Assembly (NCBI GenBank): GCA_937944405.1
Contig: CALDYR010000013.1
Location: forward strand, 1 to 61,643
Source of the DNA: an uncultured Pirellulaceae bacterium
GTDB taxonomy: Bacteria > Planctomycetota > Planctomycetia > Pirellulales > Pirellulaceae
DNA length: 61,643 nucleotides
Direction: 5' to 3'
The translations under genes and the position numbers were made by a program. Positions 1-61,643 of this stretch are shown piece after piece; the stretch's first letter is position 1; each line of letters begins with the position of its first letter. A model generated the notes under the pieces. It had not been told where the DNA came from. It did not search any database and was given only the letters and a program-made list of their open reading frames with translations.

Positions 1-146
1 GAAGAGCTTAGTTGAAATTAGCCTGTCCCCAACTCCATTTTCCAACTTCAACTCCATTGCGATGCGGCCTCGATGGCCTCACTTCACCCAAAACAAAACG
101 TCTGGTAACATTCCCGTGGAAGCAATCCAACCACAAGGATAACCTG

Positions 147-1397
147 ATGCCTTCGAGCATATTGAAACGTGTGCGGCAAAAGTACAGCCAAGACGAATTA
201 GCCGAAAAACTTGATGTATCCGCCAAAACAATTTCGCGCTGGGAGACTTTGAAATCCCTGTCGCGCGTGCAGGAGATGGCGCTCAGCCACGTTTTGGCGG
301 AAGAAAAGGAGGCCTATCGAACACAAGGCGCGGCGTTTCGGTTTATTGATTTGTTCGCTGGAGTCGGCGGTACGCGGCTAGGAATGGAGTCGATCGGCGG
401 CAAATGCATTTGGACAAGTGAATGGGACAAGCACAGTCAAAAGACCTACGCAAACAATTTTCCTAACGAGCATGCAATTCACGGTGACATTCGTGAGGCA
501 CAAGCGAAAGATATTCCCAAGTTTGACTTGCTGGTAGGGGGGTTTCCTTGCCAGCCGTTTTCGATTGCTGGAGTTTCAAAAAAGAACTCGTTGGGAACAC
601 CACATGGCTTTGAATGCAAAACTCAAGGAACATTGTTCTTTGATGTTGCTCGCATCATTGCTCATCACCGGCCAGCGGTCTTCGTTCTTGAGAACGTGAA
701 GAATCTACTGCGCCACCGGAAAGGCGAAACGTTCGAGATCATCCTAGAAACGTTGGAAGATGAACTTGGCTATGAAGTGCACTACAAAGTCATCGACGCA
801 AAGCATTTCGTGCCGCAACACCGTGAACGCGTGTTCATCGTAGGCTTTCGCAACCAAACCGATTTCTCATGGGATTCGCTGGATCTCCCAGAACCGACGG
901 CAAAACTCTCAGACATTTTGCATTCGCAGGACGGTTCCGAAGAAGCGGAGGCCCCCTTTACCGTCGGCAAGTACGCGCAGGTAAACAAAAAGTATGTGCT
1001 TACAGAGAATCTTTGGGATTACTTGCAACGATACGCTGAGAAGCATCGGGCCAAAGGGAATGGGTTCGGTTTCGGCTTGGTCGGCAAAGACGACATTTCG
1101 AGAACGCTATCGGCTCGATACTACAAAGATGGAAGCGAGATCCTGATCAAACGTGGCCCGCGCTCCAATCCCCGTCGATTGACGCCGCGCGAATGTGCAA
1201 GGTTGATGGGCTTCCCCGATTCATACAAGATTACAGTTTCGGATACACAGGCTTATCGGCAATTCGGAAACAGCGTTGTTGTGCCGGTCGTCAAAGCAGT
1301 CGCCAAAGCGATCCAGCCACACCTTTTGCAAGTGGTGAAAGAGGGAAGCAAAGGCAAGGTGCCTAATAGAAAACGTCGGCAGAGGAAATTCATTTAG
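147..1397 (+). CDS. dcm: DNA (cytosine-5-)-methyltransferase, Dcm type (predicted CCWGG)
   Basis: This enzyme transfers a methyl group from S-adenosylmethionine to C5 of cytosine in DNA. Residues 1-40 carry a helix-turn-helix-like segment (SQDELAEKLDVSAKTISRWE). The catalytic domain starts with the SAM motif FIDLFAGVGG, the nucleophile is Cys135 in GGFPCQPFS, and VLENVKNLL is motif VI. From recalled sequence, similarity to E. coli Dcm runs through the target-recognition region (HRAKGNGFGFG, SRTLSARYYKDGSEILI) to the C-terminal SDTQAYRQFGNSVVVPV, so CCWGG specificity is predicted. The ATG at 147 was chosen because an AAGGA lies just upstream and HTH homology begins there; the frame is open back to 12. 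At 416 aa it is slightly shorter than E. coli Dcm. A broken vsr follows 9 nt downstream, as in the E. coli dcm-vsr pair. Probably acquired horizontally (inference). Confidence 0.93.
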   Translation: MPSSILKRVRQKYSQDELAEKLDVSAKTISRWETLKSLSRVQEMALSHVLAEEKEAYRTQGAAFRFIDLFAGVGGTRLGMESIGGKCIWTSEWDKHSQKTYANNFPNEHAIHGDIREAQAKDIPKFDLLVGGFPCQPFSIAGVSKKNSLGTPHGFECKTQGTLFFDVARIIAHHRPAVFVLENVKNLLRHRKGETFEIILETLEDELGYEVHYKVIDAKHFVPQHRERVFIVGFRNQTDFSWDSLDLPEPTAKLSDILHSQDGSEEAEAPFTVGKYAQVNKKYVLTENLWDYLQRYAEKHRAKGNGFGFGLVGKDDISRTLSARYYKDGSEILIKRGPRSNPRRLTPRECARLMGFPDSYKITVSDTQAYRQFGNSVVVPVVKAVAKAIQPHLLQVVKEGSKGKVPNRKRRQRKFI

Positions 1398-1406
1398 GGT
1401 TAGTCC

Positions 1407-1912
1407 TTGTTAGCCGACGTTGTCGATCCGCAAACTCGTATCCGAATGATGTCGGGAATTGGCACCAAAAACACCAAGCCCGAATTGATTGCCGCAGTTT
1501 GTTGCATGGTCTAGGCTTTCGATATCGTTTGTTTCGTAAAGACTTGCTAGGAAAGTCGGATCTTGTTTTACCAAAGTACGAAGTTATTGTTCGGGTGAAT
1601 GGCTGCTTTTGGCACGATCATGATTTCCACTCGTTCAAGTGGCCGAAGTCCAATCGTAACTTTTCGAAACAGAAGATCACGGGTAACCAAGATCGTGACT
1701 TATGAGTTCAGAAGAAGCCCGGCGAGTTGGGTTGGCACGCGCTGGTTGTTTCGGAGTGCACGACTAAAAGCAAAACCGAAGGCCAATTGGTAGCGTTCGC
1801 TGTGCGAATGGCGAAATGGATCGAAGCTGGCGCGCAACGAATTCGACAAAAGAACATTTGCGCTGCAACAGCTGGATTTGATCACAAATCAACATTGGTC
1901 AACAACGCATAA
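1407..1912 (+). pseudogene. vsr: Very-short-patch mismatch endonuclease Vsr, disrupted
   Basis: Vsr nicks beside T in T:G mismatches left by deamination of Dcm-methylated cytosine. From a TTG at 1407 the frame reads LADVVDPQTRIRMMSGIGTK then NTKPELI, a typical Vsr start. At about 1491 it must shift to another frame, which continues RSLLHGLGFRYRLFRKDL, then the core VNGCFWHDHDFHSFKWPKS. This suggests one lost base. The second frame meets TGA at 1703-1705 after NQDRDL, yet continues in the same frame with GELGWHALVVSECTTK, the Vsr C-terminal strand, to 1912. So there is one frameshift and one nonsense codon (CGA to TGA would explain it). No single frame exceeds about 70 residues. The start sits 9 nt after the dcm stop, with AGGG nearby, so the pair was probably translationally coupled. 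Confidence 0.85.
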
Positions 1913-1929
1913 CCAACTACGATCCGTCC

Positions 1930-2925
1930 ATGAGCAACGCAGATCGGAAAACTAGAAAACGCCGATACGCGGCACCGGTCAGGAAGCTCGGCTGGGTCGT
2001 CCCGACAAAACGCCAACCGCTTTTCCCTGTGCCCGCCAAAACGCAAAATCCCGCTGCGCTCCCCGTTTCTTCCCATGACGCGGCGGTTTCCAATCCTGTC
2101 GTGCGCGTCACCGAACCCGTGGGCCGACTAAAACAAACGCAATTACCAACCTCAACCGCGCGAAACAACAGCCCGTCCACGGCGACAAAAACTCGCGCCT
2201 ACTGCGCTTCAGCCAGACGACCGATTGTGTCGCTGTATTTTGTGTTGCCACTTATTTTGGCATACGAATGCGCTAAAATATCTGCCGGCGTAGAACAAAT
2301 ATCCAGCGGTGTGGATCTTTGGATTCACCAACTGCTGTGCGTTTTTGGTGCCGGACAACTAGTGATTCTTCCGTTGATGACGGTGGCTGTTTTGCTTTTC
2401 CATCACCACAGTAGTACACCAGGCAGTAACGACTGGTCGGTCAACCCCTCCACGCTCCCCATGATGGCCGGGGAAGCGATTGGTTTGGGATTGATGCTGT
2501 TTTTTTTTGCGAACCTATTTCAAATCGCCGCGACAACGAACCCCGCCGCTGGACGATTGGTCGACCCCTACTTTTGGCAGATCGGAACGGCGTCATGGTG
2601 GAGCCAGGTCGTGACTTACGTTGGCACCGGCATTCACGAAGAATTGATCTTCCGAATGATTCTGATGCTTCCACTGATTAAGTTTCTGCAAAACACTTTT
2701 ACCGACAAACAGGCCGCAACCCTTATCGCCGTCATTGTCACTGGATTGATCTTTTCTGCGGCCCATGTCGACGCCATCAATCCACTGGGAGAGGCGTTTC
2801 ATGGGATCAGCTTCGCCTTCCGTTTTATTGCCTCGTGCATTTTTTCGGCCATACTTCTCTATCGCGGCTTCGGCATCGTGGTTGGGACGCACATCATCTA
2901 TAACGTCCTCACACTGATCGCTTGA
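1930..2925 (+). CDS. CPBP-family (CAAX-like) intramembrane metalloprotease
   Basis: Integral membrane protein of 331 aa. Residues 1-95 are basic and rich in Pro, Ser and Thr with no recognisable domain, and are likely cytoplasmic. Then come several hydrophobic segments (SLYFVLPLILAYEC, LVILPLMTVAVLLF, AIGLGLMLFFFANLF). The CPBP/ABI signatures follow in order: EELIFR at about residues 236-241 (paired glutamates plus Arg), FSAAHVDA (His), and GIVVGTHIIYNVL (His and Asn). In this family these residues bind zinc and cleave substrate within the membrane. The substrate is unknown here. The ATG at 1930 lies 17 nt after the vsr remnant, without a clear ribosome-binding site, so the true start could be further inside the variable N-terminus. 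Confidence 0.85.
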   Translation: MSNADRKTRKRRYAAPVRKLGWVVPTKRQPLFPVPAKTQNPAALPVSSHDAAVSNPVVRVTEPVGRLKQTQLPTSTARNNSPSTATKTRAYCASARRPIVSLYFVLPLILAYECAKISAGVEQISSGVDLWIHQLLCVFGAGQLVILPLMTVAVLLFHHHSSTPGSNDWSVNPSTLPMMAGEAIGLGLMLFFFANLFQIAATTNPAAGRLVDPYFWQIGTASWWSQVVTYVGTGIHEELIFRMILMLPLIKFLQNTFTDKQAATLIAVIVTGLIFSAAHVDAINPLGEAFHGISFAFRFIASCIFSAILLYRGFGIVVGTHIIYNVLTLIA

Positions 2926-3373
2926 GACCTCCGGCGCAGTCGAAAACCAACCCTCCGTTGGAATACGGCTGTCCTTTGAGCCTTTTGGTGATGCTCCTTG
3001 CCGGACCGCTATCGCTAGCAACCAACAATTTCACAGATCTGCATTGCGGCCGTTTCGAGTAAACCTTACAAACGGTTTGAAAATTGTTCGCGCTGCGTTC
3101 GGACTGTCGCATCGCAAGTTGCTCTAATAGAGTGGAAAACACGAGCGATTGGCGGGCGGAAGCAGATTTACAATTTTGGCACATCGTGTGCATGGCAAAG
3201 AATCAGCTTTCGCATCCACCGGCGGGCTACAAAGTTTCATTTATTCGCGTGTAACGTCCTTAGCTCAATCAACGCGGCTAAGGCCTGAACCAAGTATCAA
3301 AACGGCATGAATCATGGATTGGATTCATCCGACATTTTTAGAACATTAGTTCGTCAGTCATGGAGGACGGGTT
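2926..3373. other. Intergenic region upstream of ompH
   Basis: About 450 nt without a convincing gene. Short frames on the minus strand (2909-3193) give protein-unlike sequence. The last bases contain GGAGG at 3362-3366, which acts as the ribosome-binding site of the following gene. No clear promoter or RNA structure was recognised. Confidence 0.5.
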
Positions 3374-3979
3374 GTGAGATCTACATTCAGTAAAATTGTT
3401 TTGTCGGCACTGGTTACGGTCGTCGCGTTGTCAGTCAGCACGGCGTCGGCACAGGAGGGCAAGCAATCAGGAATCGTAGCGGTTCTCGATGTTGCCAAAG
3501 TCTTTAAAGAAAATCGCGACTTCGAATCGAAAATGCAGTCGATCAAATCGACCGCTGACCAACTCAAAGCCTCGATTCAGCAAAAACAAGAAGCCATCAA
3601 ACAAGAAGCCGGGGGCCTCCAACAGTACGAAGTCGGATCGCCCGAACGAAATCAAATGGAAGCCGAACTGGTTCAAAAGCAAGCCAAACTGCGCACCGAG
3701 GCGCATCAAGCTGAAGTGGATCTGCTGTCAAAAGAAGCAGGCGTTTACTACGACACCTACCAACAAATGCAGTCCATTCTGTCTTCGCTTTCGGCCGAAT
3801 ACGGCATCTCCTTAGTACTGCGATTTGACAGTGAAAAAGTCGACGCCAACAATCGCGGCGAAGTCATCAAAGGGGTCAACCGAGCCGTCGTTTATCAGCA
3901 AGGATTGGACCTAACGTCTCTGGTCATCGAAAAAATGTCAACCAACGTCGCCCAAGCTGGCGGCGGTGTAGCTCGATAA
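3374..3979 (+). CDS. OmpH/Skp-family periplasmic chaperone
   Basis: 201 aa. Residues 1-26 form a Sec signal peptide (hydrophobic core VLSALVTVVALSV, cleavage after TASAQ). The mature part begins IVAVLDVAKVFKENRDFESKM, the Skp/OmpH start, followed by a long charged helical region (about residues 55-130, rich in K, E and Q) that would form the coiled-coil tentacles, and a C-terminal strand/helix piece. The family holds unfolded outer-membrane proteins in the periplasm. The start is GTG, chosen because GGAGG lies 7 nt upstream; the ATG at 3360 runs into a stop after five codons. A hairpin terminator follows, so this appears to be a single-gene unit. Confidence 0.88.
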   Translation: MRSTFSKIVLSALVTVVALSVSTASAQEGKQSGIVAVLDVAKVFKENRDFESKMQSIKSTADQLKASIQQKQEAIKQEAGGLQQYEVGSPERNQMEAELVQKQAKLRTEAHQAEVDLLSKEAGVYYDTYQQMQSILSSLSAEYGISLVLRFDSEKVDANNRGEVIKGVNRAVVYQQGLDLTSLVIEKMSTNVAQAGGGVAR

Positions 3980-4005
3980 TTCAAGCGGACATCTCCAAGA
4001 GAAGT

Positions 4006-4045
4006 AGAGTCGGGTCTTTGCAAAAAAGCCCGGCTCTCTTTTTTG
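4006..4045 (+). terminator. Rho-independent terminator of the ompH-like gene
   Basis: Arms AGAGTCGGG (4006-4014) and CCCGGCTCT (4029-4037) pair with one T-G wobble across a 14-nt loop. A T-rich tract (4038-4045) follows. Confidence 0.8.
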
Positions 4046-4097
4046 TATCATCCCAGTGGCCAAGTTTTACCGCCTATCAAAGAACCCACACCTGATC

Positions 4098-5354
4098 ATG
4101 AACATCGCGATCTTTGAAGACCCTGCCGTCGAAAAACTAGCTCCGATCACGACTTCTAAGCCTGCTTACGCAATTTCCTGCGGCAGTTACCGATTGATCG
4201 ACTTTGTCCAATTGCTGGGCGGAAATAAAATAGCTACGGTCAGAAATCATCTCAAAGGCATCCAAAACCGCGACTTCGACTGCGCTTCAACCCTCGATTT
4301 ATCGTACCCCAAAACCATCGTTGTCAACGCCAGAGTCGCCCCAACGGTCGACAACTATCAAGCACTCCAACAACTGGGTGCCGGCCCGCCTTGCGTCCTT
4401 CGCGCCGACGACGACAGCATCTGCGCGGCGGTACTGCCGACCGATACCCTACCGGCGGATGCCTTCGCAACCGGCGATTGGATTAACGCCGTTTCTGAAA
4501 TCATTGACGCGGCCAATCTACCACCGGCACCAATCGCGCTACCTACCTTCCAATACCCTCACGACGTCATCCGTCTTCACATGCAGCACTGTGAGCAAAA
4601 CCTGGAATTTCGTCTGTTGCAGGATCAACTTCAACGACTGACCGAAGGTGTCTTTGTGGCCCAACGGTCCCCCCCCACGATTCATCCTTCGGCGGTGTTT
4701 GACGCTTCTGATGGCCCCATCATTTTTGATTCCAATGTCCAGGTCGGTCCGCATTGTTTCTTCCGCGGGCCCGTTTACGTCGGACCAAACGGAAAAATCA
4801 GCGAACATAGTTCGATCAAAGATGCCGTTTGCATCGCACATACCTGCAAAATTGGCGGCGAAGTCGAAGGCTGTGTGGTCGAACCGTGGACCAATAAACA
4901 ACACCATGGCTTCCTCGGCCATAGCTACCTCGGTAGCTGGATCAACTTAGGGGCAGGCACCTGTAACAGCGATCTAAAGAACACCTACGGCAAAATCAAT
5001 ATGACCTACGGCAACCAGACGGTCGCCACCGACATGCAATTTGTCGGATGTATCATCGGTGATTACGCCAAAACATCCATCAACACCAGCATCTTCACCG
5101 GCAAGACCATCGGCGTTGCAAGCATGGTCTACGGCATGGCAACGGCCAATGTTCCCAGTTTCGTCAACTCCGCGCGCACACTGGGCCAGTTAGGCCTACT
5201 GCCGCCAGAAATCGCAATTACAACCCAGAAACGAATGTTCGCACGGCGAAAGGTGGCCCATCAAGCCACTGACAGTCAGCTGATCAATGACATGTTTACG
5301 CTGACCGAGCATGAACGTCCTGCCGGGCTAAGCAAGCAACCTATTGCTTTTTAA
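4098..5354 (+). CDS. GlmU-like putative sugar nucleotidyltransferase with left-handed beta-helix
   Basis: 418 aa from the ATG at 4098. It resembles the alternative GlmU family found in Bacteroidetes and planctomycetes, thought to supply UDP-GlcNAc. The N-terminus MNIAIFEDPAVEKLAPITTS matches the family's FED...L.PLT pattern. Residues 200-370 carry hexapeptide repeats of a left-handed beta-helix acyltransferase (for example VQVGPHCFFRGPVYVGPNGKI and CIIGDYAKTSINTSIFTGKTI). GTG at 4056 would extend the frame by 14 codons but lies only 10 nt from the preceding terminator, so ATG 4098 is preferred. Downstream is a 230-nt region before metF. The substrate is inferred from the family and not shown by the sequence. 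Confidence 0.8.
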   Translation: MNIAIFEDPAVEKLAPITTSKPAYAISCGSYRLIDFVQLLGGNKIATVRNHLKGIQNRDFDCASTLDLSYPKTIVVNARVAPTVDNYQALQQLGAGPPCVLRADDDSICAAVLPTDTLPADAFATGDWINAVSEIIDAANLPPAPIALPTFQYPHDVIRLHMQHCEQNLEFRLLQDQLQRLTEGVFVAQRSPPTIHPSAVFDASDGPIIFDSNVQVGPHCFFRGPVYVGPNGKISEHSSIKDAVCIAHTCKIGGEVEGCVVEPWTNKQHHGFLGHSYLGSWINLGAGTCNSDLKNTYGKINMTYGNQTVATDMQFVGCIIGDYAKTSINTSIFTGKTIGVASMVYGMATANVPSFVNSARTLGQLGLLPPEIAITTQKRMFARRKVAHQATDSQLINDMFTLTEHERPAGLSKQPIAF

Positions 5355-5400
5355 AGCTTTTATTTTAGGGCGTTTAAGTTAAACACGGCGCAACCGGGGG

Positions 5401-5486
5401 AAAATCGTGACAAAATGTGCAACCCAAACTGACCGGGTTGTTTCGATAATCACGGTTATTCGGCCGCTAAAAAATCGTGACAAAAT
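5401..5486 (+). repeat. Pair of exact 16-bp direct repeats upstream of metF
   Basis: AAAATCGTGACAAAAT occurs exactly at 5401-5416 and 5471-5486, 70 bp apart start to start, within the 231-bp gap before metF. The spacing is close to seven helical turns, so both copies would face the same side of DNA. This could be a paired operator or a leftover duplication. No riboswitch was recognised. Confidence 0.6.
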
Positions 5487-5585
5487 TGTACCACGGCGAT
5501 GGCGACTACGGACTGTTTGTAAGCGGGTGGGTAATTAGAATGGGTCCAACGGCCTTCATTTCTTTTCTCTAACACCTGACAACCC

Positions 5586-6455
5586 ATGTCCCTTCAAGAT
5601 TTCTTTAAAAACGACAAACTGGCAATTTCCTTCGAACTCTTCCCACCAAAAACAGAGAAGGGCGAAGCGAACCTCTATCAAAACGTTGCTTCGTTGATGG
5701 AGTATTCACCCGACTTTATTACATGCACCTATGGCGCGGGGGGATCAACGCGCGACAAAACGCTGGAGATCATCGAAAAAGTCAAATCGCAATTCAATAT
5801 CCCGGTCGCCTCCCACTTAACGCTGGTCGGCAGCAGTAAAGATGACCTGCGCGGCTACCTCAGCAAAGCGCAATCCCAAGGCGTCGACTACATCGTCGCC
5901 CTTCGAGGAGACCCCCCCAAAGGCGAAACCGAATTCACCCAAGCCGAAGGGGGATTACGGTACGCCAATGAGTTGGTCGAATTGATCAATGAAGAATTTT
6001 CGGACTTCGGTGTTTTAGTTGCCGGATACCCTGAAACCCACAAGGATGCCGTCAGCCCCGAAGCCGATTTGGAAAATCTAAAACGCAAAGTCGACGCTGG
6101 AGCAGACGCGGTCGTAACGCAGTTATTTTACGACAACGATGACTTCTATCGTTTCCGCGACCGCTGCCAAGCGATCGGCATCAACGTTCCGATCGTGCCA
6201 GGATTGTTGCCGGTTACCAGTTTGCAACAAATCCAAAAAATCACGTCGATGTGCGCTTCGAAACTGCCTCAAGATTTTGTCGATCGCCTTTCCAAAAGTG
6301 ATGACGTGGACGACCAATACAAAGCAGGCGTTGAATTAGCGATCGAACAAACCAGCGACTTGATTGCTGGTGGGATCGAAGCGGTTCACTTCTACGTCCT
6401 GAACAAGTCACAGGCCACCTCTGACATCCTTCGAGCAATCAATGTCAACGCGTAG
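5586..6455 (+). CDS. metF: 5,10-methylenetetrahydrofolate reductase
   Basis: 289 aa, the usual length for bacterial MetF. This FAD enzyme reduces methylene-THF to methyl-THF, the methyl donor for methionine synthesis. Family motifs are ISFELFPPKTEKGE at the N-terminus, DFITCTYGAGGSTRD, VASHLTLVGSSKDDLR and VDYIVALRGDPPKGE (FAD and folate site), then DAVVTQLFYDND and VPIVPGLLPVTSLQQI near the C-terminal part of the TIM barrel. The ATG at 5586 directly precedes homology. Upstream lies the pair of 16-bp repeats; downstream a TPR gene starts after 51 nt without an evident terminator. Confidence 0.95.
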   Translation: MSLQDFFKNDKLAISFELFPPKTEKGEANLYQNVASLMEYSPDFITCTYGAGGSTRDKTLEIIEKVKSQFNIPVASHLTLVGSSKDDLRGYLSKAQSQGVDYIVALRGDPPKGETEFTQAEGGLRYANELVELINEEFSDFGVLVAGYPETHKDAVSPEADLENLKRKVDAGADAVVTQLFYDNDDFYRFRDRCQAIGINVPIVPGLLPVTSLQQIQKITSMCASKLPQDFVDRLSKSDDVDDQYKAGVELAIEQTSDLIAGGIEAVHFYVLNKSQATSDILRAINVNA

Positions 6456-6506
6456 GCAAATCGATCTCCCTCTTTTTGCATACCTTCCAATCGATAGAGC
6501 TATTTC

Positions 6507-7937
6507 ATGTACCGTCTCATTTTTACCGCCGTGTTGTTGATGCTGTTGATCAACAACACAGCCATTGGAAACCAAATTGCTATCGCGCCTGCCGCGGCCG
6601 AAGATGCCGATGCAAAAAAAGCAAAGCAGGTAGAATCGGTTTATCAGGAACTGGCGAAAATGGTGCCCGGCGACGTTGAGGCGGGATCAGATATCGAAAA
6701 CGCGATTAAAGAAACGATCAGGCTGTTCGCTGATCGGAAACCGATCGAAGCACAGCAATCGCTGCAAGACCTAGCCGATGGCGACGCGAATTTCCCACCG
6801 GCCGAACTGATGCTCGCGGCGCTCGCTTACGCGGTCAACGACATGACCTCTGGAAAGGCGCTGTTGGAACAGGCTGCGATCAACAACGAAAACTATCCCG
6901 ACGTTCATTTTTCGTTTGCGCAACTCGCGTTGACCCAACGACGGTGGGCCGACGCCGAAGCGCAGGCCGAATTCGGCTTGAAAAAGACGACCGGCGGTTC
7001 GTTTACCCAACTGCAGACCGATCACTTCATGCAGCGATACCAAGCGGTCAAGTTTCAACTTGCAAAATCGCGTGGACAATGGGAAAAGGCGAAAGCCGCG
7101 TTACAGCAACTTGAATCATTGGCCCCCGAAGCTACTCAAACTTTGGCCGGCAAAGCGGAAGTCGCTTTCCAAGATAAAGACATCAACAAGGCGATTGGCT
7201 TTCTTAAACAACTCAATTCGATTACCACCGGGAAGCCACGCATCCCTGAACTCACAATCGCGAATTGGTTTCAACGAAAGGGGAAAGTCCAAAATGCCGA
7301 ACTTTGGATCCGAAAAGCGGTCGCCGAAAACAGCGCCAATGCCGATGTGCAACGCGCTTCGGCGCAGTGGTTTTTGAACCGAGAAAACTTTCCCGAAACG
7401 CTAAAGGCCATCCAAGCGTTGGAATCCATTTCCGGCCAAACAAATCTAAGCCAAGAAATTCGTGGCAAAGTCGCGTTCGCTCAGGGAGCCTACGCAACCG
7501 CCGAAAAGGAATTCGAAAGTCTGTTGGCCAAAGATTCCAAGAACATTGACCACGCCAACATGCTGGCCCTGTCGATGGTGCAAAGCACCGATGAAGAAAA
7601 ACAAAAAAAAGCCGTCGGCCTCGCGCGACAGGTCGCCAGCGCCCAGTCTAACAACGCCGTGGCGCTCAGTTCGCTGGCTTACGTGATGTTAAAATCGGGC
7701 CAATCCGATGGTGCGAGATCAATTTTGGCCAAAGTCGCTCAGATGCCTAACTCCAATGCAGAAGTCAGTTTCATCGTCGCGTACATGCTTTCAGAAACCG
7801 GACAATCACCGCAAGCAAAAACGATTTTGGAAAATGTCGTCAACACGCGCGGCCTGTTTCTGTTTCGAAACCAAGCCAAAAGACTACTAACTTCCCTCCA
7901 ACAGTCCAGCCAAGCACTACCCGAACCTAGAGAATAA
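6507..7937 (+). CDS. Secreted TPR-repeat protein
   Basis: 476 aa. A signal peptide is likely (MYRLIFTAVLLMLLINNTAIG). From about residue 65 to the end there are degenerate tetratricopeptide repeats, for example LMLAALAYAVNDMTSGKALL, HFSFAQLALTQRRWADAEAQ and SLAYVMLKSGQSDGARSILA, with alternating Ala/Leu helix pairs. It probably acts as a periplasmic protein-interaction scaffold. No enzymatic domain was seen. Two stretches of A and a Lys-rich EEKQKKA lie near residues 360-370. The gene lies on the same strand as metF but no functional link is evident. Confidence 0.75.
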   Translation: MYRLIFTAVLLMLLINNTAIGNQIAIAPAAAEDADAKKAKQVESVYQELAKMVPGDVEAGSDIENAIKETIRLFADRKPIEAQQSLQDLADGDANFPPAELMLAALAYAVNDMTSGKALLEQAAINNENYPDVHFSFAQLALTQRRWADAEAQAEFGLKKTTGGSFTQLQTDHFMQRYQAVKFQLAKSRGQWEKAKAALQQLESLAPEATQTLAGKAEVAFQDKDINKAIGFLKQLNSITTGKPRIPELTIANWFQRKGKVQNAELWIRKAVAENSANADVQRASAQWFLNRENFPETLKAIQALESISGQTNLSQEIRGKVAFAQGAYATAEKEFESLLAKDSKNIDHANMLALSMVQSTDEEKQKKAVGLARQVASAQSNNAVALSSLAYVMLKSGQSDGARSILAKVAQMPNSNAEVSFIVAYMLSETGQSPQAKTILENVVNTRGLFLFRNQAKRLLTSLQQSSQALPEPRE

Positions 7938-7965
7938 ACGCCAGTAGACCCGCGCGACGGCAAAC

Positions 7966-8241
7966 TCAATTCCATCCAAAGGACTGCTGCACGGCGGTCA
8001 CTTCGACAGCTTCGACAACTTCGACAACCGGCAATGCCGTTTCCCATGCCTGCTTCGCCTCGCGAATCATCGCCGCCTCTTCCATGGCGGCTTCCTTCTG
8101 TCGCGCTTCGGCGTCGCGCAGGAGCGTCAATTCGGCCGCCAGCTCATACTGACGAATCAGTGCAGGAATAAGATCGCCGATGCTCTGAAGGCCGGTGCGG
8201 GGTTTCGCCGATGACAACTGAGTTGAAAGAGATTGGATCAT
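7966..8241 (-). CDS. Small charged protein of unknown function
   Basis: 91 aa, not recognised. The middle (residues 30-70) is a predicted Glu/Ala-rich helix (ELTLLRDAEARQKEAAMEEA), and the C-terminus has a Val/Glu run (VVEVVEAVEV) encoded by 9-bp repeats of the CTTCGACAA type at about 7999-8028. An AGGA lies about 8 nt before the ATG at 8239-8241, supporting expression. It converges with the preceding TPR gene. No signal peptide is present, so it is probably cytoplasmic. Confidence 0.55.
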   Translation of the reverse strand: MIQSLSTQLSSAKPRTGLQSIGDLIPALIRQYELAAELTLLRDAEARQKEAAMEEAAMIREAKQAWETALPVVEVVEAVEVTAVQQSFGWN

Positions 8242-8424
8242 GATGGGTTCCTGATTGTTTGCGCTGCCGAAATGTTGCTGGCTTGTCTGGAACTATCATT
8301 GGCCCACGCAGTGACACCTATGGTCACCGCCAAAAATAAACTTGCGCAATTCTTTTCTGCCAGCACCTCTCTGCAGCCCCGGCGAAGAAATCCCCAATGA
8401 ACTCAGGCTTAAAACCTGTTAAAA

Positions 8425-9441
8425 TTGAGATTCATTCTCTTTCTCAATCGCCACGCCACGCCGCAAGAATACTCGCCGCCCGTGATTCGCCTAATTATTT
8501 CAATCAGCACCTCAGTGGTCGTCAGCGCTGTCCTCACGCAAACGTCGTTTGGACAGGATTTCGTGATTCACCAAACGCCCGGCAAACCACCAGTCCGTCG
8601 GCAAGGCACCATCGCTGACTGGAAAGGGATCACCCTGCAACTGGAGCAGGCAGGCCGCACTCACCCCATCGACGGCAGCACCGTTATTGCGATCGAAACC
8701 CAATGGCCTGATGGCTATCAAAAGGGATTAGACGAACTGGCCAGAAAAAACTTTCCTGCGGCCATAGATTCGTTTCAAAACGCCGCGCGACGGGAACCGC
8801 GTCCGTGGGCCCGAAACATCATTTGGTCCGAAGTGCTACGTTGCCAATTGGCCACCGAAAACCTACCCGGTGCAGCCGACACATTCTTTCAAATCATCGC
8901 GACAGATCCGCAAACCCGATTCGTTCCGCTTTGTCCTTTACGCTGGGCCGGCAACGACACCACCATGAATCAACAAGCCGCTGACTGGATCAATTCGGAA
9001 CAACCGATCGTCCAACTGCTTGGGGCCAGTTGGCTTATTGGCACCAATGCTGCGGCAAGCGTTTTAGAAAATTTAGCACGCGACATCGACCCGTCAGTTG
9101 CAGGTTTAGCCGTCGGTCAGCTTTGGAACCGCCGGAAGTCAAAAATGACACCCGCTGAACTGGACGTGTGGTTGAAAAAGATAGAAACCATGCCAATCGC
9201 CATCCGCAGCGGTCCACGTTTCGCGATCGCCCAAGCCCAAGACAGATCGGGATTGGCCGACCAAGCGATCTCCAATTACATGCGCGTTGTAATCTTACAT
9301 CCCGAACAGCCACTGTTATCGGCGCGCTCGTTATACCTGGCTGCCAATCTGTTAAACGACACCAACCGCACCACCGCCGCACAGACATTAATCGAGGAAC
9401 TGAAAACCAAACACCCCAACAGTAGCTGGGCATCGCGATGA
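8425..9441 (+). CDS. Secreted TPR-like protein, first gene of ExbBD-type set
   Basis: 338 aa from the TTG at 8425. A GTG at 8482 gives a more typical signal peptide (IRLIISISTSVVVSAVLTQ, cleavage near FGQ) and may be the true start. Residues 95-160 contain TPR-like helices (YQKGLDELARKNFPAAIDSF), and further repeat-like helices occupy 200-330 (SARSLYLAANLLNDTNRTTA). It is probably periplasmic. It precedes ExbB- and ExbD-type genes on the same strand by 140 nt, with another TPR gene at the far end of the set, suggesting a shared envelope function. Confidence 0.7.
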   Translation: MRFILFLNRHATPQEYSPPVIRLIISISTSVVVSAVLTQTSFGQDFVIHQTPGKPPVRRQGTIADWKGITLQLEQAGRTHPIDGSTVIAIETQWPDGYQKGLDELARKNFPAAIDSFQNAARREPRPWARNIIWSEVLRCQLATENLPGAADTFFQIIATDPQTRFVPLCPLRWAGNDTTMNQQAADWINSEQPIVQLLGASWLIGTNAAASVLENLARDIDPSVAGLAVGQLWNRRKSKMTPAELDVWLKKIETMPIAIRSGPRFAIAQAQDRSGLADQAISNYMRVVILHPEQPLLSARSLYLAANLLNDTNRTTAAQTLIEELKTKHPNSSWASR

Positions 9442-9493
9442 CCACGAACCGAGGTAATCCGTTAACCGCCGCCTATGATTGCTTGCGATTACC

Positions 9494-9561
9494 TATAATG
9501 ATGTCGCAGGAAACACTACTTTGACAGCCCCTTTGACAATTGCGTCGACAATTCCCTAGTC
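9494..9561 (+). promoter_or_regulatory. Possible promoter elements before exbB-like gene
   Basis: A perfect TATAAT lies at 9494-9499. Two TTGACA hexamers follow at 9521-9526 and 9533-9538, the second 17 nt from a weak CTAGTC. Together they suggest a start site inside the 140-nt gap. This is pattern matching only. Confidence 0.3.
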
Positions 9562-9580
9562 AGGCCAACCGAAATACAAA

Positions 9581-10273
9581 ATGCACCTCGCAACCCTAAT
9601 TCTTCAAACATCCCCGGCACCGGCAACCGAAGCACCCTCAAGTTTCTTCGCCATCCTGTTTTCCGGCGGCGTCAGCGGATTCATCATCGTGATGATTCTG
9701 ATCGCGCTCTCGGTGTACTCGGCCTACCTGATCGTAGAACAAATTTTAACCGCGCGCCGCAATGATTTAATCCCTCCCGGTCTCGGCGACACCGTTCGCC
9801 AAGCCCTCGGCACCGGTGACATGCGCGGGGCTCGGCAAGCCTGCGAAGACAACCCCAGCCTCCTTTCGTTTGTACTAATGCACGGCATCTCCGAATTAGA
9901 ATTCGGCTGGAACGCCGTCGAAAAATCGCTCGAAGACTCACTCGCGGAACAGGCCGCACGCATGTTTCGAAAAATCGAATACCTGTCTGTCATCGGTAAC
10001 ATCGCACCGATGGTTGGTTTGCTGGGGACTGTCATCGGCATGATTCTCGCCTTTCAGAACGTTGCCTCCACCCAAGGTACCGCCAGCGCTCCGCAACTGG
10101 CCGAAGGCATCTACCAAGCTCTGGTCACGACCGTCGGCGGCCTGATCGTAGCGATCCCCTCAATCGGCGCTTTCGCGATTTTTCGCAACCGCATCGACCA
10201 GTTCATCGCCGAAGCCGCTCATATCGCTCAGCACGTTTTTACCCCTCTGCGCCGTCGCAGCAAAAAATCGTAA
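9581..10273 (+). CDS. MotA/TolQ/ExbB proton-channel family protein
   Basis: 230 aa inner-membrane protein with three hydrophobic segments: FIIVMILIALSVYSAYLIV (about residues 32-50), NIAPMVGLLGTVIGMILAF (about 146-165), and LVTTVGGLIVAIPSIGAFAI (about 187-207). The GLLGTVIGM and TTVGGLIVAIP blocks are family signatures. Such proteins form the pentameric channel that, with ExbD/TolR, converts the proton gradient into mechanical work across the periplasm. Two ExbD-type genes follow immediately (12-nt gap, then an overlap). The N-terminus before the first segment is short. Confidence 0.92.
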   Translation: MHLATLILQTSPAPATEAPSSFFAILFSGGVSGFIIVMILIALSVYSAYLIVEQILTARRNDLIPPGLGDTVRQALGTGDMRGARQACEDNPSLLSFVLMHGISELEFGWNAVEKSLEDSLAEQAARMFRKIEYLSVIGNIAPMVGLLGTVIGMILAFQNVASTQGTASAPQLAEGIYQALVTTVGGLIVAIPSIGAFAIFRNRIDQFIAEAAHIAQHVFTPLRRRSKKS

Positions 10274-10285
10274 TTCGCTCTATTC

Positions 10286-10711
10286 ATGCAAATCCCGCGT
10301 TACAAATCGAACAAAAAACTGGGTTTCAACATGACGCCGATGATCGACGTCGTGTTTTTGCTGATTATTTTCTTCTTGGTCAGCAGCCATCTATCCAAAC
10401 AAGAAAACCAGATCGAACTCCAACTCCCGATCGCCGCGTCGGCCGACGAAGATCCCAACCAGCAGACTCCGCGTGTTACTATTAACGTCAACGCCGCCGG
10501 AGACTATTCCTTGGCCGGTCGCCCCATCACCGCCGATCGGTTGTCGAAACAGTTCGCCGATGTCATCGCACAAAAAGGAAAAGACCTTGAGGTCCGCATC
10601 CGCGGCAGTCGATCGGCCCCCTACCGCGCCGTCGAACCAATCATGTTGGCTTGCACCAAGGCCGGCATCTGGAACGTCACCTACGCCGTCTATCGCGAGG
10701 TTCAGCCATGA
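10286..10711 (+). CDS. ExbD/TolR-family biopolymer transport protein (copy 1)
   Basis: 141 aa. A short cytoplasmic tail is followed by the single membrane segment, MTPMIDVVFLLIIFFLVSS, containing the essential Asp21, the proton-binding residue of the family. The rest (residues 40-141) is the periplasmic domain. It starts 12 nt after the exbB-like gene and its TGA overlaps the ATG of a second exbD-type gene (ATGA at 10708-10711), so the three are translated together. Confidence 0.92.
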   Translation: MQIPRYKSNKKLGFNMTPMIDVVFLLIIFFLVSSHLSKQENQIELQLPIAASADEDPNQQTPRVTINVNAAGDYSLAGRPITADRLSKQFADVIAQKGKDLEVRIRGSRSAPYRAVEPIMLACTKAGIWNVTYAVYREVQP

Positions 10712-11163
10712 AACGGCCTAGCAATCACCTCCATCAACCCGGTGCCATCGACATCGACCAGGCCATGACGCCAATGATTGACGTGGTATTTTTGCTGCTG
10801 GTGTTTTTCGTTTGGACCGCAAGCTTCCAAACCATCGAACAGATCCTCCCCAGCGCCCTATCGTCACAAATCGGAAATCAAAGCTCAACATCAACGCCTC
10901 CCCCAATCAAAGATTTCGAAGACATCGTCATCACGGTGTCCTTCAAAAACCAAAAACCGGCGTGGGCCTTAAACCAGCAACCTATCAATCGCATCGACGA
11001 AATTCAACGCCGACTTGCCGCGATCGCCAGTGTCAACTCCGCAGCCCCGGTGATCCTCCACCCTCAACCCAACGTGCCACTGGAATACGTAATTCAAACC
11101 TACGACGCGGCGAAGCTGAGCGGATTCACCAAGGTCGCGTTTGCCGTCAATTCAAAACTGTAG
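10708..11163 (+). CDS. ExbD/TolR-family biopolymer transport protein (copy 2)
   Basis: 151 aa from the ATG at 10708, chosen because it overlaps the preceding stop as ATGA; the frame extends upstream to 10651 but inside its neighbour. The membrane segment MTPMIDVVFLLLVFFVWTAS carries the conserved Asp25. The periplasmic part is more Ser/Pro-rich than in copy 1 and the two are clearly diverged. Paired, non-identical ExbD proteins are common in planctomycetes and may form a heterodimer with one ExbB ring (family knowledge plus inference). Confidence 0.9.
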   Translation: MKRPSNHLHQPGAIDIDQAMTPMIDVVFLLLVFFVWTASFQTIEQILPSALSSQIGNQSSTSTPPPIKDFEDIVITVSFKNQKPAWALNQQPINRIDEIQRRLAAIASVNSAAPVILHPQPNVPLEYVIQTYDAAKLSGFTKVAFAVNSKL

Positions 11164-11212
11164 ACTCAAAACTGCAAATTTAAATCGTAAAGTTTTCAGC
11201 CCTGTATGCTCA

Positions 11213-13804
11213 ATGCGATTACTCATCTATTTAGCCTTCTTCTTATCCACGACCATCGCGCCGGCGTTTGCCGATCGGTTTGACGATCGAGAGAAATCTT
11301 TCGTCGCAGGCCTCCGCAGCCGCCAGTTGTTCGACGTCGCAGAACAGTATTGCGTAAACGCGCTGCTACGTTCGGACATTACGATCACCGACCAAGCCGC
11401 TTTGACGGTAGAACTGCTGCAAAACCGGTCCGCAAAGGCGTTGATCGCTCCGATCGATCAACGCGCGCCGAACTGGCAACGGGTGTGGGACACGCAGCGC
11501 GATTTCGAATCGCGTTTCCCTAGCCACCCCAAAACAATCTTGGTCACCACCCAAACAGCCCTAGCGAGATTAAACTACGCGGCGGCGATTGAACAAGAGC
11601 TCAGCGCCGAAATGATCGCGGCCTCCGACATTAACCGCTGGCGTCAAACGATGGTTGAACAATTACGACAGGCGCGACGGACATTCGAAAGTATCGAACG
11701 TGACATTAAACGGATGGTCCCTGAACAGCGCTCAAAATCACCGTCTGACGATGAATTGTCGGTTGAGCAACTTTCCATCATGCGCAGCAACGTCCGTTAT
11801 CAGTTGGCAAAGTGCCACTTGCAAACCGCTTACAGCTACGCCCCGACTGACACCGTCAACCGTGCCAGCATCACCAGCGACGTGTTGCAACGATTGTCCG
11901 AAGTACAGAACAGCGTCAGCCCGCAGCAACGCATTTGGTGGTTGGCAAAAATCACTCAAATTGAATGTTTGCGATTGATTGGCCGCAACGTTAACGCCTT
12001 CGAAGTACTCAACCGCCTGCCCGATGAAGATCGTCCGGAAGATCTATTGAGTGACATTTTAGAGCAACGATTACTTTTGGCCGTCGCTAGGGCCGATGTC
12101 CAATGGGCCGAAAAACATTTGCGACAATCAACTTCATTTCGACTTACCGACCAATCGCCGCGCATGGACATCGCTCAAATGCGGACCGCAGTGATGCTTT
12201 CTCAAAATGCAGACTCCGATTCCAATCGCCAGCACTGGCTGAACCAAGCCGCCGAAATCGTACAAGCCATCACAACCACCCACGGTGCTTACTGGGGCCG
12301 CCGGGCGGGGCTGGCATTGATTGATGCGACCGGTGGATCGACTGAATCAATCGCATCGCCCCGATCGGCAGGCCAGCGTGAAATCCTGATCCAAACGGCA
12401 CAACGTTCCGCTCGCAACGGCGACCACGACGACGCGCTCAAGGCTTGGCAAGCCGCAATCGAATTAACCCCCGCCAGCGTTCAGCGGCAGCGTTTGCAAA
12501 TCAGCGCAGCGAAGACATTGGAACGTTTAAAACGCCATCGGGAGGCCGCAGACGTTCTGTTGTCGGGGGCCATCGAAATACCGCAATCGGAAATCGCCGC
12601 CAGTATGCACCTGCGTGGCTGTTGGAATCGTGCCCAAGCTGATGACATTAAGACAAGCACCAACGGAAACGACTCCAATACAAAGGACTCCAATACAAAC
12701 GTCGCATTGGAAACGAACACTGGTGATCAATTGATCGACAGCCTTCAGCGACATCTTCGACAGTGGCCCGAAGCCGCAACAGCCGACCAAGCCGCGCTTT
12801 GGTTGTCGGCCGAGTTTAATCGGCGTCATGATTTCGAATCTGCTATATCGGCGCTAACCGCTTATAAGAACAGAGTCTCTGAAAATGGGGTGGCCCAGCT
12901 GCGGACCACGTTTTACACCTTTCAACAACAATTTAACGGCCAAAAAGACCGCGTCAAAGAACTGTCCTTGCAGATCGTGCAGCACCTTTTACAACATTCC
13001 GCAAACCGCAATGAAGCCGATGATGCTGCATCGTTGATCGCGGTTTATGCGGAAATTGCGTTGTTATCAGGATGCCTAGATCCGGCCGAAGTCGCGAAAA
13101 CGATCAAGCAACATTCCGATCGTTTTGCGTCAACCAAAGGCGCGCCTTTGCAGCTTTACAACAGCGCGTTGGCCATCTTGGTACAGAACGATCTGACAAC
13201 CGCAACCGATCTGTTGGCCGCAACCGAGCCCTCAGAGCCCCAGTGCCGGATGTTAGTATCCATCATCAACCAACGCCAGTCTCAAGAACCCAAATCGGTG
13301 TTGATCGCAAACCAATTTCTGCTGGCGGTCACCGAACAGGCGCTACGACGTCCGCTGTCGCTTCAACAAACGACCGCTTGGAAGTTTGAACAGGCAAAAC
13401 GGCTGCGGGCCACAGGGCAGTACAAGCGCGCAATCGCGTTGCTAATTCCTTTGGCACAACGATCTCGAAATGACGCGTCGATCCAATTAGAGTACGCACG
13501 TGTCCTGTCCCAGTCAGACGATCACGCTGAGAAGGCGCTGAAAGTTTGGCGAAAGCTGGCACAGCAACTCCAACCAAAGACCGAAAGCTGGTACGAAGCG
13601 AAATTCAATATCGGTCAAAACCTCGCCCGATCCGGCCAAGAAGAGGCAGCAGAAAAGATGCTGCGCTACGTCGAAGCGGTGCATGGCTGGGAAGGATCCG
13701 CTTGGGCGGAAAAAATCGAGCAATTATTGCGGCAGTTGCAATCGCTTGGGGCAAAGGGTTATTCCTCTGCTGTCATTTTTCAAACTTCCATTAGCACCCC
13801 GTGA
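11213..13804 (+). CDS. Large secreted TPR-repeat protein
   Basis: 863 aa from the ATG at 11213, selected because it begins a signal peptide (MRLLIYLAFFLSTTIAPAFA); the frame is open back to 11141 within the preceding gene. The mature protein is almost entirely helical-repeat (TPR-like), for example AAIEQELSAEMIAASDINRW, ALKAWQAAIELTPASVQRQR and AIALLIPLAQRSRNDASIQL. Near residues 480-500 a Ser/Asn/Thr-rich stretch (NDSNTKDSNTNV) is encoded by an imperfect 15-bp duplication. It starts 49 nt after the second exbD and likely belongs to the same operon, as periplasmic partner or load of the ExbBD motor. Confidence 0.78.
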   Translation: MRLLIYLAFFLSTTIAPAFADRFDDREKSFVAGLRSRQLFDVAEQYCVNALLRSDITITDQAALTVELLQNRSAKALIAPIDQRAPNWQRVWDTQRDFESRFPSHPKTILVTTQTALARLNYAAAIEQELSAEMIAASDINRWRQTMVEQLRQARRTFESIERDIKRMVPEQRSKSPSDDELSVEQLSIMRSNVRYQLAKCHLQTAYSYAPTDTVNRASITSDVLQRLSEVQNSVSPQQRIWWLAKITQIECLRLIGRNVNAFEVLNRLPDEDRPEDLLSDILEQRLLLAVARADVQWAEKHLRQSTSFRLTDQSPRMDIAQMRTAVMLSQNADSDSNRQHWLNQAAEIVQAITTTHGAYWGRRAGLALIDATGGSTESIASPRSAGQREILIQTAQRSARNGDHDDALKAWQAAIELTPASVQRQRLQISAAKTLERLKRHREAADVLLSGAIEIPQSEIAASMHLRGCWNRAQADDIKTSTNGNDSNTKDSNTNVALETNTGDQLIDSLQRHLRQWPEAATADQAALWLSAEFNRRHDFESAISALTAYKNRVSENGVAQLRTTFYTFQQQFNGQKDRVKELSLQIVQHLLQHSANRNEADDAASLIAVYAEIALLSGCLDPAEVAKTIKQHSDRFASTKGAPLQLYNSALAILVQNDLTTATDLLAATEPSEPQCRMLVSIINQRQSQEPKSVLIANQFLLAVTEQALRRPLSLQQTTAWKFEQAKRLRATGQYKRAIALLIPLAQRSRNDASIQLEYARVLSQSDDHAEKALKVWRKLAQQLQPKTESWYEAKFNIGQNLARSGQEEAAEKMLRYVEAVHGWEGSAWAEKIEQLLRQLQSLGAKGYSSAVIFQTSISTP

Positions 13805-14365
13805 TGGGCCGGTTGTTAGGCACCTTTAAACACGCCGTCGCCAAAAAGCAGCCTGTTATGAGGGCTCCTACAAGCAGTAAAATTTGCGTTAAAAACATGG
13901 CCGCTCCGATGGGGTGGAATTCCTTTTCATCCCTACATACGCAGCAACAAGGCCATTGTTTCTTTAAACTGAATGAAAAAATAATCGCAAAAAAGCGCGA
14001 ACCGATTTTAAGCTGTACCCCCGCGCTGATTCCCGCGTTTTCAACTTAAACCGCGTACCGGGCGTTGCCGTCGGGCGCAAATTATCGCGCGATGACAGCA
14101 AAAACGCTCGCAGCATCGCGCCATCAGAACGATTCACGTGTAGTCAAACCCACTGCGCCGCAGTCGGCCGTCTGGTCAATTTAATCACGCACGATCTTAA
14201 ATTTAAAAATCGCTTTTGAAACAGCGCGGCGCGTTCAATACAAAACCTCAGATCTCGAAAACGAATTGGCAAGCCCCGAAGAAGAACGGCGCGACTGTGC
14301 CTGTTTTCAAAGTTAAGACTTCAAGTTTTATAAACGGCTTGAAGATCTCAACTCGGTAGCAGCGC
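13805..14365. other. Gene-free region
   Basis: About 560 nt between converging genes. A plus-strand frame at 13801-14049 encodes 82 residues with no protein-like pattern and overlaps the preceding stop; I do not accept it. No RNA gene or repeat was recognised. Confidence 0.5.
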
Positions 14366-14397
14366 AAAAAAACCGCCAGCCAAACAGACTAACGGTT
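14366..14397 (-). terminator. Rho-independent terminator for the small secreted-protein gene
   Basis: On the minus strand an 11-bp stem pairs plus-strand 14371-14381 with 14387-14397 around a 5-nt loop. It includes several G-T wobbles. A run of T (plus-strand A, 14366-14372) follows. It lies about 90 nt past the stop at 14489. Confidence 0.65.
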
Positions 14398-14488
14398 CTC
14401 TCTGCGTATTTTTGTTTGCGCTAATTTTGCGATAAGGCCGAAGCCACTTTACGCGCTGTCGACACCAATGGTGAAACACGCGCTCGCT

Positions 14489-15133
14489 TTACCAACTGGC
14501 CCGCACAGGGTAGTAACCAAATTGATTGGTGCTGTAGGGAAAGTAAGGCGTGTTTTGATATCCGCTACCGCCGCCACCAAAGGATCCACCGGCGCGTCCG
14601 AACTGGTGATGGATGGGTGTACTGCGAGTCTGCCCGACCCCCCAAGCGTAAGCCGATTGGAAAGAGGCGGTAGGAGGAACGATCACCGCGGTAGGTTGTC
14701 CGAACCGCCAAGTGTTATAGCCTCCATGCCAACTGTAGGCGTTCGCTTGCGTTTGATTCCACGCGTGGACGTGACCGGCGCGCAGTCCCGCAGAACTGTA
14801 GGCGTAGATGGGATTCGGGTTGAAGGGATCTCGGACCGCATTTTTCAGCGTCTTCCTAGGGCGAATCAAATCGGACTGAGGCTGAATCATTCCGTCGCCG
14901 TCAACGATTGCACCGATTTCAGCCCCATGTACTAAATTCGCCGCATCACTGGCGATGCTTCTGCGGCCTCTGATGCCCCTAATGCCCCTGACTTGGCGAT
15001 TGCTACTTTGGCTTGACGACGCTTCGACGACGGCTTGCTGACAGGAAGAACACTCTTGAGCCCCGACCGTTGGCGCAAAACAACTCAACGCAACAGCCCA
15101 TAAACAACTGGTAGTCAAAATAAATGGTCTCAT
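14489..15133 (-). CDS. Small secreted protein, Gly/Tyr/Ser-rich, unknown function
   Basis: 214 aa from the ATG at 15131-15133, with AGGAAA just upstream and a clear signal peptide (MRPFILTTSCLWAVALSCFA, cleavage near VGAQE). The frame is open to 15298, overlapping the next gene. Mature features are a Cys pair (ECSSC), a short RGIRGIRGRR repeat, an AYSSAG/AYSWHGGYNTW aromatic-rich centre and a Gly/Tyr-rich C-terminus (GGSFGGGGSGYQN). It has no domain I recognise. It lies 100 nt downstream of another secreted Tyr-rich protein in the same orientation, so they may be co-expressed envelope proteins. Confidence 0.68.
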   Translation of the reverse strand: MRPFILTTSCLWAVALSCFAPTVGAQECSSCQQAVVEASSSQSSNRQVRGIRGIRGRRSIASDAANLVHGAEIGAIVDGDGMIQPQSDLIRPRKTLKNAVRDPFNPNPIYAYSSAGLRAGHVHAWNQTQANAYSWHGGYNTWRFGQPTAVIVPPTASFQSAYAWGVGQTRSTPIHHQFGRAGGSFGGGGSGYQNTPYFPYSTNQFGYYPVRASW

Positions 15134-15233
15134 TGATTTTCCTAATTCAAAATGGTTCTTCACTGCCCTACTGTAATCACCGCAACAGGAGTTGCCACGA
15201 CGTTTTGGTGTTACAACCTTTCGTTGCGCGATT

Positions 15234-15782
15234 TTAGTTGCCGCCACACGTCTCGCAATCTGCGGCTTCAATGATTTCGCCACCAACCGATTGCCCAAGC
15301 AGTCTGCTGGATTTGCGTGATCTTAGTTTTCCGCCAATTCTCCCACCGGCACTGCTATCGCCACCTAAACCGTACGCGCGTTTGGCAACGCCGTAGTAAA
15401 GCTTTGAGAGATAATGATTTGAAAACGGCAAAGGGCGGAATCCGCTGCTCCCGTTTTGCCAACGTACCGACGTGACATTCAGCGCAGCACCGTCACCGGA
15501 ACAGCTATTACCGTTGTAATAGTTGTAGTAATTGCGTTGGTGTTCGTACAGCATTTCGTGTGGCATCAACGGCTGGTACGTATAGTAGTTCTGCCCGACA
15601 TAGGCCGGTACAGGATGGGGCGCCGGATACAAACCTGCCGTCTCATTCCCTTGGCCTTGCGTGGTGTATTGCGAAAACAAATAGTTAGGCAAATCACCGT
15701 TGCCGACTTGAGCAGAAGCGGTCTGAGTTAAAAACGCCAGCGCGGCAACCATTGCCAAAGCCGCGAAGAAAGTGCGGTTCAT
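15234..15782 (-). CDS. Small secreted Tyr/Asn-rich protein, unknown function
   Basis: 182 aa. Start ATG 15780-15782 is chosen because GGAG lies 7 nt upstream and because it begins the signal peptide (NRTFFAALAMVAALAFLTQ, cleavage after ASAQ). The mature N-half is aromatic (YTYQPLMPHEMLYEHQRNYY, then NYYNG). The C-half is Gly/Ser/Arg-rich and ends with a CETCG cysteine pair. The YTYxPLMPHExLY pattern recalls secreted families of planctomycetes with unknown role. It could be an envelope component or matrix protein. It is the upstream member of a two-gene minus-strand set. Confidence 0.7.
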   Translation of the reverse strand: MNRTFFAALAMVAALAFLTQTASAQVGNGDLPNYLFSQYTTQGQGNETAGLYPAPHPVPAYVGQNYYTYQPLMPHEMLYEHQRNYYNYYNGNSCSGDGAALNVTSVRWQNGSSGFRPLPFSNHYLSKLYYGVAKRAYGLGGDSSAGGRIGGKLRSRKSSRLLGQSVGGEIIEAADCETCGGN

Positions 15783-16100
15783 CGGGAACTCCATTTGCGG
15801 GGAAACACCTGCGACCGCGAATCAGTGGACTCCGACCCGATCGTCAGTTTTAATTTTGAAGACTCACAACAGCAGTATCCGGCCGCCGCGCGACCCGGTC
15901 CACTGATTGTTGTGTCGGCATTGGCTTCGACGATTTCCACCGAAAAACCGCCCGCCTAGGGGCAAACGAAACTCGTTTCAGTACAACCGTGAAAACCGTC
16001 TACAACCGAACTTCGCCCACTGGTATACTCTGCGCGACCGGCCGAAACTGTAGTCGGCACCCAGCGTCCAACTTCAACCATCGCACCCAAGGACAACGTC
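15783..16100. other. Divergent intergenic region
   Basis: 318 nt between the secreted-protein gene (minus) and the topoisomerase subunit A gene (plus). It must hold both promoters, but I cannot point to a convincing -35/-10 pair. Confidence 0.4.
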
Positions 16101-18596
16101 GTGGCGAAACGCCGATCAGCAAAATCTACACCTTCGTCTGAAACTTCCAAGCGCGCGAAAAAAAACTCTCAAGGCGCCCCCGGCAACGCAAAGAATGGCA
16201 ACAACGCCTCCCTCTTCGACACCGAGGATTCCAATTTTGACAATTTGGAAATGAATATCCCGCTACGTTTGGCGGCACAAACACGTTATTTGAATTACTC
16301 GCTTTCGGTCATCACCAGCCGCGCATTGCCGGACGTGCGGGACGGACTAAAACCTGTCCAGCGACGCATCCTTTACACGATGAACCAGCAGTCCCTGTCC
16401 CATACTGCCAAACATCGAAAATGCGCCAAAGTCGTCGGCGACGTGATGGGTAACTACCACCCGCACGGCGACAGTTCCATTTATGAAGCCCTCGTCCGCC
16501 AGGCCCAATCTTTCGCGCTCCGTATGCCATTGGTTGACGGTAGCGGCAACTTTGGTTCTATCGACGGCGACAATGCCGCTGCGATGCGATACACCGAATG
16601 TCGGATGACAAAAATCGCCGGGGAAATCCTGAACGATTTGGGCACCCGCACCGTGGCGTTTAAACCCAACTACGACGGTTCGCGCGAAGAACCAGTCGTA
16701 CTGCCCAGTCGCATGCCGAATCTATTGGTCAATGGGGCAACCGGAATCGCTGTCGGGATGGCCACCAACATGCCGCCCCACAATCTCAAAGAAGTCTGCA
16801 ACGCGCTGTTAAAACTTCTTAAAGATCCCGAAATCAAAGACTATCAACTGGTCGCCAACGATGCGATTCAGGGCCCCGACTTTCCTACCGGAGGCCAAAT
16901 CATCAACACCAAAGACGAACTGCGCGAAATGTACGCTGCGGGCCAAGGCGCCGTCATCACACGCGGCACCCACAAAATCGTCAAAACAAAAAAGCAAACC
17001 ATCATCCAGATTGTCACGATTCCTTACGCCGTCAATAAAGCGAATTTGGTCGAACGAATCTCCGATGCCGTTTACAGCGGCAAACTTCCACTCGTTCAAG
17101 AGGTCAGGGACGTTTCGACCGAAGACATTCGCATCGATCTGGAACTGAAAAAGGACGCTGACCCCGATCTCGTATTGGCATACCTCTACAAAAACACCCA
17201 ACTGCAGCACAACTTCAACGTCAACATGACCTGTCTGGTCCCGACAGAGAACCCTGAAGTCGGTGCCCCGAACCGCTTGAGCCTTAAAGAGATTCTGTGG
17301 CATTTTTTGCACTTCCGTTTAGAAGTCATCACGCGGCGTCTGGAAAATGAATTGGAATCCTTAGAAAAACGGTTGCACATTCTCAACGGTTTCGTCACGG
17401 TGTTTGACGCCCTTGATGAGATCATCCGCATCATCCGAAAATCCGATGGCAAAGCGGACGCTGCGGTCAAGATCATGAAGCGCTTTCCGGTTTCCAAAGG
17501 TGGACTGGATGAGCTTCAAACCGACGCCATCCTCGAACTGAAGCTTTACCGGTTGGCCCGACTGGAAATCAACCTGATTCAAGAGGAACTGAAAAAGAAA
17601 AACAAACGGGCACGCGAAATTCGCAAACTGCTAAAGGAGGACACCGCAGATACCAACGCTTCGGGGCGCTGGGCGATCGTGCGTGATGAAATCAAAAACC
17701 TGATCGCTGAATTCTGCACCGACAAAGACTCCAAACGCCGAACCATTATCCAAGCCGTCGGCGAGGAAACCGAGTACTCGGCCGAAGCCTTTATCGTCGC
17801 CGAAGATTGCCACGTTTTGATCACCTCCGACGGTTGGGTGAAACGCCAAAAACAAATCGCCGACCCCTCCAAAAGTCGTGTCCGCAGTGGCGACAGTGTG
17901 ATGGCGATCGTCGCCGGTTCGACGCGCGAAACGATTGGCTTATTTTCATCGATGGGCGTTTGCTACACCGCGCGGATGATTGATATCCCGGCGTCCACCG
18001 GTTTTGGAGAACCCATCCAAAAACTGTTTAAGCTTAAAGACGGTGAGAAAATCGTTTCGGTGATGTCTTTCGACCGCCGCACCATTGGTGACACCTCCGA
18101 AGATCCCAAGGATCCCGACGTCTGCCCCGAAGTTCACGGTTTCGCCGCATCAAGCAACGGATTTGCGCTCCGGTTCACGCTATCGGGATTTGCCGAACCT
18201 TCTACCCGCAGTGGCCGGCGGTTTGCACGCTGTAGCGCCGGTGCGTCAATCATTGGGGTCGAAGCGATCAACGGCGACGAAACCATTTTGGCGATCTCCG
18301 AAGCCTGCCGCGCGGTAATTTGCCCCGTCGAAGAAATTAACTATCTGTCGGGGCCTGGCAAAGGAGTGATGCTGATCAAGCTGCTAAAAACGGACCGACT
18401 GTTAGGATTCAAAGCCAGCAAAGGCGATCGTGATTTACTAACGGTGGAAACCAACCGCGGCGCCAAAAAAACAATTTCCACCGTCAAATATCGCACGACC
18501 TCGCGCGGCGGCAAAGGGAACGAGATTCAAAAGAATGGGAAAATCGCGAAGATCATCTGGCCACCGGTGACATCGCCCGATCCATTGCCAGAGTAA
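16101..18596 (+). CDS. Type IIA DNA topoisomerase subunit A (GyrA/ParC-like)
   Basis: 831 aa. It breaks and rejoins DNA as part of an A2B2 enzyme. A disordered Ser/Lys/Asn-rich N-terminal tail of about 50 residues precedes the winged-helix domain (RALPDVRDGLKPVQRRILYT). The catalytic tyrosine is Tyr164 in AAAMRYTECRM, and HPHGDSSIYEALVR and GSGNFGSIDGD are conserved. Residues 560-831 form the DNA-wrapping beta-pinwheel. A GyrA-box-like SRGGKG occurs in the last blade (about residue 810) instead of the canonical QRRGGKG in the first, so gyrase versus topoisomerase IV cannot be decided by eye. Subunit B is encoded 1.1 kb downstream, beyond an opposite-strand gene. Confidence 0.9.
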   Translation: MAKRRSAKSTPSSETSKRAKKNSQGAPGNAKNGNNASLFDTEDSNFDNLEMNIPLRLAAQTRYLNYSLSVITSRALPDVRDGLKPVQRRILYTMNQQSLSHTAKHRKCAKVVGDVMGNYHPHGDSSIYEALVRQAQSFALRMPLVDGSGNFGSIDGDNAAAMRYTECRMTKIAGEILNDLGTRTVAFKPNYDGSREEPVVLPSRMPNLLVNGATGIAVGMATNMPPHNLKEVCNALLKLLKDPEIKDYQLVANDAIQGPDFPTGGQIINTKDELREMYAAGQGAVITRGTHKIVKTKKQTIIQIVTIPYAVNKANLVERISDAVYSGKLPLVQEVRDVSTEDIRIDLELKKDADPDLVLAYLYKNTQLQHNFNVNMTCLVPTENPEVGAPNRLSLKEILWHFLHFRLEVITRRLENELESLEKRLHILNGFVTVFDALDEIIRIIRKSDGKADAAVKIMKRFPVSKGGLDELQTDAILELKLYRLARLEINLIQEELKKKNKRAREIRKLLKEDTADTNASGRWAIVRDEIKNLIAEFCTDKDSKRRTIIQAVGEETEYSAEAFIVAEDCHVLITSDGWVKRQKQIADPSKSRVRSGDSVMAIVAGSTRETIGLFSSMGVCYTARMIDIPASTGFGEPIQKLFKLKDGEKIVSVMSFDRRTIGDTSEDPKDPDVCPEVHGFAASSNGFALRFTLSGFAEPSTRSGRRFARCSAGASIIGVEAINGDETILAISEACRAVICPVEEINYLSGPGKGVMLIKLLKTDRLLGFKASKGDRDLLTVETNRGAKKTISTVKYRTTSRGGKGNEIQKNGKIAKIIWPPVTSPDPLPE

Positions 18597-18651
18597 ACGG
18601 TGCCCGCAGCATCGCAGCGGCGGCCTCGTTTGAGAAGTTGCACATCGGTGG

Positions 18652-18693
18652 CTTTAAGTCACTAACTTTAAGTCACTAACTTTAAGTCGTTGA
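18652..18693 (+). repeat. Three 14-bp tandem repeats at a gene end
   Basis: CTTTAAGTCACTAA occurs at 18652-18665 and 18666-18679, and a diverged copy (CTTTAAGTCGTTGA) at 18680-18693. The third unit contains the last codons and stop of the minus-strand DUF429 gene, so repeat slippage could alter its C-terminus. Confidence 0.75.
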
Positions 18694-19671
18694 CTTTGGC
18701 CGCGCTGTGGGTGTGATGATCGCGCCCTCCTGAAGCACGACTTTCCCACAAAATGTCGCTTGCCCTTGATCAAAACAAATCGCCGTCGCTAAACACAGAA
18801 ACGCATCAACGCCATCGTGATCGTTGCCTCCTGTGACATACGTTTCGCAAAATTTTTTCACGGCGCGATCGAAATCGAGTTTGACCCCGCGGGCCCCCAG
18901 CGCCTCTAATACGGTTTCCAAACATTCCAAGGGTTGTTGTTTGTAACTGCCGGCGAAACCCAACGCCGCCGCCACGGCGCGGGGATAGGTCTCCATCACC
19001 GCCCTGCCCGGTTCCAAATCGGCGATCTTCTCTTGGTAACCACTTTTGGCCATCGAGTTCAACAACGACGCACCTGCAATCGTCATATTGAACACGCTTT
19101 GGAATTTATCTTTCAGTGGCGGGCTGGCCTGAGTGGATTTGTCGGTGCGCCGGCTGATCCAGTATTCCCTCCGGCGCCAGGGGTCAAACCGTTGCCAGCC
19201 GATCATTTCAGATCCGGCTTTATCCCCGTCAAAGACTAATGGAAAAACTTGTGCGATAAAACTCTGCCACACCGCCCGGGTACCAAAGGCCTCTTTGACT
19301 CCGACAGCGTTGGCGAAACGCGCATCGCAAAGAAGTTCCCTTGGAATCGAAAACGGGATATCAAACGCCGCAGCTCTGACGGTCGAATCGGCGCACAATG
19401 AATCGCGCAATTGGTCAATTGTCCACCCGGGCCGGCGATGTCGCCAAGGAGCGGTCGGTGCCCCATTCAATCCCACCAATCGCTGGTTACGGCCGCCGGG
19501 AAGGATTGCGTAAGTTGATTTGGAACGCTTTACCGCTTCGATGGCAATGATTTTTTTGGCTTGATCGCCTGCCCGCCGCGGCACGCCAAAATCGATGCCA
19601 ATGAACTTTTGCAAAATAAGACTCTCTTTTGAAGCCGCCGGTTGATTGTTCAAATCCGTTGATCTTGACAT
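18682..19671 (-). CDS. DUF429-family protein (predicted RNase H-like fold)
   Basis: 329 aa. DUF429 proteins are predicted nucleases of RNase H fold with no known role. Features are FIGIDFGVPRRAG near residue 24 (first acidic strand), AAFDIPFSIPRELL around 100, METYPRAVAAALG around 230 and DGVDAFLCLATAICF near 285, which together resemble the family's acidic active site. The N-terminal 20 residues are Ser/Asn-rich and may not be translated. It sits between the two topoisomerase subunit genes in the opposite direction; its start is 68 nt from the divergent subunit B start. A functional link to DNA topology is speculative. Confidence 0.7.
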   Translation of the reverse strand: MSRSTDLNNQPAASKESLILQKFIGIDFGVPRRAGDQAKKIIAIEAVKRSKSTYAILPGGRNQRLVGLNGAPTAPWRHRRPGWTIDQLRDSLCADSTVRAAAFDIPFSIPRELLCDARFANAVGVKEAFGTRAVWQSFIAQVFPLVFDGDKAGSEMIGWQRFDPWRRREYWISRRTDKSTQASPPLKDKFQSVFNMTIAGASLLNSMAKSGYQEKIADLEPGRAVMETYPRAVAAALGFAGSYKQQPLECLETVLEALGARGVKLDFDRAVKKFCETYVTGGNDHDGVDAFLCLATAICFDQGQATFCGKVVLQEGAIITPTARPKSTT

Positions 19672-19739
19672 TTCAATGTCACGCTCTGCCCGCTAAAATC
19701 TGCCCTTGCCTACATCCGCTGAATTATACGAGCCACTTC

Positions 19740-21647
19740 ATGAGTACAGCCACCTATAAAAGCGAAAACATCACCGTCTTAGAGGGGCTCGATCCGGTCC
19801 GCAAACGCCCGGGCATGTACATCGGCGGCGTCGGTATGGCGGGACTGCATCACTTGGTCTGGGAAATTGTCGACAACTGCGTCGATGAGGCGATGAACGG
19901 CCACGCGACCGAAATCAATGTTCAGCTCCACAGCGACGGGCGCACGGTAACGGTGTCCGACAACGGACGCGGTATCCCGATCGACAAACACAAAAAAACA
20001 AAAAAATCGGCGCTTGAAACAGTACTCACGGTATTGCACGCCGGTGGAAAATTCGACGGCGACAATTACAAAACCGCCGGAGGTCTGCACGGTGTCGGTG
20101 CCTCGGTTGTCAACGCACTTTCGAAGTCACTTATCGCGGTCGTCAAACGGGGGGGCGCCCAGTACCGGATGGAGTTCGCCAAAGGCATCCCAAAATCAAA
20201 ATTGCAGAAACTCAAGGGAGCCGTGCGTGGGTCGGGGACCGCGATCACTTTCAGTCCCGACCCTACGATTTTCCCCAAAGTCGACTTTGATGCCAAGACG
20301 ATCGCAGGAAGGTTAGAAGTCGCCAGCTTCCTCCACAAAGGAGTGAAGGTAACTTTTCAGAACGACAAAGACAAAACCAAAGACCTATATCACCATGAAA
20401 ACGGAATCTTAGACTACCTGAAAAAGGTCACCCAACAGCGCCAGGCCCGAGCGCTCCACGAACCACCCTACTTCCTTTCCAAAGACGACGGCGACAGATT
20501 CGAGCTTGCGCTTCACTGGACCGAATCGACCGACGAACACGTGCGATCTTACGTCAACGGTATCACCACCGGTAACGGCGGCAACCACGAAAATGGATTC
20601 CGCAGCGGCATCACCAAAGCCGTTCGCAACTATTTCGAGACACACTCTTTGGTGCCACGCGGCGTCAAAATTTCACACGAAGACATCCGCGAAGGAATCG
20701 TCGCGATCGTGTCGATTTTCATCCCCGAACCGCAATTCCAAGGCCAAACTAAGGACCGGTTGAACAACCCCGAAGTCACCGCCGCCATCGAAAGCGCGCT
20801 GCGACCGGCTTTCGAGCAATGGATGAATAACAATCGTTCAATTGCCGACGGAATCGTGGCGCGCATCATCGCCGCAGCTCGCGCTCGCGCCGCATCCCGC
20901 GCCGCGTCGTCGGCGATTTCACGCAAGACTGGTGGCAAACGCAATATGCTGCCGGGGAAGTTAAGCGATTGTCTGGCCTCCGGGCGCAGTCGCAGCGAAC
21001 TGTTCATCGTCGAAGGTGATTCCGCCGGTGGCAGTGCAAAACAAGGCCGTGACCGAAACTACCAAGCGATTCTGCCGCTACGTGGAAAGGTGCTCAACAC
21101 CGAAAGCGCGACGCTGAAGAAGATCATGGAGAACAAAGAGATCCAAGACATGGTCACATCGATTGGCTGCGGAATTGGAATTAACTTCAACATGTCGGGG
21201 CTGCGTTATGAGAAGATTGTGCTGCTGGCGGACGCCGATTCTGACGGCCACCACATCACGACGTTGCTGCTAACGTTTTTCTACCGTCACATGCCGCAGT
21301 TGATCTCCGCCGGAAAACTATTCATCGCGGTACCGCCATTGTTCCGCATCGAATTAGGAAAAGAGAAACACTACGCCGCCGATGAAGAACACCGAGAAGA
21401 AATTTTGCGCAATTATAAAGGCAACGCCAAACCAGAAATTACCCGATTTAAAGGCCTAGGTGAAATGCCGTCGAAAATGCTGTGGAACACGACGCTCAAC
21501 CCGGAAACCCGGAAACTGTTGAAGGTCGACATTGACGACCAATTAGAAACCGATCGTGTCATCAGTGACCTGATGGGGCGCGATGCTTCGGCCCGGTTTC
21601 GGTTCATCATGGAACGGGCCGAAGACGCATCAGATATCGATGTTTAG
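19740..21647 (+). CDS. Type IIA DNA topoisomerase subunit B (GyrB/ParE-like)
   Basis: 635 aa from the ATG at 19740; homology starts at once (ITVLEGLDPVRKRPGMYIGG). An upstream in-frame extension to 19629 is Pro/Cys-rich and overlaps the divergent gene. The GHKL ATPase signatures are VDNCVDEAMNGHA, SDNGRGIPID and GGLHGVGASVVNALS. The TOPRIM metal site is EGDSAGGSAKQGRDR and DADSDGHHI, and the end carries RFKGLGEMP. The length fits Gram-positive-type GyrB or ParE, without the E. coli GyrB insertion. It forms the ATP-driven clamp with the subunit encoded at 16101-18596. Confidence 0.93.
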   Translation: MSTATYKSENITVLEGLDPVRKRPGMYIGGVGMAGLHHLVWEIVDNCVDEAMNGHATEINVQLHSDGRTVTVSDNGRGIPIDKHKKTKKSALETVLTVLHAGGKFDGDNYKTAGGLHGVGASVVNALSKSLIAVVKRGGAQYRMEFAKGIPKSKLQKLKGAVRGSGTAITFSPDPTIFPKVDFDAKTIAGRLEVASFLHKGVKVTFQNDKDKTKDLYHHENGILDYLKKVTQQRQARALHEPPYFLSKDDGDRFELALHWTESTDEHVRSYVNGITTGNGGNHENGFRSGITKAVRNYFETHSLVPRGVKISHEDIREGIVAIVSIFIPEPQFQGQTKDRLNNPEVTAAIESALRPAFEQWMNNNRSIADGIVARIIAAARARAASRAASSAISRKTGGKRNMLPGKLSDCLASGRSRSELFIVEGDSAGGSAKQGRDRNYQAILPLRGKVLNTESATLKKIMENKEIQDMVTSIGCGIGINFNMSGLRYEKIVLLADADSDGHHITTLLLTFFYRHMPQLISAGKLFIAVPPLFRIELGKEKHYAADEEHREEILRNYKGNAKPEITRFKGLGEMPSKMLWNTTLNPETRKLLKVDIDDQLETDRVISDLMGRDASARFRFIMERAEDASDIDV

Positions 21648-21655
21648 TAAACGGC

Positions 21656-21683
21656 GATTGACCACCGGTGATTGACCACCGGT
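21656..21683 (+). repeat. Two 14-bp tandem repeats after topoisomerase B
   Basis: GATTGACCACCGGT occurs at 21656-21669 and 21670-21683, followed by a partial GATT. It begins 8 nt after the stop codon. Confidence 0.75.
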
Positions 21684-21948
21684 GATTTATAAACAACGTC
21701 ACGCAAACGACGTTTCACAATGGTTAGTGACATTGACCAATCGCCCACATCCGCAAGACGCTCCCGACGCACGATCGGCACACAATGAGCGCACGATCGG
21801 CACGGGCTCATTTCCTACCAAAACAAACCCCGGAAACACCAAAAACCCTAAGCCGACAAACCAGCATCTGGCGTTTGCCGTTCCGCTTTGGGAAACTCAA
21901 CGACAGATCAATCGCCCCAGCCCCAGCCCAGCCCTACGGAAACACAAA

Positions 21949-22311
21949 ATGAGCACCGAATCAGTCGCCCAACAGTTAGTCACCCTCTGCCGCGCGGGCA
22001 AAAACATGGAGGCCTTGGAACTGCTGTACGCCGATGACGTCGTCAGCACCGAACACCCCAACGCACCTAACCCAGTTACCGAAGGTAAAGCTGCAGTCAC
22101 CAAAAAAAGCTTGGACTGGTACAACAACGTCAAAGAATTCCACGGCGGGGAGATCTCGGACCCGATTGTCGCGGGAGAACACTTTTCGTGTTCGATGTCT
22201 TTTGATGTGACTTTTAATGAAGGCGGACGAATCCAGATGGAAGAAATCTGCGTCTACCACGTGGTCGATGATAAAATCGTGGCCGAACAGTTCTTTTACT
22301 CGATGGCTTAA
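21949..22311 (+). CDS. SnoaL-like / NTF2-fold protein
   Basis: 120 aa from the ATG at 21949. The upstream in-frame stretch to 21682 is low-complexity and lacks the pattern of a protein. The fold is suggested by an N-terminal helix (VAQQLVTLCRAGKNMEALEL), then LYADDVVSTEHPN, a middle helix (KKSLDWYNNV), and beta strands ending in EEICVYHVVDDKIVAEQFFY, the usual NTF2-like pattern. Members include isomerases, hydrolases and many of unknown role; I cannot assign a reaction. Its end overlaps the convergent sufE gene by 4 nt. Confidence 0.75.
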   Translation: MSTESVAQQLVTLCRAGKNMEALELLYADDVVSTEHPNAPNPVTEGKAAVTKKSLDWYNNVKEFHGGEISDPIVAGEHFSCSMSFDVTFNEGGRIQMEEICVYHVVDDKIVAEQFFYSMA

Positions 22312-22751
22312 CCGTCATCCGACGTGACCGCATCGGCCGCTAAAAGTTTCAGTCGCTTGATCATCGAAAACAATCCGTTGCGACGTTGTGGGCTAAGATG
22401 TTGACTAAGCCCCAACGATTTTAAATATGCCGATGCGTCGCTTTCAACAATTGCCGCCGGCGTTTTGCCGTTGTAGAAAGACAGCAGCAACACAATCAAA
22501 CCTTTAACGATGATCGAATCGCTGTCAGCGCAAACTTCCATCGGCGCCGTCGAAGAATCAGACTGAGCGTGCATCCAGACCGTGCTCATGCAACCTTGGA
22601 CGATGTGGTCTTCGGTTTGATAGGCCGCAGGCAACTCCGGAAGCTCTCGGCCGAGGTCGATGATGAAATCGTAACGCTCGTCCCATTCTTGGAGATCTTC
22701 AAAAGTTTCTAAAAGTTCGTCTATCGTTGGCGGAAAATCAGACACAAGCAC
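22308..22751 (-). CDS. sufE: SufE-family sulfur acceptor
   Basis: 147 aa, typical for SufE. It takes persulfide sulfur from the cysteine desulfurase SufS for iron-sulfur cluster assembly. The acceptor Cys54 lies in the signature VQGCMSTVWM. The N-terminal helix (IDELLETFEDLQEWDERYDF) and the C-terminal HLSPQRRNGLFSMIKRL also match the family. The rest of the suf operon is not in this window. Confidence 0.92.
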   Translation of the reverse strand: MLVSDFPPTIDELLETFEDLQEWDERYDFIIDLGRELPELPAAYQTEDHIVQGCMSTVWMHAQSDSSTAPMEVCADSDSIIVKGLIVLLLSFYNGKTPAAIVESDASAYLKSLGLSQHLSPQRRNGLFSMIKRLKLLAADAVTSDDG

Positions 22752-22907
22752 GCTCAGCGGGGACTAAGAATTTGCGAAAGCCTATTAGCCTAAACCAATG
22801 CTGATTTTCATCCAGCCCAAAACCCTTCCGCGGCGAATGGCCCCCTGCTATCAGCCTCGTTATCTATTGATCGCTGATTCTTTAATCGGCCCCGGCCAAT
22901 CACTGTT

Positions 22908-23414
22908 TCAATCACCCACCCCAATATCTTCGTTGAACATTTGCATAATCAGCTCCATTTCATCCAGCTCGTGATCGGCCAAGGACTGGCAGAAACGGTC
23001 AAAATCACGCCGTACGTTTTCGATCGTGATTGCGCTGGAACATTCGTGATAGACGATCTGCTCGGTCAAATCGATCAACGCGCTAAGTTGCAGAAACAGT
23101 GTTTCGTGTTCAGCCGTTTTCTTTGCGGCTTTTCTGGAAACGCCGATGTTAGAAACTTCGTCCTGTTGAAAATACCCAAAGAATTCTTCGAGCGCGAAAT
23201 ACGTTTCCAGTTGATCGCGCAGGTCGCAGAGCCAGCCCGCGATTCGCTGGGGTGGTTCGTCGGGCCGTTGATTGACCTTTTTATAAACCTGATTGAGGGT
23301 CGATCGGAAATCAAAATCAGTTTTAATCTCCTCTAAAAAAGCCACGTTGATCGTCATCCCCACCGATAGCGCCCCGCTTTGGCGATACTCTTTTTCGCTC
23401 AGCCAAGTCGTCAT
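22908..23414 (-). CDS. Hemerythrin-like (HHE-type) helical protein
   Basis: 168 aa, cytoplasmic, all-helical. It resembles a hemerythrin-type four-helix bundle: LRDQLETYFALEEFFGYF (Glu76, Glu77), AEHETLFLQLSALID (His103, Glu104) and the final LADHELDEMELIMQMFNEDIG (His148, Glu153, Glu162, Asp163). The closing pattern recalls diiron HHE proteins. Where a typical member has a first-helix His (RDHLExHF), this one has Gln and Tyr, so ligand number may be reduced and metal binding is unproven. It lies alone on the minus strand, 157 nt from sufE. Confidence 0.6.
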   Translation of the reverse strand: MTTWLSEKEYRQSGALSVGMTINVAFLEEIKTDFDFRSTLNQVYKKVNQRPDEPPQRIAGWLCDLRDQLETYFALEEFFGYFQQDEVSNIGVSRKAAKKTAEHETLFLQLSALIDLTEQIVYHECSSAITIENVRRDFDRFCQSLADHELDEMELIMQMFNEDIGVGD

Positions 23415-23652
23415 TTTATGCTCCTAAACAGGTGAAAAAAAATAAAGTTCGATAGATGCCCGCCACTTTTTTAAAAGCCGATAATAATTGGCATCCCGTC
23501 TTTGTCTGTCAGATTTTCGTCGCGATCGATGGCCTTTGGTTGTCAGATTAAAAACGAAGTTACAATTCAGCTTACCGCAACGAGGCCCTTGAGTCCAATT
23601 TTTTTGGCTCAAGTGCTATTTACCCACAGCTGTTTACCCTGCCCTTCATGAT

Positions 23653-24210
23653 ATGCGTGACAAAATGCAACAATACGGCCCCTGGCAAATTAAAGAATCC
23701 AATACTGTCTACACTGATCCCTTTGTCGATCTGCAAATTGATCAAGTGATTCGCCCCGACGGCATCGACGGCCAGCATGTTGTGGTAACGATTAAGCCTG
23801 GCGTTTGCGTTATCGCATTGGACAAAAATCGTAACGTTCACCTGACCAAAGAATTTCACTACGCCGTTGGACGGGAAAGTTTGGAGGGGATCAGCGGAGG
23901 CATCGAACCGGGCGACAAAGCGCTCCCAACAGCCCAGCGCGAACTTCAAGAGGAGGTTGGCTTAATTGCCCATTCATGGCGCTATCTAACAACCGTTGAC
24001 CCGTTTACCACCTGTTTGAAGTCGCCCACCGAACTGTACTTGGCAACCGATCTGGTGCCCACCGATCGTGCACCCGAGGGCACTGAATTGATCGAAACCG
24101 TCGTGATGTCGCTGGAGGAAGCGATTCAAGAAGTCTGTTCGGGAAGAATTACCCACGCCCCGACTTGTGTGGCGTTGCTGTTGATTGGAAAACGGAGATT
24201 TGAAAATTAG
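23653..24210 (+). CDS. NUDIX hydrolase
   Basis: 185 aa. The Nudix box is GGIEPGDKALPTAQRELQ followed by EEVGL (about residues 82-104). The usual Glu after GxxExG is Asp, while the metal-binding REL..EE core is intact. Length and the N-terminal beta-domain (VDLQIDQVIRPDG) resemble ADP-ribose pyrophosphatase-like members, which cleave nucleoside diphosphates linked to another group. The exact substrate is not evident. It is followed by an IS3 remnant. Confidence 0.88.
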   Translation: MRDKMQQYGPWQIKESNTVYTDPFVDLQIDQVIRPDGIDGQHVVVTIKPGVCVIALDKNRNVHLTKEFHYAVGRESLEGISGGIEPGDKALPTAQRELQEEVGLIAHSWRYLTTVDPFTTCLKSPTELYLATDLVPTDRAPEGTELIETVVMSLEEAIQEVCSGRITHAPTCVALLLIGKRRFEN

Positions 24211-24252
24211 CGGAATCTTTGCCCCCGAAGGTGTGAAGCGCAAAACGCGCGT

Positions 24253-24515
24253 AAACCATTTCGGAAACGAGTTCATGATTGCAGGTTCAAGCAAGGCATG
24301 AGCCGAAAAGGAAATTGTTACGACAATGGTCCGATGGAAAGCTTTTTTCAAAAGTTTCAAAGTCGAAGAAGGTAAGAATAAGAAATACGAGTCGCACCAG
24401 CAGGCGGTGCGCGGCAAACGATTACATCGAGCGATTTTGCAATCCAATACGCTTGCACTCCGCGCTGGTTTACGCAAGTCCAAACGAGTTCGAGCAACGC
24501 TTGTTGTTGAAATAA
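24253..24515 (+). pseudogene. Remnant of IS3-family transposase (C-terminus of OrfB)
   Basis: Three frames together reconstruct the end of an IS3 integrase. One reads MSRKGNCYDNGPMESFF from 24298. A one-base shift in a run of six T (24343-24348) moves to FFKSFKVEEGKNKKYESHQQ. A second shift restores DYIERFCNPIRLHSALVYAS then PNEFEQ up to 24515. Weak similarity extends back to about 24253. Only the last 80 or so residues remain, the frame is broken twice, and no terminal inverted repeats or target duplications were found, so it is an old, immobile fragment. Confidence 0.8.
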
Positions 24516-24747
24516 GTGAGGGCTAGAAATCTGTCTTTGTTGGTGGATTGGGAGGGAGTGATCCGGCCTAATCTGCCTGACCATTGACACTGATTCACTG
24601 TCAACTTTTCTTGGAGAATTCCAAACTCACATTCCCCAACGGCGCTTGGCAAATTGCGATGTTGAGAAAGCAAATACGGTGAGGAAAGTGCAAATGCTGG
24701 ACACTTTCGGCAAACGCGTCTACCGAGATCTGCGGATCGCGGATAGT

Positions 24748-25560
24748 TCAACCGTGGAGCAAAATTAAATCTGCCGCAAGCGTCACCGTCATCGACGCTA
24801 ATTGCTCGGCGCGATGATTCTGAGAACGCCGTACGGCGCGGTACGTCATCGCTAACGCATCGGCGATCGCGTCAGGGGCAAGCTCCACCGAAGTCTGCCA
24901 ACGTTGGTGTTGTTGAAACTTCAATCCGGCGGCTTCCAGTTCCTCAACCACCGTTTCCCATCGACTTCTCCGTCGACCGGTTTGTTGGACCTGTTCGCGC
25001 AGCTGAATTAAGTCTTCTTCTCCAGGCACCGCGACAGCGCATCGGCCACCGGGTTTGAGCACTCGCGCGATCTCTTGGACCGGGCGACGCCCGAACAACG
25101 ACACGATGCAGTCCACGCTGCTTTCCGCAGCAGGCAGAAACCGATCTGCATTGGCCAATACCCAAGTCCCCTCGGGCCAACGTTTAGCCGCCAATCGGAT
25201 GGCTTTTTTTGAAAGGTCAATGCCGCAATACCCCGCCGGGGAATCACCGAACAGAGCCGGCCCGAAAGTCCCTTCGCCGCATCCAAGATCCATCGCACGA
25301 CCGCCGGGGCCTAACTTCATCCACGGCTTCAGCGCCCCGATCAGACCATCGGCGTACCCGCGTTCCAGCCACCGATGACGCGCCAGTACAGCGTCTTGGG
25401 TGTCGCCGGGGGTCAAGGATTTTTTATCCTGTGGCTGCAGCAAATTCCAGTACCCACCCTTCGGTCGATCAAAATGATGGCCCGCTTCGCACCGTAGGCC
25501 GTCGTTTTTCAATTCAAGAACGTGGCTGCAATTACGAACAGTACAGCGCAGTTGAAACAT
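24748..25560 (-). CDS. RlmA-like 23S rRNA (guanine-N1)-methyltransferase
   Basis: 270 aa from the ATG at 25558-25560. The N-terminus has the RlmA zinc-binding pattern (Cys6, Cys11, Cys24, His28 in LRCEAGHHFDRPKGGYWNLL). A Rossmann SAM domain follows: AMDLGCGEGTFG at about residues 88-99, and a motif like IARVLKPGGRCAVAVPG. The family methylates N1 of a guanine in helix 35 of 23S rRNA (G745 in E. coli) and can affect macrolide or tylosin response. Assignment to the exact base is inferred from the family. Confidence 0.85.
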   Translation of the reverse strand: MFQLRCTVRNCSHVLELKNDGLRCEAGHHFDRPKGGYWNLLQPQDKKSLTPGDTQDAVLARHRWLERGYADGLIGALKPWMKLGPGGRAMDLGCGEGTFGPALFGDSPAGYCGIDLSKKAIRLAAKRWPEGTWVLANADRFLPAAESSVDCIVSLFGRRPVQEIARVLKPGGRCAVAVPGEEDLIQLREQVQQTGRRRSRWETVVEELEAAGLKFQQHQRWQTSVELAPDAIADALAMTYRAVRRSQNHRAEQLASMTVTLAADLILLHG

Positions 25561-25997
25561 GAACAAATTCTATAAATGATCAGACAAAAATATGGGTAGA
25601 ATCCCAGCAATAGGCGCGCCTCGACCTGATGCCACCATTGTTTTCCGTGTTTGTGTGGCGAAAATCAAACGCACAAATCGCGAGAAGAGGTCATAAAACT
25701 AACACACTCCACGGAAACATTCACCCAGTGTTACGGCCAAAGCCCCTAGGTACCGCCAATGGGTGCCGCCAATAGGTGCCTCCAATAGGCGGTCTGGCCC
25801 CAAAACTGCTAGAACTGCAAAATCTTCGCAGAACGCAAACATCCGCAATAGCGCGTACGTGTTCCCTTTGCCAGAGTGTTGTTGTCAATTTTTTAGCCGC
25901 ATGCGTCACAACAACGCACTTCTGCGTTTGCTGTCGGCGCGTTGCGACCACTATCATATAGCAGCGCTGCCATCCGAAAAATTTCAACATTGACACC
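25561..25997. other. Upstream region of the polyketide synthase
   Basis: 437 nt between the divergent rlmA-like and PKS genes; it should hold both promoters. It contains three 13-bp tandem repeats: TACCGCCAATGGG at 25751-25763, TGCCGCCAATAGG at 25764-25776 and TGCCTCCAATAGG at 25777-25789. Frames read across this region look non-coding. A TTGCTG followed 18 nt later by TATCAT near 25928-25957 is a weak promoter candidate. Confidence 0.5.
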
Positions 25998-28900
25998 ATG
26001 AACACTTCGACGCTGAACGAACTATCGCCCAACCAGCGGGCACTGCTGAAAATTCGAGACCTCAAACGACAGGTTAACGAACTCAAAGCAGAAAACGCAC
26101 AGTCGTCTTATGGTGGCGAAATCGCGATTGTCTCCATGGCGTGCCGATTCCCACGCACCGCCAACACGCCCGAAGCCTTCTGGCGGTCGCTGGTGGACCA
26201 AACCGATGAAGTCAGCAACATTCCCGACGATCGTTGGGATCTCGCGGCGTTCTTCGACGATGACCCTGAGACGTTGGGAAAAATGTATGCCTCCAAAGGT
26301 GTTTTCTTGGACGACATCGACAAAATGGATCCTGAGTTCTTCGGGATTTCGCCGCGCGAGGCGACTTGGGTCGACCCACAACAGCGCCTGTTGATGGAGG
26401 TCGGTTACGAAGCCATCGAACGCGCGGGGTGGACCGCAGAAAAGATCGCCGAAACCACTGGCGTCTTCATTGGGTGGATGCACAACGACTACCAGAACGA
26501 AGCCAGTGATTCTTTCCTGAACCTCAACCCCTACATCGCCACCGGTGCCGCAGGGAGCTTCCTCAGCGGCAGGTTGGCCTATTACTTGGGCTTGCAAGGG
26601 CCTTCGATCGCGATCGACACGGCCTGTTCTTCATCTTTGGTGGCCCTGCACCTGGCCTGCCAAAGTCTGCAACGACGGGACTGCGACCAAGCGCTCGTTG
26701 GCGGCGTTAACGCGATCTGTTCCCCGACAACCAACATCCTAACGTGCAAACTCAAAGCCCTCTCACCCAGCGGTCACTCGCGCGCCTTTGACGCTGCGGC
26801 CGACGGTTATCTGCGCGGTGAAGGCTGCGGGGTGGTCACGCTCAAACGACTACAAGACGCCCAGAACGACGGCGATTCGGTACTGGGAATCATCCGAGGC
26901 ACCGCGGTGGGGCACAACGGTTTCAGCAGCGGGCTGACCGCGCCCAACCCCAAGGCTCAAGAAAAGGTCATCCGCGCGGCGCTCGCAAGGGCGCGCGTTT
27001 CTCCCGATGAAGTCTCTTATTTAGAAGCCCACGGCACTGGCACCGAACTGGGCGATCCAATCGAAATGCAAGCCGCCGCCGCAGCCCTCGCCGGTCAACG
27101 TAACCGCGATAACCCGCTGCTGGTCGGTTCGGTGAAAACCAACATCGGCCACTTAGAAGCCGCCGCCGGGATGGCCGGGCTGATTAAAGTATTGCTCGCG
27201 ATGCAACGCGGGCAAATCCCTGGCCAGCTGAATTTCGAAACGCCCAACCCCCATATCGCATGGGACAAAATCCCGGTGAAAGTGCTGACCGATCTGACCT
27301 CGTGGCCCCAAACACAAAACCGCATCGCGGGCGTAAGTGCGTTTGGCATGAGCGGCACCAACGCGCACGTCATCATCGAAGCCCCCCGCCACAGACGCGT
27401 TGCCAACGGTACCGTCTTTCCGGCAAGTGATGCGACACCGGTCTCTGACCTACGCCCTGCAACGAACGACCAACCGACGAAATCAGCGCCCCGTGCTTCG
27501 ACGCTCAATTACGTGATTCCAATCTCCGGACGGACTCCCGGAGCCATTCAAGCGCTTGCTGAATCTTACCAGCGATTTTTAGAAGGGAATCCAGAGACCA
27601 GCGTCACTGACTTCGCCTTTACCACCGCCGTTGGCCGAAAACACTTCGAACACCGCGCCGCCATCGTTGCTCACGACCACACCACCGCGATTGCGGGACT
27701 CAAACGCATCGCGCGCGGCATCGCCGATGAGACCACTTTCGGTGGCCATCACCGCAAGCAACCAAAAATTGGCTGGCAATTCACAGGACAGGGTTCCCAG
27801 CACATCGGGATGGGAAGGTCTCTATATCAAACCTATCCCGTTTTCCGCGCCGCGATTGACGCCTGCGACGCCCAAATGACCGAACTGAGGAACGAGTCTC
27901 TGATCGAGGTCATCTTCGGCGACGGGCAGCATATCGATGACACGCGCTGGACTCAACCGGCGATTTTCTCCATCCAAATGGGCTTGGTCAAATTGCTCAA
28001 CAGCTGGGGCCTGACTCCGGACATTGTCATGGGGCACAGCGTGGGCCAGTACGCTGCGGCCTGCGTTGCGGGAATTTTAAGCTGGGAAGATGGACTGACC
28101 CTGATCAGCCATCGCGGTCGGTTAATCGGAGATCTGCCGCGTTTAGGGGCAATGCTGGCCGTGTTTGCCCAACCCCAAACGGTCACCCAAACAGCCGATA
28201 AATTGGGTTTGTCGGTCGCCGCAATCAACGGCACTCACGTCGTGCTCAGCGGCCCTCAATCCATCATCGAACAAACCGAAATTGAATTCGCCAACCAATC
28301 GGTGCGCACCAAACGTTTGGCAACTTCCCACGCCTTTCACAGCGCACTGATGGATCCGGTGTTAGAACCATTCGCTGAAATTGCCAACGGCGTCACGTAT
28401 CGTCGCCCGCAACTACCGTTGATCTGCAACGTCACCGGCGAATTACTAGCGGTGGACAGGGTCTTGGACGGTCAATACTGGGCCAATCATATTCGCGCCG
28501 CGGTTCAATATGCGCCCAGTGTCATCACGGCGGAACAGTTTGGGTGCGCGACACTGTTAGAAATTGGCCCCCAAGCCACACTGACTCGGATGGCGACCGC
28601 CGCGTGGCAACAGGACAACGGCCGATTGGTCGCGTGTTTGCAACGTGACGTGGATGACGGACTGTCGATTCAATCGGCTGTCGCGCGGATGTACACGCAT
28701 GGTGTCGTCACGAATTTTGAAACGATGCACAGGGGCCATGGCGGGCAACGCATCACGCTACCTACCTACCCCTTTGAACGTCGTCGTTTTTGGGGGCCCG
28801 ACAAACCGCGCGCCGCCCATGCCCAACACCACACCGCCCACCCTTCGTTGGGTTCTCCAGTTTCGCTGGCCGGGGCCAGTAATGAAACTCGTTTCGAAAC

Positions 28901-31900
28901 CTTCATCGAACCCGACAGCCCATCCTGGTTGCCAGACCACGAAGTGATGAATCAAGTCGTCATGCCCGGTGCCGCGTTTGTTGAATTGGCCTTGGCGGCG
29001 ACCGAAATGGCGGAACTCCAAGACGTCAAATTCGAACAACCGCTGCGCCCGACAAACCGTACCGCGATGCAAACGGTGGTCAAAACCGATGGGGACAAAA
29101 TCCGCCGCATCGAAACGTTTACCCGCCCTGCGGAATCCAGTGTTTGGACACGCCATTTCACCGCCAGTTCGAAATCCATTCCAACCATCCCCGATCGCGC
29201 TAACCGGCCCAAGGTGTCACTGGAACAGTTGCAGGCCCAGCCAAGCGAAAAAGTTTCTGCCGAAGCGTTTTACTCAGGTATGGCAACGCTTGGTTTGAAC
29301 TATGGACCGGACTTTCAAACCGTCCAAACTTTAGCGATCAACGAAGAAGGCGTACTGGCGACCCTAGCAACCCAAACCGATATTCGCGGCTATTTGATTC
29401 CACCGCCGCTGCTGGATGGGGCTATCCACTGTCTTGCGGTCGGTCTATTAGAGGAAGACGGCGATTCACTGTTTCTGCCGGTAGGAATGAAACGCGTTAA
29501 ACTCTACGCGCCGGTGCAAAGCGAATTGATCTGCCACGCTAAATGGACGCAACCCGAAGGCGAGTTTCGCGCCGCCGACCTGACGCTGATGGATGCCGAA
29601 GGTCAAGTCGTTGGTGAAATTGAATCCCTGGAAGTTCAACAGATTAACCGGTCCGCGTTGCGGCAAATCAACGGCAGTGGTAGCGACCGGTTGCTGTACC
29701 AAATGCAGTGGCTGCCCTACCGTCTTCCCGCCCCCAGCGACACCAAAGGGGACTGGTTAATCGTCGGCAACTTGAACACAGTTACCGAAAGCCTGATTCA
29801 GGCCGGACGCCGTGTTACCTCGGTCAACCTCGATGAGGTGGACTGGGGCCAACTGATCAACGCTGACAAACCACCGGCGGGAATCTTATGGGATTTTTCC
29901 GGTAACACGAACACTGATTCGGTGGATCAAAAAACGCGTCTGCATTGCGAAGGGATTCTCGCGTTGACCAAGACATTGGCCGATAAAGGGATCCGACGGA
30001 TTGAATGCGGGATGCAGTTGCTGACTCGCAATGCAGTCGACATCGGCAACGGCGAGAACGTCGATCCGGCACAGACACAGTTTTGGGGACTGGGGCGCGT
30101 GATAGGTGCGGAGCAACCGGAGTTCCGCTGCCGAATGATTGACGTTGATGAATTCACTGACGTCACTGGCGCAGCGCTGTTTGATTTCTTGACCACCGAA
30201 ACCAAGGAAAACCAATTCGCGATCCGAAACGGCCAGTACTTTGTGACGCGCCTTAAACAGGCAAACCTACCTAACGACTTGCCGCCGTTTTCAGCCTCCC
30301 CGGATGCTGCCTATTTGATTACCGGTGGTTTGGGAATGCTGGGTCGGCAAGCGGCGCTGTGGTTGGCCAAACACGGAGCCGGGCAAGTGGTTTTGGTGTC
30401 ACGCCGGAAACCGGATGAAGCGGCTCAGACATTTTTGGATTCGATTTCAGAATTAGGCTGCACCGTTACCGCAGAATCGGCAGACTTTAGTGACCATTTG
30501 AGCGTCGAGTCGCTACTGGCGCGGTTTGGCAACCAGTGGAAACCACTCAAAGGTGTTATTCACGCCGCGGGTGTTTTAGACGACGGATTGATCGGCGATC
30601 AGACTTGGCCACGATTCGAAAACGTGCTCGCCCCCAAGATTCACGGTGGGCGTTTGCTGCATGAATTTACGCTCGACCTTGCGCTTGATTTCTTTGTGCT
30701 CTATTCGTCGGCGGCGTCGGTACTTGGTTCGCCGGGACAAAGCAATTACGCAACCGGAAATGCTTACTTGGATGGGCTTGCGTTCCATCGTCGTTCGATC
30801 GGACTACCCGCGACGAGCATCAATTGGGGGCCTTGGACTGAAGGTATGGCCGCTGATGAACGCATCGCCAAACGTCTGGCAATGCAAGGCATCACTGCGT
30901 TGACGGTCGACGAAGCACACGACGCCATGGAAAAAATGATCGTCGGTGATCTTGTGCAAACCACGGTCATCGACGTCGATTGGCGCCGGATGGTGATGGG
31001 ATTGGGCAGCGAAACCCCCAGCCTATTAGAAGGGCTCGCGCCTGCTCGGCGACGCGCCCAAAGCGGTGATTCGGAGTTCGTGGCAAAGCTTAAAAAGATG
31101 CAGCCCGGTCCTGCCCGAGAGCTGATGGTCAGCACCATCGGCCAGCAACTCCAAACTATTCTTTCGACCCCAGAACTGCCTCAAACCGATCGCCCGTTAA
31201 TCGAACTTGGGCTCGACTCCTTGATGGCGGTCGAATTCGGAACTCAGTTACAGATGATGTTAGGTGATCAGTTTGTTGTCGCGCCCACGATGCTATTTGA
31301 TCATCCGACGGTCGACGCCATTTCGGACCACGTGTTGGAACTGGTCGGCGGAGCAGACGCCCAAACCGATGGACCAGATCAGATCGCTGGTGAAAGTAAG
31401 GGACAATCCTCGGAAACGTCGACAGTTCTCAGGGCGCGTGAAGATATCGCGATCATCGGCATGAGCTGCCAGTTTCCGGGGGCCGATAACGTCGAAGCGT
31501 TTTGGGAAAACTTATTAAACGGAGTCGATTCTGTTGGTGAAATTCCGGCAGGCCGATGGGATGTTGATCAGTTTTACTCAAAGGATCGACAACCCGGAAA
31601 GATGTACACAAAAGAGGGCGGTTTTTTAGAAAACATCGGCGATTTTGATGCTCCGTTTTTCAACATCGACCCGATGGAGGCGCGTTGGATCGACCCTCAA
31701 CATCGGATGTTGTTGGAAAACAGTTACACCGCACTAGAGAACGCGGGAATCGCAACGGCGCCCTTGGTCGACAACAACGTCGGGGTGTTCATGGGCATCA
31801 TGGGACAGGATTACGCGTTTCTGCCCCGACTGGAAAACCCGGAAATAGTCGCCGCGTTTCAGGGGGCTGGACTTTCGCACAGCGCAGGAGTGGGCAGGAT

Positions 31901-33788
31901 CAGTTATGTATTCGGATTCCAAGGCCCCAGCGTGGCGGTCGATACCGCCAGCAGCAGTTCTTTAGTCGCACTGTATCAGGCGATGCGCAGCTTGCAGGAG
32001 GGCAATTGCAACTTAGCCCTTGCTGGCGGCGTGAACGCAATTTTAGCACCTATCAATTCACTGTTAATGTCTAAAGCCGGTCTACTGTCACCCGATGGCC
32101 GCTGTAAGTCGTTCTCCGCATCGGCGGATGGATTTGGTCGAGGTGAAGGCTGTGGCGTGGTGGTGCTAAAACGATTAAGCGATGCTCGGCGCGACGGCGA
32201 CAATGTAGTAGCCGTTGTGCGTGGGGCGGCGGTCAACCACAATGGCTTCAGCAGCGGGATCACGGCGCCCAGCGGCAAAGCGCAATCGCGCGTCATCGCC
32301 GACGCGCTTAAAGACGCTCAAATCGCCCCCAACCAGGTTCAATATCTCGAAGCCCACGGCACCGGCACCGAATATGGCGACCCCATGGAAATCGGCGCCG
32401 CGGCGGCGGTATACGGCAAGGGGCGGGCGCAGAACAACCCGTTGCTGGTGGGGACCGTCAAAGCCAACATCAGCCATCTGGAAGCCGCCGGTGGCGTGTC
32501 GGGGCTGATCAAGACCGCGCTTTGCCTGCATCACGGCGTTATTCCACAACAACTTTACTCTGACCAACCAAGCCCTCACGTACCTTGGAAGCGGTTGGCC
32601 GTAAAAATGATCACCGACCAAACTGATTGGCCTCAAACCGACCAGAGGATCGCGGCGGTAACGGCGCTGGGTTTAGTCGGCACTAACGCTCACGTGGTGC
32701 TCAGTTCTGACTCCAAAGCCGACGACATTGATAAAGAAAATGCTGTTATAAACCGTGACCAGCATCTACTGTTAATCAGCGCGAAACATCAGAACGCATT
32801 ACCAAAAATAGCCGAACGTTTTTTGGATCAGATTAAATCGATTGCGGGATCCGGCAACAGCACTGATTTTGCCAACATCTGTTACACCTCCGCTGTCGGC
32901 CGGAGGCATTTCGATCACCGTTTGGCATTGGTTGTGCCTTCAGCAGAAGCGGCGATTGAGGCACTCCAAACCCAGCGGTGGCAAAATACAACCCCCGCAG
33001 CCCCTGCCGCCAAGAAAGTGCAAAAGGTTGCGTGGCAGTTCAATGACGGTTGGTCGCAAGAATTTGCACGCCAACAAGTCAGCGCGTTATGTGCCGTTGA
33101 GCCCGTTTTTCGGCAAACCATTGAAACGATCGACCAAAGACTGGGCGGTGCTGACGCGTGGCAGCGGATTGCCCAGTACGCCTACCACGCTGGATTGGCG
33201 AAGCTATGGGAATCTTGGGGGGTTGAACCCGATGTGTGCATCGGATGGGGGGCAAGCCACTATGCAGCGGCCGCCCGTGCGGGGGTGATGTGTTGGTTTG
33301 ATGGGGCTGAGATCGTCGATCAGCGGCGAGAGTTAATGACCGCCGCGACGGGCAAATCCGCCGCCGAGATATCCGATTTACTGGACGAGTTTGAGTCGTT
33401 TGCGGACCGGTTTAATTTTTACCCGCCCAATCGAGCTTTAATTTGTACCGTCAGCGGCGAAGACGTGCCGATGCACCGGTCGCTCGGTGGCGGTTATTGG
33501 CGGGAGCATGTTTTCGCAGAAAGTGCTGGCAAAAAAAGCGCCGAAGCGTTGGCTTCGTTAAGTTGCGACTCCGTCATGCAGTTCAGTGGCGACGATGCGA
33601 TGCGTACCGATTTGTCTTGGAACAGCGTTGAGACCCTCTACAATGCGGTCGGAAAATTTTACCAAGCCGGCGGTTGGATTGATTGGACGGCCTTTTACGC
33701 CGATCGCGACTTTCGGAAAACGACACTACCGAACTATCCGTTTGACAGAAAGCGCTACTGGATCACGGAGATAGACCGGCACCAGTAG
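25998..33788 (+). CDS. Type I polyketide synthase KS-AT-DH-KR-ACP-KS(Ser)-AT(relic)
   Basis: 2596 aa. Residues 1-35 form a docking-like helix. KS1 (about 41-463): Cys210 in DTACSSSL, His345 in [12 protein letters not shown], His385 in TNIGHLE, all intact. AT1 (593-900): Ser681 in GHSVGQ, and HAFH at 778-781, which predicts malonyl-CoA. DH (940-1230): His981 in [13 protein letters not shown], with Asn where HxxxGxxxxP has Gly, and Asp1140 in LLDGAIH. KR: GGLGMLG at 1443-1449, LDD at 1527-1529 (B-type stereochemistry predicted), Ser1571, Tyr1584 and Asn1588. ACP: Ser1741 in [10 protein letters not shown]2 (1814-2235): Ser1985 replaces Cys in DTASSSSL, but His2120 and His2160 remain. AT2 (2340-2590): GHSxG has become GWGAS, and the ferredoxin-like subdomain and HAFH are missing; only the [12 protein letters not shown] linker marks its end. 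There is no enoyl reductase, thioesterase or reductase domain. The first five domains have 6-methylsalicylate-synthase-like order. Two halogenase-like genes follow. Confidence 0.94.
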
Positions 33789-33865
33789 GAAGCTTAATGA
33801 GGAAACGGAAACTCGACTCCACAAACCGACGGCGGTTGTCTTGCGGCCGACAGAATTAGAAAAAT

Positions 33866-35485
33866 ATGATTGCGAATAACAACCAATACGACGTGGCAAT
33901 TCTTGGCGGAGGTCTCGCGGGACTGACTTTAGCAAAGCAATTGCTGATGCTAGATCCGGCAATACGTATCGCGGTGATCGAAAAACGGTCTTTCCCGGTC
34001 AACGAAGCGGCGCACAAGGTCGGTGAGTCCACCGTCGAAATTGGAGCCCATTATTTTGCCGAAGTGCTGAATCTCAAAAAACACCTGACCGATCAACAGC
34101 TACCTAAATTTGGGTTGCGGTTTTTCTTCAAAGACGCTGACCAAGCGATCAATGAAGGCACTGAGGTTGGCGGCAGCGAATTTTTCGCCGCTCCAAGCTA
34201 CCAAGTTGACCGTGGACGGTTAGAAAACTTTTTGGCCCAAGAGGTTGAGGGAATGGGGGCGACACTGATCGCCGGTTGTCGTGTCAAAGACATCGAACTG
34301 ACCTCGGCGGAGGCCTCTACCCAACCCCCTCATATCGTTTCTTTTGTGCGAAATGGTGAACCTCAATCAGTACAAAGTCGTTGGGTTGTGGACGCCAGCG
34401 GGAGAGCCAGTTTCATTAAACGGAAACTCGACCTTTCCGAAGACCTCGACCACGACGTCAACGCGGTTTGGTTTCGCATCGACGCCAATATCCAGATCGA
34501 CCAATGGTGCGATTGCCCGGATTGGCGTTCGCAAATCGGAAAAGTGCCACGCCGGTGGCTTAGTACGAACCACCTGATGGGCGAAGGGTATTGGGTTTGG
34601 TTGATTCCACTGGCGACCGGATCAACCAGCATCGGCATCGTTGCAGATCCAGAAATTCACAGTCTACGAGACATGAACTCGTTTGGAAAAGCGATGGATT
34701 GGTTGGCCGAACATGAACCTCAGTGTGCCGACGCGATCCAACGGCACCGGGAAAAACGGCAAGACTTTCTGGCGATCAAAAAACTGTCGCGCGGAACACG
34801 CCAAGTATTTTCGACAGATCGTTGGGGACTGACGGGTGAAGCGGCTGCATTTTTGGACCCTTTTTATTCCCCAGGCAGTGACTTTATCGCGATCGGCAAC
34901 ACGATGATCGCGAAACTAATCCAAGAAGATCGCGCCGGACGTTCGATTGGCCAATTGGCTCCCACGCTGCAAAGTGTTTACTTGACGCTGTTCCAAAATA
35001 ACTTGTTGACCTACCGCGATCAGTATCCGATCTTTGGCAATCCCCGGATCATGGCGTTAAAGTTTGTGTGGGATTATGCGATCTACTGGGGTTTCCCGGC
35101 GCTGTTGTATTTCAACGATAAACTGACCGACGTAGCTTTCATCCAGTCGCTGTCTAAAGGCATCGAAGAGATGCGGGAAATGAATTTAAAGATGCAAGAA
35201 TTCTTCCGAGCTTGGTACGAAATCGAAAAAACTGGCCACGCGGATCCCGCGTTTGTTGATCAAAATGAGATCGACGTCATGACCCGCATGAATCGAGAAC
35301 TCAAAGAGAAACTTGCAGATGCCGATTTGCGAAAACGATTTTTTGGCAACGTCGAAATCTGCAAAAATTTAATGGCTGAAATGATGCAGCGGGTGAAGCG
35401 ATACCAGCCCGATGTTGAAGTCACCAACACCGCAAATCCGGGCGAGTATTATTTGGATCGGACTTTTGAAACGTTGAACATTTAG
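33866..35485 (+). CDS. Flavin-dependent halogenase-like protein (copy 1)
   Basis: 539 aa. The FAD-binding N-terminus reads DVAILGGGLAGLTLAKQL (GxGxxG region), VIEKRSFP and VGESTVEIGAH. The halogenase signature WxWxIP is present as YWVWLIP near residue 247, and a second FAD motif is GLTGEAAAFLDPFYSPGSDF. Lys in LPKFGLRFFF (about residue 82) corresponds in position to the catalytic lysine of the superfamily (inferred from memory, not aligned). These enzymes oxidise chloride or bromide with FADH2 and O2; the separate flavin reductase is not in the window. The C-terminal 150 residues are helical. It starts 77 nt after the PKS and is paralogous to the next gene. Confidence 0.85.
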   Translation: MIANNNQYDVAILGGGLAGLTLAKQLLMLDPAIRIAVIEKRSFPVNEAAHKVGESTVEIGAHYFAEVLNLKKHLTDQQLPKFGLRFFFKDADQAINEGTEVGGSEFFAAPSYQVDRGRLENFLAQEVEGMGATLIAGCRVKDIELTSAEASTQPPHIVSFVRNGEPQSVQSRWVVDASGRASFIKRKLDLSEDLDHDVNAVWFRIDANIQIDQWCDCPDWRSQIGKVPRRWLSTNHLMGEGYWVWLIPLATGSTSIGIVADPEIHSLRDMNSFGKAMDWLAEHEPQCADAIQRHREKRQDFLAIKKLSRGTRQVFSTDRWGLTGEAAAFLDPFYSPGSDFIAIGNTMIAKLIQEDRAGRSIGQLAPTLQSVYLTLFQNNLLTYRDQYPIFGNPRIMALKFVWDYAIYWGFPALLYFNDKLTDVAFIQSLSKGIEEMREMNLKMQEFFRAWYEIEKTGHADPAFVDQNEIDVMTRMNRELKEKLADADLRKRFFGNVEICKNLMAEMMQRVKRYQPDVEVTNTANPGEYYLDRTFETLNI

Positions 35486-35576
35486 GCCGGCCATAAAACG
35501 TAGCGGCCCGATAGGCGAACAGATGGGTCAACCGCAACCACACCGACGGCAACTGCAAGCATGAAAACAAAGCACA

Positions 35577-37217
35577 ATGAATAAAAAATCAGACGTAACG
35601 ATTCTTGGTGGCGGGTTGGCCGGGCTGTCGCTGGCCCTTCAACTTCGGCAATCTTCTCCTGCGGCTTCGATTACGGTGCTGGAGAAACGCGCCCACCCGG
35701 TTCCCGAAGCGGCCCACAAGGTCGGTGAATCGACCGTGGAAGTTGCGGCGCACTACTTCGGCAATGTGCTGGGCTTGAAAGACCATATCCAGCAACAACA
35801 ACTACCCAAACTGGGCCTCCGTTTCTTCTTTCCAGCCGGCGACAATTCACGCATCCAAGACCGATTAGAATTGGGCGGGAAACGTTACGCGCCGGTCCCA
35901 AGTTACCAACTCGATCGTGGCCGGTTCGAAAACCACTTGGCCGATGAATGTCTCAGTAACGGTATCGATTTTTGCCATCAAACGAAAATTGAAAAGGTCG
36001 AGATCACAAAATCTGGCGACCACTGCGTTAAGTTTTCGCAAAACCAACTGCCCGGTCAAATCAATTCAAAGTGGATCGTCGACGCCAGCGGTCGACGAGC
36101 ATTTTTGAAACGGCAGCTTGGGTTGAGCAAAACATCGCCACACGTTTGCAATGCCGCGTGGTTTCGCTTCAGCAAACAAATAAAAATTGACGACTGGTGC
36201 AACGATGCCCGTTGGTCTGCAGGCCATGACGGCAAAACAGCACGGTGGTACAGCACCAATCACTTGATGGGACGGGGGTATTGGGTGTGGATGATTCCGC
36301 TGTCAAGTGGTTCGACCAGCATGGGAATCGTCGCGGCCGAAGAATTCCACTCGATTTCCGATTTTAACTCGATGGGAAAAGCGGTTGATTGGCTGGAAAG
36401 GTTTGAACCGCAGTGCGCCGACGCCGTGAAGTCCCATTTAGACCACGTGCAAGACTTCCGCGCAATCAAAAATTACTCCGTGGAAAGCAAACAGGTTTTC
36501 TCAAAACAGCGCTGGGGCATCACGGGCGAAGCGGGCTTTTTCCACGACCCGTTCTATTCGCCCGGTAGCGATTTCATTGCGTTCTCCAACAGCTTTTTAA
36601 CCGATTTAATTCGCCGGGATTTAAACGGAAAAGGCTTTCGGATAAGAGCAATCGCTTATGACAAAATCTACAAAAAATTCTTTTACGGCACTTCGACCGC
36701 GTACCTAGATCAGTATCAAATTTTTGGCAACCCAACAGTAATGCCGGTAAAAATCCTCTGGGACTACCTAGTGTACTGGTCGATCACGGGGTTCATTTTC
36801 ATGCAGGGGCAAATGTGCCACCAGAGGATGTACCTTCGCAACATGACCAAGCTATCGCGACTGGGGAAGATGAATCACTTTATGCAGGACTTCTTCCGTC
36901 AATGGCATCGCGCGACCGAGGGTATCCCGGCCAGTGGATGTATTGATATTTCGCAAATACCGCTGATACGTGAAATGAATCAGCGCCTACTGGACGACAT
37001 GAACCACGGCCAATTCGCCAATCGATTCGGCGACAACCTGTTGCAATTGGAAACCCTTGGCAACGAAATCGTGGCCAACTCGGGGATCGATGTGCAGGTT
37101 CCTTTTCAGCAGTCGGCAAAACCATCGGTCCGACAAAACGCTTTTGAGACCATTTTCGCGTCGGTAAACGGTACAAACGATCCAGTGACCGAAGAAAGAG
37201 ATGCGGCGCTGATTTAG
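35577..37217 (+). CDS. Flavin-dependent halogenase-like protein (copy 2)
   Basis: 546 aa, tandem paralogue of the preceding gene with the same layout: VTILGGGLAGLSLALQLRQ, KVGESTVEVAAHYFGNVLGL, LPKLGLRFFF, the WxWxIP signature as YWVWMIP and GITGEAGFFHDPFYSPGSDF. The two proteins share most motif positions but diverge in the middle and in the C-terminal helical part, so this is an old duplication with possible division of labour (two halogenation sites or two substrates). It begins 91 nt after copy 1. No terminator of clear strength was found behind it. Confidence 0.85.
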   Translation: MNKKSDVTILGGGLAGLSLALQLRQSSPAASITVLEKRAHPVPEAAHKVGESTVEVAAHYFGNVLGLKDHIQQQQLPKLGLRFFFPAGDNSRIQDRLELGGKRYAPVPSYQLDRGRFENHLADECLSNGIDFCHQTKIEKVEITKSGDHCVKFSQNQLPGQINSKWIVDASGRRAFLKRQLGLSKTSPHVCNAAWFRFSKQIKIDDWCNDARWSAGHDGKTARWYSTNHLMGRGYWVWMIPLSSGSTSMGIVAAEEFHSISDFNSMGKAVDWLERFEPQCADAVKSHLDHVQDFRAIKNYSVESKQVFSKQRWGITGEAGFFHDPFYSPGSDFIAFSNSFLTDLIRRDLNGKGFRIRAIAYDKIYKKFFYGTSTAYLDQYQIFGNPTVMPVKILWDYLVYWSITGFIFMQGQMCHQRMYLRNMTKLSRLGKMNHFMQDFFRQWHRATEGIPASGCIDISQIPLIREMNQRLLDDMNHGQFANRFGDNLLQLETLGNEIVANSGIDVQVPFQQSAKPSVRQNAFETIFASVNGTNDPVTEERDAALI

Positions 37218-37837
37218 TGCAATTGCAGCCGTTGGCTGGATTCTATCACCGACTGTTTTTTTCCCTATTTCTTGCCACTCCGGGGAACATCGGCGTTTTC
37301 GAGATCCGTGCGCGCTGAAGTCCAATACCCGTTGACAACGTCATTCAGAAATAACGAATTGCCAATTCCGTACCGTGCGACCGTTCCAGAAGCTACCTCC
37401 GGCGCCTTTCTTGATCGCAATGGCGTTGACGATTATCAGCGCGCCCCGCCGAAGGTAAGGGATTTAAATACCCTATCCCACTGCGCTCTTTTCTCATAGG
37501 CGAGCGACGAACCTTTACCCGGCCAACATTGACGGACACTCGATTGTGGTTTTCTCTTCATAGGTGCCTTCTGCAACAACGGGCTAACGTTGGTATCGGC
37601 TGTCCGAACAATTTGAGCAAATTTCTGCCGGACGAAGTCGTCGATTTGTCTCCTTTTCTGGGGGCGATGGGGATTGGGTGCCGCGGGCCGGGCCAGCGGT
37701 TTGCCGCTTCCCAGCTTTTTAACTTCATGGAATGTGCCGCAACGGACTGAAATGCCCTCCAATGGCTAACGTTTCATTTCTGGCCAATTGCATTCACGTT
37801 TGGCTGTTATGTACCGATGATCGCTGTGCGCACCGAT
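37218..37837. other. Gene-free region after the PKS locus
   Basis: 620 nt between convergent genes. A CAGCC/GGCTG mini-hairpin (37226-37238) lies just past the second halogenase stop and a T7 tract comes 17 nt later, too weak to call a terminator. Frames at 37272-37499, 37529-37750 and 37436-37762 (minus) are not protein-like. Confidence 0.5.
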
Positions 37838-39109
37838 TTATTGCCAGTTAAATGCAATCAACCCGTCGATGGTTCGCACTACCACATCGCCGCCACGGAC
37901 CGCCAGATGGGCCCACGAGTCGCTGGCAACATTGCGCCGATCAATTAGCTCAAACCGGTCAGTATTGGCGGCATACAAGACCAGATCGCCTGACGATGTC
38001 AGCGCCAGAATCCGGTTGTCATTGGCGATCAGGCTGGCATACTTGGCAAATTTTTCGCTGCTCCATTTGACTTCGCCAGTTTTCAACTCGATGCAGGCAA
38101 ACCGCTGGTTCTGCAGAAAGGTATAGGCATGTCCATCAACCACCACCGGCGTCGTCATGTAGCCGCGCGCTTTATTTTTCCATCGCTCGGATAAGGTGAA
38201 CCCCTGCCCCCGAGATTTCGTAACGGCAATCATCAAGGTTGGGTTTTGGTAGTTGTGAACCAGGAGACTGTTGTCAAAGACCGTCGGCGTAATGATGCTC
38301 ATACCGCGAAAAGCAGGCGTGACTTGGCTCCAAACTTCTTCACCAGACTCTAAATTGACACCAATCATTTTGTCGCGCCCCTGAATCAGCAACTGCCGCT
38401 GGCCAGCGATGTTTGCAATCGCTGGCGAAGAAAATACGCTGCTGTTTTCTCCGGCCCCGTCCAAAGCGGTCTGCCAAACTAATTCGCCGCTGTCTTTGTT
38501 CAGTTTATGCATCGCGCCGCCGGCCTGCATGAAGACGAAATCACCATCCACCAAAGGCGAACACACGCAACCAAACATGGGGATCGGCGTCCCGTTGATC
38601 GCCGGAAAATCTTTCTGCCAAAGGATGTCCCCTGATTTGGTATCGATGCACACCAGTATGTCGCGGATGCCACCAACAAACAATTTACCATCAGAGCACG
38701 CGGGGGTTGAGCGAATCCAACTACCGTTGGCGGCGGCAAAAAACGGAACTTTCATCGAACCAGTCCAATTGACTTCCCATTTTTGAGCCCCCGTTTTGCG
38801 ATCCAAGCAACGCACGAATTCGTCTTGTTGATCGACCGTTTCAGTGATGAAAACTGAGTCACCGACAACCAATGGACCGCTGTAACTGGGCCCCAATGGC
38901 GATCTCCACGATTCCACTAATCGATCTTTGGAAAGCGTGTCGGGCCATGGCGCAGCCTTTATTTTTCCATCGCGCTGCGGGCCACGCCACTGGGTCCAAT
39001 CCAAGCCATGGGGCTCCGACGAATTCTGAGCGAAGGCTGAGTCATAACCGGTCAAAATCACCAGTAGGCAAGCACCGATCGTGAGACCACGGAATAACGT
39101 CAAATTCAT
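37838..39109 (-). CDS. Secreted PQQ-type beta-propeller protein
   Basis: 423 aa. Signal peptide MNLTLFRGLTIGACLLVILT..., cleavage near AFAQN. The mature protein opens with DWTQWRGPQRDGK, the usual planctomycete PQQ-like start, followed by about seven blade repeats with G-x-x-x-W sheet closers (KTGAQKWEVNW, KSGDILWQKDF, DSGELVWQTAL, ESGEEVWSQV, KTGEVKWSSEKF). Whether it binds PQQ, or scaffolds another protein as BamB does, is not clear from sequence. It is the downstream neighbour, across 182 nt, of the large secreted protein on the same strand. Confidence 0.85.
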   Translation of the reverse strand: MNLTLFRGLTIGACLLVILTGYDSAFAQNSSEPHGLDWTQWRGPQRDGKIKAAPWPDTLSKDRLVESWRSPLGPSYSGPLVVGDSVFITETVDQQDEFVRCLDRKTGAQKWEVNWTGSMKVPFFAAANGSWIRSTPACSDGKLFVGGIRDILVCIDTKSGDILWQKDFPAINGTPIPMFGCVCSPLVDGDFVFMQAGGAMHKLNKDSGELVWQTALDGAGENSSVFSSPAIANIAGQRQLLIQGRDKMIGVNLESGEEVWSQVTPAFRGMSIITPTVFDNSLLVHNYQNPTLMIAVTKSRGQGFTLSERWKNKARGYMTTPVVVDGHAYTFLQNQRFACIELKTGEVKWSSEKFAKYASLIANDNRILALTSSGDLVLYAANTDRFELIDRRNVASDSWAHLAVRGGDVVVRTIDGLIAFNWQ

Positions 39110-39291
39110 CGTCTTATTTCCAAAGAGTTTTTTTACCTGAAAAGAACGGAAGTGCTTATATGCTAACAGTTCTTCGGCGTCTCAACCAACCAGCGCCGTT
39201 TTTGCACGACACCTCGGTTGTGGAAAAAACGGATAGAAAAAAGCAGAAGGAAAAACAACGGCCTCAAGGTTCGCGCTGAAATGTTTCCCCA

Positions 39292-41985
39292 CTACCTGAG
39301 GTCAATCGTGCGAATGGTGACTTCGTCCAAGTATGCCGTGCCGAAACCAGTGAGGTCGAACCGAACGTTGAACTGCCCTTCTTTGTTGACGCTGCGATAG
39401 AGCGTGAACTCTTCCCAGCCTGCGGTGGATGTGACGCGTTCGGCCAACGACCGCCCCCCAAAAGAATCGGCAATCAGCAGACCATCCATATTACCTTGAA
39501 TCGTTCGTGGAACATTGACCCAGCCGTGGACCTGTACCATTTGATGGGGCTGCACTTTCACCGATGGGCTGATGATCCATAGTGGCGATTCTTCGACCAA
39601 GCCCGCCCCCGAAGACGGCGTCACCGTCAGCTTCAGACTCTTGCGGCCCAAAACAACCTGATCATTGGAAAGCTCGACGCGCGTCGACAGGCTTGGCGAG
39701 TCTATACGATGATTTTCCCAGCCCGATCGTTGCATATGTTCAAGACTTTCAAAATCGCCAGCGGGCAATCCGTTTGGATCCCAACCGCCGGCGGCTTTCA
39801 ACTGATCGGTCAATCGCCAGTGCAAGGGAATTAAACTGGCATGGGCCACAAAGGGTGTAGATGTTTTGGACTGAAACAGCCCCAAGGGGCCAACCGCCGT
39901 TTCACGCCGACTGAATCCCAATCGTTCTTCGGTTCGATCAAGAAACTTCGTCGCGGCGTCGCCACTATTCTTTAAAATCAGATCACTGGCAACACGATAC
40001 GCAGTGACCGCCTCGTTGAGCGCGCCACCGAGTTCAGCCGAACCACGCCCCATGCGCGCCATTTGCTGATCGATCAATTGCATGATCGCGATCCACTGTT
40101 GAGAAAGTTCCGACCGCATCTGTTGAATTGGTTGTTTGCCAACGCGTTCAAAAGACTGCGATAGCTGGCTGACGACCAGTGGATCTTGGGTAAAAACGAC
40201 AGCGGTTAAAAATGCGCAATCAGGTATTTGAATTTCGGTTCCGCCCATCGTGCGAACCGATGACAGCAGCTGCAACCGCGTATCGGTCAATTGATAGGCT
40301 CGATCGGTAAACGCCGAAGCGGTGTCGGAGAACGAGATATCTTTCAGCGGTACATCGCCGGCCCAGTATTGTTCGTGATGAGTCGGTCTTTGGATCAGCA
40401 GTAACCGCGAACGACTGGTGTTAAATGCCGTGATTTCCACCGTCGGATCATCGACAGGAATCTCACCCATCATCGCCCCGCCGACGGCCCACGGTTCGAT
40501 CTGTTCAACAAATGCATTCACGAGTTCGATCGTCATCGTTCGCAACCGCGACGCGGGATCGGCTTCATCCAACCGATGCCTAGAACGAAACCGCAATCCT
40601 CGCGCTCCCCCGGTGATCGCTTCGACGACTAAAAATTTAAGCTGCTGAGGTTCGATCGGCGTGGGCGGTGTTTGCTGGGAGATCATACTGACCTGTTCCA
40701 ATAGCGTTTGGGAAAGTTCCGTCTGGATATCCGCCCAAACGGGCTTGCTGGTGGCGATCGTTCGACCGCGTTGCCGAATCCAGTCGCTGTATTGACTGGC
40801 GATGAAACTCGTCCCCAACGGCTGGAGGCCAACCGAGAGAATGTCAACTTGCTGAGCCAACTGAGACCAGTTCGAGGCGACGTTGCCAACGATGGGGCGA
40901 TTTTCACGCAAGTCAGATTCGCGTATTTCGCGTATCCGCTGGGCAACGGTGAGCACGTCGCGTCCAGCCAGTCGCTTCCCTACCGACCAAGCCAGCACGC
41001 GGTCGAACTCGAATCCGATATCAGTCACTCCAATGGACGCTGGCGGCGGACACACAATCCACATATCCAGTCGCTTGGCTTCGGTTAGCTGCGTCGGAGT
41101 CGCGGTGGCGGCAAGTTCGACCGTATTAAAACCAATCGCTTTAAGGAACGCAAAATCTTCTCCGTTATGCTCAATAACCAGCGGAAAAAAAGGCCGTTTG
41201 TTAATCAGCAAAACCGTGCCCTCACGATCGACCAATGAAGGACGTTTGGCAACCGAAGTGATCCCTGCGACGTGGCGAACGTAGGGATCGACAATAGGCG
41301 ACAACGCATGTTTCGATCCAGCAACCTGTTTCACCGGTACAAGCCCATTGACTTTTAGGTCATCGATCTGAACGTCGTGATCGCCGGGACCGCTGTAAAG
41401 GTTGATTACAACCCGGTCGATGTAGGCTTCGCGCGGATCGACATGAGCCCCGTACTTGCGCCGCAAAAACCAGAGCTCTTTCTTCAAAAGCTCTGTTAGA
41501 TCAAAATCGTCTCCGGGAAAACCAAGGGTTTGCCATTGGCCGGTGGTTCGATATCGTTCGCCACTGAGGGTTGTTGTCATCGGCCCACTTGCATCGGGCG
41601 CGATGGTGTGGGGCAAGACGACCCGTACTTGCACTTGGGCACCGGGGCGCGTCGACCTCATTCGCACCACGGGCTTAAGTTCGGGGATGATGTAAGCCTG
41701 CGGAACTTCACAGGACACATAGACGTTGGTGCCGCTGCCGCAACGGAACCGGATCCGTTCAAAGGTGGTAGCGGAACCGTCTTCGGTCTCTTGGTCGCGC
41801 GATTGAATCCACGTTCTGAAATCGATCGCACAATCGCTTTGGTGCCGCTTCAACACGGCGATACCTGCGTCGAAAGCCTCCTCAAACTGCGCAGCAGCAA
41901 AGTCCACCGCACCCGCAATCATTACAATCGCAACGATCACAGATGCGGCCCTGCACAAAATCCAAGTGGCGGCAGAGTTAGTCAT
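39292..41985 (-). CDS. Large secreted protein with TIM-barrel-like and carbohydrate-binding-like regions
   Basis: 897 aa from the ATG at 41983-41985; the upstream in-frame GTG at 42052-42054 would add 23 residues before the signal peptide. Signal region: ILCRAASVIVAIVMIAGAV, cleavage near FAAAQ. Around residues 270-340, GTVLLINKRPFFPLVIEHNG then DFAFLKAIGFNTVELAATA resembles the first strands of a glycosidase-like barrel, but no catalytic acids were recognised. The last 150 residues (GDFESLEHMQRSGWENHRID, later WINVPRT-like segments) resemble a carbohydrate-binding beta-sandwich. No clear function can be given. The preceding PQQ-like gene may be co-transcribed. Confidence 0.6.
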   Translation of the reverse strand: MTNSAATWILCRAASVIVAIVMIAGAVDFAAAQFEEAFDAGIAVLKRHQSDCAIDFRTWIQSRDQETEDGSATTFERIRFRCGSGTNVYVSCEVPQAYIIPELKPVVRMRSTRPGAQVQVRVVLPHTIAPDASGPMTTTLSGERYRTTGQWQTLGFPGDDFDLTELLKKELWFLRRKYGAHVDPREAYIDRVVINLYSGPGDHDVQIDDLKVNGLVPVKQVAGSKHALSPIVDPYVRHVAGITSVAKRPSLVDREGTVLLINKRPFFPLVIEHNGEDFAFLKAIGFNTVELAATATPTQLTEAKRLDMWIVCPPPASIGVTDIGFEFDRVLAWSVGKRLAGRDVLTVAQRIREIRESDLRENRPIVGNVASNWSQLAQQVDILSVGLQPLGTSFIASQYSDWIRQRGRTIATSKPVWADIQTELSQTLLEQVSMISQQTPPTPIEPQQLKFLVVEAITGGARGLRFRSRHRLDEADPASRLRTMTIELVNAFVEQIEPWAVGGAMMGEIPVDDPTVEITAFNTSRSRLLLIQRPTHHEQYWAGDVPLKDISFSDTASAFTDRAYQLTDTRLQLLSSVRTMGGTEIQIPDCAFLTAVVFTQDPLVVSQLSQSFERVGKQPIQQMRSELSQQWIAIMQLIDQQMARMGRGSAELGGALNEAVTAYRVASDLILKNSGDAATKFLDRTEERLGFSRRETAVGPLGLFQSKTSTPFVAHASLIPLHWRLTDQLKAAGGWDPNGLPAGDFESLEHMQRSGWENHRIDSPSLSTRVELSNDQVVLGRKSLKLTVTPSSGAGLVEESPLWIISPSVKVQPHQMVQVHGWVNVPRTIQGNMDGLLIADSFGGRSLAERVTSTAGWEEFTLYRSVNKEGQFNVRFDLTGFGTAYLDEVTIRTIDLR

Positions 41986-42316
41986 TGATTCAGGAGCAAA
42001 ACTTCGCAGAATGGGTTGTTCGGGTACCGGCAACCAGGGGAAAACTTCGTCCACGATGCTTTTATCAACATGCTGAATGTTTCGCTAGAGCAACATCTGT
42101 TGAATTCATACCGCATAACTCGTTTGAGGAAATCATTTGTTTGCCAATAACTCAACACTTTCATTCGGCAAAAACCGCATTTTGGCATTTTTCTTGTGTT
42201 CGCCGGCAGGCTTGGCATTGGCGTTGCAATTGCTTATCGATCGAGACATTGCCCAATCAAAACAAATGTGCCCCACTACTGAAATCTTCCCCAAGTCGCC
42301 CACGAGGAAAGCCAAG

Positions 42317-42610
42317 ATGGACATCAAAACGAACTACGACAAAACAAAAAATGCCGACAACGATCAGCTACCGATTGATCTCAACGATCTTATTTCGGCG
42401 GTACAAAGTCTGCCCGAAGAGCATCGCAAAACGCTGCAAAATCCGCTCAACCGCGTCGTGGAATACACCAAACGCCGTCGCCGGATTCTGAATCTGATCC
42501 AAGAAGCGCTCAGCCAACTACGCATGGACATGAAGTACCTCATGTTCGACCTCGAAGCGACTCGTCGGGAACGCGATGCCTACAAAGACGGGTTTGAATC
42601 TGATTTTTAA
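42317..42610 (+). CDS. Small helical protein of unknown function
   Basis: 97 aa from the ATG at 42317, with GAGGAAAG 6 nt upstream. The frame is open to 42137, but the extra N-terminus is hydrophobic without plausible initiation. Residues 20-60 (LNDLISAVQSLPEEHRKTLQ) and 60-90 (RRRRILNLIQEALSQLRMDM) are amphipathic helices, so a coiled-coil or small regulator is possible. The family is not recognised, though similar short proteins are typical of planctomycetes. Confidence 0.6.
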   Translation: MDIKTNYDKTKNADNDQLPIDLNDLISAVQSLPEEHRKTLQNPLNRVVEYTKRRRRILNLIQEALSQLRMDMKYLMFDLEATRRERDAYKDGFESDF

Positions 42611-42840
42611 TTCGAGGCTCGCAGGGGCTTAAAAAGCCGCAGACGCATCCACAAATCCCTACGCCCCGCACAAGCGCTGTGTCTGCATTGAAGGGGTTTA
42701 TTATTAAAGACACGTTTTCCAAAGCCGCGCGATTAAAAAACGCGCGGTGAATATCCGAAAGCTACCGTTACTGAAAGTACAGCACCAAGGAAGAACGTAA
42801 ACGATTCCTGCGCCTGTTAAAATCGCCACTCGCGCCACCA

Positions 42841-43235
42841 TTGCAGTTAGACCGGTGGACCAACACATCGCATTCGCATCCAACGGACCGCGCGGGAAAG
42901 ATTGCCGTTTTGGCCTTCTGGTCGACATGGTGTCAGCCGTGCCTAAAATCAATTGAGCTCAATATCCAAATTCACCTAAGCTACCAAGACCGGGGCACGC
43001 AGGTGGTTGGCACCTGCACCGCTGACAGTTCCCAAGACATGTCGAAAATTCTTGGATCGACCGCCGTTAGTTATCCTGTGGCCATCGACGACGCCGGAGA
43101 CAAATCAGTAACCGCATATGAAGTCCAATCGATCCCGACCTACTTTGTGATCGACCGTGCGGGTCGATTGCGGGTCGCCGACATCAAACCCAGCGTCTGG
43201 ACGATGCGATCGAATACCTTCCGAGGCAACCCTGA
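42841..43235 (+). pseudogene. Decayed TlpA/thioredoxin-like gene
   Basis: The frame from about 42880 reads AGKIAVLAFWSTWCQPCLKS, the thioredoxin active-site region with CxxC, then SVTAYEVQSIPTYFVIDRAG and RLRVADIKP. At about 43190 the match to the TlpA tail (QRLDDAIEYLPRQP and stop at 43233-43235) continues only in another frame, so there is a frameshift. There is no signal peptide or normal N-terminal domain and the uninterrupted frame begins at a TTG. The frame as written would run to 43323 with unrelated residues. It looks like a disabled fragment of a redox protein. Confidence 0.65.
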
Positions 43236-43472
43236 TTGTCAAAAAAGCGGTGTCCAGATTGCGATCTCTCATACCCGGTGGAGTTCGCAGCAGCGAAAGA
43301 TAGTCACCAAGCCGACAGATTGATTTATCTGGTTCTTCGTGAGTCATTCGAAAGTTGTTTGATGATCGACCTTCGAATACTATAACAGCACGTTCCGCCT
43401 CTGAAATTGCCGCGCAATCAAATCAACCGACTAATTACTCCCACTTTAAACTAAACGACGAAGAACCCCCTA

Positions 43473-44972
43473 ATGAGCGAAATCACAGCCGACCAACTTG
43501 CCCATCGAATCTACGAATGCCGTTTGATGGAACTTGATCAACTTCAGCAGATCCTTGGGGACGCATCGGTCGGCGGGGAAGCAGACCTTGCCACCTTCAA
43601 AGACCAATTACTGCGTCACGAGCACCTTACCAATTGGCAATTGCAGCGCGTGCTCGAAGGGAATCTCCAAGGTTACTTTTACGGCAACTGGAAAGTGTTG
43701 TATTTGATCGGCGCCGGTACCTTCGCGCGAGTCTATCGTAGCGTTCACACCAAAACCGGTGACGTTAAAGCCACCAAAGTTCTCCGCAGTCGCTACAGCG
43801 AAAACGAAGACATGCGGGAACAGTTTCTGCGCGAAGCGAAAATGGTAATGAAGTTGCGCCACCCCAACATCGTCCCCATCCAAGAAGTCGAAACAGAGCG
43901 CGGCCGGTTGTACATGGTGATGGACTTCGTCGAAGGCCAGAATCTGCGCGATTATGTAAGAGCCCATAAAAAACTTTCGCCCATCCGCAGCCTGAAAATT
44001 CTCAGCGACCTCGCCGCCGGTTTGGCTTACGCGGCCGAATTGGGCATCGGCCACCGCGACATGAAGCTTTCAAACGTTCTGCTCTCAGCCAAAGGTCAAG
44101 CGAAACTGGTCGACTTTGGATTGGCCACCGTCAGCGGCGACGACGAAGAAAGCGTCGGCGGAGCGGCACGCAGTATCGACTATGCCGGATTAGAACGCGC
44201 CACCGGAGCGAGCCGCGAAGACCCGCGCAGCGACATTTATTTTCTCGGCTGCATGATCTATCACATGGTCAGCGGCGAACCGGCGCTCGAGGAAACCAAA
44301 GAACGCATGAGACGTATCGCCTCGCAGCGCTACACCGATGTTATCCCCATTACCATTCACGACCCTGATTTGCCGCATCGTTTGGTCGTGTTCATCAACC
44401 GATTGATGGATCTCAATTACGAAACGCGCGTGCAAACGGCGAAGGACGTACACCGCGAATCCGAAACCGTGATGGCTCAATTGATCGCCGGTGACACTTC
44501 AAAATACGATGCTACGCTGACCGACCAAGAAGCCCACGCCTACGCACAGAAGGTTGCCGCTAAAGACGAAGGGGACGGCAAAACAATTTTGTTGATCGAA
44601 TCCAATCTTAGATTGCAAGATACGCTGCGATCCAAACTCAAAGCTCTTGGCTATCGGGTGTTGATTACCTCAGATCCCGAGCGGGGATTGGAGCGGTTCG
44701 AAGATTTTGAACCCGGCGAACCCTTGCCGGTGGACTGTGTCATCTTTGGAACGGTGGGTCTTGGACGCCAAGGGCTCAAAGCGTATCGCGATTTCGTCCT
44801 TGCCGAAAACACCAAAGGTGTTCCTGCGTTGCTGGTGATCGTCGATCAACTGGAAAAGTTCGTACAGCCCGCATGGCTTGACGATCAACATATCGCATTC
44901 AAAATGCCACTGAAATTTAAACACGTCCAGCGCGCGTTGCGAAATTTACTTTCGATCGAGTTTGCTGATTAG
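43473..44972 (+). CDS. Ser/Thr protein kinase fused to a pseudo-receiver domain
   Basis: 499 aa, cytoplasmic, no membrane segment. Residues 1-70 form a helical domain (LAHRIYECRLMELDQLQQIL). The kinase occupies about 75-335: Gly loop IGAGTFARVYR, Lys102 (VKATK), HRDMKLSN with Asp196, and Asp214 in DFGLA; all catalytic residues are present. Residues 370-495 resemble a CheY-like receiver: TILLIESN (Glu376), DCVIFGTVGLG, and Lys477 in AFKMPLKF. The phosphoacceptor Asp is Gly426 and one acidic-pocket residue is missing, so it cannot be a normal phospho-receiver. It may act as a protein-interaction module. Such kinases are frequent in planctomycetes. The partner is unknown. Confidence 0.85.
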   Translation: MSEITADQLAHRIYECRLMELDQLQQILGDASVGGEADLATFKDQLLRHEHLTNWQLQRVLEGNLQGYFYGNWKVLYLIGAGTFARVYRSVHTKTGDVKATKVLRSRYSENEDMREQFLREAKMVMKLRHPNIVPIQEVETERGRLYMVMDFVEGQNLRDYVRAHKKLSPIRSLKILSDLAAGLAYAAELGIGHRDMKLSNVLLSAKGQAKLVDFGLATVSGDDEESVGGAARSIDYAGLERATGASREDPRSDIYFLGCMIYHMVSGEPALEETKERMRRIASQRYTDVIPITIHDPDLPHRLVVFINRLMDLNYETRVQTAKDVHRESETVMAQLIAGDTSKYDATLTDQEAHAYAQKVAAKDEGDGKTILLIESNLRLQDTLRSKLKALGYRVLITSDPERGLERFEDFEPGEPLPVDCVIFGTVGLGRQGLKAYRDFVLAENTKGVPALLVIVDQLEKFVQPAWLDDQHIAFKMPLKFKHVQRALRNLLSIEFAD

Positions 44973-45522
44973 GACGGCGTTTGACAAAAGTTTGCCTAAC
45001 CATTTTTCAACGAAATGAATCTGCCATCGTCTTCGCACGGCATGACGTGGAATTTTGGTTTTAGATTGTTCCGATAGCAACCCGCGCGCTTTGTTAAGGC
45101 GCGCTTCATTGCAAAACCAGGTAAACCGAAGCCAGATTTTAAACCGCAAAATTTGCCGAACCACCAAAAACGATGGTGAGGTCGCTGTCCCAGTTACTTC
45201 GGCGGCAGTAACAGAGACGGTGAGAGTAATGTTTCCTCATCAAACGCGCGACTTCTGCAACGCGCAATCGCTCCGACGGCCCATCCTACAAACGATGCTT
45301 CCAATCGAATCGACTATCCAACAAAGAAAAAAACTTGCGACGGCTTGAATTCTGCTGAATCCAGGTACTCTAAAAATTAAGCAGTGATGAAATATGAAGC
45401 CCCATTTCATTCCCGGAAGAACCATTTTCTTCAACAAAAACTTCCATGGTACGACGCGTGCAACGGCGGTTTAAAATTGTTACACTTAATCGGTCACTAA
45501 ATTCCTTTGATCGAGTGCTGCG
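44973..45522. other. Gene-free region
   Basis: 550 nt. A GC-rich hairpin (GCGCGC either side of a loop, about 45088-45109) is present without a T-run. Small open frames on both strands look non-coding. No other feature was recognised. Confidence 0.5.
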
Positions 45523-47112
45523 ATGGATTTTTCTCCCGCTTCGATGTCTCAATCGGCACCACCGCTAGCTGGCGGTGGCATATTGGCGAAACTCAAGACG
45601 TTCTCGCTGTTGGGTATCAAAGCGATGCCGGTCGAAGTCGAGGTCGACGTTTCAGCACGCGCGATGCCGAAAACAATCTTGGTTGGCTTACCCGAGGCCG
45701 CGGTGCGAGAAAGCACGCATCGCGTTGAACGCGCGATGGTGAACTCGGGATTTCAAAGGCCACAGGATCGGATCGTTATCAATCTTGCCCCAGCGGAACT
45801 CCCGAAACAAGCCGCTTCGTTTGATTTACCAATTTCCTTAGGCATCTTGATCGGCAGCGGACAAATAACATCTGACCGTATCAGAGACTACGCGGTTGTT
45901 GGAGAACTGGCCCTAGAAGGTCATACCCGGCCGGCCAAGGGCGTATTGTCGATGGCAATTGAGGCCCAAAAAATGGGCCATAGAGGGATCATTGTCCCTT
46001 ACGAAAACGCCGGCGAGGCTGCCGTTGTTGAAGGGCTTGAGGTGATCGCGGTCAGTTCCTTGAGCGAAGCGGTTGGGTTCTTATCAGGCGCACTTGAAAT
46101 TGAACCCACGCCCTCGAAAATCGAAACTCTGTTCGAAGAATTTTCAGAATACGGTTTTGATTTCTCTGACGTACGCGGGCAAGAGATGGCCAAACGCGCG
46201 ATCACCGTTGCAGCCGCGGGGAACCACAATTTACTGATGGTCGGTCCGCCGGGATCTGGCAAAACGATGTTGGCCAAACGCATCCCCACGGTGCTGCCAC
46301 AACTTTCACCACAAGAGTCCATTCAAACGACGCAAATTTATAGCGCCCTGGGACGCCTACAGGCCGGTCAACCTTTGATGGCAAAACGTCCGTTCCGCTC
46401 GCCTCATCACACCATCAGCGAAGCCGGTTTGGTCGGCGGCGGCAGCACACCGACGCCGGGTGAAATCTCGATGGCGCACAACGGCGTACTGTTCCTTGAT
46501 GAACTGCCCGAATTCAATCGCAAGACCTTAGAAGTCCTTCGACAACCGCTCGAAGATGGTGTCGTCACCATTTCGCGCGCTCTTTCTTCGACGACGTTTC
46601 CGTCTGACTTCATGTTGGTGGCGGCGCTGAATCCGTGTCCCTGCGGATATCGAGGTGACCCGCGCCGTAAGTGTAACTGTTCGCCGCCGCAGGTTGAAAA
46701 GTATATGGGCAAAGTCAGCGGGCCGTTGCTGGATCGAATCGATATCCATGTCGAAGTCCCTGCCGCAGATTTTAATGAACTCAACAGAAAACAGCTGGGC
46801 ACGTCCAGCGACACGATTCGCGAATCGGTAACCATCGCTCGCAAGGCCCAATTAGAACGATTCAACGGAATGCCGATCATGTACAACGCGCAAATGTCAA
46901 GCAAACAGATTCGGCAGTTTTGTATCCTCGATGCGCCGTCGGTCAATTCATTAAGACATAATGTGAATGAACTTGGCTTATCCGCGCGAGCCCATGACAA
47001 AGTGTTGCGGCTGGCCCGCACGATCGCGGACCTAGACGCCGCCACCGACATCACCTTGGACCATCTCAACGAAGCGATCAACTATCGGATGCTAGATCGC
47101 GACACGTACTAA
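45523..47112 (+). CDS. comM: YifB/ComM-family Mg-chelatase-like AAA ATPase
   Basis: 529 aa. In naturally transformable bacteria ComM is a helicase-like ATPase that extends branch migration during integration of DNA. The N-terminal chelatase-like/Lon-S16-like domain begins KTFSLLGIKAMPVEVEVDVS; Walker A is GPPGSGKT (about 241-248); MAHNGVLFLDELPEF is Walker B; and CPCGYRGDPRRKCNC is the cysteine motif of ComM. The C-terminal helical region is ARAHDKVLRLARTIADLD. The start at 45523 adds seven residues before a second Met; either is possible. Involvement in competence in this host is inferred, as no other competence genes are here. Confidence 0.93.
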   Translation: MDFSPASMSQSAPPLAGGGILAKLKTFSLLGIKAMPVEVEVDVSARAMPKTILVGLPEAAVRESTHRVERAMVNSGFQRPQDRIVINLAPAELPKQAASFDLPISLGILIGSGQITSDRIRDYAVVGELALEGHTRPAKGVLSMAIEAQKMGHRGIIVPYENAGEAAVVEGLEVIAVSSLSEAVGFLSGALEIEPTPSKIETLFEEFSEYGFDFSDVRGQEMAKRAITVAAAGNHNLLMVGPPGSGKTMLAKRIPTVLPQLSPQESIQTTQIYSALGRLQAGQPLMAKRPFRSPHHTISEAGLVGGGSTPTPGEISMAHNGVLFLDELPEFNRKTLEVLRQPLEDGVVTISRALSSTTFPSDFMLVAALNPCPCGYRGDPRRKCNCSPPQVEKYMGKVSGPLLDRIDIHVEVPAADFNELNRKQLGTSSDTIRESVTIARKAQLERFNGMPIMYNAQMSSKQIRQFCILDAPSVNSLRHNVNELGLSARAHDKVLRLARTIADLDAATDITLDHLNEAINYRMLDRDTY

Positions 47113-47143
47113 AATCAACGCCGTCGGGGGTCAATGCGCGGTC

Positions 47144-47166
47144 GAGGTAGAGGTAGAGGTAGAGGT
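47144..47166 (+). repeat. Hexanucleotide tandem repeat
   Basis: GAGGTA occurs three times, followed by GAGGT, 31 nt past the comM stop. The lack of interruptions suggests recent expansion. Confidence 0.75.
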
Positions 47167-47278
47167 CGCGGCTAATAACGCTTTTAACGGGCTTTCATCG
47201 TCCAGATGAACAATCGCTGAAGTGAACATTGCCGCAATCAGCGGTATCGTATTAGTTTGGCACAGCGTTACGGTCGCA

Positions 47279-47812
47279 TCACTTGACCACAAAAGAGCTA
47301 ACCAGCATCAACAAACCAACCCCTGCTAAACTCAAGGTCCCGTAGGCGATGTATTTCAGAATTTCGCCTTGTATATTGCTTTTGACCAAATCGGGTTGAA
47401 AGTATTCGCCGATGGTGTCTTGCGAACTGTATTCAGCGGCAACTTGGTAGACTTCGGCATCGCTAAGCCCGTCGATGTCTGCTTTGTAGGCTTCCCAAGC
47501 GCCGTCGGTATCAATCTCACGTTGAATAGAATTAGCAAATTGGTAAACCCCAACACCTGCCGCTCCCAACAGTACCGTCATCGCCAGCCCGACGGTAAAC
47601 AACCAGCGTTTGAGCATCGACGTCGAACCGTGCTCGGATTTGGCATCGTTGTGGATGGTGGATTGTTGCAAACGCTTAAATTCACCTAACCGCGGCGCTT
47701 CAAAGGGATGATCGCACTGAGGGCAACTAACGGTTTGACCTGCTTGCCGTTTTTGCAGTTCCAAGGCGTGCTGGCATTGAGGGCAAGGCAGAAGATAAAT
47801 GATCGAAGCCAT
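47279..47812 (-). CDS. Zinc-ribbon membrane protein of unknown function
   Basis: 177 aa. The N-terminus has a zinc ribbon with two CPxC pairs: CPQCQHALELQ and CPQCDHPFE (about residues 10-36). Two membrane segments follow, at about 69-89 (LFTVGLAMTVLLGAAGVGVY) and 155-176 (IAYGTLSLAGVGLLMLVSSFV). The intervening loop (90-150) is acidic. It is a typical planctomycete zinc-ribbon/TM protein of unknown role. It converges with comM. Confidence 0.7.
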   Translation of the reverse strand: MASIIYLLPCPQCQHALELQKRQAGQTVSCPQCDHPFEAPRLGEFKRLQQSTIHNDAKSEHGSTSMLKRWLFTVGLAMTVLLGAAGVGVYQFANSIQREIDTDGAWEAYKADIDGLSDAEVYQVAAEYSSQDTIGEYFQPDLVKSNIQGEILKYIAYGTLSLAGVGLLMLVSSFVVK

Positions 47813-48932
47813 AAATGGGTATTAACAAGCTATAGAGAAACTTAGGATAATCGGTAAGTAATGAGTATAGCAGAGGCCATGCGCGATGATCGAACCTAAC
47901 GGCGATCTCAAGGGGGTTTATTCAGATCTGGTATCTCAACGAGCTAACCAACGCTACCAACGCGCCTCCGATCGCCGTTCAACGACTGTCGCCGGTGGGC
48001 TGCCGATCGACAGATGACATGCGGGCGAATGAAAGACGCCCGTGCCCGGTTGCCGATTAGAACCCAATTGTCCACAGGTCGACGGCGAAACCGAAGAAGG
48101 AGCTAGCAGAGGTTTCGGTTGGTCGATCTTCTCAACGAACGCTGAATCGCGGTGACGATGTTTGACGTTGCCGGGCGTCACCCGACGCCGACCATCAACG
48201 GTAGCTGGTTAAACCTTCGCGAAAACAGTAGGCCACAGGATAAAGCGTGTGTTTCGTCGGAATTGTGTGGCAAATACTGTGCCGCGAGTTACTTTTTTCG
48301 GCACATCAATTTCCGATTTGATCGGTGAAAGCAACTGGACCGTGAAAGCGGTGCGAGTACAATTCAAGTATCAGAAACAAGCCGTTCGCTGTTACAACAG
48401 CCCACCCGAAATACACGCTCTCCCTTGCTCCGTTTGCGTTTCTGCGAACAGGGCATGCTCGGTCAGCATTTCAACCTAAGAGCGGAAAATTGATTCTGAG
48501 AAAACGATTGTCGAACCACCTCCCAAACCGGCAAAACATACTCGTTGGGTGACAACAGGGCTGTTGTTCAAATGCAATACAATCAAGATTTCTGTGGTGG
48601 GATGAGACGACCCACAGGATTCCCAACCGAACGGTGAAATCAGTGTCGCTTTCATGTCGACAAGCGCTTTGTTTGAAGCTGCTGTGATTGTGGACGATTT
48701 TCTCAATCGACGGACTTGATGGATTTTCAACGAGAGACCGAGGAACGCCCGCGTTCGGGTAATAAGCGTGCTAATTGGTAAGTTCTTCCAAATAGATTGC
48801 TTCTTAAAGTTTCCGTAAATTTAGGTGGTAGACTTCAAACCGTAGATGAGCCAGCGACGTATCCTCCGAGGTCGCTTGTTTCAGTTTTGATTCAACACAC
48901 ACACAAATTCCCCACTTGCAGGAGTACTCAAC
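47813..48932. other. Long gene-free region upstream of the sigma factor
   Basis: 1.1 kb. Frames at 47954-48181, 48249-48479 and 48476-48730 (some minus) have no recognisable protein pattern. It presumably contains the sigma factor promoter and long leader. The last bases include AGGAG at about 48917-48924, the ribosome-binding site of the next gene. An undescribed RNA or short peptide cannot be ruled out. Confidence 0.45.
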
Positions 48933-50474
48933 TTGTACGACGCAATGCTCGAAGACGAAGATTCAACCCGCACACGCGTTTCGGCTGGCAACTTTTCGTC
49001 GGTTGTCGAAGCCGGTGCTGATGGCCCCGTTTCCACCGGTGATGAAGTCGATCGTACCGCTGCGGCCAAAACTGCCGTGGTCCCCGGACTCGAAGAAACC
49101 GATGCATGGTCGGACGATCCGGTCCGCATGTATTTAACTCAGATGGGCGAAATCCCACTGCTGACACGCAAGGAAGAAATCGACTTAGCCAAACGCATCG
49201 AAGACACTCGCCGTGAGTTTCGTACAAAATTGCTGGAATGCGATTACGTGATTCGCGTGGCGTATAAAACTTTGGTGCGGGTTCATCGCGGCGAACTTCC
49301 GTTTGACCGCACCGTGCAAGTCTCTGTCACCGACCGGTTGGAGAAAGAACAAATCCTTGGCCGTATTCGGCACAATTTGACAACGCTGTCGGTATTGCTA
49401 AAACGCAACCATCACGACTTTAACACCGCGTTCTCGAAAAAGGCCACGAAAGCAAAACGCAAGCAGGCTTGGGTGGACCTCGGACGCCGTCGTCGTCGCG
49501 CCGTTCGGTTGATCGAAGAACTTGGACTGCGAACCCAACGGATTGAATCGATGATCCGCGTCATCGAGGATTTCAGCAATCGCGTTGATGATCTTTTGGA
49601 ACGCATCCAACAACACAAAAAAGATCGCAAACCCGCACACGAGCGCGAAGGTTGGATCCAAGAGATGCGGACCATCCTGCAAGCCTGTCAGGAAAGCCCG
49701 ACCAGCCTCCGCAACCGCGTGACTTACCTACGTGAAGTTTACACCCGCTACCAAAAAGCCAAACGTGAACTCTCCGAAGGGAACCTGCGACTGGTTGTCT
49801 CGATCGCCAAGAAGTACCGCAATCGAGGCTTGAGCTTCTTAGATCTAATCCAAGAAGGCAACGCCGGTCTGATGCGTGCGGTCGACAAATTTGAGTATCG
49901 TCGCGGGTTTAAATTCTGCACCTACGCAACGTGGTGGATTCGTCAAGCGATCACACGCGCCGTTGCCGATCAAAGCCGAACCATTCGCATCCCTGTTCAC
50001 ATGGTCGAAACCATGTCGCGTGTGCGAACCGTATCGAGACAACTGTTGCAGGAACTCGGCCGCGAACCCACGCTTGAAGAGGTCGCCCGCCGCAGCGAAA
50101 CCACCGTCGAAGAAGCACGGCGCGTGTTAGCCATGAGCCGCTATCCAATCAGCCTCGATCGCCCCGTCGGCAACAGCGAAGACAGCCACTTTGGCGATCT
50201 TCTGCCCGACGGCGAAGCCGAAAGTCCATCCATCGGAGCGGGACAGGAAATGCTCAAAGGACGAATCCAAGACGTACTGAAAACGTTGAGCTACCGCGAG
50301 CGTGAGATTATCAAACTACGCTACGGTCTGGGAGACGGTTATAGTTACACACTCGAAGAGGTTGGCCACATCTTCAAAGTTACCCGCGAACGCATTCGTC
50401 AAATCGAAGCCAAAGCGGTTCGCAAACTTCAACAACCAAGCCGCAGCCAAGAACTCGTTGGTTTCTTGGACTAA
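48933..50474 (+). CDS. RNA polymerase sigma factor, sigma-70 (RpoD/SigA-like)
   Basis: 513 aa. Region 1.2 is [20 protein letters not shown]. Regions 2.1-2.4 are present: [60 protein letters not shown]. Region 3 is [16 protein letters not shown], and region 4.2 is [17 protein letters not shown] long helical insert (residues 130-270) separates 1.2 and 2, as in primary sigma factors. The start is TTG at 48933 because AGGAG lies 8 nt upstream; the first ATG (48945) would be 20 nt away. A perfect terminator follows, so it is monocistronic. Primary versus second-copy status cannot be settled from this window alone. Confidence 0.9.
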
Positions 50475-50511
50475 CGTCCCAACCGATTTCAACCAGTCGA
50501 ACTCGAGATTC

Positions 50512-50548
50512 AAAAAAGCCTCAGCATCCAATCGCTGAGGCTTTTTTT
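50512..50548 (+). terminator. Perfect Rho-independent terminator of the sigma factor gene
   Basis: GCCTCAGC (50518-50525) and GCTGAGGC (50534-50541) form a perfect stem around an 8-nt loop, flanked by six A and seven T. It can work in both directions. Confidence 0.93.
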
Positions 50549-50904
50549 GTGGTTCTTCTAGAATCAGGCGCAATGCCCAAGGAGCGACACAAAGGCCCCG
50601 AGGCACTACAAGTTAACATGCTGGCGGAGCAAGTAAAATCTCGAGCGGAGGTTCGATTTTCTCAAGTTAGCAAAAGTAAAAATCGCCAAGGCCGCCTGTT
50701 GAGTGAACTGTTTCTTCCCCGTTTTCGTAGACATTAACCTTAGCCAACGAATGGACATGGTAAGTTTTACAAACTCAAAGCAACACGGATCGTCGCTTTT
50801 GAAAACATTTTTTTTCAAGTTCACGCGGCGGTGCGACCAGAGGTGTCACTGCCCTTTGCGATACAGATACTGAAGACAGAAACTCATTATCTGGAGAGAC
50901 CTAA
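50549..50904. other. Gene-free region
   Basis: 356 nt between the sigma factor terminator and the next small gene. Short frames lack protein-like sequence. GGAGAG just before 50905 is the ribosome-binding site of the next gene. Confidence 0.5.
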
Positions 50905-51282
50905 ATGGCGAAATTTTATATTGAATCTGGAAACGTTTCTTTTGTGGTCTGTGCCAACGATGCCGAGGGCGCCGCGCTCTGGGCAATGCACCGCACGATC
51001 GATGATAAAGTCTGTCAGTACGAAGACGAAGCAGAAGTGCGGGCTCAACTGGTCGACGATGCGATGTTATTTGAACCATCCGACCATGATAACCAAGACG
51101 TCCCCGGCAACGTCCCTTTAGAACCAATGCTGGAGGGCCTGTCTGAGTTTGGCGAAACGATCAAAATCAGCCAACGCGGTTTCGGTAGAGATGATCAAGG
51201 TTGCATCGACACCGAAGAAGTCTTTCGCCAATGGCGACAACTGATGACGGCGATGGATCGGCTATTTGATCAAATGGGATAA
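50905..51282 (+). CDS. Conserved small protein of unknown function
   Basis: 125 aa with a clear ribosome-binding site (GGAGAG, 6 nt before ATG 50905). The N-terminus (MAKFYIESGNVSFVVCANDA) suggests a small beta/alpha domain, the middle is acidic, and the C-terminus is a helix (DTEEVFRQWRQLMTAMDRLF). Similar proteins are typical of planctomycetes; no function is known to me. It ends before a bidirectional terminator shared with the gene opposite. Confidence 0.7.
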   Translation: MAKFYIESGNVSFVVCANDAEGAALWAMHRTIDDKVCQYEDEAEVRAQLVDDAMLFEPSDHDNQDVPGNVPLEPMLEGLSEFGETIKISQRGFGRDDQGCIDTEEVFRQWRQLMTAMDRLFDQMG

Positions 51283-51342
51283 ACCTCTACTCCGGGGCCT
51301 TTGAAACGTCCACGAAGTCTCCACAAGAACACGATTCTCTAC

Positions 51343-51385
51343 AAAAACACGCGGGTGTGACGAAAGCTCGCACCCGCGTGTTTTT
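51343..51385. terminator. Bidirectional Rho-independent terminator
   Basis: An 11-bp perfect stem (51347-51357 with 51371-51381) flanked by A5 on the left and T5 on the right. It can end transcription from the small gene (plus) and from the metallo-hydrolase (minus). Confidence 0.88.
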
Positions 51386-51421
51386 AATTCCTCCGCAACG
51401 CGCTGGTACCGTCGGCGATGC

Positions 51422-52210
51422 CTACAATTCCATGATCGGCCCGACACCGTCTCGGGCGGCCACGTAAATCGGAAAATCCTCGCCTAGGGTATCACGATGC
51501 GTCTGCACCGCTTTCTCGGGAGAATTATTATCCTCTGACAGATGACACAAACAGGCCCACCGCAAACGCGGGTTCTCTGTATCGACCGACTGCTGCAATG
51601 CGTCTTTTAGCAGCTTCGCCGAATCATCATTGGACAAATGCCCACCGTCGCCGCTGATGCGTTTTTTTAAGCGTTGTGGATAGGCTCCGTCTCGCAACAT
51701 CCGATGATCATAGTTGCTTTCTATGATCACCGCATCAAGCGACCGCAGCACCTCTCGCAATCCATCAAACGCGTGGCCTAGGTCGGTCAAAATCCCGACG
51801 CGGTGTTGATCGTCTTCCACCACATAGGCTACTCCCTCGGCGCTGTCGTGCGGCGTAGGAATCGAATGCACAATCACGTCGCCAAAACTGAGGCTACTTC
51901 CGGCAGCGAAAATACGAACCCGCTCCATCTTCCCGACCTTTAGATACCGCTGCGACGCCGCCAACGTCCGCCGGGTCACATAAACGGGCATCCCGAATTT
52001 CCGTTGAAAGATACCCATCGATTTTGCATGATCGCTATGATCGTGCGTCACCAACAACGCATCGACCGAACGAATGTCTCGTTCGTGCTCCGCGAGCCGA
52101 AGTTCCGCCTGCCGAGCACTAATCCCAGCATCGATTAACAACCGAACGTTTCGGGTTTCCACGTAAAAGCAATTGCCATTACTTCCTGATTGCAGCGCGA
52201 TAACTTTCAT
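51422..52210 (-). CDS. MBL-fold metallo-hydrolase, YycJ/WalJ-like
   Basis: 262 aa. The metal-binding motif is THDHSDH (His56, His58, Asp60, His61), followed by a conserved PTPHDSAEGVAYVV (His about 125) and GILTDLGHA (Asp about 148). The N-terminus MKVIALQSGSNGNCFYVET matches YycJ/WalJ-type exonuclease proteins of the beta-lactamase fold, which act on DNA and influence repair and cell-wall signalling in Firmicutes. The activity here is inferred. The ATG at 52208-52210 starts at the homology. Confidence 0.9.
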   Translation of the reverse strand: MKVIALQSGSNGNCFYVETRNVRLLIDAGISARQAELRLAEHERDIRSVDALLVTHDHSDHAKSMGIFQRKFGMPVYVTRRTLAASQRYLKVGKMERVRIFAAGSSLSFGDVIVHSIPTPHDSAEGVAYVVEDDQHRVGILTDLGHAFDGLREVLRSLDAVIIESNYDHRMLRDGAYPQRLKKRISGDGGHLSNDDSAKLLKDALQQSVDTENPRLRWACLCHLSEDNNSPEKAVQTHRDTLGEDFPIYVAARDGVGPIMEL

Positions 52211-52303
52211 AGACCGCGATTGTAAGCCATTGCTTGGACGCGCCTATCAGACCTCGAAAGTTCTCCATACCCACCGCAAATCAACCAGACTACGACACAA
52301 ACC

Positions 52304-52759
52304 TTAAAGAGTCAAAGAATCGCGTTGCTCCATCGGCGGTGACAGCGGCGAACGTTCCGACGGCAGTTGACGGCCAAGGCTAACCGCGGCGCTGATGATG
52401 TCGATCAGGGTCTGAGTCGGACAGGGCTTGCATAACACTTGGTGCGCTACGGCAAGCGCTTTCTCGAGCCGGGCGACCTCTAATTGCCCTGTCCACGCCA
52501 ATCGGATCGTGTCCGGAAATCGCTCCGCCACCAACGTTAGAAACTCGACACCATCCATCTGCGGCATCCGCAAATCAGACAGCACCACATCGGCGGGACC
52601 GGCGTCCATCGATTCCAGCGCGTCGATCGCATTTTCAAAAAATAAAATTTCACAGTCCGGGATTTTGCGGTGCATCTGCCGCCGCGTGCTGGCTAACAGC
52701 ATTGGGTCGTCGTCGACGCAAATCATGCGTACTGGTTTCGCGGTTGCCTTTAACATCAT
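52304..52759 (-). CDS. CheY-like single-domain response regulator
   Basis: 151 aa from the ATG at 52757-52759. The start is set by AGGA six nt upstream and by its position two nt after the stop of the glycosyltransferase gene; another ATG follows directly. The receiver residues are Asp16-18 (CVDDDP), phosphoacceptor Asp62 (LSDLRMPQMDG), Thr90 and Lys111 (LCKP). No output domain; the C-terminal 25 residues are Pro/Ser-rich. It is the last gene of a six-gene minus-strand operon that also has an Hpt protein, which is a plausible phosphate source. Confidence 0.85.
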   Translation of the reverse strand: MMLKATAKPVRMICVDDDPMLLASTRRQMHRKIPDCEILFFENAIDALESMDAGPADVVLSDLRMPQMDGVEFLTLVAERFPDTIRLAWTGQLEVARLEKALAVAHQVLCKPCPTQTLIDIISAAVSLGRQLPSERSPLSPPMEQRDSLTL

Positions 52760-52761
52760 GT

Positions 52762-55700
52762 TTATTCCTGTAATCGAAAAGGTCGAAAATGTCCCCGAGC
52801 GGGGTCCCACAGAAAGACGCTCCATAAATACGTCCGGTGTTTCAATTCAAAATTCTGGCGAATGAATTGCTCGAATCGTGCACCTGGGTATTCCCAGCGC
52901 ATATTTTTCCCCCGGGTGCGGAATTTTTCCCGATTGAGTAACACCCACACCCGCCGGCCTCGTGATATTTCGGCAATCAATTGGTCGACGTTACTGACAA
53001 CTTCGCCGCCGCCGTTACGGTCGACCAAAATTCCATCTCGCATCACGGCAAAATCGTACAACAGCGGCAATGCGAGATCGTAATCACATTTACCGCTTTC
53101 GATGTGTGCGCAATGCGTGTGCGGTTCGGTAATCGCAATCCGGTCACCGGGCCGTTGTTGGCTTCTGACCCACCTGACCGCGCCAGTCGAATCGCCAAGT
53201 ATTCGCAATTCATACGAACCTGGAATTCGCCACGGCGACCAACTGGCAATCAATGCGGCCATACAAACCATCACACCAACACCCATCGTCGCTGAGTAAC
53301 GGTTGAGATTATCTGCTTTTGGATAAACAAGGTTGGTTAATGTCGACAACAGCAATCGCATCCCGTCAACTGACAGCAGAATCCAAATCGGCATCAGCCA
53401 GTAAAGATACCGAAAACTAATGTTGGTGACTAACAAATTCGTCATCACGATGCCCGAAACTAAAAACGACAACAGCGCTAGCGCGTTCCGATTTTTTTCG
53501 CGGTACATCAACGGCAACCCTGCCAAGAAAAAGAAACTGGGCACCACGTGCAGACGCGAATACCCCACCAGCATCGACAGCAGGTTCATGGGATACCAAA
53601 AATGGGGCTTCACCGCAGCTTCGATCGATGGAGAAACTCCTTCGGTTCGGGTCAGACAAAGCGTTTTGAACGCCACAAAATCCAATCCGATCAACGCCAC
53701 CACGACGCAGGAAACCAGCATCAAGGTCACATTGCGTTTCCAACCAAGGTCTTTAGCAAACAATAAGTAACCGAACACCAGCGACGGCCCCATCGCGACG
53801 CTGATCTCTTGACTGAGCACCGCACAAAGAAACGCGATCAGTGTCGCCACGCGATGCCACTGGCATTGCCGCGTGACAAATCCAATACAAAACCAATAAA
53901 CCGTCAGCAGCGCGAAGAACTGCTGCATCTGATAAAAACGGATCACATGCCCGGTAAAAATTTGAAACGGGTGGACGCTGACCAAGAGCATCGCCATGAA
54001 CCCTACCCAACGATTGCCCAACAGCCGTGCGCCGCACAAATACGCCAACCACGCCGTTGCGGCCGACCACATAACCGATTGCAATCGCAAACTCCACATA
54101 TTTCCACCCCACGGCCACGCCAGCGCCGCGGTGACGTAGTGAAACATGGGGCTGCGGGTGTAGTACACGTCGTCCGGTACAAAACCGGGGGCGCCCGTTT
54201 CTAAAATCGCCATGATCGCTTGGGTGGATGCATATTCGTCATCATCCAGTGGTTGCAGATCTAATTTATAAGCGCGTAAAAACACGCCCAACAGCAACAC
54301 CCAAACACAAGCGTGAAACCAGACGCGGGTGTGGGGTAAATTACGCAATCCCCCGATCACATCGTGACCATTTTTCCGTAAGTCCTTCAATCCGATGCGG
54401 CCCACGGCGTCGGTCAAACCGACCATCAACGCCGCTCCCAACGCGATCCAAAAAATAATTCGCCACATGCTACCGTCCATCATCCATAATACCTCGTGAC
54501 GCTCGGTCCACGAACATTCCAATAGCAATCCGGCTGTGACGGTGACGGTGGCGGTTAACAGCATCGCGTAAATCTGCTGACAGGTCGTCAACCACAGCCG
54601 ATCGGTACCGATTGCCGATGATGAAATTTTGCGTCTGCGGTCCAAACCCACTGCGACCATCAAAAAGATGCAAATCGACACCAACGTCAACAACCCAACC
54701 TGAATGAGCGTTTCGGGCAGCAAAGCGTCCAATTGTTGAGGGCTAAGCGCGTTACCGCGGTACTGCATTGACGGAATCGATTTTCCAGAACTCAGCACCG
54801 GCCCCAGCATTCTTACCGGCGTTGGTTCATCGGCTGGTGATGATGATTTGGCAACTTGGGCCCGCCAAAGGTCACTGGCGACAAAACCAATGTTGCTTGC
54901 GTCTTTGCCTGTCGCGGCACCGTCGACGGCGATTTGGGTGGGCCAGTTCGCATTGGATTTATCAAGGCAAATGATTTCCAATCGATTGCTGCCGGGGCGT
55001 AATAAATTGGCGATACTGTAACTCAAATACCCACCTTCGGCGGTGTCGTGTTTGAGCGAATTAGGTTGACGGCGTTCGGGAAATAGGTCGGGTGTTTTGG
55101 GAGTTCGACGGGCCTCGGCCAGCGTCCGTTTAGGATCCCACACCCCTGGAGCCTGCGCCCGGTTGTAGGTGCGAATGTACCGAAACGGCGTCAGTTTGGG
55201 TGAAAACGGGTTGCGGAACTCTGCCAAATTCCCGTGACCCTTGCGTGGGGATTCGAACCGTTTACCGATGAAATTGGTGTCCACTTCGTCGGGGTCCAAC
55301 AGTTCCGGTTTAGTCGTCGGATCAAACGAAGAGGCCCGTCCAAAAACCCAATCACCATTGTCTAAATCCGGCGCCTTGGTGGATTTAACGCGCACCAACT
55401 GCCCGTTGATGTGCATTTCATATTGCCGGTTGGCCAGTACACGAATCCATGCTTCATCAACCGGACGGTCGATTTTCCAATCGGCGCTAAACCTCACACC
55501 GGATTTACTGGGCGCCGTGGGGTGCCGCATCCACGACCCGGAAAACGCCTTGGTGTAAATTTCTTCAGGATGCGATCGGTATCCGCCACTGGCCGGACCA
55601 TCAGTTGTCGTGGCTTGCCGCCATTGCTTATCCCAATAGTGCAACTGGGTCCAGTCCTTCAATTGCGGGCCGAGGGGCGCTGGTTCGGCACGCCAGGTGG

Positions 55701-56283
55701 TGTCGCTACGAAGTGGAATCACGCGACCGTCATACAATTGAATTTCGCCAACGAAGCTAACCCGAGCAGGAGCCGACCGGGATTCGAGCTCGATCGCGAT
55801 CACGTTTTTGCCTACTTCCAGCGCTGACGTTAATTCGATGTAACTGGGAAGACGCCACGAATCGTGCCCGTCCCATTGATATTCACGAGGAAAATTGAGC
55901 GCCATCGCCGGCTCTTGCGGCAGCAAAACCTGGCCTTTTTCACTGGTGCCATTTTGGAAGGGGCGCGTCGGACGCCACAGAAAAAAACGTCCCAAGGGGT
56001 TCTGATTAACACTGATCTCGAATGCGTCGGCGGCCACGATCTTGATCCAAGCGTGCTTGACGTCCGACGTAAGATCAAATCGTTTGCGAAAATAGCCAGC
56101 ATGCGATGCGGGACCGGGGGCGCAAATCCAATCGGCCGGGTAAGCCGTCGGCCGTAGGGGATGGTTGGCCTGCAATCGGTAACGCGCTGTCGCGTACCCG
56201 ATCGTCACCACAAACGCGACCATCATCAGTAAAAAGAAACTGATGTTCAGACCAATTCTATTTTTTTCATGTTCGCCGGTCAT
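52762..56283 (-). CDS. GT-C-type glycosyltransferase with N-terminal carbohydrate-binding-like domains
   Basis: 1173 aa from the ATG at 56281-56283, which overlaps the preceding stop as ATGA; an upstream in-frame start at 56313 lies inside the neighbour. A membrane anchor (about residues 13-35) is followed by some 450 residues of beta-sandwich, probably two copies of a galactose-binding/GH2-like jelly roll (AWIKIVAADAFEISVNQNPL; AWIRVLANRQYEMHINGQLV). From about 540 on, ten or so hydrophobic segments form a GT39/83-like membrane region with the luminal acidic motif DDDEYAS. Such enzymes transfer sugar from a polyprenyl-phosphate donor. The joining of lectin-like domains to a GT-C enzyme is unusual. 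The acceptor is unknown. Confidence 0.78.
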   Translation of the reverse strand: MTGEHEKNRIGLNISFFLLMMVAFVVTIGYATARYRLQANHPLRPTAYPADWICAPGPASHAGYFRKRFDLTSDVKHAWIKIVAADAFEISVNQNPLGRFFLWRPTRPFQNGTSEKGQVLLPQEPAMALNFPREYQWDGHDSWRLPSYIELTSALEVGKNVIAIELESRSAPARVSFVGEIQLYDGRVIPLRSDTTWRAEPAPLGPQLKDWTQLHYWDKQWRQATTTDGPASGGYRSHPEEIYTKAFSGSWMRHPTAPSKSGVRFSADWKIDRPVDEAWIRVLANRQYEMHINGQLVRVKSTKAPDLDNGDWVFGRASSFDPTTKPELLDPDEVDTNFIGKRFESPRKGHGNLAEFRNPFSPKLTPFRYIRTYNRAQAPGVWDPKRTLAEARRTPKTPDLFPERRQPNSLKHDTAEGGYLSYSIANLLRPGSNRLEIICLDKSNANWPTQIAVDGAATGKDASNIGFVASDLWRAQVAKSSSPADEPTPVRMLGPVLSSGKSIPSMQYRGNALSPQQLDALLPETLIQVGLLTLVSICIFLMVAVGLDRRRKISSSAIGTDRLWLTTCQQIYAMLLTATVTVTAGLLLECSWTERHEVLWMMDGSMWRIIFWIALGAALMVGLTDAVGRIGLKDLRKNGHDVIGGLRNLPHTRVWFHACVWVLLLGVFLRAYKLDLQPLDDDEYASTQAIMAILETGAPGFVPDDVYYTRSPMFHYVTAALAWPWGGNMWSLRLQSVMWSAATAWLAYLCGARLLGNRWVGFMAMLLVSVHPFQIFTGHVIRFYQMQQFFALLTVYWFCIGFVTRQCQWHRVATLIAFLCAVLSQEISVAMGPSLVFGYLLFAKDLGWKRNVTLMLVSCVVVALIGLDFVAFKTLCLTRTEGVSPSIEAAVKPHFWYPMNLLSMLVGYSRLHVVPSFFFLAGLPLMYREKNRNALALLSFLVSGIVMTNLLVTNISFRYLYWLMPIWILLSVDGMRLLLSTLTNLVYPKADNLNRYSATMGVGVMVCMAALIASWSPWRIPGSYELRILGDSTGAVRWVRSQQRPGDRIAITEPHTHCAHIESGKCDYDLALPLLYDFAVMRDGILVDRNGGGEVVSNVDQLIAEISRGRRVWVLLNREKFRTRGKNMRWEYPGARFEQFIRQNFELKHRTYLWSVFLWDPARGHFRPFRLQE

Positions 56284-57614
56284 GGATTCTTCGCACGTGT
56301 TTGAGCAGCCCAAATGGCGTTAGCGTCGGCGGTAAGGCCAGTCGCAGTGGCAGAGTGCTGCTGGGCGACGGCCCGTAAAATCTTTTTCGTGCCAAAATTG
56401 TAATAATTCGACGCACTGTACATCCAGTCTCGCATGGTGTTGACGCGCTCAACGCGCGATTGCCGCAGGCAGGATAACTGCATTAAATAAATCAGTTTGA
56501 CATCGCAGGGTGTCCGCCGCAGGACGTATGTGAATCTTCGCGTAGCGCGTTCAAACCGCGCCGAATTAAAATCTTGAATCGCAAACCGCAGTACCCCACG
56601 TAGCGCTTCACGGCCGATGGCGGGATCGGTGGAAGCGGTCAACGGTTTATAAATCGCGAACGCCTCGTCATAACGGGCGCCGGTTTCCAAACCACGCGCC
56701 CGTTGCAATGCGGCGTAAGGACTGTCGATGCCCAACCGCCGGTCCAACACTCCACGTTGAGAAATGTAATGAGTATCCTGGCCCAACACCGGCAGCAGTT
56801 CTACGGCGCGATCTAAATGTTTTTTTGATTGAGCATAATCGTGTTGGCTGGAGGATTGCGCCGCAGATCGAATTTCTTGGCTGGCGTGGAATGGTCGCGC
56901 CCAACCTCCACACACCGCTACCACTGCGACTATCCCCATCAAGGTAATAGCGCCGCTGACACGTTCGAAGGCCAACCGGCCATCGTGTTGAAACGTCGAC
57001 AGAACCAACAAAAAAGATCCGACGATCGACAATGACCATCCACGTCCAACGAACTGACAAAAGGCATTCGAATAACCCAACCATAGCAACAAATCCTTGG
57101 TCCGGTGCAGACCAATCTCCCATGGTGACCACGAAGGTAAATTCACAACCGCCAGATGACGAGGCGTGTCGACAAAATACGTTTTCGTTCGCCATCCCTT
57201 CGAACCGAATTCCGCGTTCAAAAAGATATCCCCCCCCAGCCAGGTAAGATTATTGTGCTGCATTTGTAACCACGTCGCGTCGGCGGAGATTTGCGGGCTG
57301 CGGATCATAACGAAGTAGGGATACGTCAACGGCAGCAACAGCATCAGGCTGGTGATGAAAGCGCTGCCGGTAGACCAACGGCGTTTCCAAACCCACGATG
57401 CCAACGCTACGATCAAACCAACGGCCACGGCGGCTTTAAAAAACGGCGTGCAACCGGGCGTCGATAACACAATGTCCGCTGGCGACGACGCGCCGATTGC
57501 CGGCGAAACCGGGACACCGAACCAAGGTCCAGTGACTCCGCATACGACCGCTGCGATTCCCGCGCACGTGGTCAAACAATACAGCAATTGATTCAACGAC
57601 CGAAACGGATTCAC
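56280..57614 (-). CDS. Polytopic membrane protein with C-terminal TPR-like region
   Basis: 444 aa. The start is GTG (57612-57614), overlapping the previous gene's stop as GTGA. There are about five hydrophobic segments in residues 10-235 (LLYCLTTCAGIAAVVCGV, AAVAVGLIVALASWVW, ITSLMLLLPLTYPYFVMI, IVGSFLLVLSTF, LMGIVAVVAVCGGW). Residues 250-400 are TPR-like helices (AQSKKHLDRAVELL). It resembles no enzyme; its place between a HlyD-type adaptor and a glycosyltransferase suggests a role in export or modification of a surface component. Confidence 0.7.
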   Translation of the reverse strand: MNPFRSLNQLLYCLTTCAGIAAVVCGVTGPWFGVPVSPAIGASSPADIVLSTPGCTPFFKAAVAVGLIVALASWVWKRRWSTGSAFITSLMLLLPLTYPYFVMIRSPQISADATWLQMQHNNLTWLGGDIFLNAEFGSKGWRTKTYFVDTPRHLAVVNLPSWSPWEIGLHRTKDLLLWLGYSNAFCQFVGRGWSLSIVGSFLLVLSTFQHDGRLAFERVSGAITLMGIVAVVAVCGGWARPFHASQEIRSAAQSSSQHDYAQSKKHLDRAVELLPVLGQDTHYISQRGVLDRRLGIDSPYAALQRARGLETGARYDEAFAIYKPLTASTDPAIGREALRGVLRFAIQDFNSARFERATRRFTYVLRRTPCDVKLIYLMQLSCLRQSRVERVNTMRDWMYSASNYYNFGTKKILRAVAQQHSATATGLTADANAIWAAQTRAKNP

Positions 57615-59146
57615 CGGGACGCCTCCGTCGTGGCGACATCGCCATCGGGGTTGACTTTGCGTTGCTGGAATTCCGAAATCAACCGATCGTGTTGCTTGGC
57701 TGGCAGGGGCGACTGACCGATTGCCGTTGAAGTTTCAGTCGTTGGCTGTGGGCCGCGGACGATAGCAATTAAGTCATCTGGTTCTAAGACTTGATAACCG
57801 TCGGCGATCACGAATTCGCCGGGACGCAGGCCGTCGCGGATTTCGACAAATTGGTCGTCACGAATTCCCACCACAACATTGCGTGGTTCAAAGCGATTGC
57901 CGTTTTCATCGATCACAAACACGATCCCTCGGTTTCCGGAAACCGCGCTAACACACCCGCGTGGAATGGCCAGCGTATGACGTTGTTGAATCACGGTGGC
58001 ATAACCGGTCAAACCGGGAACAACCATTTCGTCGCTGGGGTCCAGTTTGACTCTAATTGAGAATGTTGCCGGCCACTCAGGAGCTCCCGTACCCAGCGGA
58101 CGGATCGGGCGATTGGTCTCAGGCCCCCCCAAAGCAAAATTTACCAGCGGGCGGATGCGTTCGATGTGACCGGTAAAAATTCTGTCCTGATAGGCACTCA
58201 ATCGGACTTCGACACGGTCATTGACTTTGATTCGCCCCAACGCCGTCTGATCCAGATAACACTCAAACCATAAATCACAGGCCAGCAACACAGCAGGACG
58301 ACCGGGGTCTTGATTGAATTCGCCATCGTGGACCAATACGCGTTCGACAATTCCGTCTTGGGGTGCAAAGGACTGGTAGTCCTCCATTTGTTTTAGACGG
58401 TGAGCGAGCGTCAATTCGGCTTCGGTGATGGCCGACTGGCCAATTTCAACGCTGTTAGTGCGACCGGCATTGGCCATATCAAAGGCCAACTGCAATTCTT
58501 GTAATTCCAGCTGATTGCGGGTTACCGAAAGTTCATTTTCAGTGACCACGTTGAAACTGATCGAACCTTTTTTATGCAGTCGCGTGTTACGTTGGAGTAA
58601 CTCCTCGGCCATTTTCAATTTGGCTTTGGCGATATCGATTCGCACGGCTAAAATATCCGGGCGTTCTTGCTGCAGCACGTTCACGGTACCCACGTGGACG
58701 CGTTCCAGTTCGGCCTTGGCGGTGGCGATGGCGGCGCGAGCCGAATCGATTTTCATTTGCAAACGCGACGAATCGAGGTCGACCACAAGATCGCCTTTTT
58801 TTACACGCTGGCCTTCGGTGACGTGGACTTTATCTATGCCGGCCATCGCGACCATCGGGACCTGCACCGGTTCGCTTTGCATAAGCCCTTCGCCGATAAA
58901 CTTGCCGACGATATGGCGACGTTGTGCTTTGGCCGACGTAACTGGAAAGGCCCCGCCCGTTTTTCGAATTACGGTCGAATACCCTATCTTCGATGTGTAC
59001 ATCCGGGCGATCGGATTCTGGTAGGCCGGCCATACTATTTTGTAGACCACCACCGCGCAGACGACCGCAGTGACGGCACACAACAGCAGCGCCCATGCCT
59101 GCGAACGAACAAAGCACTGAACCATATTGATCAGTTTGCGAACCAT
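57611..59146 (-). CDS. HlyD-type efflux/secretion periplasmic adaptor
   Basis: 511 aa. An N-terminal membrane anchor (LLLCAVTAVVCAVVVYKIVW), two half lipoyl motifs (GIDKVHVTEGQRVKKGDLVV and later APQDGIVERVLVHDGEF), a coiled-coil hairpin (about 130-250) and a beta-barrel (VNDRVEVRLSAYQDRIFTGH) match the membrane-fusion-protein family. These bridge an inner-membrane pump and an outer-membrane channel. No pump gene is in this operon, so its partner is encoded elsewhere or the membrane TPR protein replaces it. The ATG at 59144-59146 shares one base with the preceding stop. The C-terminal 35 residues are polar and likely disordered. Confidence 0.87.
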   Translation of the reverse strand: MVRKLINMVQCFVRSQAWALLLCAVTAVVCAVVVYKIVWPAYQNPIARMYTSKIGYSTVIRKTGGAFPVTSAKAQRRHIVGKFIGEGLMQSEPVQVPMVAMAGIDKVHVTEGQRVKKGDLVVDLDSSRLQMKIDSARAAIATAKAELERVHVGTVNVLQQERPDILAVRIDIAKAKLKMAEELLQRNTRLHKKGSISFNVVTENELSVTRNQLELQELQLAFDMANAGRTNSVEIGQSAITEAELTLAHRLKQMEDYQSFAPQDGIVERVLVHDGEFNQDPGRPAVLLACDLWFECYLDQTALGRIKVNDRVEVRLSAYQDRIFTGHIERIRPLVNFALGGPETNRPIRPLGTGAPEWPATFSIRVKLDPSDEMVVPGLTGYATVIQQRHTLAIPRGCVSAVSGNRGIVFVIDENGNRFEPRNVVVGIRDDQFVEIRDGLRPGEFVIADGYQVLEPDDLIAIVRGPQPTTETSTAIGQSPLPAKQHDRLISEFQQRKVNPDGDVATTEASR

Positions 59147-59505
59147 TATTTGGCGTCCCTTTCTAAGGCTAACCCGGTCAAAACGCTCAGTTCAACAATT
59201 AACCGGTCAATGTCATCAAAGATCGCGTCGGCAATGGGGGATAGGTATTCAGGGGTGTTATTCACCGCCATCGATTCAAGGTATTGCACCCGATTGCGGA
59301 CCGTCGTGGCACCAAAATAGCTGACGCGACTTTTGAGCTGATGTGCGGCCGATTTAATCGACCCGGCATCGCCGTTGATCAATCCAAGCCGCACACGTGA
59401 CTCGATTTCGGGTAGGAGCTTAACGAACATGACCGAAAGGTCGGCCAGTAATTCGTCGTCGCCAGCGGTCATCTGGTCCAGTTGAATTGGGTCAATCAAT
59501 GGCAT
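59146..59505 (-). CDS. Histidine phosphotransfer (Hpt) protein
   Basis: 119 aa from the ATG at 59503-59505, preceded by AAGGAG. The phospho-accepting His55 lies in SAAHQLKSRVSYFG, the standard Hpt signature, in a four-helix bundle. It relays phosphate between receivers. Its start overlaps the end of the NtrC-type gene by 14 nt, so they are translationally coupled. No sensor kinase occurs in the operon; a hybrid kinase is presumably elsewhere. Confidence 0.88.
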   Translation of the reverse strand: MPLIDPIQLDQMTAGDDELLADLSVMFVKLLPEIESRVRLGLINGDAGSIKSAAHQLKSRVSYFGATTVRNRVQYLESMAVNNTPEYLSPIADAIFDDIDRLIVELSVLTGLALERDAK

Positions 59506-61114
59506 GTTCAACTCCTTGCTGCGATACGGAGATGTTCAATCGTTTTATTTTGTTGTAGATGCTTTTTTCACTGATGCCCAACGTCCGAGCCGATTTGGCT
59601 TTGTTTCCGCCAAGCATTTTTAAGGTCGCGATGATCGCATCGCGTTCTATTTGCTGCAACGTTTTTCCAGCCAGATCGTACCCACCGTTAGGTTGGGAAC
59701 GGTCGCGGTCGCGGAAACCGGGGGCATCGTAAGCGGTATGATTGGCATCCACGACGGGCACCAGTGCAGCGTCGGGGGTGCGGCCCGTCGATGGGATTCC
59801 ACCAGTGGGTGACACCCAAGGCACCCCCGCATCGCGGGATTGGGGCGCGTCGAGAGCCCGCTGGTCGAGCGAGAGGTTTGAAAATAGCAGGTCGCTGGGT
59901 TCGATGGTGTCGGATTTTGAAAACGCAATCGCGCGTTCGAGTACGTTTTCAAGTTCGCGAATATTACCCGGCCAAGCGTGCTGTTGTAGTAGCTCCAGCA
60001 CACGCGCCGACAACTGTTTTACCGGTATCGATTGACGATCACACACCGAGGCGAGGATGCTGTTGGCGATGTTAGCCAATTCGCTGCTGCGAAACCGCAA
60101 CGCCGGCAGCGAAAGATTCAGGACTAACAACCGAAAATATAAATCTTGACGGAACGCCCCCGTTCGGCACAGGGTCGCAAGATCATGATGGGTCGCGGTG
60201 ATCAGGCGGACGTCGACTTTTCTGGATTCAGTTGCCCCTAGACGTCGAACGGTTCTGTCCTGCAGAAAGGTTAACAGTTTGGGTTGCAGGTCAAGTGGCA
60301 GGTCACCGATTTCATCCAAGAACAACGTTCCGCCATCGGCGACTTCAGCATGGCCAATTCGATCGGTGATCGCCCCTGTGAATGAACCTTTAATGTGCCC
60401 GAACAACTCCGATTGAATGAGGTCTCTGGGGAGGGCGGCGCAGTTAATCGTGACAAACGGACCATCAGCGCGCCGGCTTTTTTGATGGATCATACGCGCG
60501 ATCGTCGATTTGCCGGTGCCGGTTTCCCCGCCAATGAACACCGAAGCGTCCAGCGACGCGATTTGTTCGACTTGCTGCATCAATTGGCTGTGGATGTCGC
60601 CAGTGGAGTCAATCTCGCGAACAGCAACGTTTTGGCGGTGGGTCGTTTTGAGAGATTGATTTTCACCGGACATTCGCCACGCCGCGATCGCTTTTTCGAC
60701 GGACACCAAAAATTGATCGGGCACGAAGGGCTTGCTAACGAATTGGAACGCGCCAGCCCGCATTGCGGCGACAGCATCGTTGACGTTATCCGAACCGGTC
60801 AAAACGACAACCTGGACGTTAGGATGATGCTGCTGGAGGTATTCCAAAATATGAAAACCGCTTAAGTCAGGCAACTCCAAGTCGACCACTACGACGGCGG
60901 TATTGCCGTCGACCAACTCCAGCCCTTGGGTGCCGGTGAGCGCAGTAAAATGCGCCAACCCGGATTTCGTCAGATGCGCCGATACTAACCGCAGCGTTAG
61001 CGGATCGTCGTCGATCGCGACGATGCCGCCGGCCGACTTGTGATCGACGGCGCCGTTGGGGACCACCAAAGGTCGGCGCGATCGATCAGAAACATTAATA
61101 ACACTAGCGGACAT
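59492..61114 (-). CDS. NtrC-family sigma-54-dependent response regulator
   Basis: 540 aa. Receiver (residues 30-145): Asp35-37, phosphoacceptor Asp78 ([10 protein letters not shown]), Lys128 (FVSKPF). AAA+ domain (175-390): Walker A GETGTGKS (196-203), GSFTGA (243-248; Ser replaces Ala in the sigma-54 contact motif GAFTGA), Walker [11 protein letters not shown] (261-270) and the sensor block [10 protein letters not shown] Pro/Gly/Asp-rich linker (about 415-480) is longer than usual. The Fis-type HTH is near 495-530 ([20 protein letters not shown]). It activates sigma-54 promoters when phosphorylated and leads a six-gene operon with Hpt, adaptor and glycosyltransferase genes. An H-NOX gene starts divergently. 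Confidence 0.93.
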
Positions 61115-61373
61115 AGAAAAAGCTCATCCGGAGGCAGGCATGCGAGGCGGGAAAGGTGTAGGGCTGTAAAAAGGTAGGTCACGGGTACGCTAACGCTGGA
61201 AAAAATGCGGAATGATTTTACAGTGGCCCAAAAACCCTGTAAAAAGAGGCCGGTCGACGTTGCGAAAAAACAACACCGGTCGCTGAGGCCTGAACGATTG
61301 GGCACAATTACCTGGGTTAGTTTTTTCCGTGCACGACCAGTGGTTAGAGTGTTCTTTTTAAAAAAAGGTTGTT
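61115..61373. promoter_or_regulatory. Divergent promoter region of NtrC operon and H-NOX gene
   Basis: 259 nt between the two divergent starts. AAGG at 61365-61368 lies 5 nt before the H-NOX ATG. No certain sigma-54 or sigma-70 site could be picked out. Confidence 0.4.
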
Positions 61374-61643
61374 ATGAAGGGAGTCATTTTCACGGCGTAG
61401 CGTTGTCGAAGATCAATTTGGTCTTTCGGTGGCGGATCATGTGATTACGACAGCCAGTCCAGAATCTGGCGGTGCGTACACATCGGTTGGCACTTACGAC
61501 GCCGGCGAATTGGTCGCGATGGTGGTTGCCTTGGGCGCCCATTGCGGAACACCGGCGCCGGAGGTAACAAAGTCGTTCGGTGTCCACTTATTCAATCACT
61601 TCGTTGAATCTCACGCGGACACTCTTGGCAATGTAAAAATGAC
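61374..61643 (+). pseudogene. H-NOX (haem NO/O2-binding) protein, 5' end, frame interrupted; runs off the window
   Basis: From the ATG at 61374, with AAGG upstream, the frame reads MKGVIFTA, the exact start of H-NOX proteins, then TAG at 61398. The match resumes in another frame from AGC at 61399: SVVEDQFGLSVADHVIT, then SGGAYTSVGTYDAGELVAMV and FGVHLFNHFVESHAD, to the window edge. Restoring the frame requires 2 (or 5) extra bases near 61397; 5 would also restore the usual length of the first helix. The region covers about the first 85 residues; the haem-ligand His (near 102 in the family) is outside. H-NOX proteins sense NO for partner kinases or cyclases. Either the gene is dead or the sequence has a local error; no good alternative start exists until GTG 61429, which would lose helix 1. 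Confidence 0.8.

What the first reader, a model, noticed from the sequence alone, without database searches (positions are those of the whole stretch)
25998..37217. Compact polyketide locus: one bimodular-looking PKS plus two tandem halogenase-like flavoproteins
Seen: a 2596-aa KS-AT-DH-KR-ACP-KS-AT protein followed on the same strand by two halogenase paralogues with WxWxIP, within 11.2 kb. Known: KS-AT-DH-KR-ACP is the order in 6-methylsalicylate-type iterative synthases, and phenolic halogenases often decorate such aromatic cores. Inferred: the locus makes a mono- or di-halogenated aromatic (or short polyene) polyketide. No PPTase, thioesterase, flavin reductase or transporter is in the cluster, so it would rely on genes elsewhere. 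I know of no characterised planctomycete pathway with this exact layout.
Basis: partly seen in the sequence, partly recalled or inferred. Interest (0 to 1): 0.82.

Follow-up and report, generated by a model that had tools for sequence, protein, structure and literature searches.

The report
Split halogenated aryl-polyene polyketide locus
A planctomycete bacterium carries one half of a pathway that probably makes a halogen-bearing, coloured chain molecule started from phenylalanine, built by a giant enzyme whose last quarter has lost its usual catalytic residues but has been kept by evolution.

Summary
The three genes are real and where stated. The PKS is not bimodular: KS1-AT1-DH-KR-ACP looks intact, but C-terminal KS2 has Ser for the catalytic Cys and AT2 has Gly for its Ser, in all 18 loci compared, window included. 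KS2 is nonetheless almost as conserved as KS1. In relatives the operon is phenylalanine ammonia-lyase (PAL), AMP-ligase-ACP, PKS, halogenase 1, halogenase 2, in about half with an RND pump nearby. In this genome PAL and ligase-ACP sit on another contig beside a broken RND gene. Ten of ten lyases checked carry the 'FL' PAL signature; ligase and PKS carry matching docking-type ends. Halogenase relatives elsewhere lie mostly near aryl-polyene-type KS/CLF genes (62 of 68 loci). Best reading: a type I PKS, probably iterative, extends a cinnamoyl starter into a halogenated phenyl-polyene; a 6-methylsalicylate-type synthase is unlikely. An iterative type I arylpolyene PKS is already known (celluxanthene, PMC12144888), so this is a new variant. 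The conserved serine-KS/dead-AT tail is the unexplained part. Substrate, iteration, halogenation and product are inferred.

The parts
25998..33788 (+). Type I PKS, 2596 aa, KS1-AT1-DH-KR-ACP-KS2(Ser)-AT2(dead)
25998..26105 (+). N-terminal docking-type helix ([18 protein letters not shown]...)
   Evidence: similar start in the 14 PKS N-termini printed; the name 'class 2 docking' is recalled
26118..27383 (+). KS1, intact Cys (DTACSSS) and His residues
27765..28697 (+). AT1, GHSVG and HAFH (malonyl type; motif meaning recalled)
28833..29672 (+). DH
   Evidence: PF21089 and PF14765; His and Asp motifs, (Gly of the His motif is Asn in the window copy)
30306..30842 (+). KR catalytic part, LDD and Y...N motifs
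31131..31343 (+). ACP, LGLDSL
31434..32708 (+). KS2: Cys replaced by Ser (codon 31950-31952); HGTGT His, Lys and NISHL His kept
33015..33677 (+). AT2, nucleophile Ser replaced by Gly (GWGAS), fast-evolving
33866..35485 (+). Halogenase-like H1 (nearest to relatives in aryl-polyene-type clusters); Lys81 aligns with a Lys of PltA
35577..37217 (+). Halogenase-like H2, a separate old clade

Best explanation
The locus is the elongation-and-tailoring half of a split pathway to a halogenated phenyl-polyene. PAL on contig C78 turns phenylalanine into cinnamate (inferred from the 'FL' signature and similarity to the verified PbPAL). The neighbouring AMP-ligase loads it on its own fused carrier, whose C-terminal tail docks on the PKS N-terminus (inferred from conserved ends). 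KS1-AT1-DH-KR-ACP extends the starter with malonyl units, reducing and dehydrating each time and probably acting iteratively, so the chain becomes a conjugated polyene. H1 and H2 put halogen at two distinct positions while the substrate is probably carrier-bound; with a non-phenolic phenyl ring, at least one halogen may go on the chain. KS2(Ser)-AT2(dead) is kept as a non-condensing domain; its retained His, Lys and His point to decarboxylation or acyl transfer at the Ser, or to partnering KS1 as chain-length control. Shown: gene content, catalytic motifs, conservation, operon in relatives, split here. Inferred: substrate, iteration, halogenation and the role of KS2.
For: PKS+H1+H2 occur together in 18 distinct loci counting the window; in L075 in another arrangement. 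The AMP-ligase-ACP is next to the PKS in 14 of 15 loci where that flank is held, the window being the exception. PAL lies next to the ligase in 10 of 10 loci where that flank is held, not counting C78 of this genome. The class sample gives the same 9 of 397 genomes for H1 and for the lyase. Own genome: lyase and ligase-ACP adjacent on C78. All 10 lyases checked have FL (FL = PAL, YH = TAL in passages of PMC5651878); best structure 9eq5 is PbPAL. Ligase: best structures include feruloyl-CoA synthetase and 4-coumarate ligase. Docking-type ends on the ligases and PKSs printed, this genome's included. Halogenase relatives: 62 of 68 loci outside the type I group have a KS or ApeC-like ORF in the stretch held; L044 and L131 hold KS and PF13723 genes. 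Lys aligned with that of PltA in 18/18 H1, 18/18 H2, 68/68 others. Precedents: type I iterative arylpolyene PKS CexF, polyene PKS RerA.
Against: No product is known. Iteration is not shown: a single condensation would also fit. The ligase is best scored by general long-chain acyl-CoA ligase models and no model reaches its cut-off in the 25 shown; its top structure hit is labelled fatty-acyl-CoA synthase, so an aryl substrate rests on context. The lyase models (PAL, HAL, TAL families) are likewise all below cut-off, and for two relatives the HAL model scores best. No PF01613 flavin reductase was found in this genome. No thioesterase domain was found in the PKS. The cluster is split here and its RND gene is broken, so the copy could be decaying. 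A non-phenolic starter is a poorer substrate for ring halogenation. H1 relatives L038-L042 and L045 lie in stretches without such a PKS. No random-locus control was run for the 62 of 68 figure. KS1 was not placed among iterative reference clades.
Confidence: 0.6

Rival explanations
1. 6-methylsalicylate/orsellinate-type iterative aromatic synthase whose phenol is halogenated.
For: Same KS-AT-DH-KR-ACP order; H1 matches ChlB4, a halogenase I recall from 6-MSA-type chemistry.
Against: Relatives pair the PKS with a lyase and an AMP-ligase-ACP that carry docking-type ends; a C-terminal KS2-AT2 is not part of that layout (recalled); halogenase relatives mostly lie by aryl-polyene-type genes.
Confidence: 0.08
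2. The PKS acts once, not iteratively: cinnamoyl plus one malonyl gives a phenylpentadienoyl unit that KS2/AT2 or another enzyme hands on.
For: KS1's best per-domain score among solved structures is CurL, a modular PKS; docking-type ends are typical of modular lines (recalled); KS2 follows the ACP like a downstream module.
Against: KS2 lacks Cys in 18 of 18; no other KS-bearing ORF was matched in the type I loci. Later modules elsewhere in those genomes were not sought.
Confidence: 0.17
3. H1 and H2 are flavoproteins that oxidise but do not halogenate.
For: Low identity to characterised halogenases (12-22% in the fold alignments listed); no PF01613 reductase; 24 of 68 outside relatives and the H1 of L075 lack a WVWxIP-type motif.
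Against: Both window proteins keep GGGLAG, WVWxIP and the Lys aligned with that of PltA; the first 40 fold matches are halogenases or 3nix, monooxygenases follow; Xanthomonas clusters for brominated pigments contain a halogenase gene (PMC3691225 passages), though I did not compare that gene itself.
Confidence: 0.15
4. In this genome the pathway is a decaying remnant after the operon was broken up.
For: Lyase and ligase on C78, PKS and halogenases on C13, RND reduced to two fragments; genome of 3.95 Mb, smaller than the relatives listed in its family.
Against: All five biosynthetic ORFs are open, near full length and keep the motifs checked; a docking-type tail is kept on the separated ligase.
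Confidence: 0.12

Closest known systems
Celluxanthene iterative type I arylpolyene PKS (cex cluster, PMC12144888; parts 1, 2 and 4 of 4 and passages read)
   Same: Aryl starter, AMP-dependent synthetase, single iterative type I PKS giving a phenyl-polyene
   Different: Cex starter is phenylacetate; cex has two KASIII, a PPTase, a hydrolase and tetronate formation; 'halogen' does not occur in the text. Here a PAL-type starter system, two halogenases, RND pump in several relatives, KS2(Ser)-AT2 tail. CexF's sequence was not compared.
Type II aryl polyene / xanthomonadin clusters (PMC3691225, PMC3949708, PMC8358021; passages read)
   Same: Aryl acid plus AMP ligase, KR and DH polyene logic, a halogenase in several; a KS with a non-condensing KS partner
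   Different: Here one type I protein; [quoted passage not shown] no ApeC-like ORF in the 13 type I loci checked
RerA polyene iPKS (PMC11563203; part 1 of 2 read)
   Same: Iterative type I PKS making conjugated polyenes
   Different: KS-AT-ACP-ACP-KR-DH plus a separate PPTase/TE protein; no aryl starter or halogenase in what I read
Fungal strobilurin PKS (PMC6158276; passages read)
   Same: PAL-derived aryl starter extended by an iterative type I PKS
   Different: Fungal; [quoted passage not shown]

Membership tests
Aryl polyene biosynthesis | Dedicated aryl acid supply and AMP ligase | tested here: met
   lyase and ligase-ACP in the operon of relatives and on C78 here; the ligase's substrate is not shown
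Aryl polyene biosynthesis | KR and DH, no ER, in the synthase | tested here: met
   (KR and DH families; the only reductase names besides KR are weak SDR overlaps of the KR stretch); motifs
Aryl polyene biosynthesis | Stand-alone type II KS-CLF (ApeO-ApeC like) | tested here: not met
   type I protein; no ApeC-like ORF in the 13 type I loci checked
Aryl polyene biosynthesis | Product is an aryl polyene | not testable with these tools
   no chemistry
6-MSA-type iterative aromatic PKS | KS-AT-DH-KR-ACP order | tested here: met
6-MSA-type iterative aromatic PKS | KS in the 6-MSAS clade | not tested
   no reference sequences held
6-MSA-type iterative aromatic PKS | No dedicated aryl starter partner (recalled) | tested here: not met
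Flavin-dependent halogenase | GxGxxG and WxWxIP | tested here: met
Flavin-dependent halogenase | Lys aligned with that of PltA | tested here: met
   (that it is the catalytic Lys is recalled)
Flavin-dependent halogenase | Partner flavin reductase | tested here: inconclusive
   no PF01613 hit in a 93% complete MAG; other reductase families not searched
Flavin-dependent halogenase | Halide incorporation | not testable with these tools
   -
KS-Q/KS-S type decarboxylating KS (for KS2; family features recalled) | Cys replaced; His, Lys and His kept | tested here: met
   Ser in 18 of 18; His, Lys, His invariant in the 15 rows of A2 and kept in L035, L037, L158
KS-Q/KS-S type decarboxylating KS (for KS2; family features recalled) | Loading position with a working AT-ACP after it | tested here: not met
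   KS2 is C-terminal and AT2 has lost its Ser
Chain-length factor (for KS2) | Cys lost | tested here: met
Chain-length factor (for KS2) | Other catalytic residues lost (recalled) or half-size protein (ApeC) | tested here: not met
   full KS by Pfam; His, Lys, His kept
Phenylalanine ammonia-lyase (C78) | MIO ASG and FL selectivity pair | tested here: met
Phenylalanine ammonia-lyase (C78) | Curated PAL model over its cut-off | tested here: not met
   TIGR01226 345 bits against 519; it is best of the eight lyase models listed

The most novel reading that the evidence does not exclude
KS2(Ser)-AT2(dead) is a working, undescribed kind of PKS tail: a serine ketosynthase that no longer condenses but decarboxylates or transfers acyl chains, or pairs with KS1 inside one protein as a chain-length partner, so that a type I protein reproduces the KS-CLF logic of type II aryl-polyene synthases while sharing their halogenase family.
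Probability: 0.35. Interest if true: 0.78.

Novelty: new variant of a known kind. Interest (0 to 1): 0.62.

Why it matters
It would give planctomycetes a concrete halogenated pigment pathway, testable in relatives with complete genomes. It would link the halogenases of type II aryl-polyene clusters to a type I synthase. And it poses a sharp enzymology question: why is a ketosynthase without its cysteine kept almost as strictly as the working one? A planctomycete PAL related to these (PbPAL, 54-60% identical to seven lyases found) is already used in biocatalysis and would gain a likely natural role; its own genome was not recognised among the 170 searched.

Tried and rejected
6-MSA-type aromatic synthase: set aside once lyase and ligase-ACP were found in the relatives' operon. 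Two working modules: rejected on KS2/AT2 motifs. Recent tandem duplication of the halogenases: rejected, H1 and H2 are separate supported clades, and with the midpoint root H1 is nearer to relatives from other phyla (long branches flagged there for L039 and L043). TAL starter: rejected, all 10 lyases checked have FL not YH; the lyase of L201 was not checked for this. Relics of lyase or ligase beside the PKS in the window: only the ACP match and weak hits, the best of them E 0.013. KS2-AT2 model: too weak to use (mean pLDDT 69, pTM 0.49). First genome-contig scan with H1 alone gave nothing; the second, with an alignment, gave at least 554 relatives of which the best 80 were kept and read, so counts from it cover 80 of those. 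The KS tree used 10 plasmid KSs of unknown product, so it shows KS1 and KS2 as separate old clades but does not place KS1 among iterative or modular types; the two other PKSs of this genome dropped out of that tree because the script's motif did not match them. L074 was misaligned (wrong ORF taken) and was read correctly. No random-locus control was run for the KS/CLF neighbourhood count.
Full report
What is there. The window holds a 2596-aa type I PKS (25998-33788, +) followed by two halogenase-like flavoproteins (33866-35485 and 35577-37217, +). Pfam confirms KS-AT-DH-KR-ACP-KS in order, the second AT falling below its cut-off. KS1 (DTACSSS), AT1 (GHSVG, HAFH), DH, KR (LDD, Y...N) and ACP (LGLDSL) look intact. 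KS2 reads DTASSSS and AT2 reads GWGAS in place of GHSxG. So there is one extension module that looks working and a catalytically altered KS-AT tail.

Relatives. H1 relatives at E<=1e-40 occur in 21 of 392 genomes sampled from the phylum and at E<=1e-120 in 9 of 397 from the class, each with a second copy; both counts include this genome. A scan of named genomes kept 80 of at least 554 relatives. Eleven of these (L064-L074) carry PKS-H1-H2 in the window's order; L075 has the same genes in another arrangement. After removing three contigs found twice, 18 distinct loci including the window hold the PKS with H1 and H2 (in L065, L070 and L074 the PKS, and in L072 the H2, is cut by a contig end). 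A 19th, L201, is cut before the halogenases. The AMP-ligase fused to a carrier (PF00501+PF00550) is next to the PKS in 14 of 15 loci where that flank is held; an aromatic ammonia-lyase (PF00221) is next to the ligase in 10 of 10 where held (Pfam was run on two ligases and two lyases of relatives, the rest are by homology). An RND pump gene is matched in the stretches held for 8 of the 18 and in L201.

The split. The window is the one exception: upstream of its PKS lies an RlmA-like methyltransferase gene, and no clear ligase or lyase relic was found. But the same genome has lyase and ligase-ACP side by side on contig C78, with a broken RND gene next to them. Both places are inside contigs, not at their ends. 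Lyase (E<=1e-150) and H1 (E<=1e-120) mark the same 9 of 397 class genomes; in the other 8 they are physically linked and several are of one genus, so this supports belonging together but is not 8 independent events.

Starter. The best solved relative of the C78 lyase is 9eq5, which is PbPAL from Planctomyces brasiliensis (passages of PMC12535398). Passages of PMC5651878 give FL as the PAL and YH as the TAL state and report that their chosen PAL sequences associate with fatty acid and polyketide operons. All 10 lyases checked have FL and the ASG motif. Against this, no curated lyase model reaches its cut-off, and for two relatives the HAL model scores best. The ligase has feruloyl-CoA synthetase and 4-coumarate ligase among its best structures, but also a fatty-acyl-CoA synthase label at the top, and general long-chain acyl ligase models score best. 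The ligases printed end in a helix of the type (L/M)SExEALxELxxEL (on C78: MSQDQVLEELLKEL), and the PKSs start with LSPNKQALLKIRELKQQL-like helices. I recall these as class 2 docking partners; the inference is direct transfer of the starter to KS1.

Halogenases. PDB best hits of H1 are PltA, ChlB4, 5buk (Mpy16) and CmlS; of H2 PltA, 3nix, CmlS, 3e1t. I recall several of these as acting on carrier-bound substrates. The H1 model (pTM 0.83) matches halogenases first. The Lys aligned with that of PltA is kept in 18/18 H1, 18/18 H2 and 68/68 other relatives; a WVWxIP-type motif in 17/18 H1 (not L075), 17/18 H2 (the other is truncated) and 41/68 by one pattern or 44/68 by a looser one. H1 and H2 are separate clades (100/100 and 100/99); H1 groups with relatives from other phyla at 97/91 in a midpoint-rooted tree of 66 proteins (22 of the 68 outside ones put in). 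Among the 68 loci outside the type I group, 58 have a KS ORF, 56 an ApeC-like ORF, 62 either, in the stretch of up to 10 kb each side that was held (no random control). L044, another planctomycete, is a type II aryl-polyene-like cluster with KS, PF13723, KR-like, LolA and MMPL genes; L131 (Pseudoxanthomonas) has KS, PF13723, a glycosyltransferase and an MMPL gene. A halogenase gene is reported in Xanthomonas xanthomonadin clusters, whose pigments carry 0-2 Br (PMC3691225 passages), and in the arcuflavin cluster (PMC3949708 passages); I did not compare those genes themselves. AntiSMASH counts in PMC11588811 list an arylpolyene cluster in 1 of 6 planctomycete genomes (passage); whether it is of this kind I cannot say.

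KS2. Mean pairwise identity across 13 PKSs (one lacks its N-terminus) is 75.9% for KS2, 78.7% for KS1, 56.3% AT1, 49.2% DH, 67.3% KR core, 73.1% ACP, 33.3% AT2. Ser replaces Cys in 18 of 18, and Gly the AT2 Ser in 18 of 18; the two His and the Lys of KS2 are kept. KS1 and KS2 are separate old clades, with the divergent L158 outermost in both. So KS2 was altered before the family radiated and has been kept since. AT2 evolves fast and looks structural. The remaining catalytic set argues against a mere spacer and against a classic chain-length factor, and fits decarboxylation or acyl transfer; none is shown. A structure model was too weak to help.

Reading and novelty. Together these point to cinnamoyl extension to a halogenated phenyl-polyene by a type I PKS. 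An iterative type I arylpolyene PKS exists (celluxanthenes; PMC12144888 parts 1, 2, 4), as does a type I polyene PKS (RerA, part 1 of 2) and a PAL-primed fungal PKS (passages). In the lists returned by searches I saw no paper on this planctomycete lyase/ligase-ACP/PKS/two-halogenase operon or its serine-KS/dead-AT tail. Those lists are capped (25 of 107; 25 of 137; 20 of 24; 15 of 31; none found), were judged by title and start of abstract, and cover open-licence papers only. Hence 'new variant of a known kind'.

Limits. No chemistry; iteration, halogen positions and release are open; no PF01613 flavin reductase was found in the 93%-complete MAG; a PF01648 gene with a 295-aa open frame, Sfp-like by size only, is present on C14.

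Noticed in passing
L168 12841-14200 (own genome contig C78): Broken RND pump gene beside the lyase: only pieces matching residues 547-861 and 917-998 were found, on the opposite strand to the lyase.
   Followed up: partly
L049 (own genome C14 48000-66000): Another large protein with AMP-binding-, KS- and AT-like parts next to a PF01648 (PPTase family) gene; product unknown.
   Followed up: no
L050 (own genome C131): A third large protein with ligase-, KS- and AT-like parts running to the contig end.
   Followed up: no
L044, L046, L043: Planctomycete genomes outside the class hold KS and ApeC-like genes near a relative of H1/H2; L044 looks like a type II aryl-polyene cluster and has a second halogenase-like gene at 4028-5224.
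   Followed up: partly
L038, L039, L041, L042, L045: H1/H2 relatives with no KS-like ORF matched in the 19-20 kb held; function unknown.
   Followed up: no
window 52762-56313 and 39292-42054: Large ORFs (1183 and 920 aa) without any Pfam match at E<=1e-3; the first lies next to an unscanned 444-aa ORF, a HlyD-like protein (57611-59146) and a sigma-54 response regulator (59492-61114).
   Followed up: no
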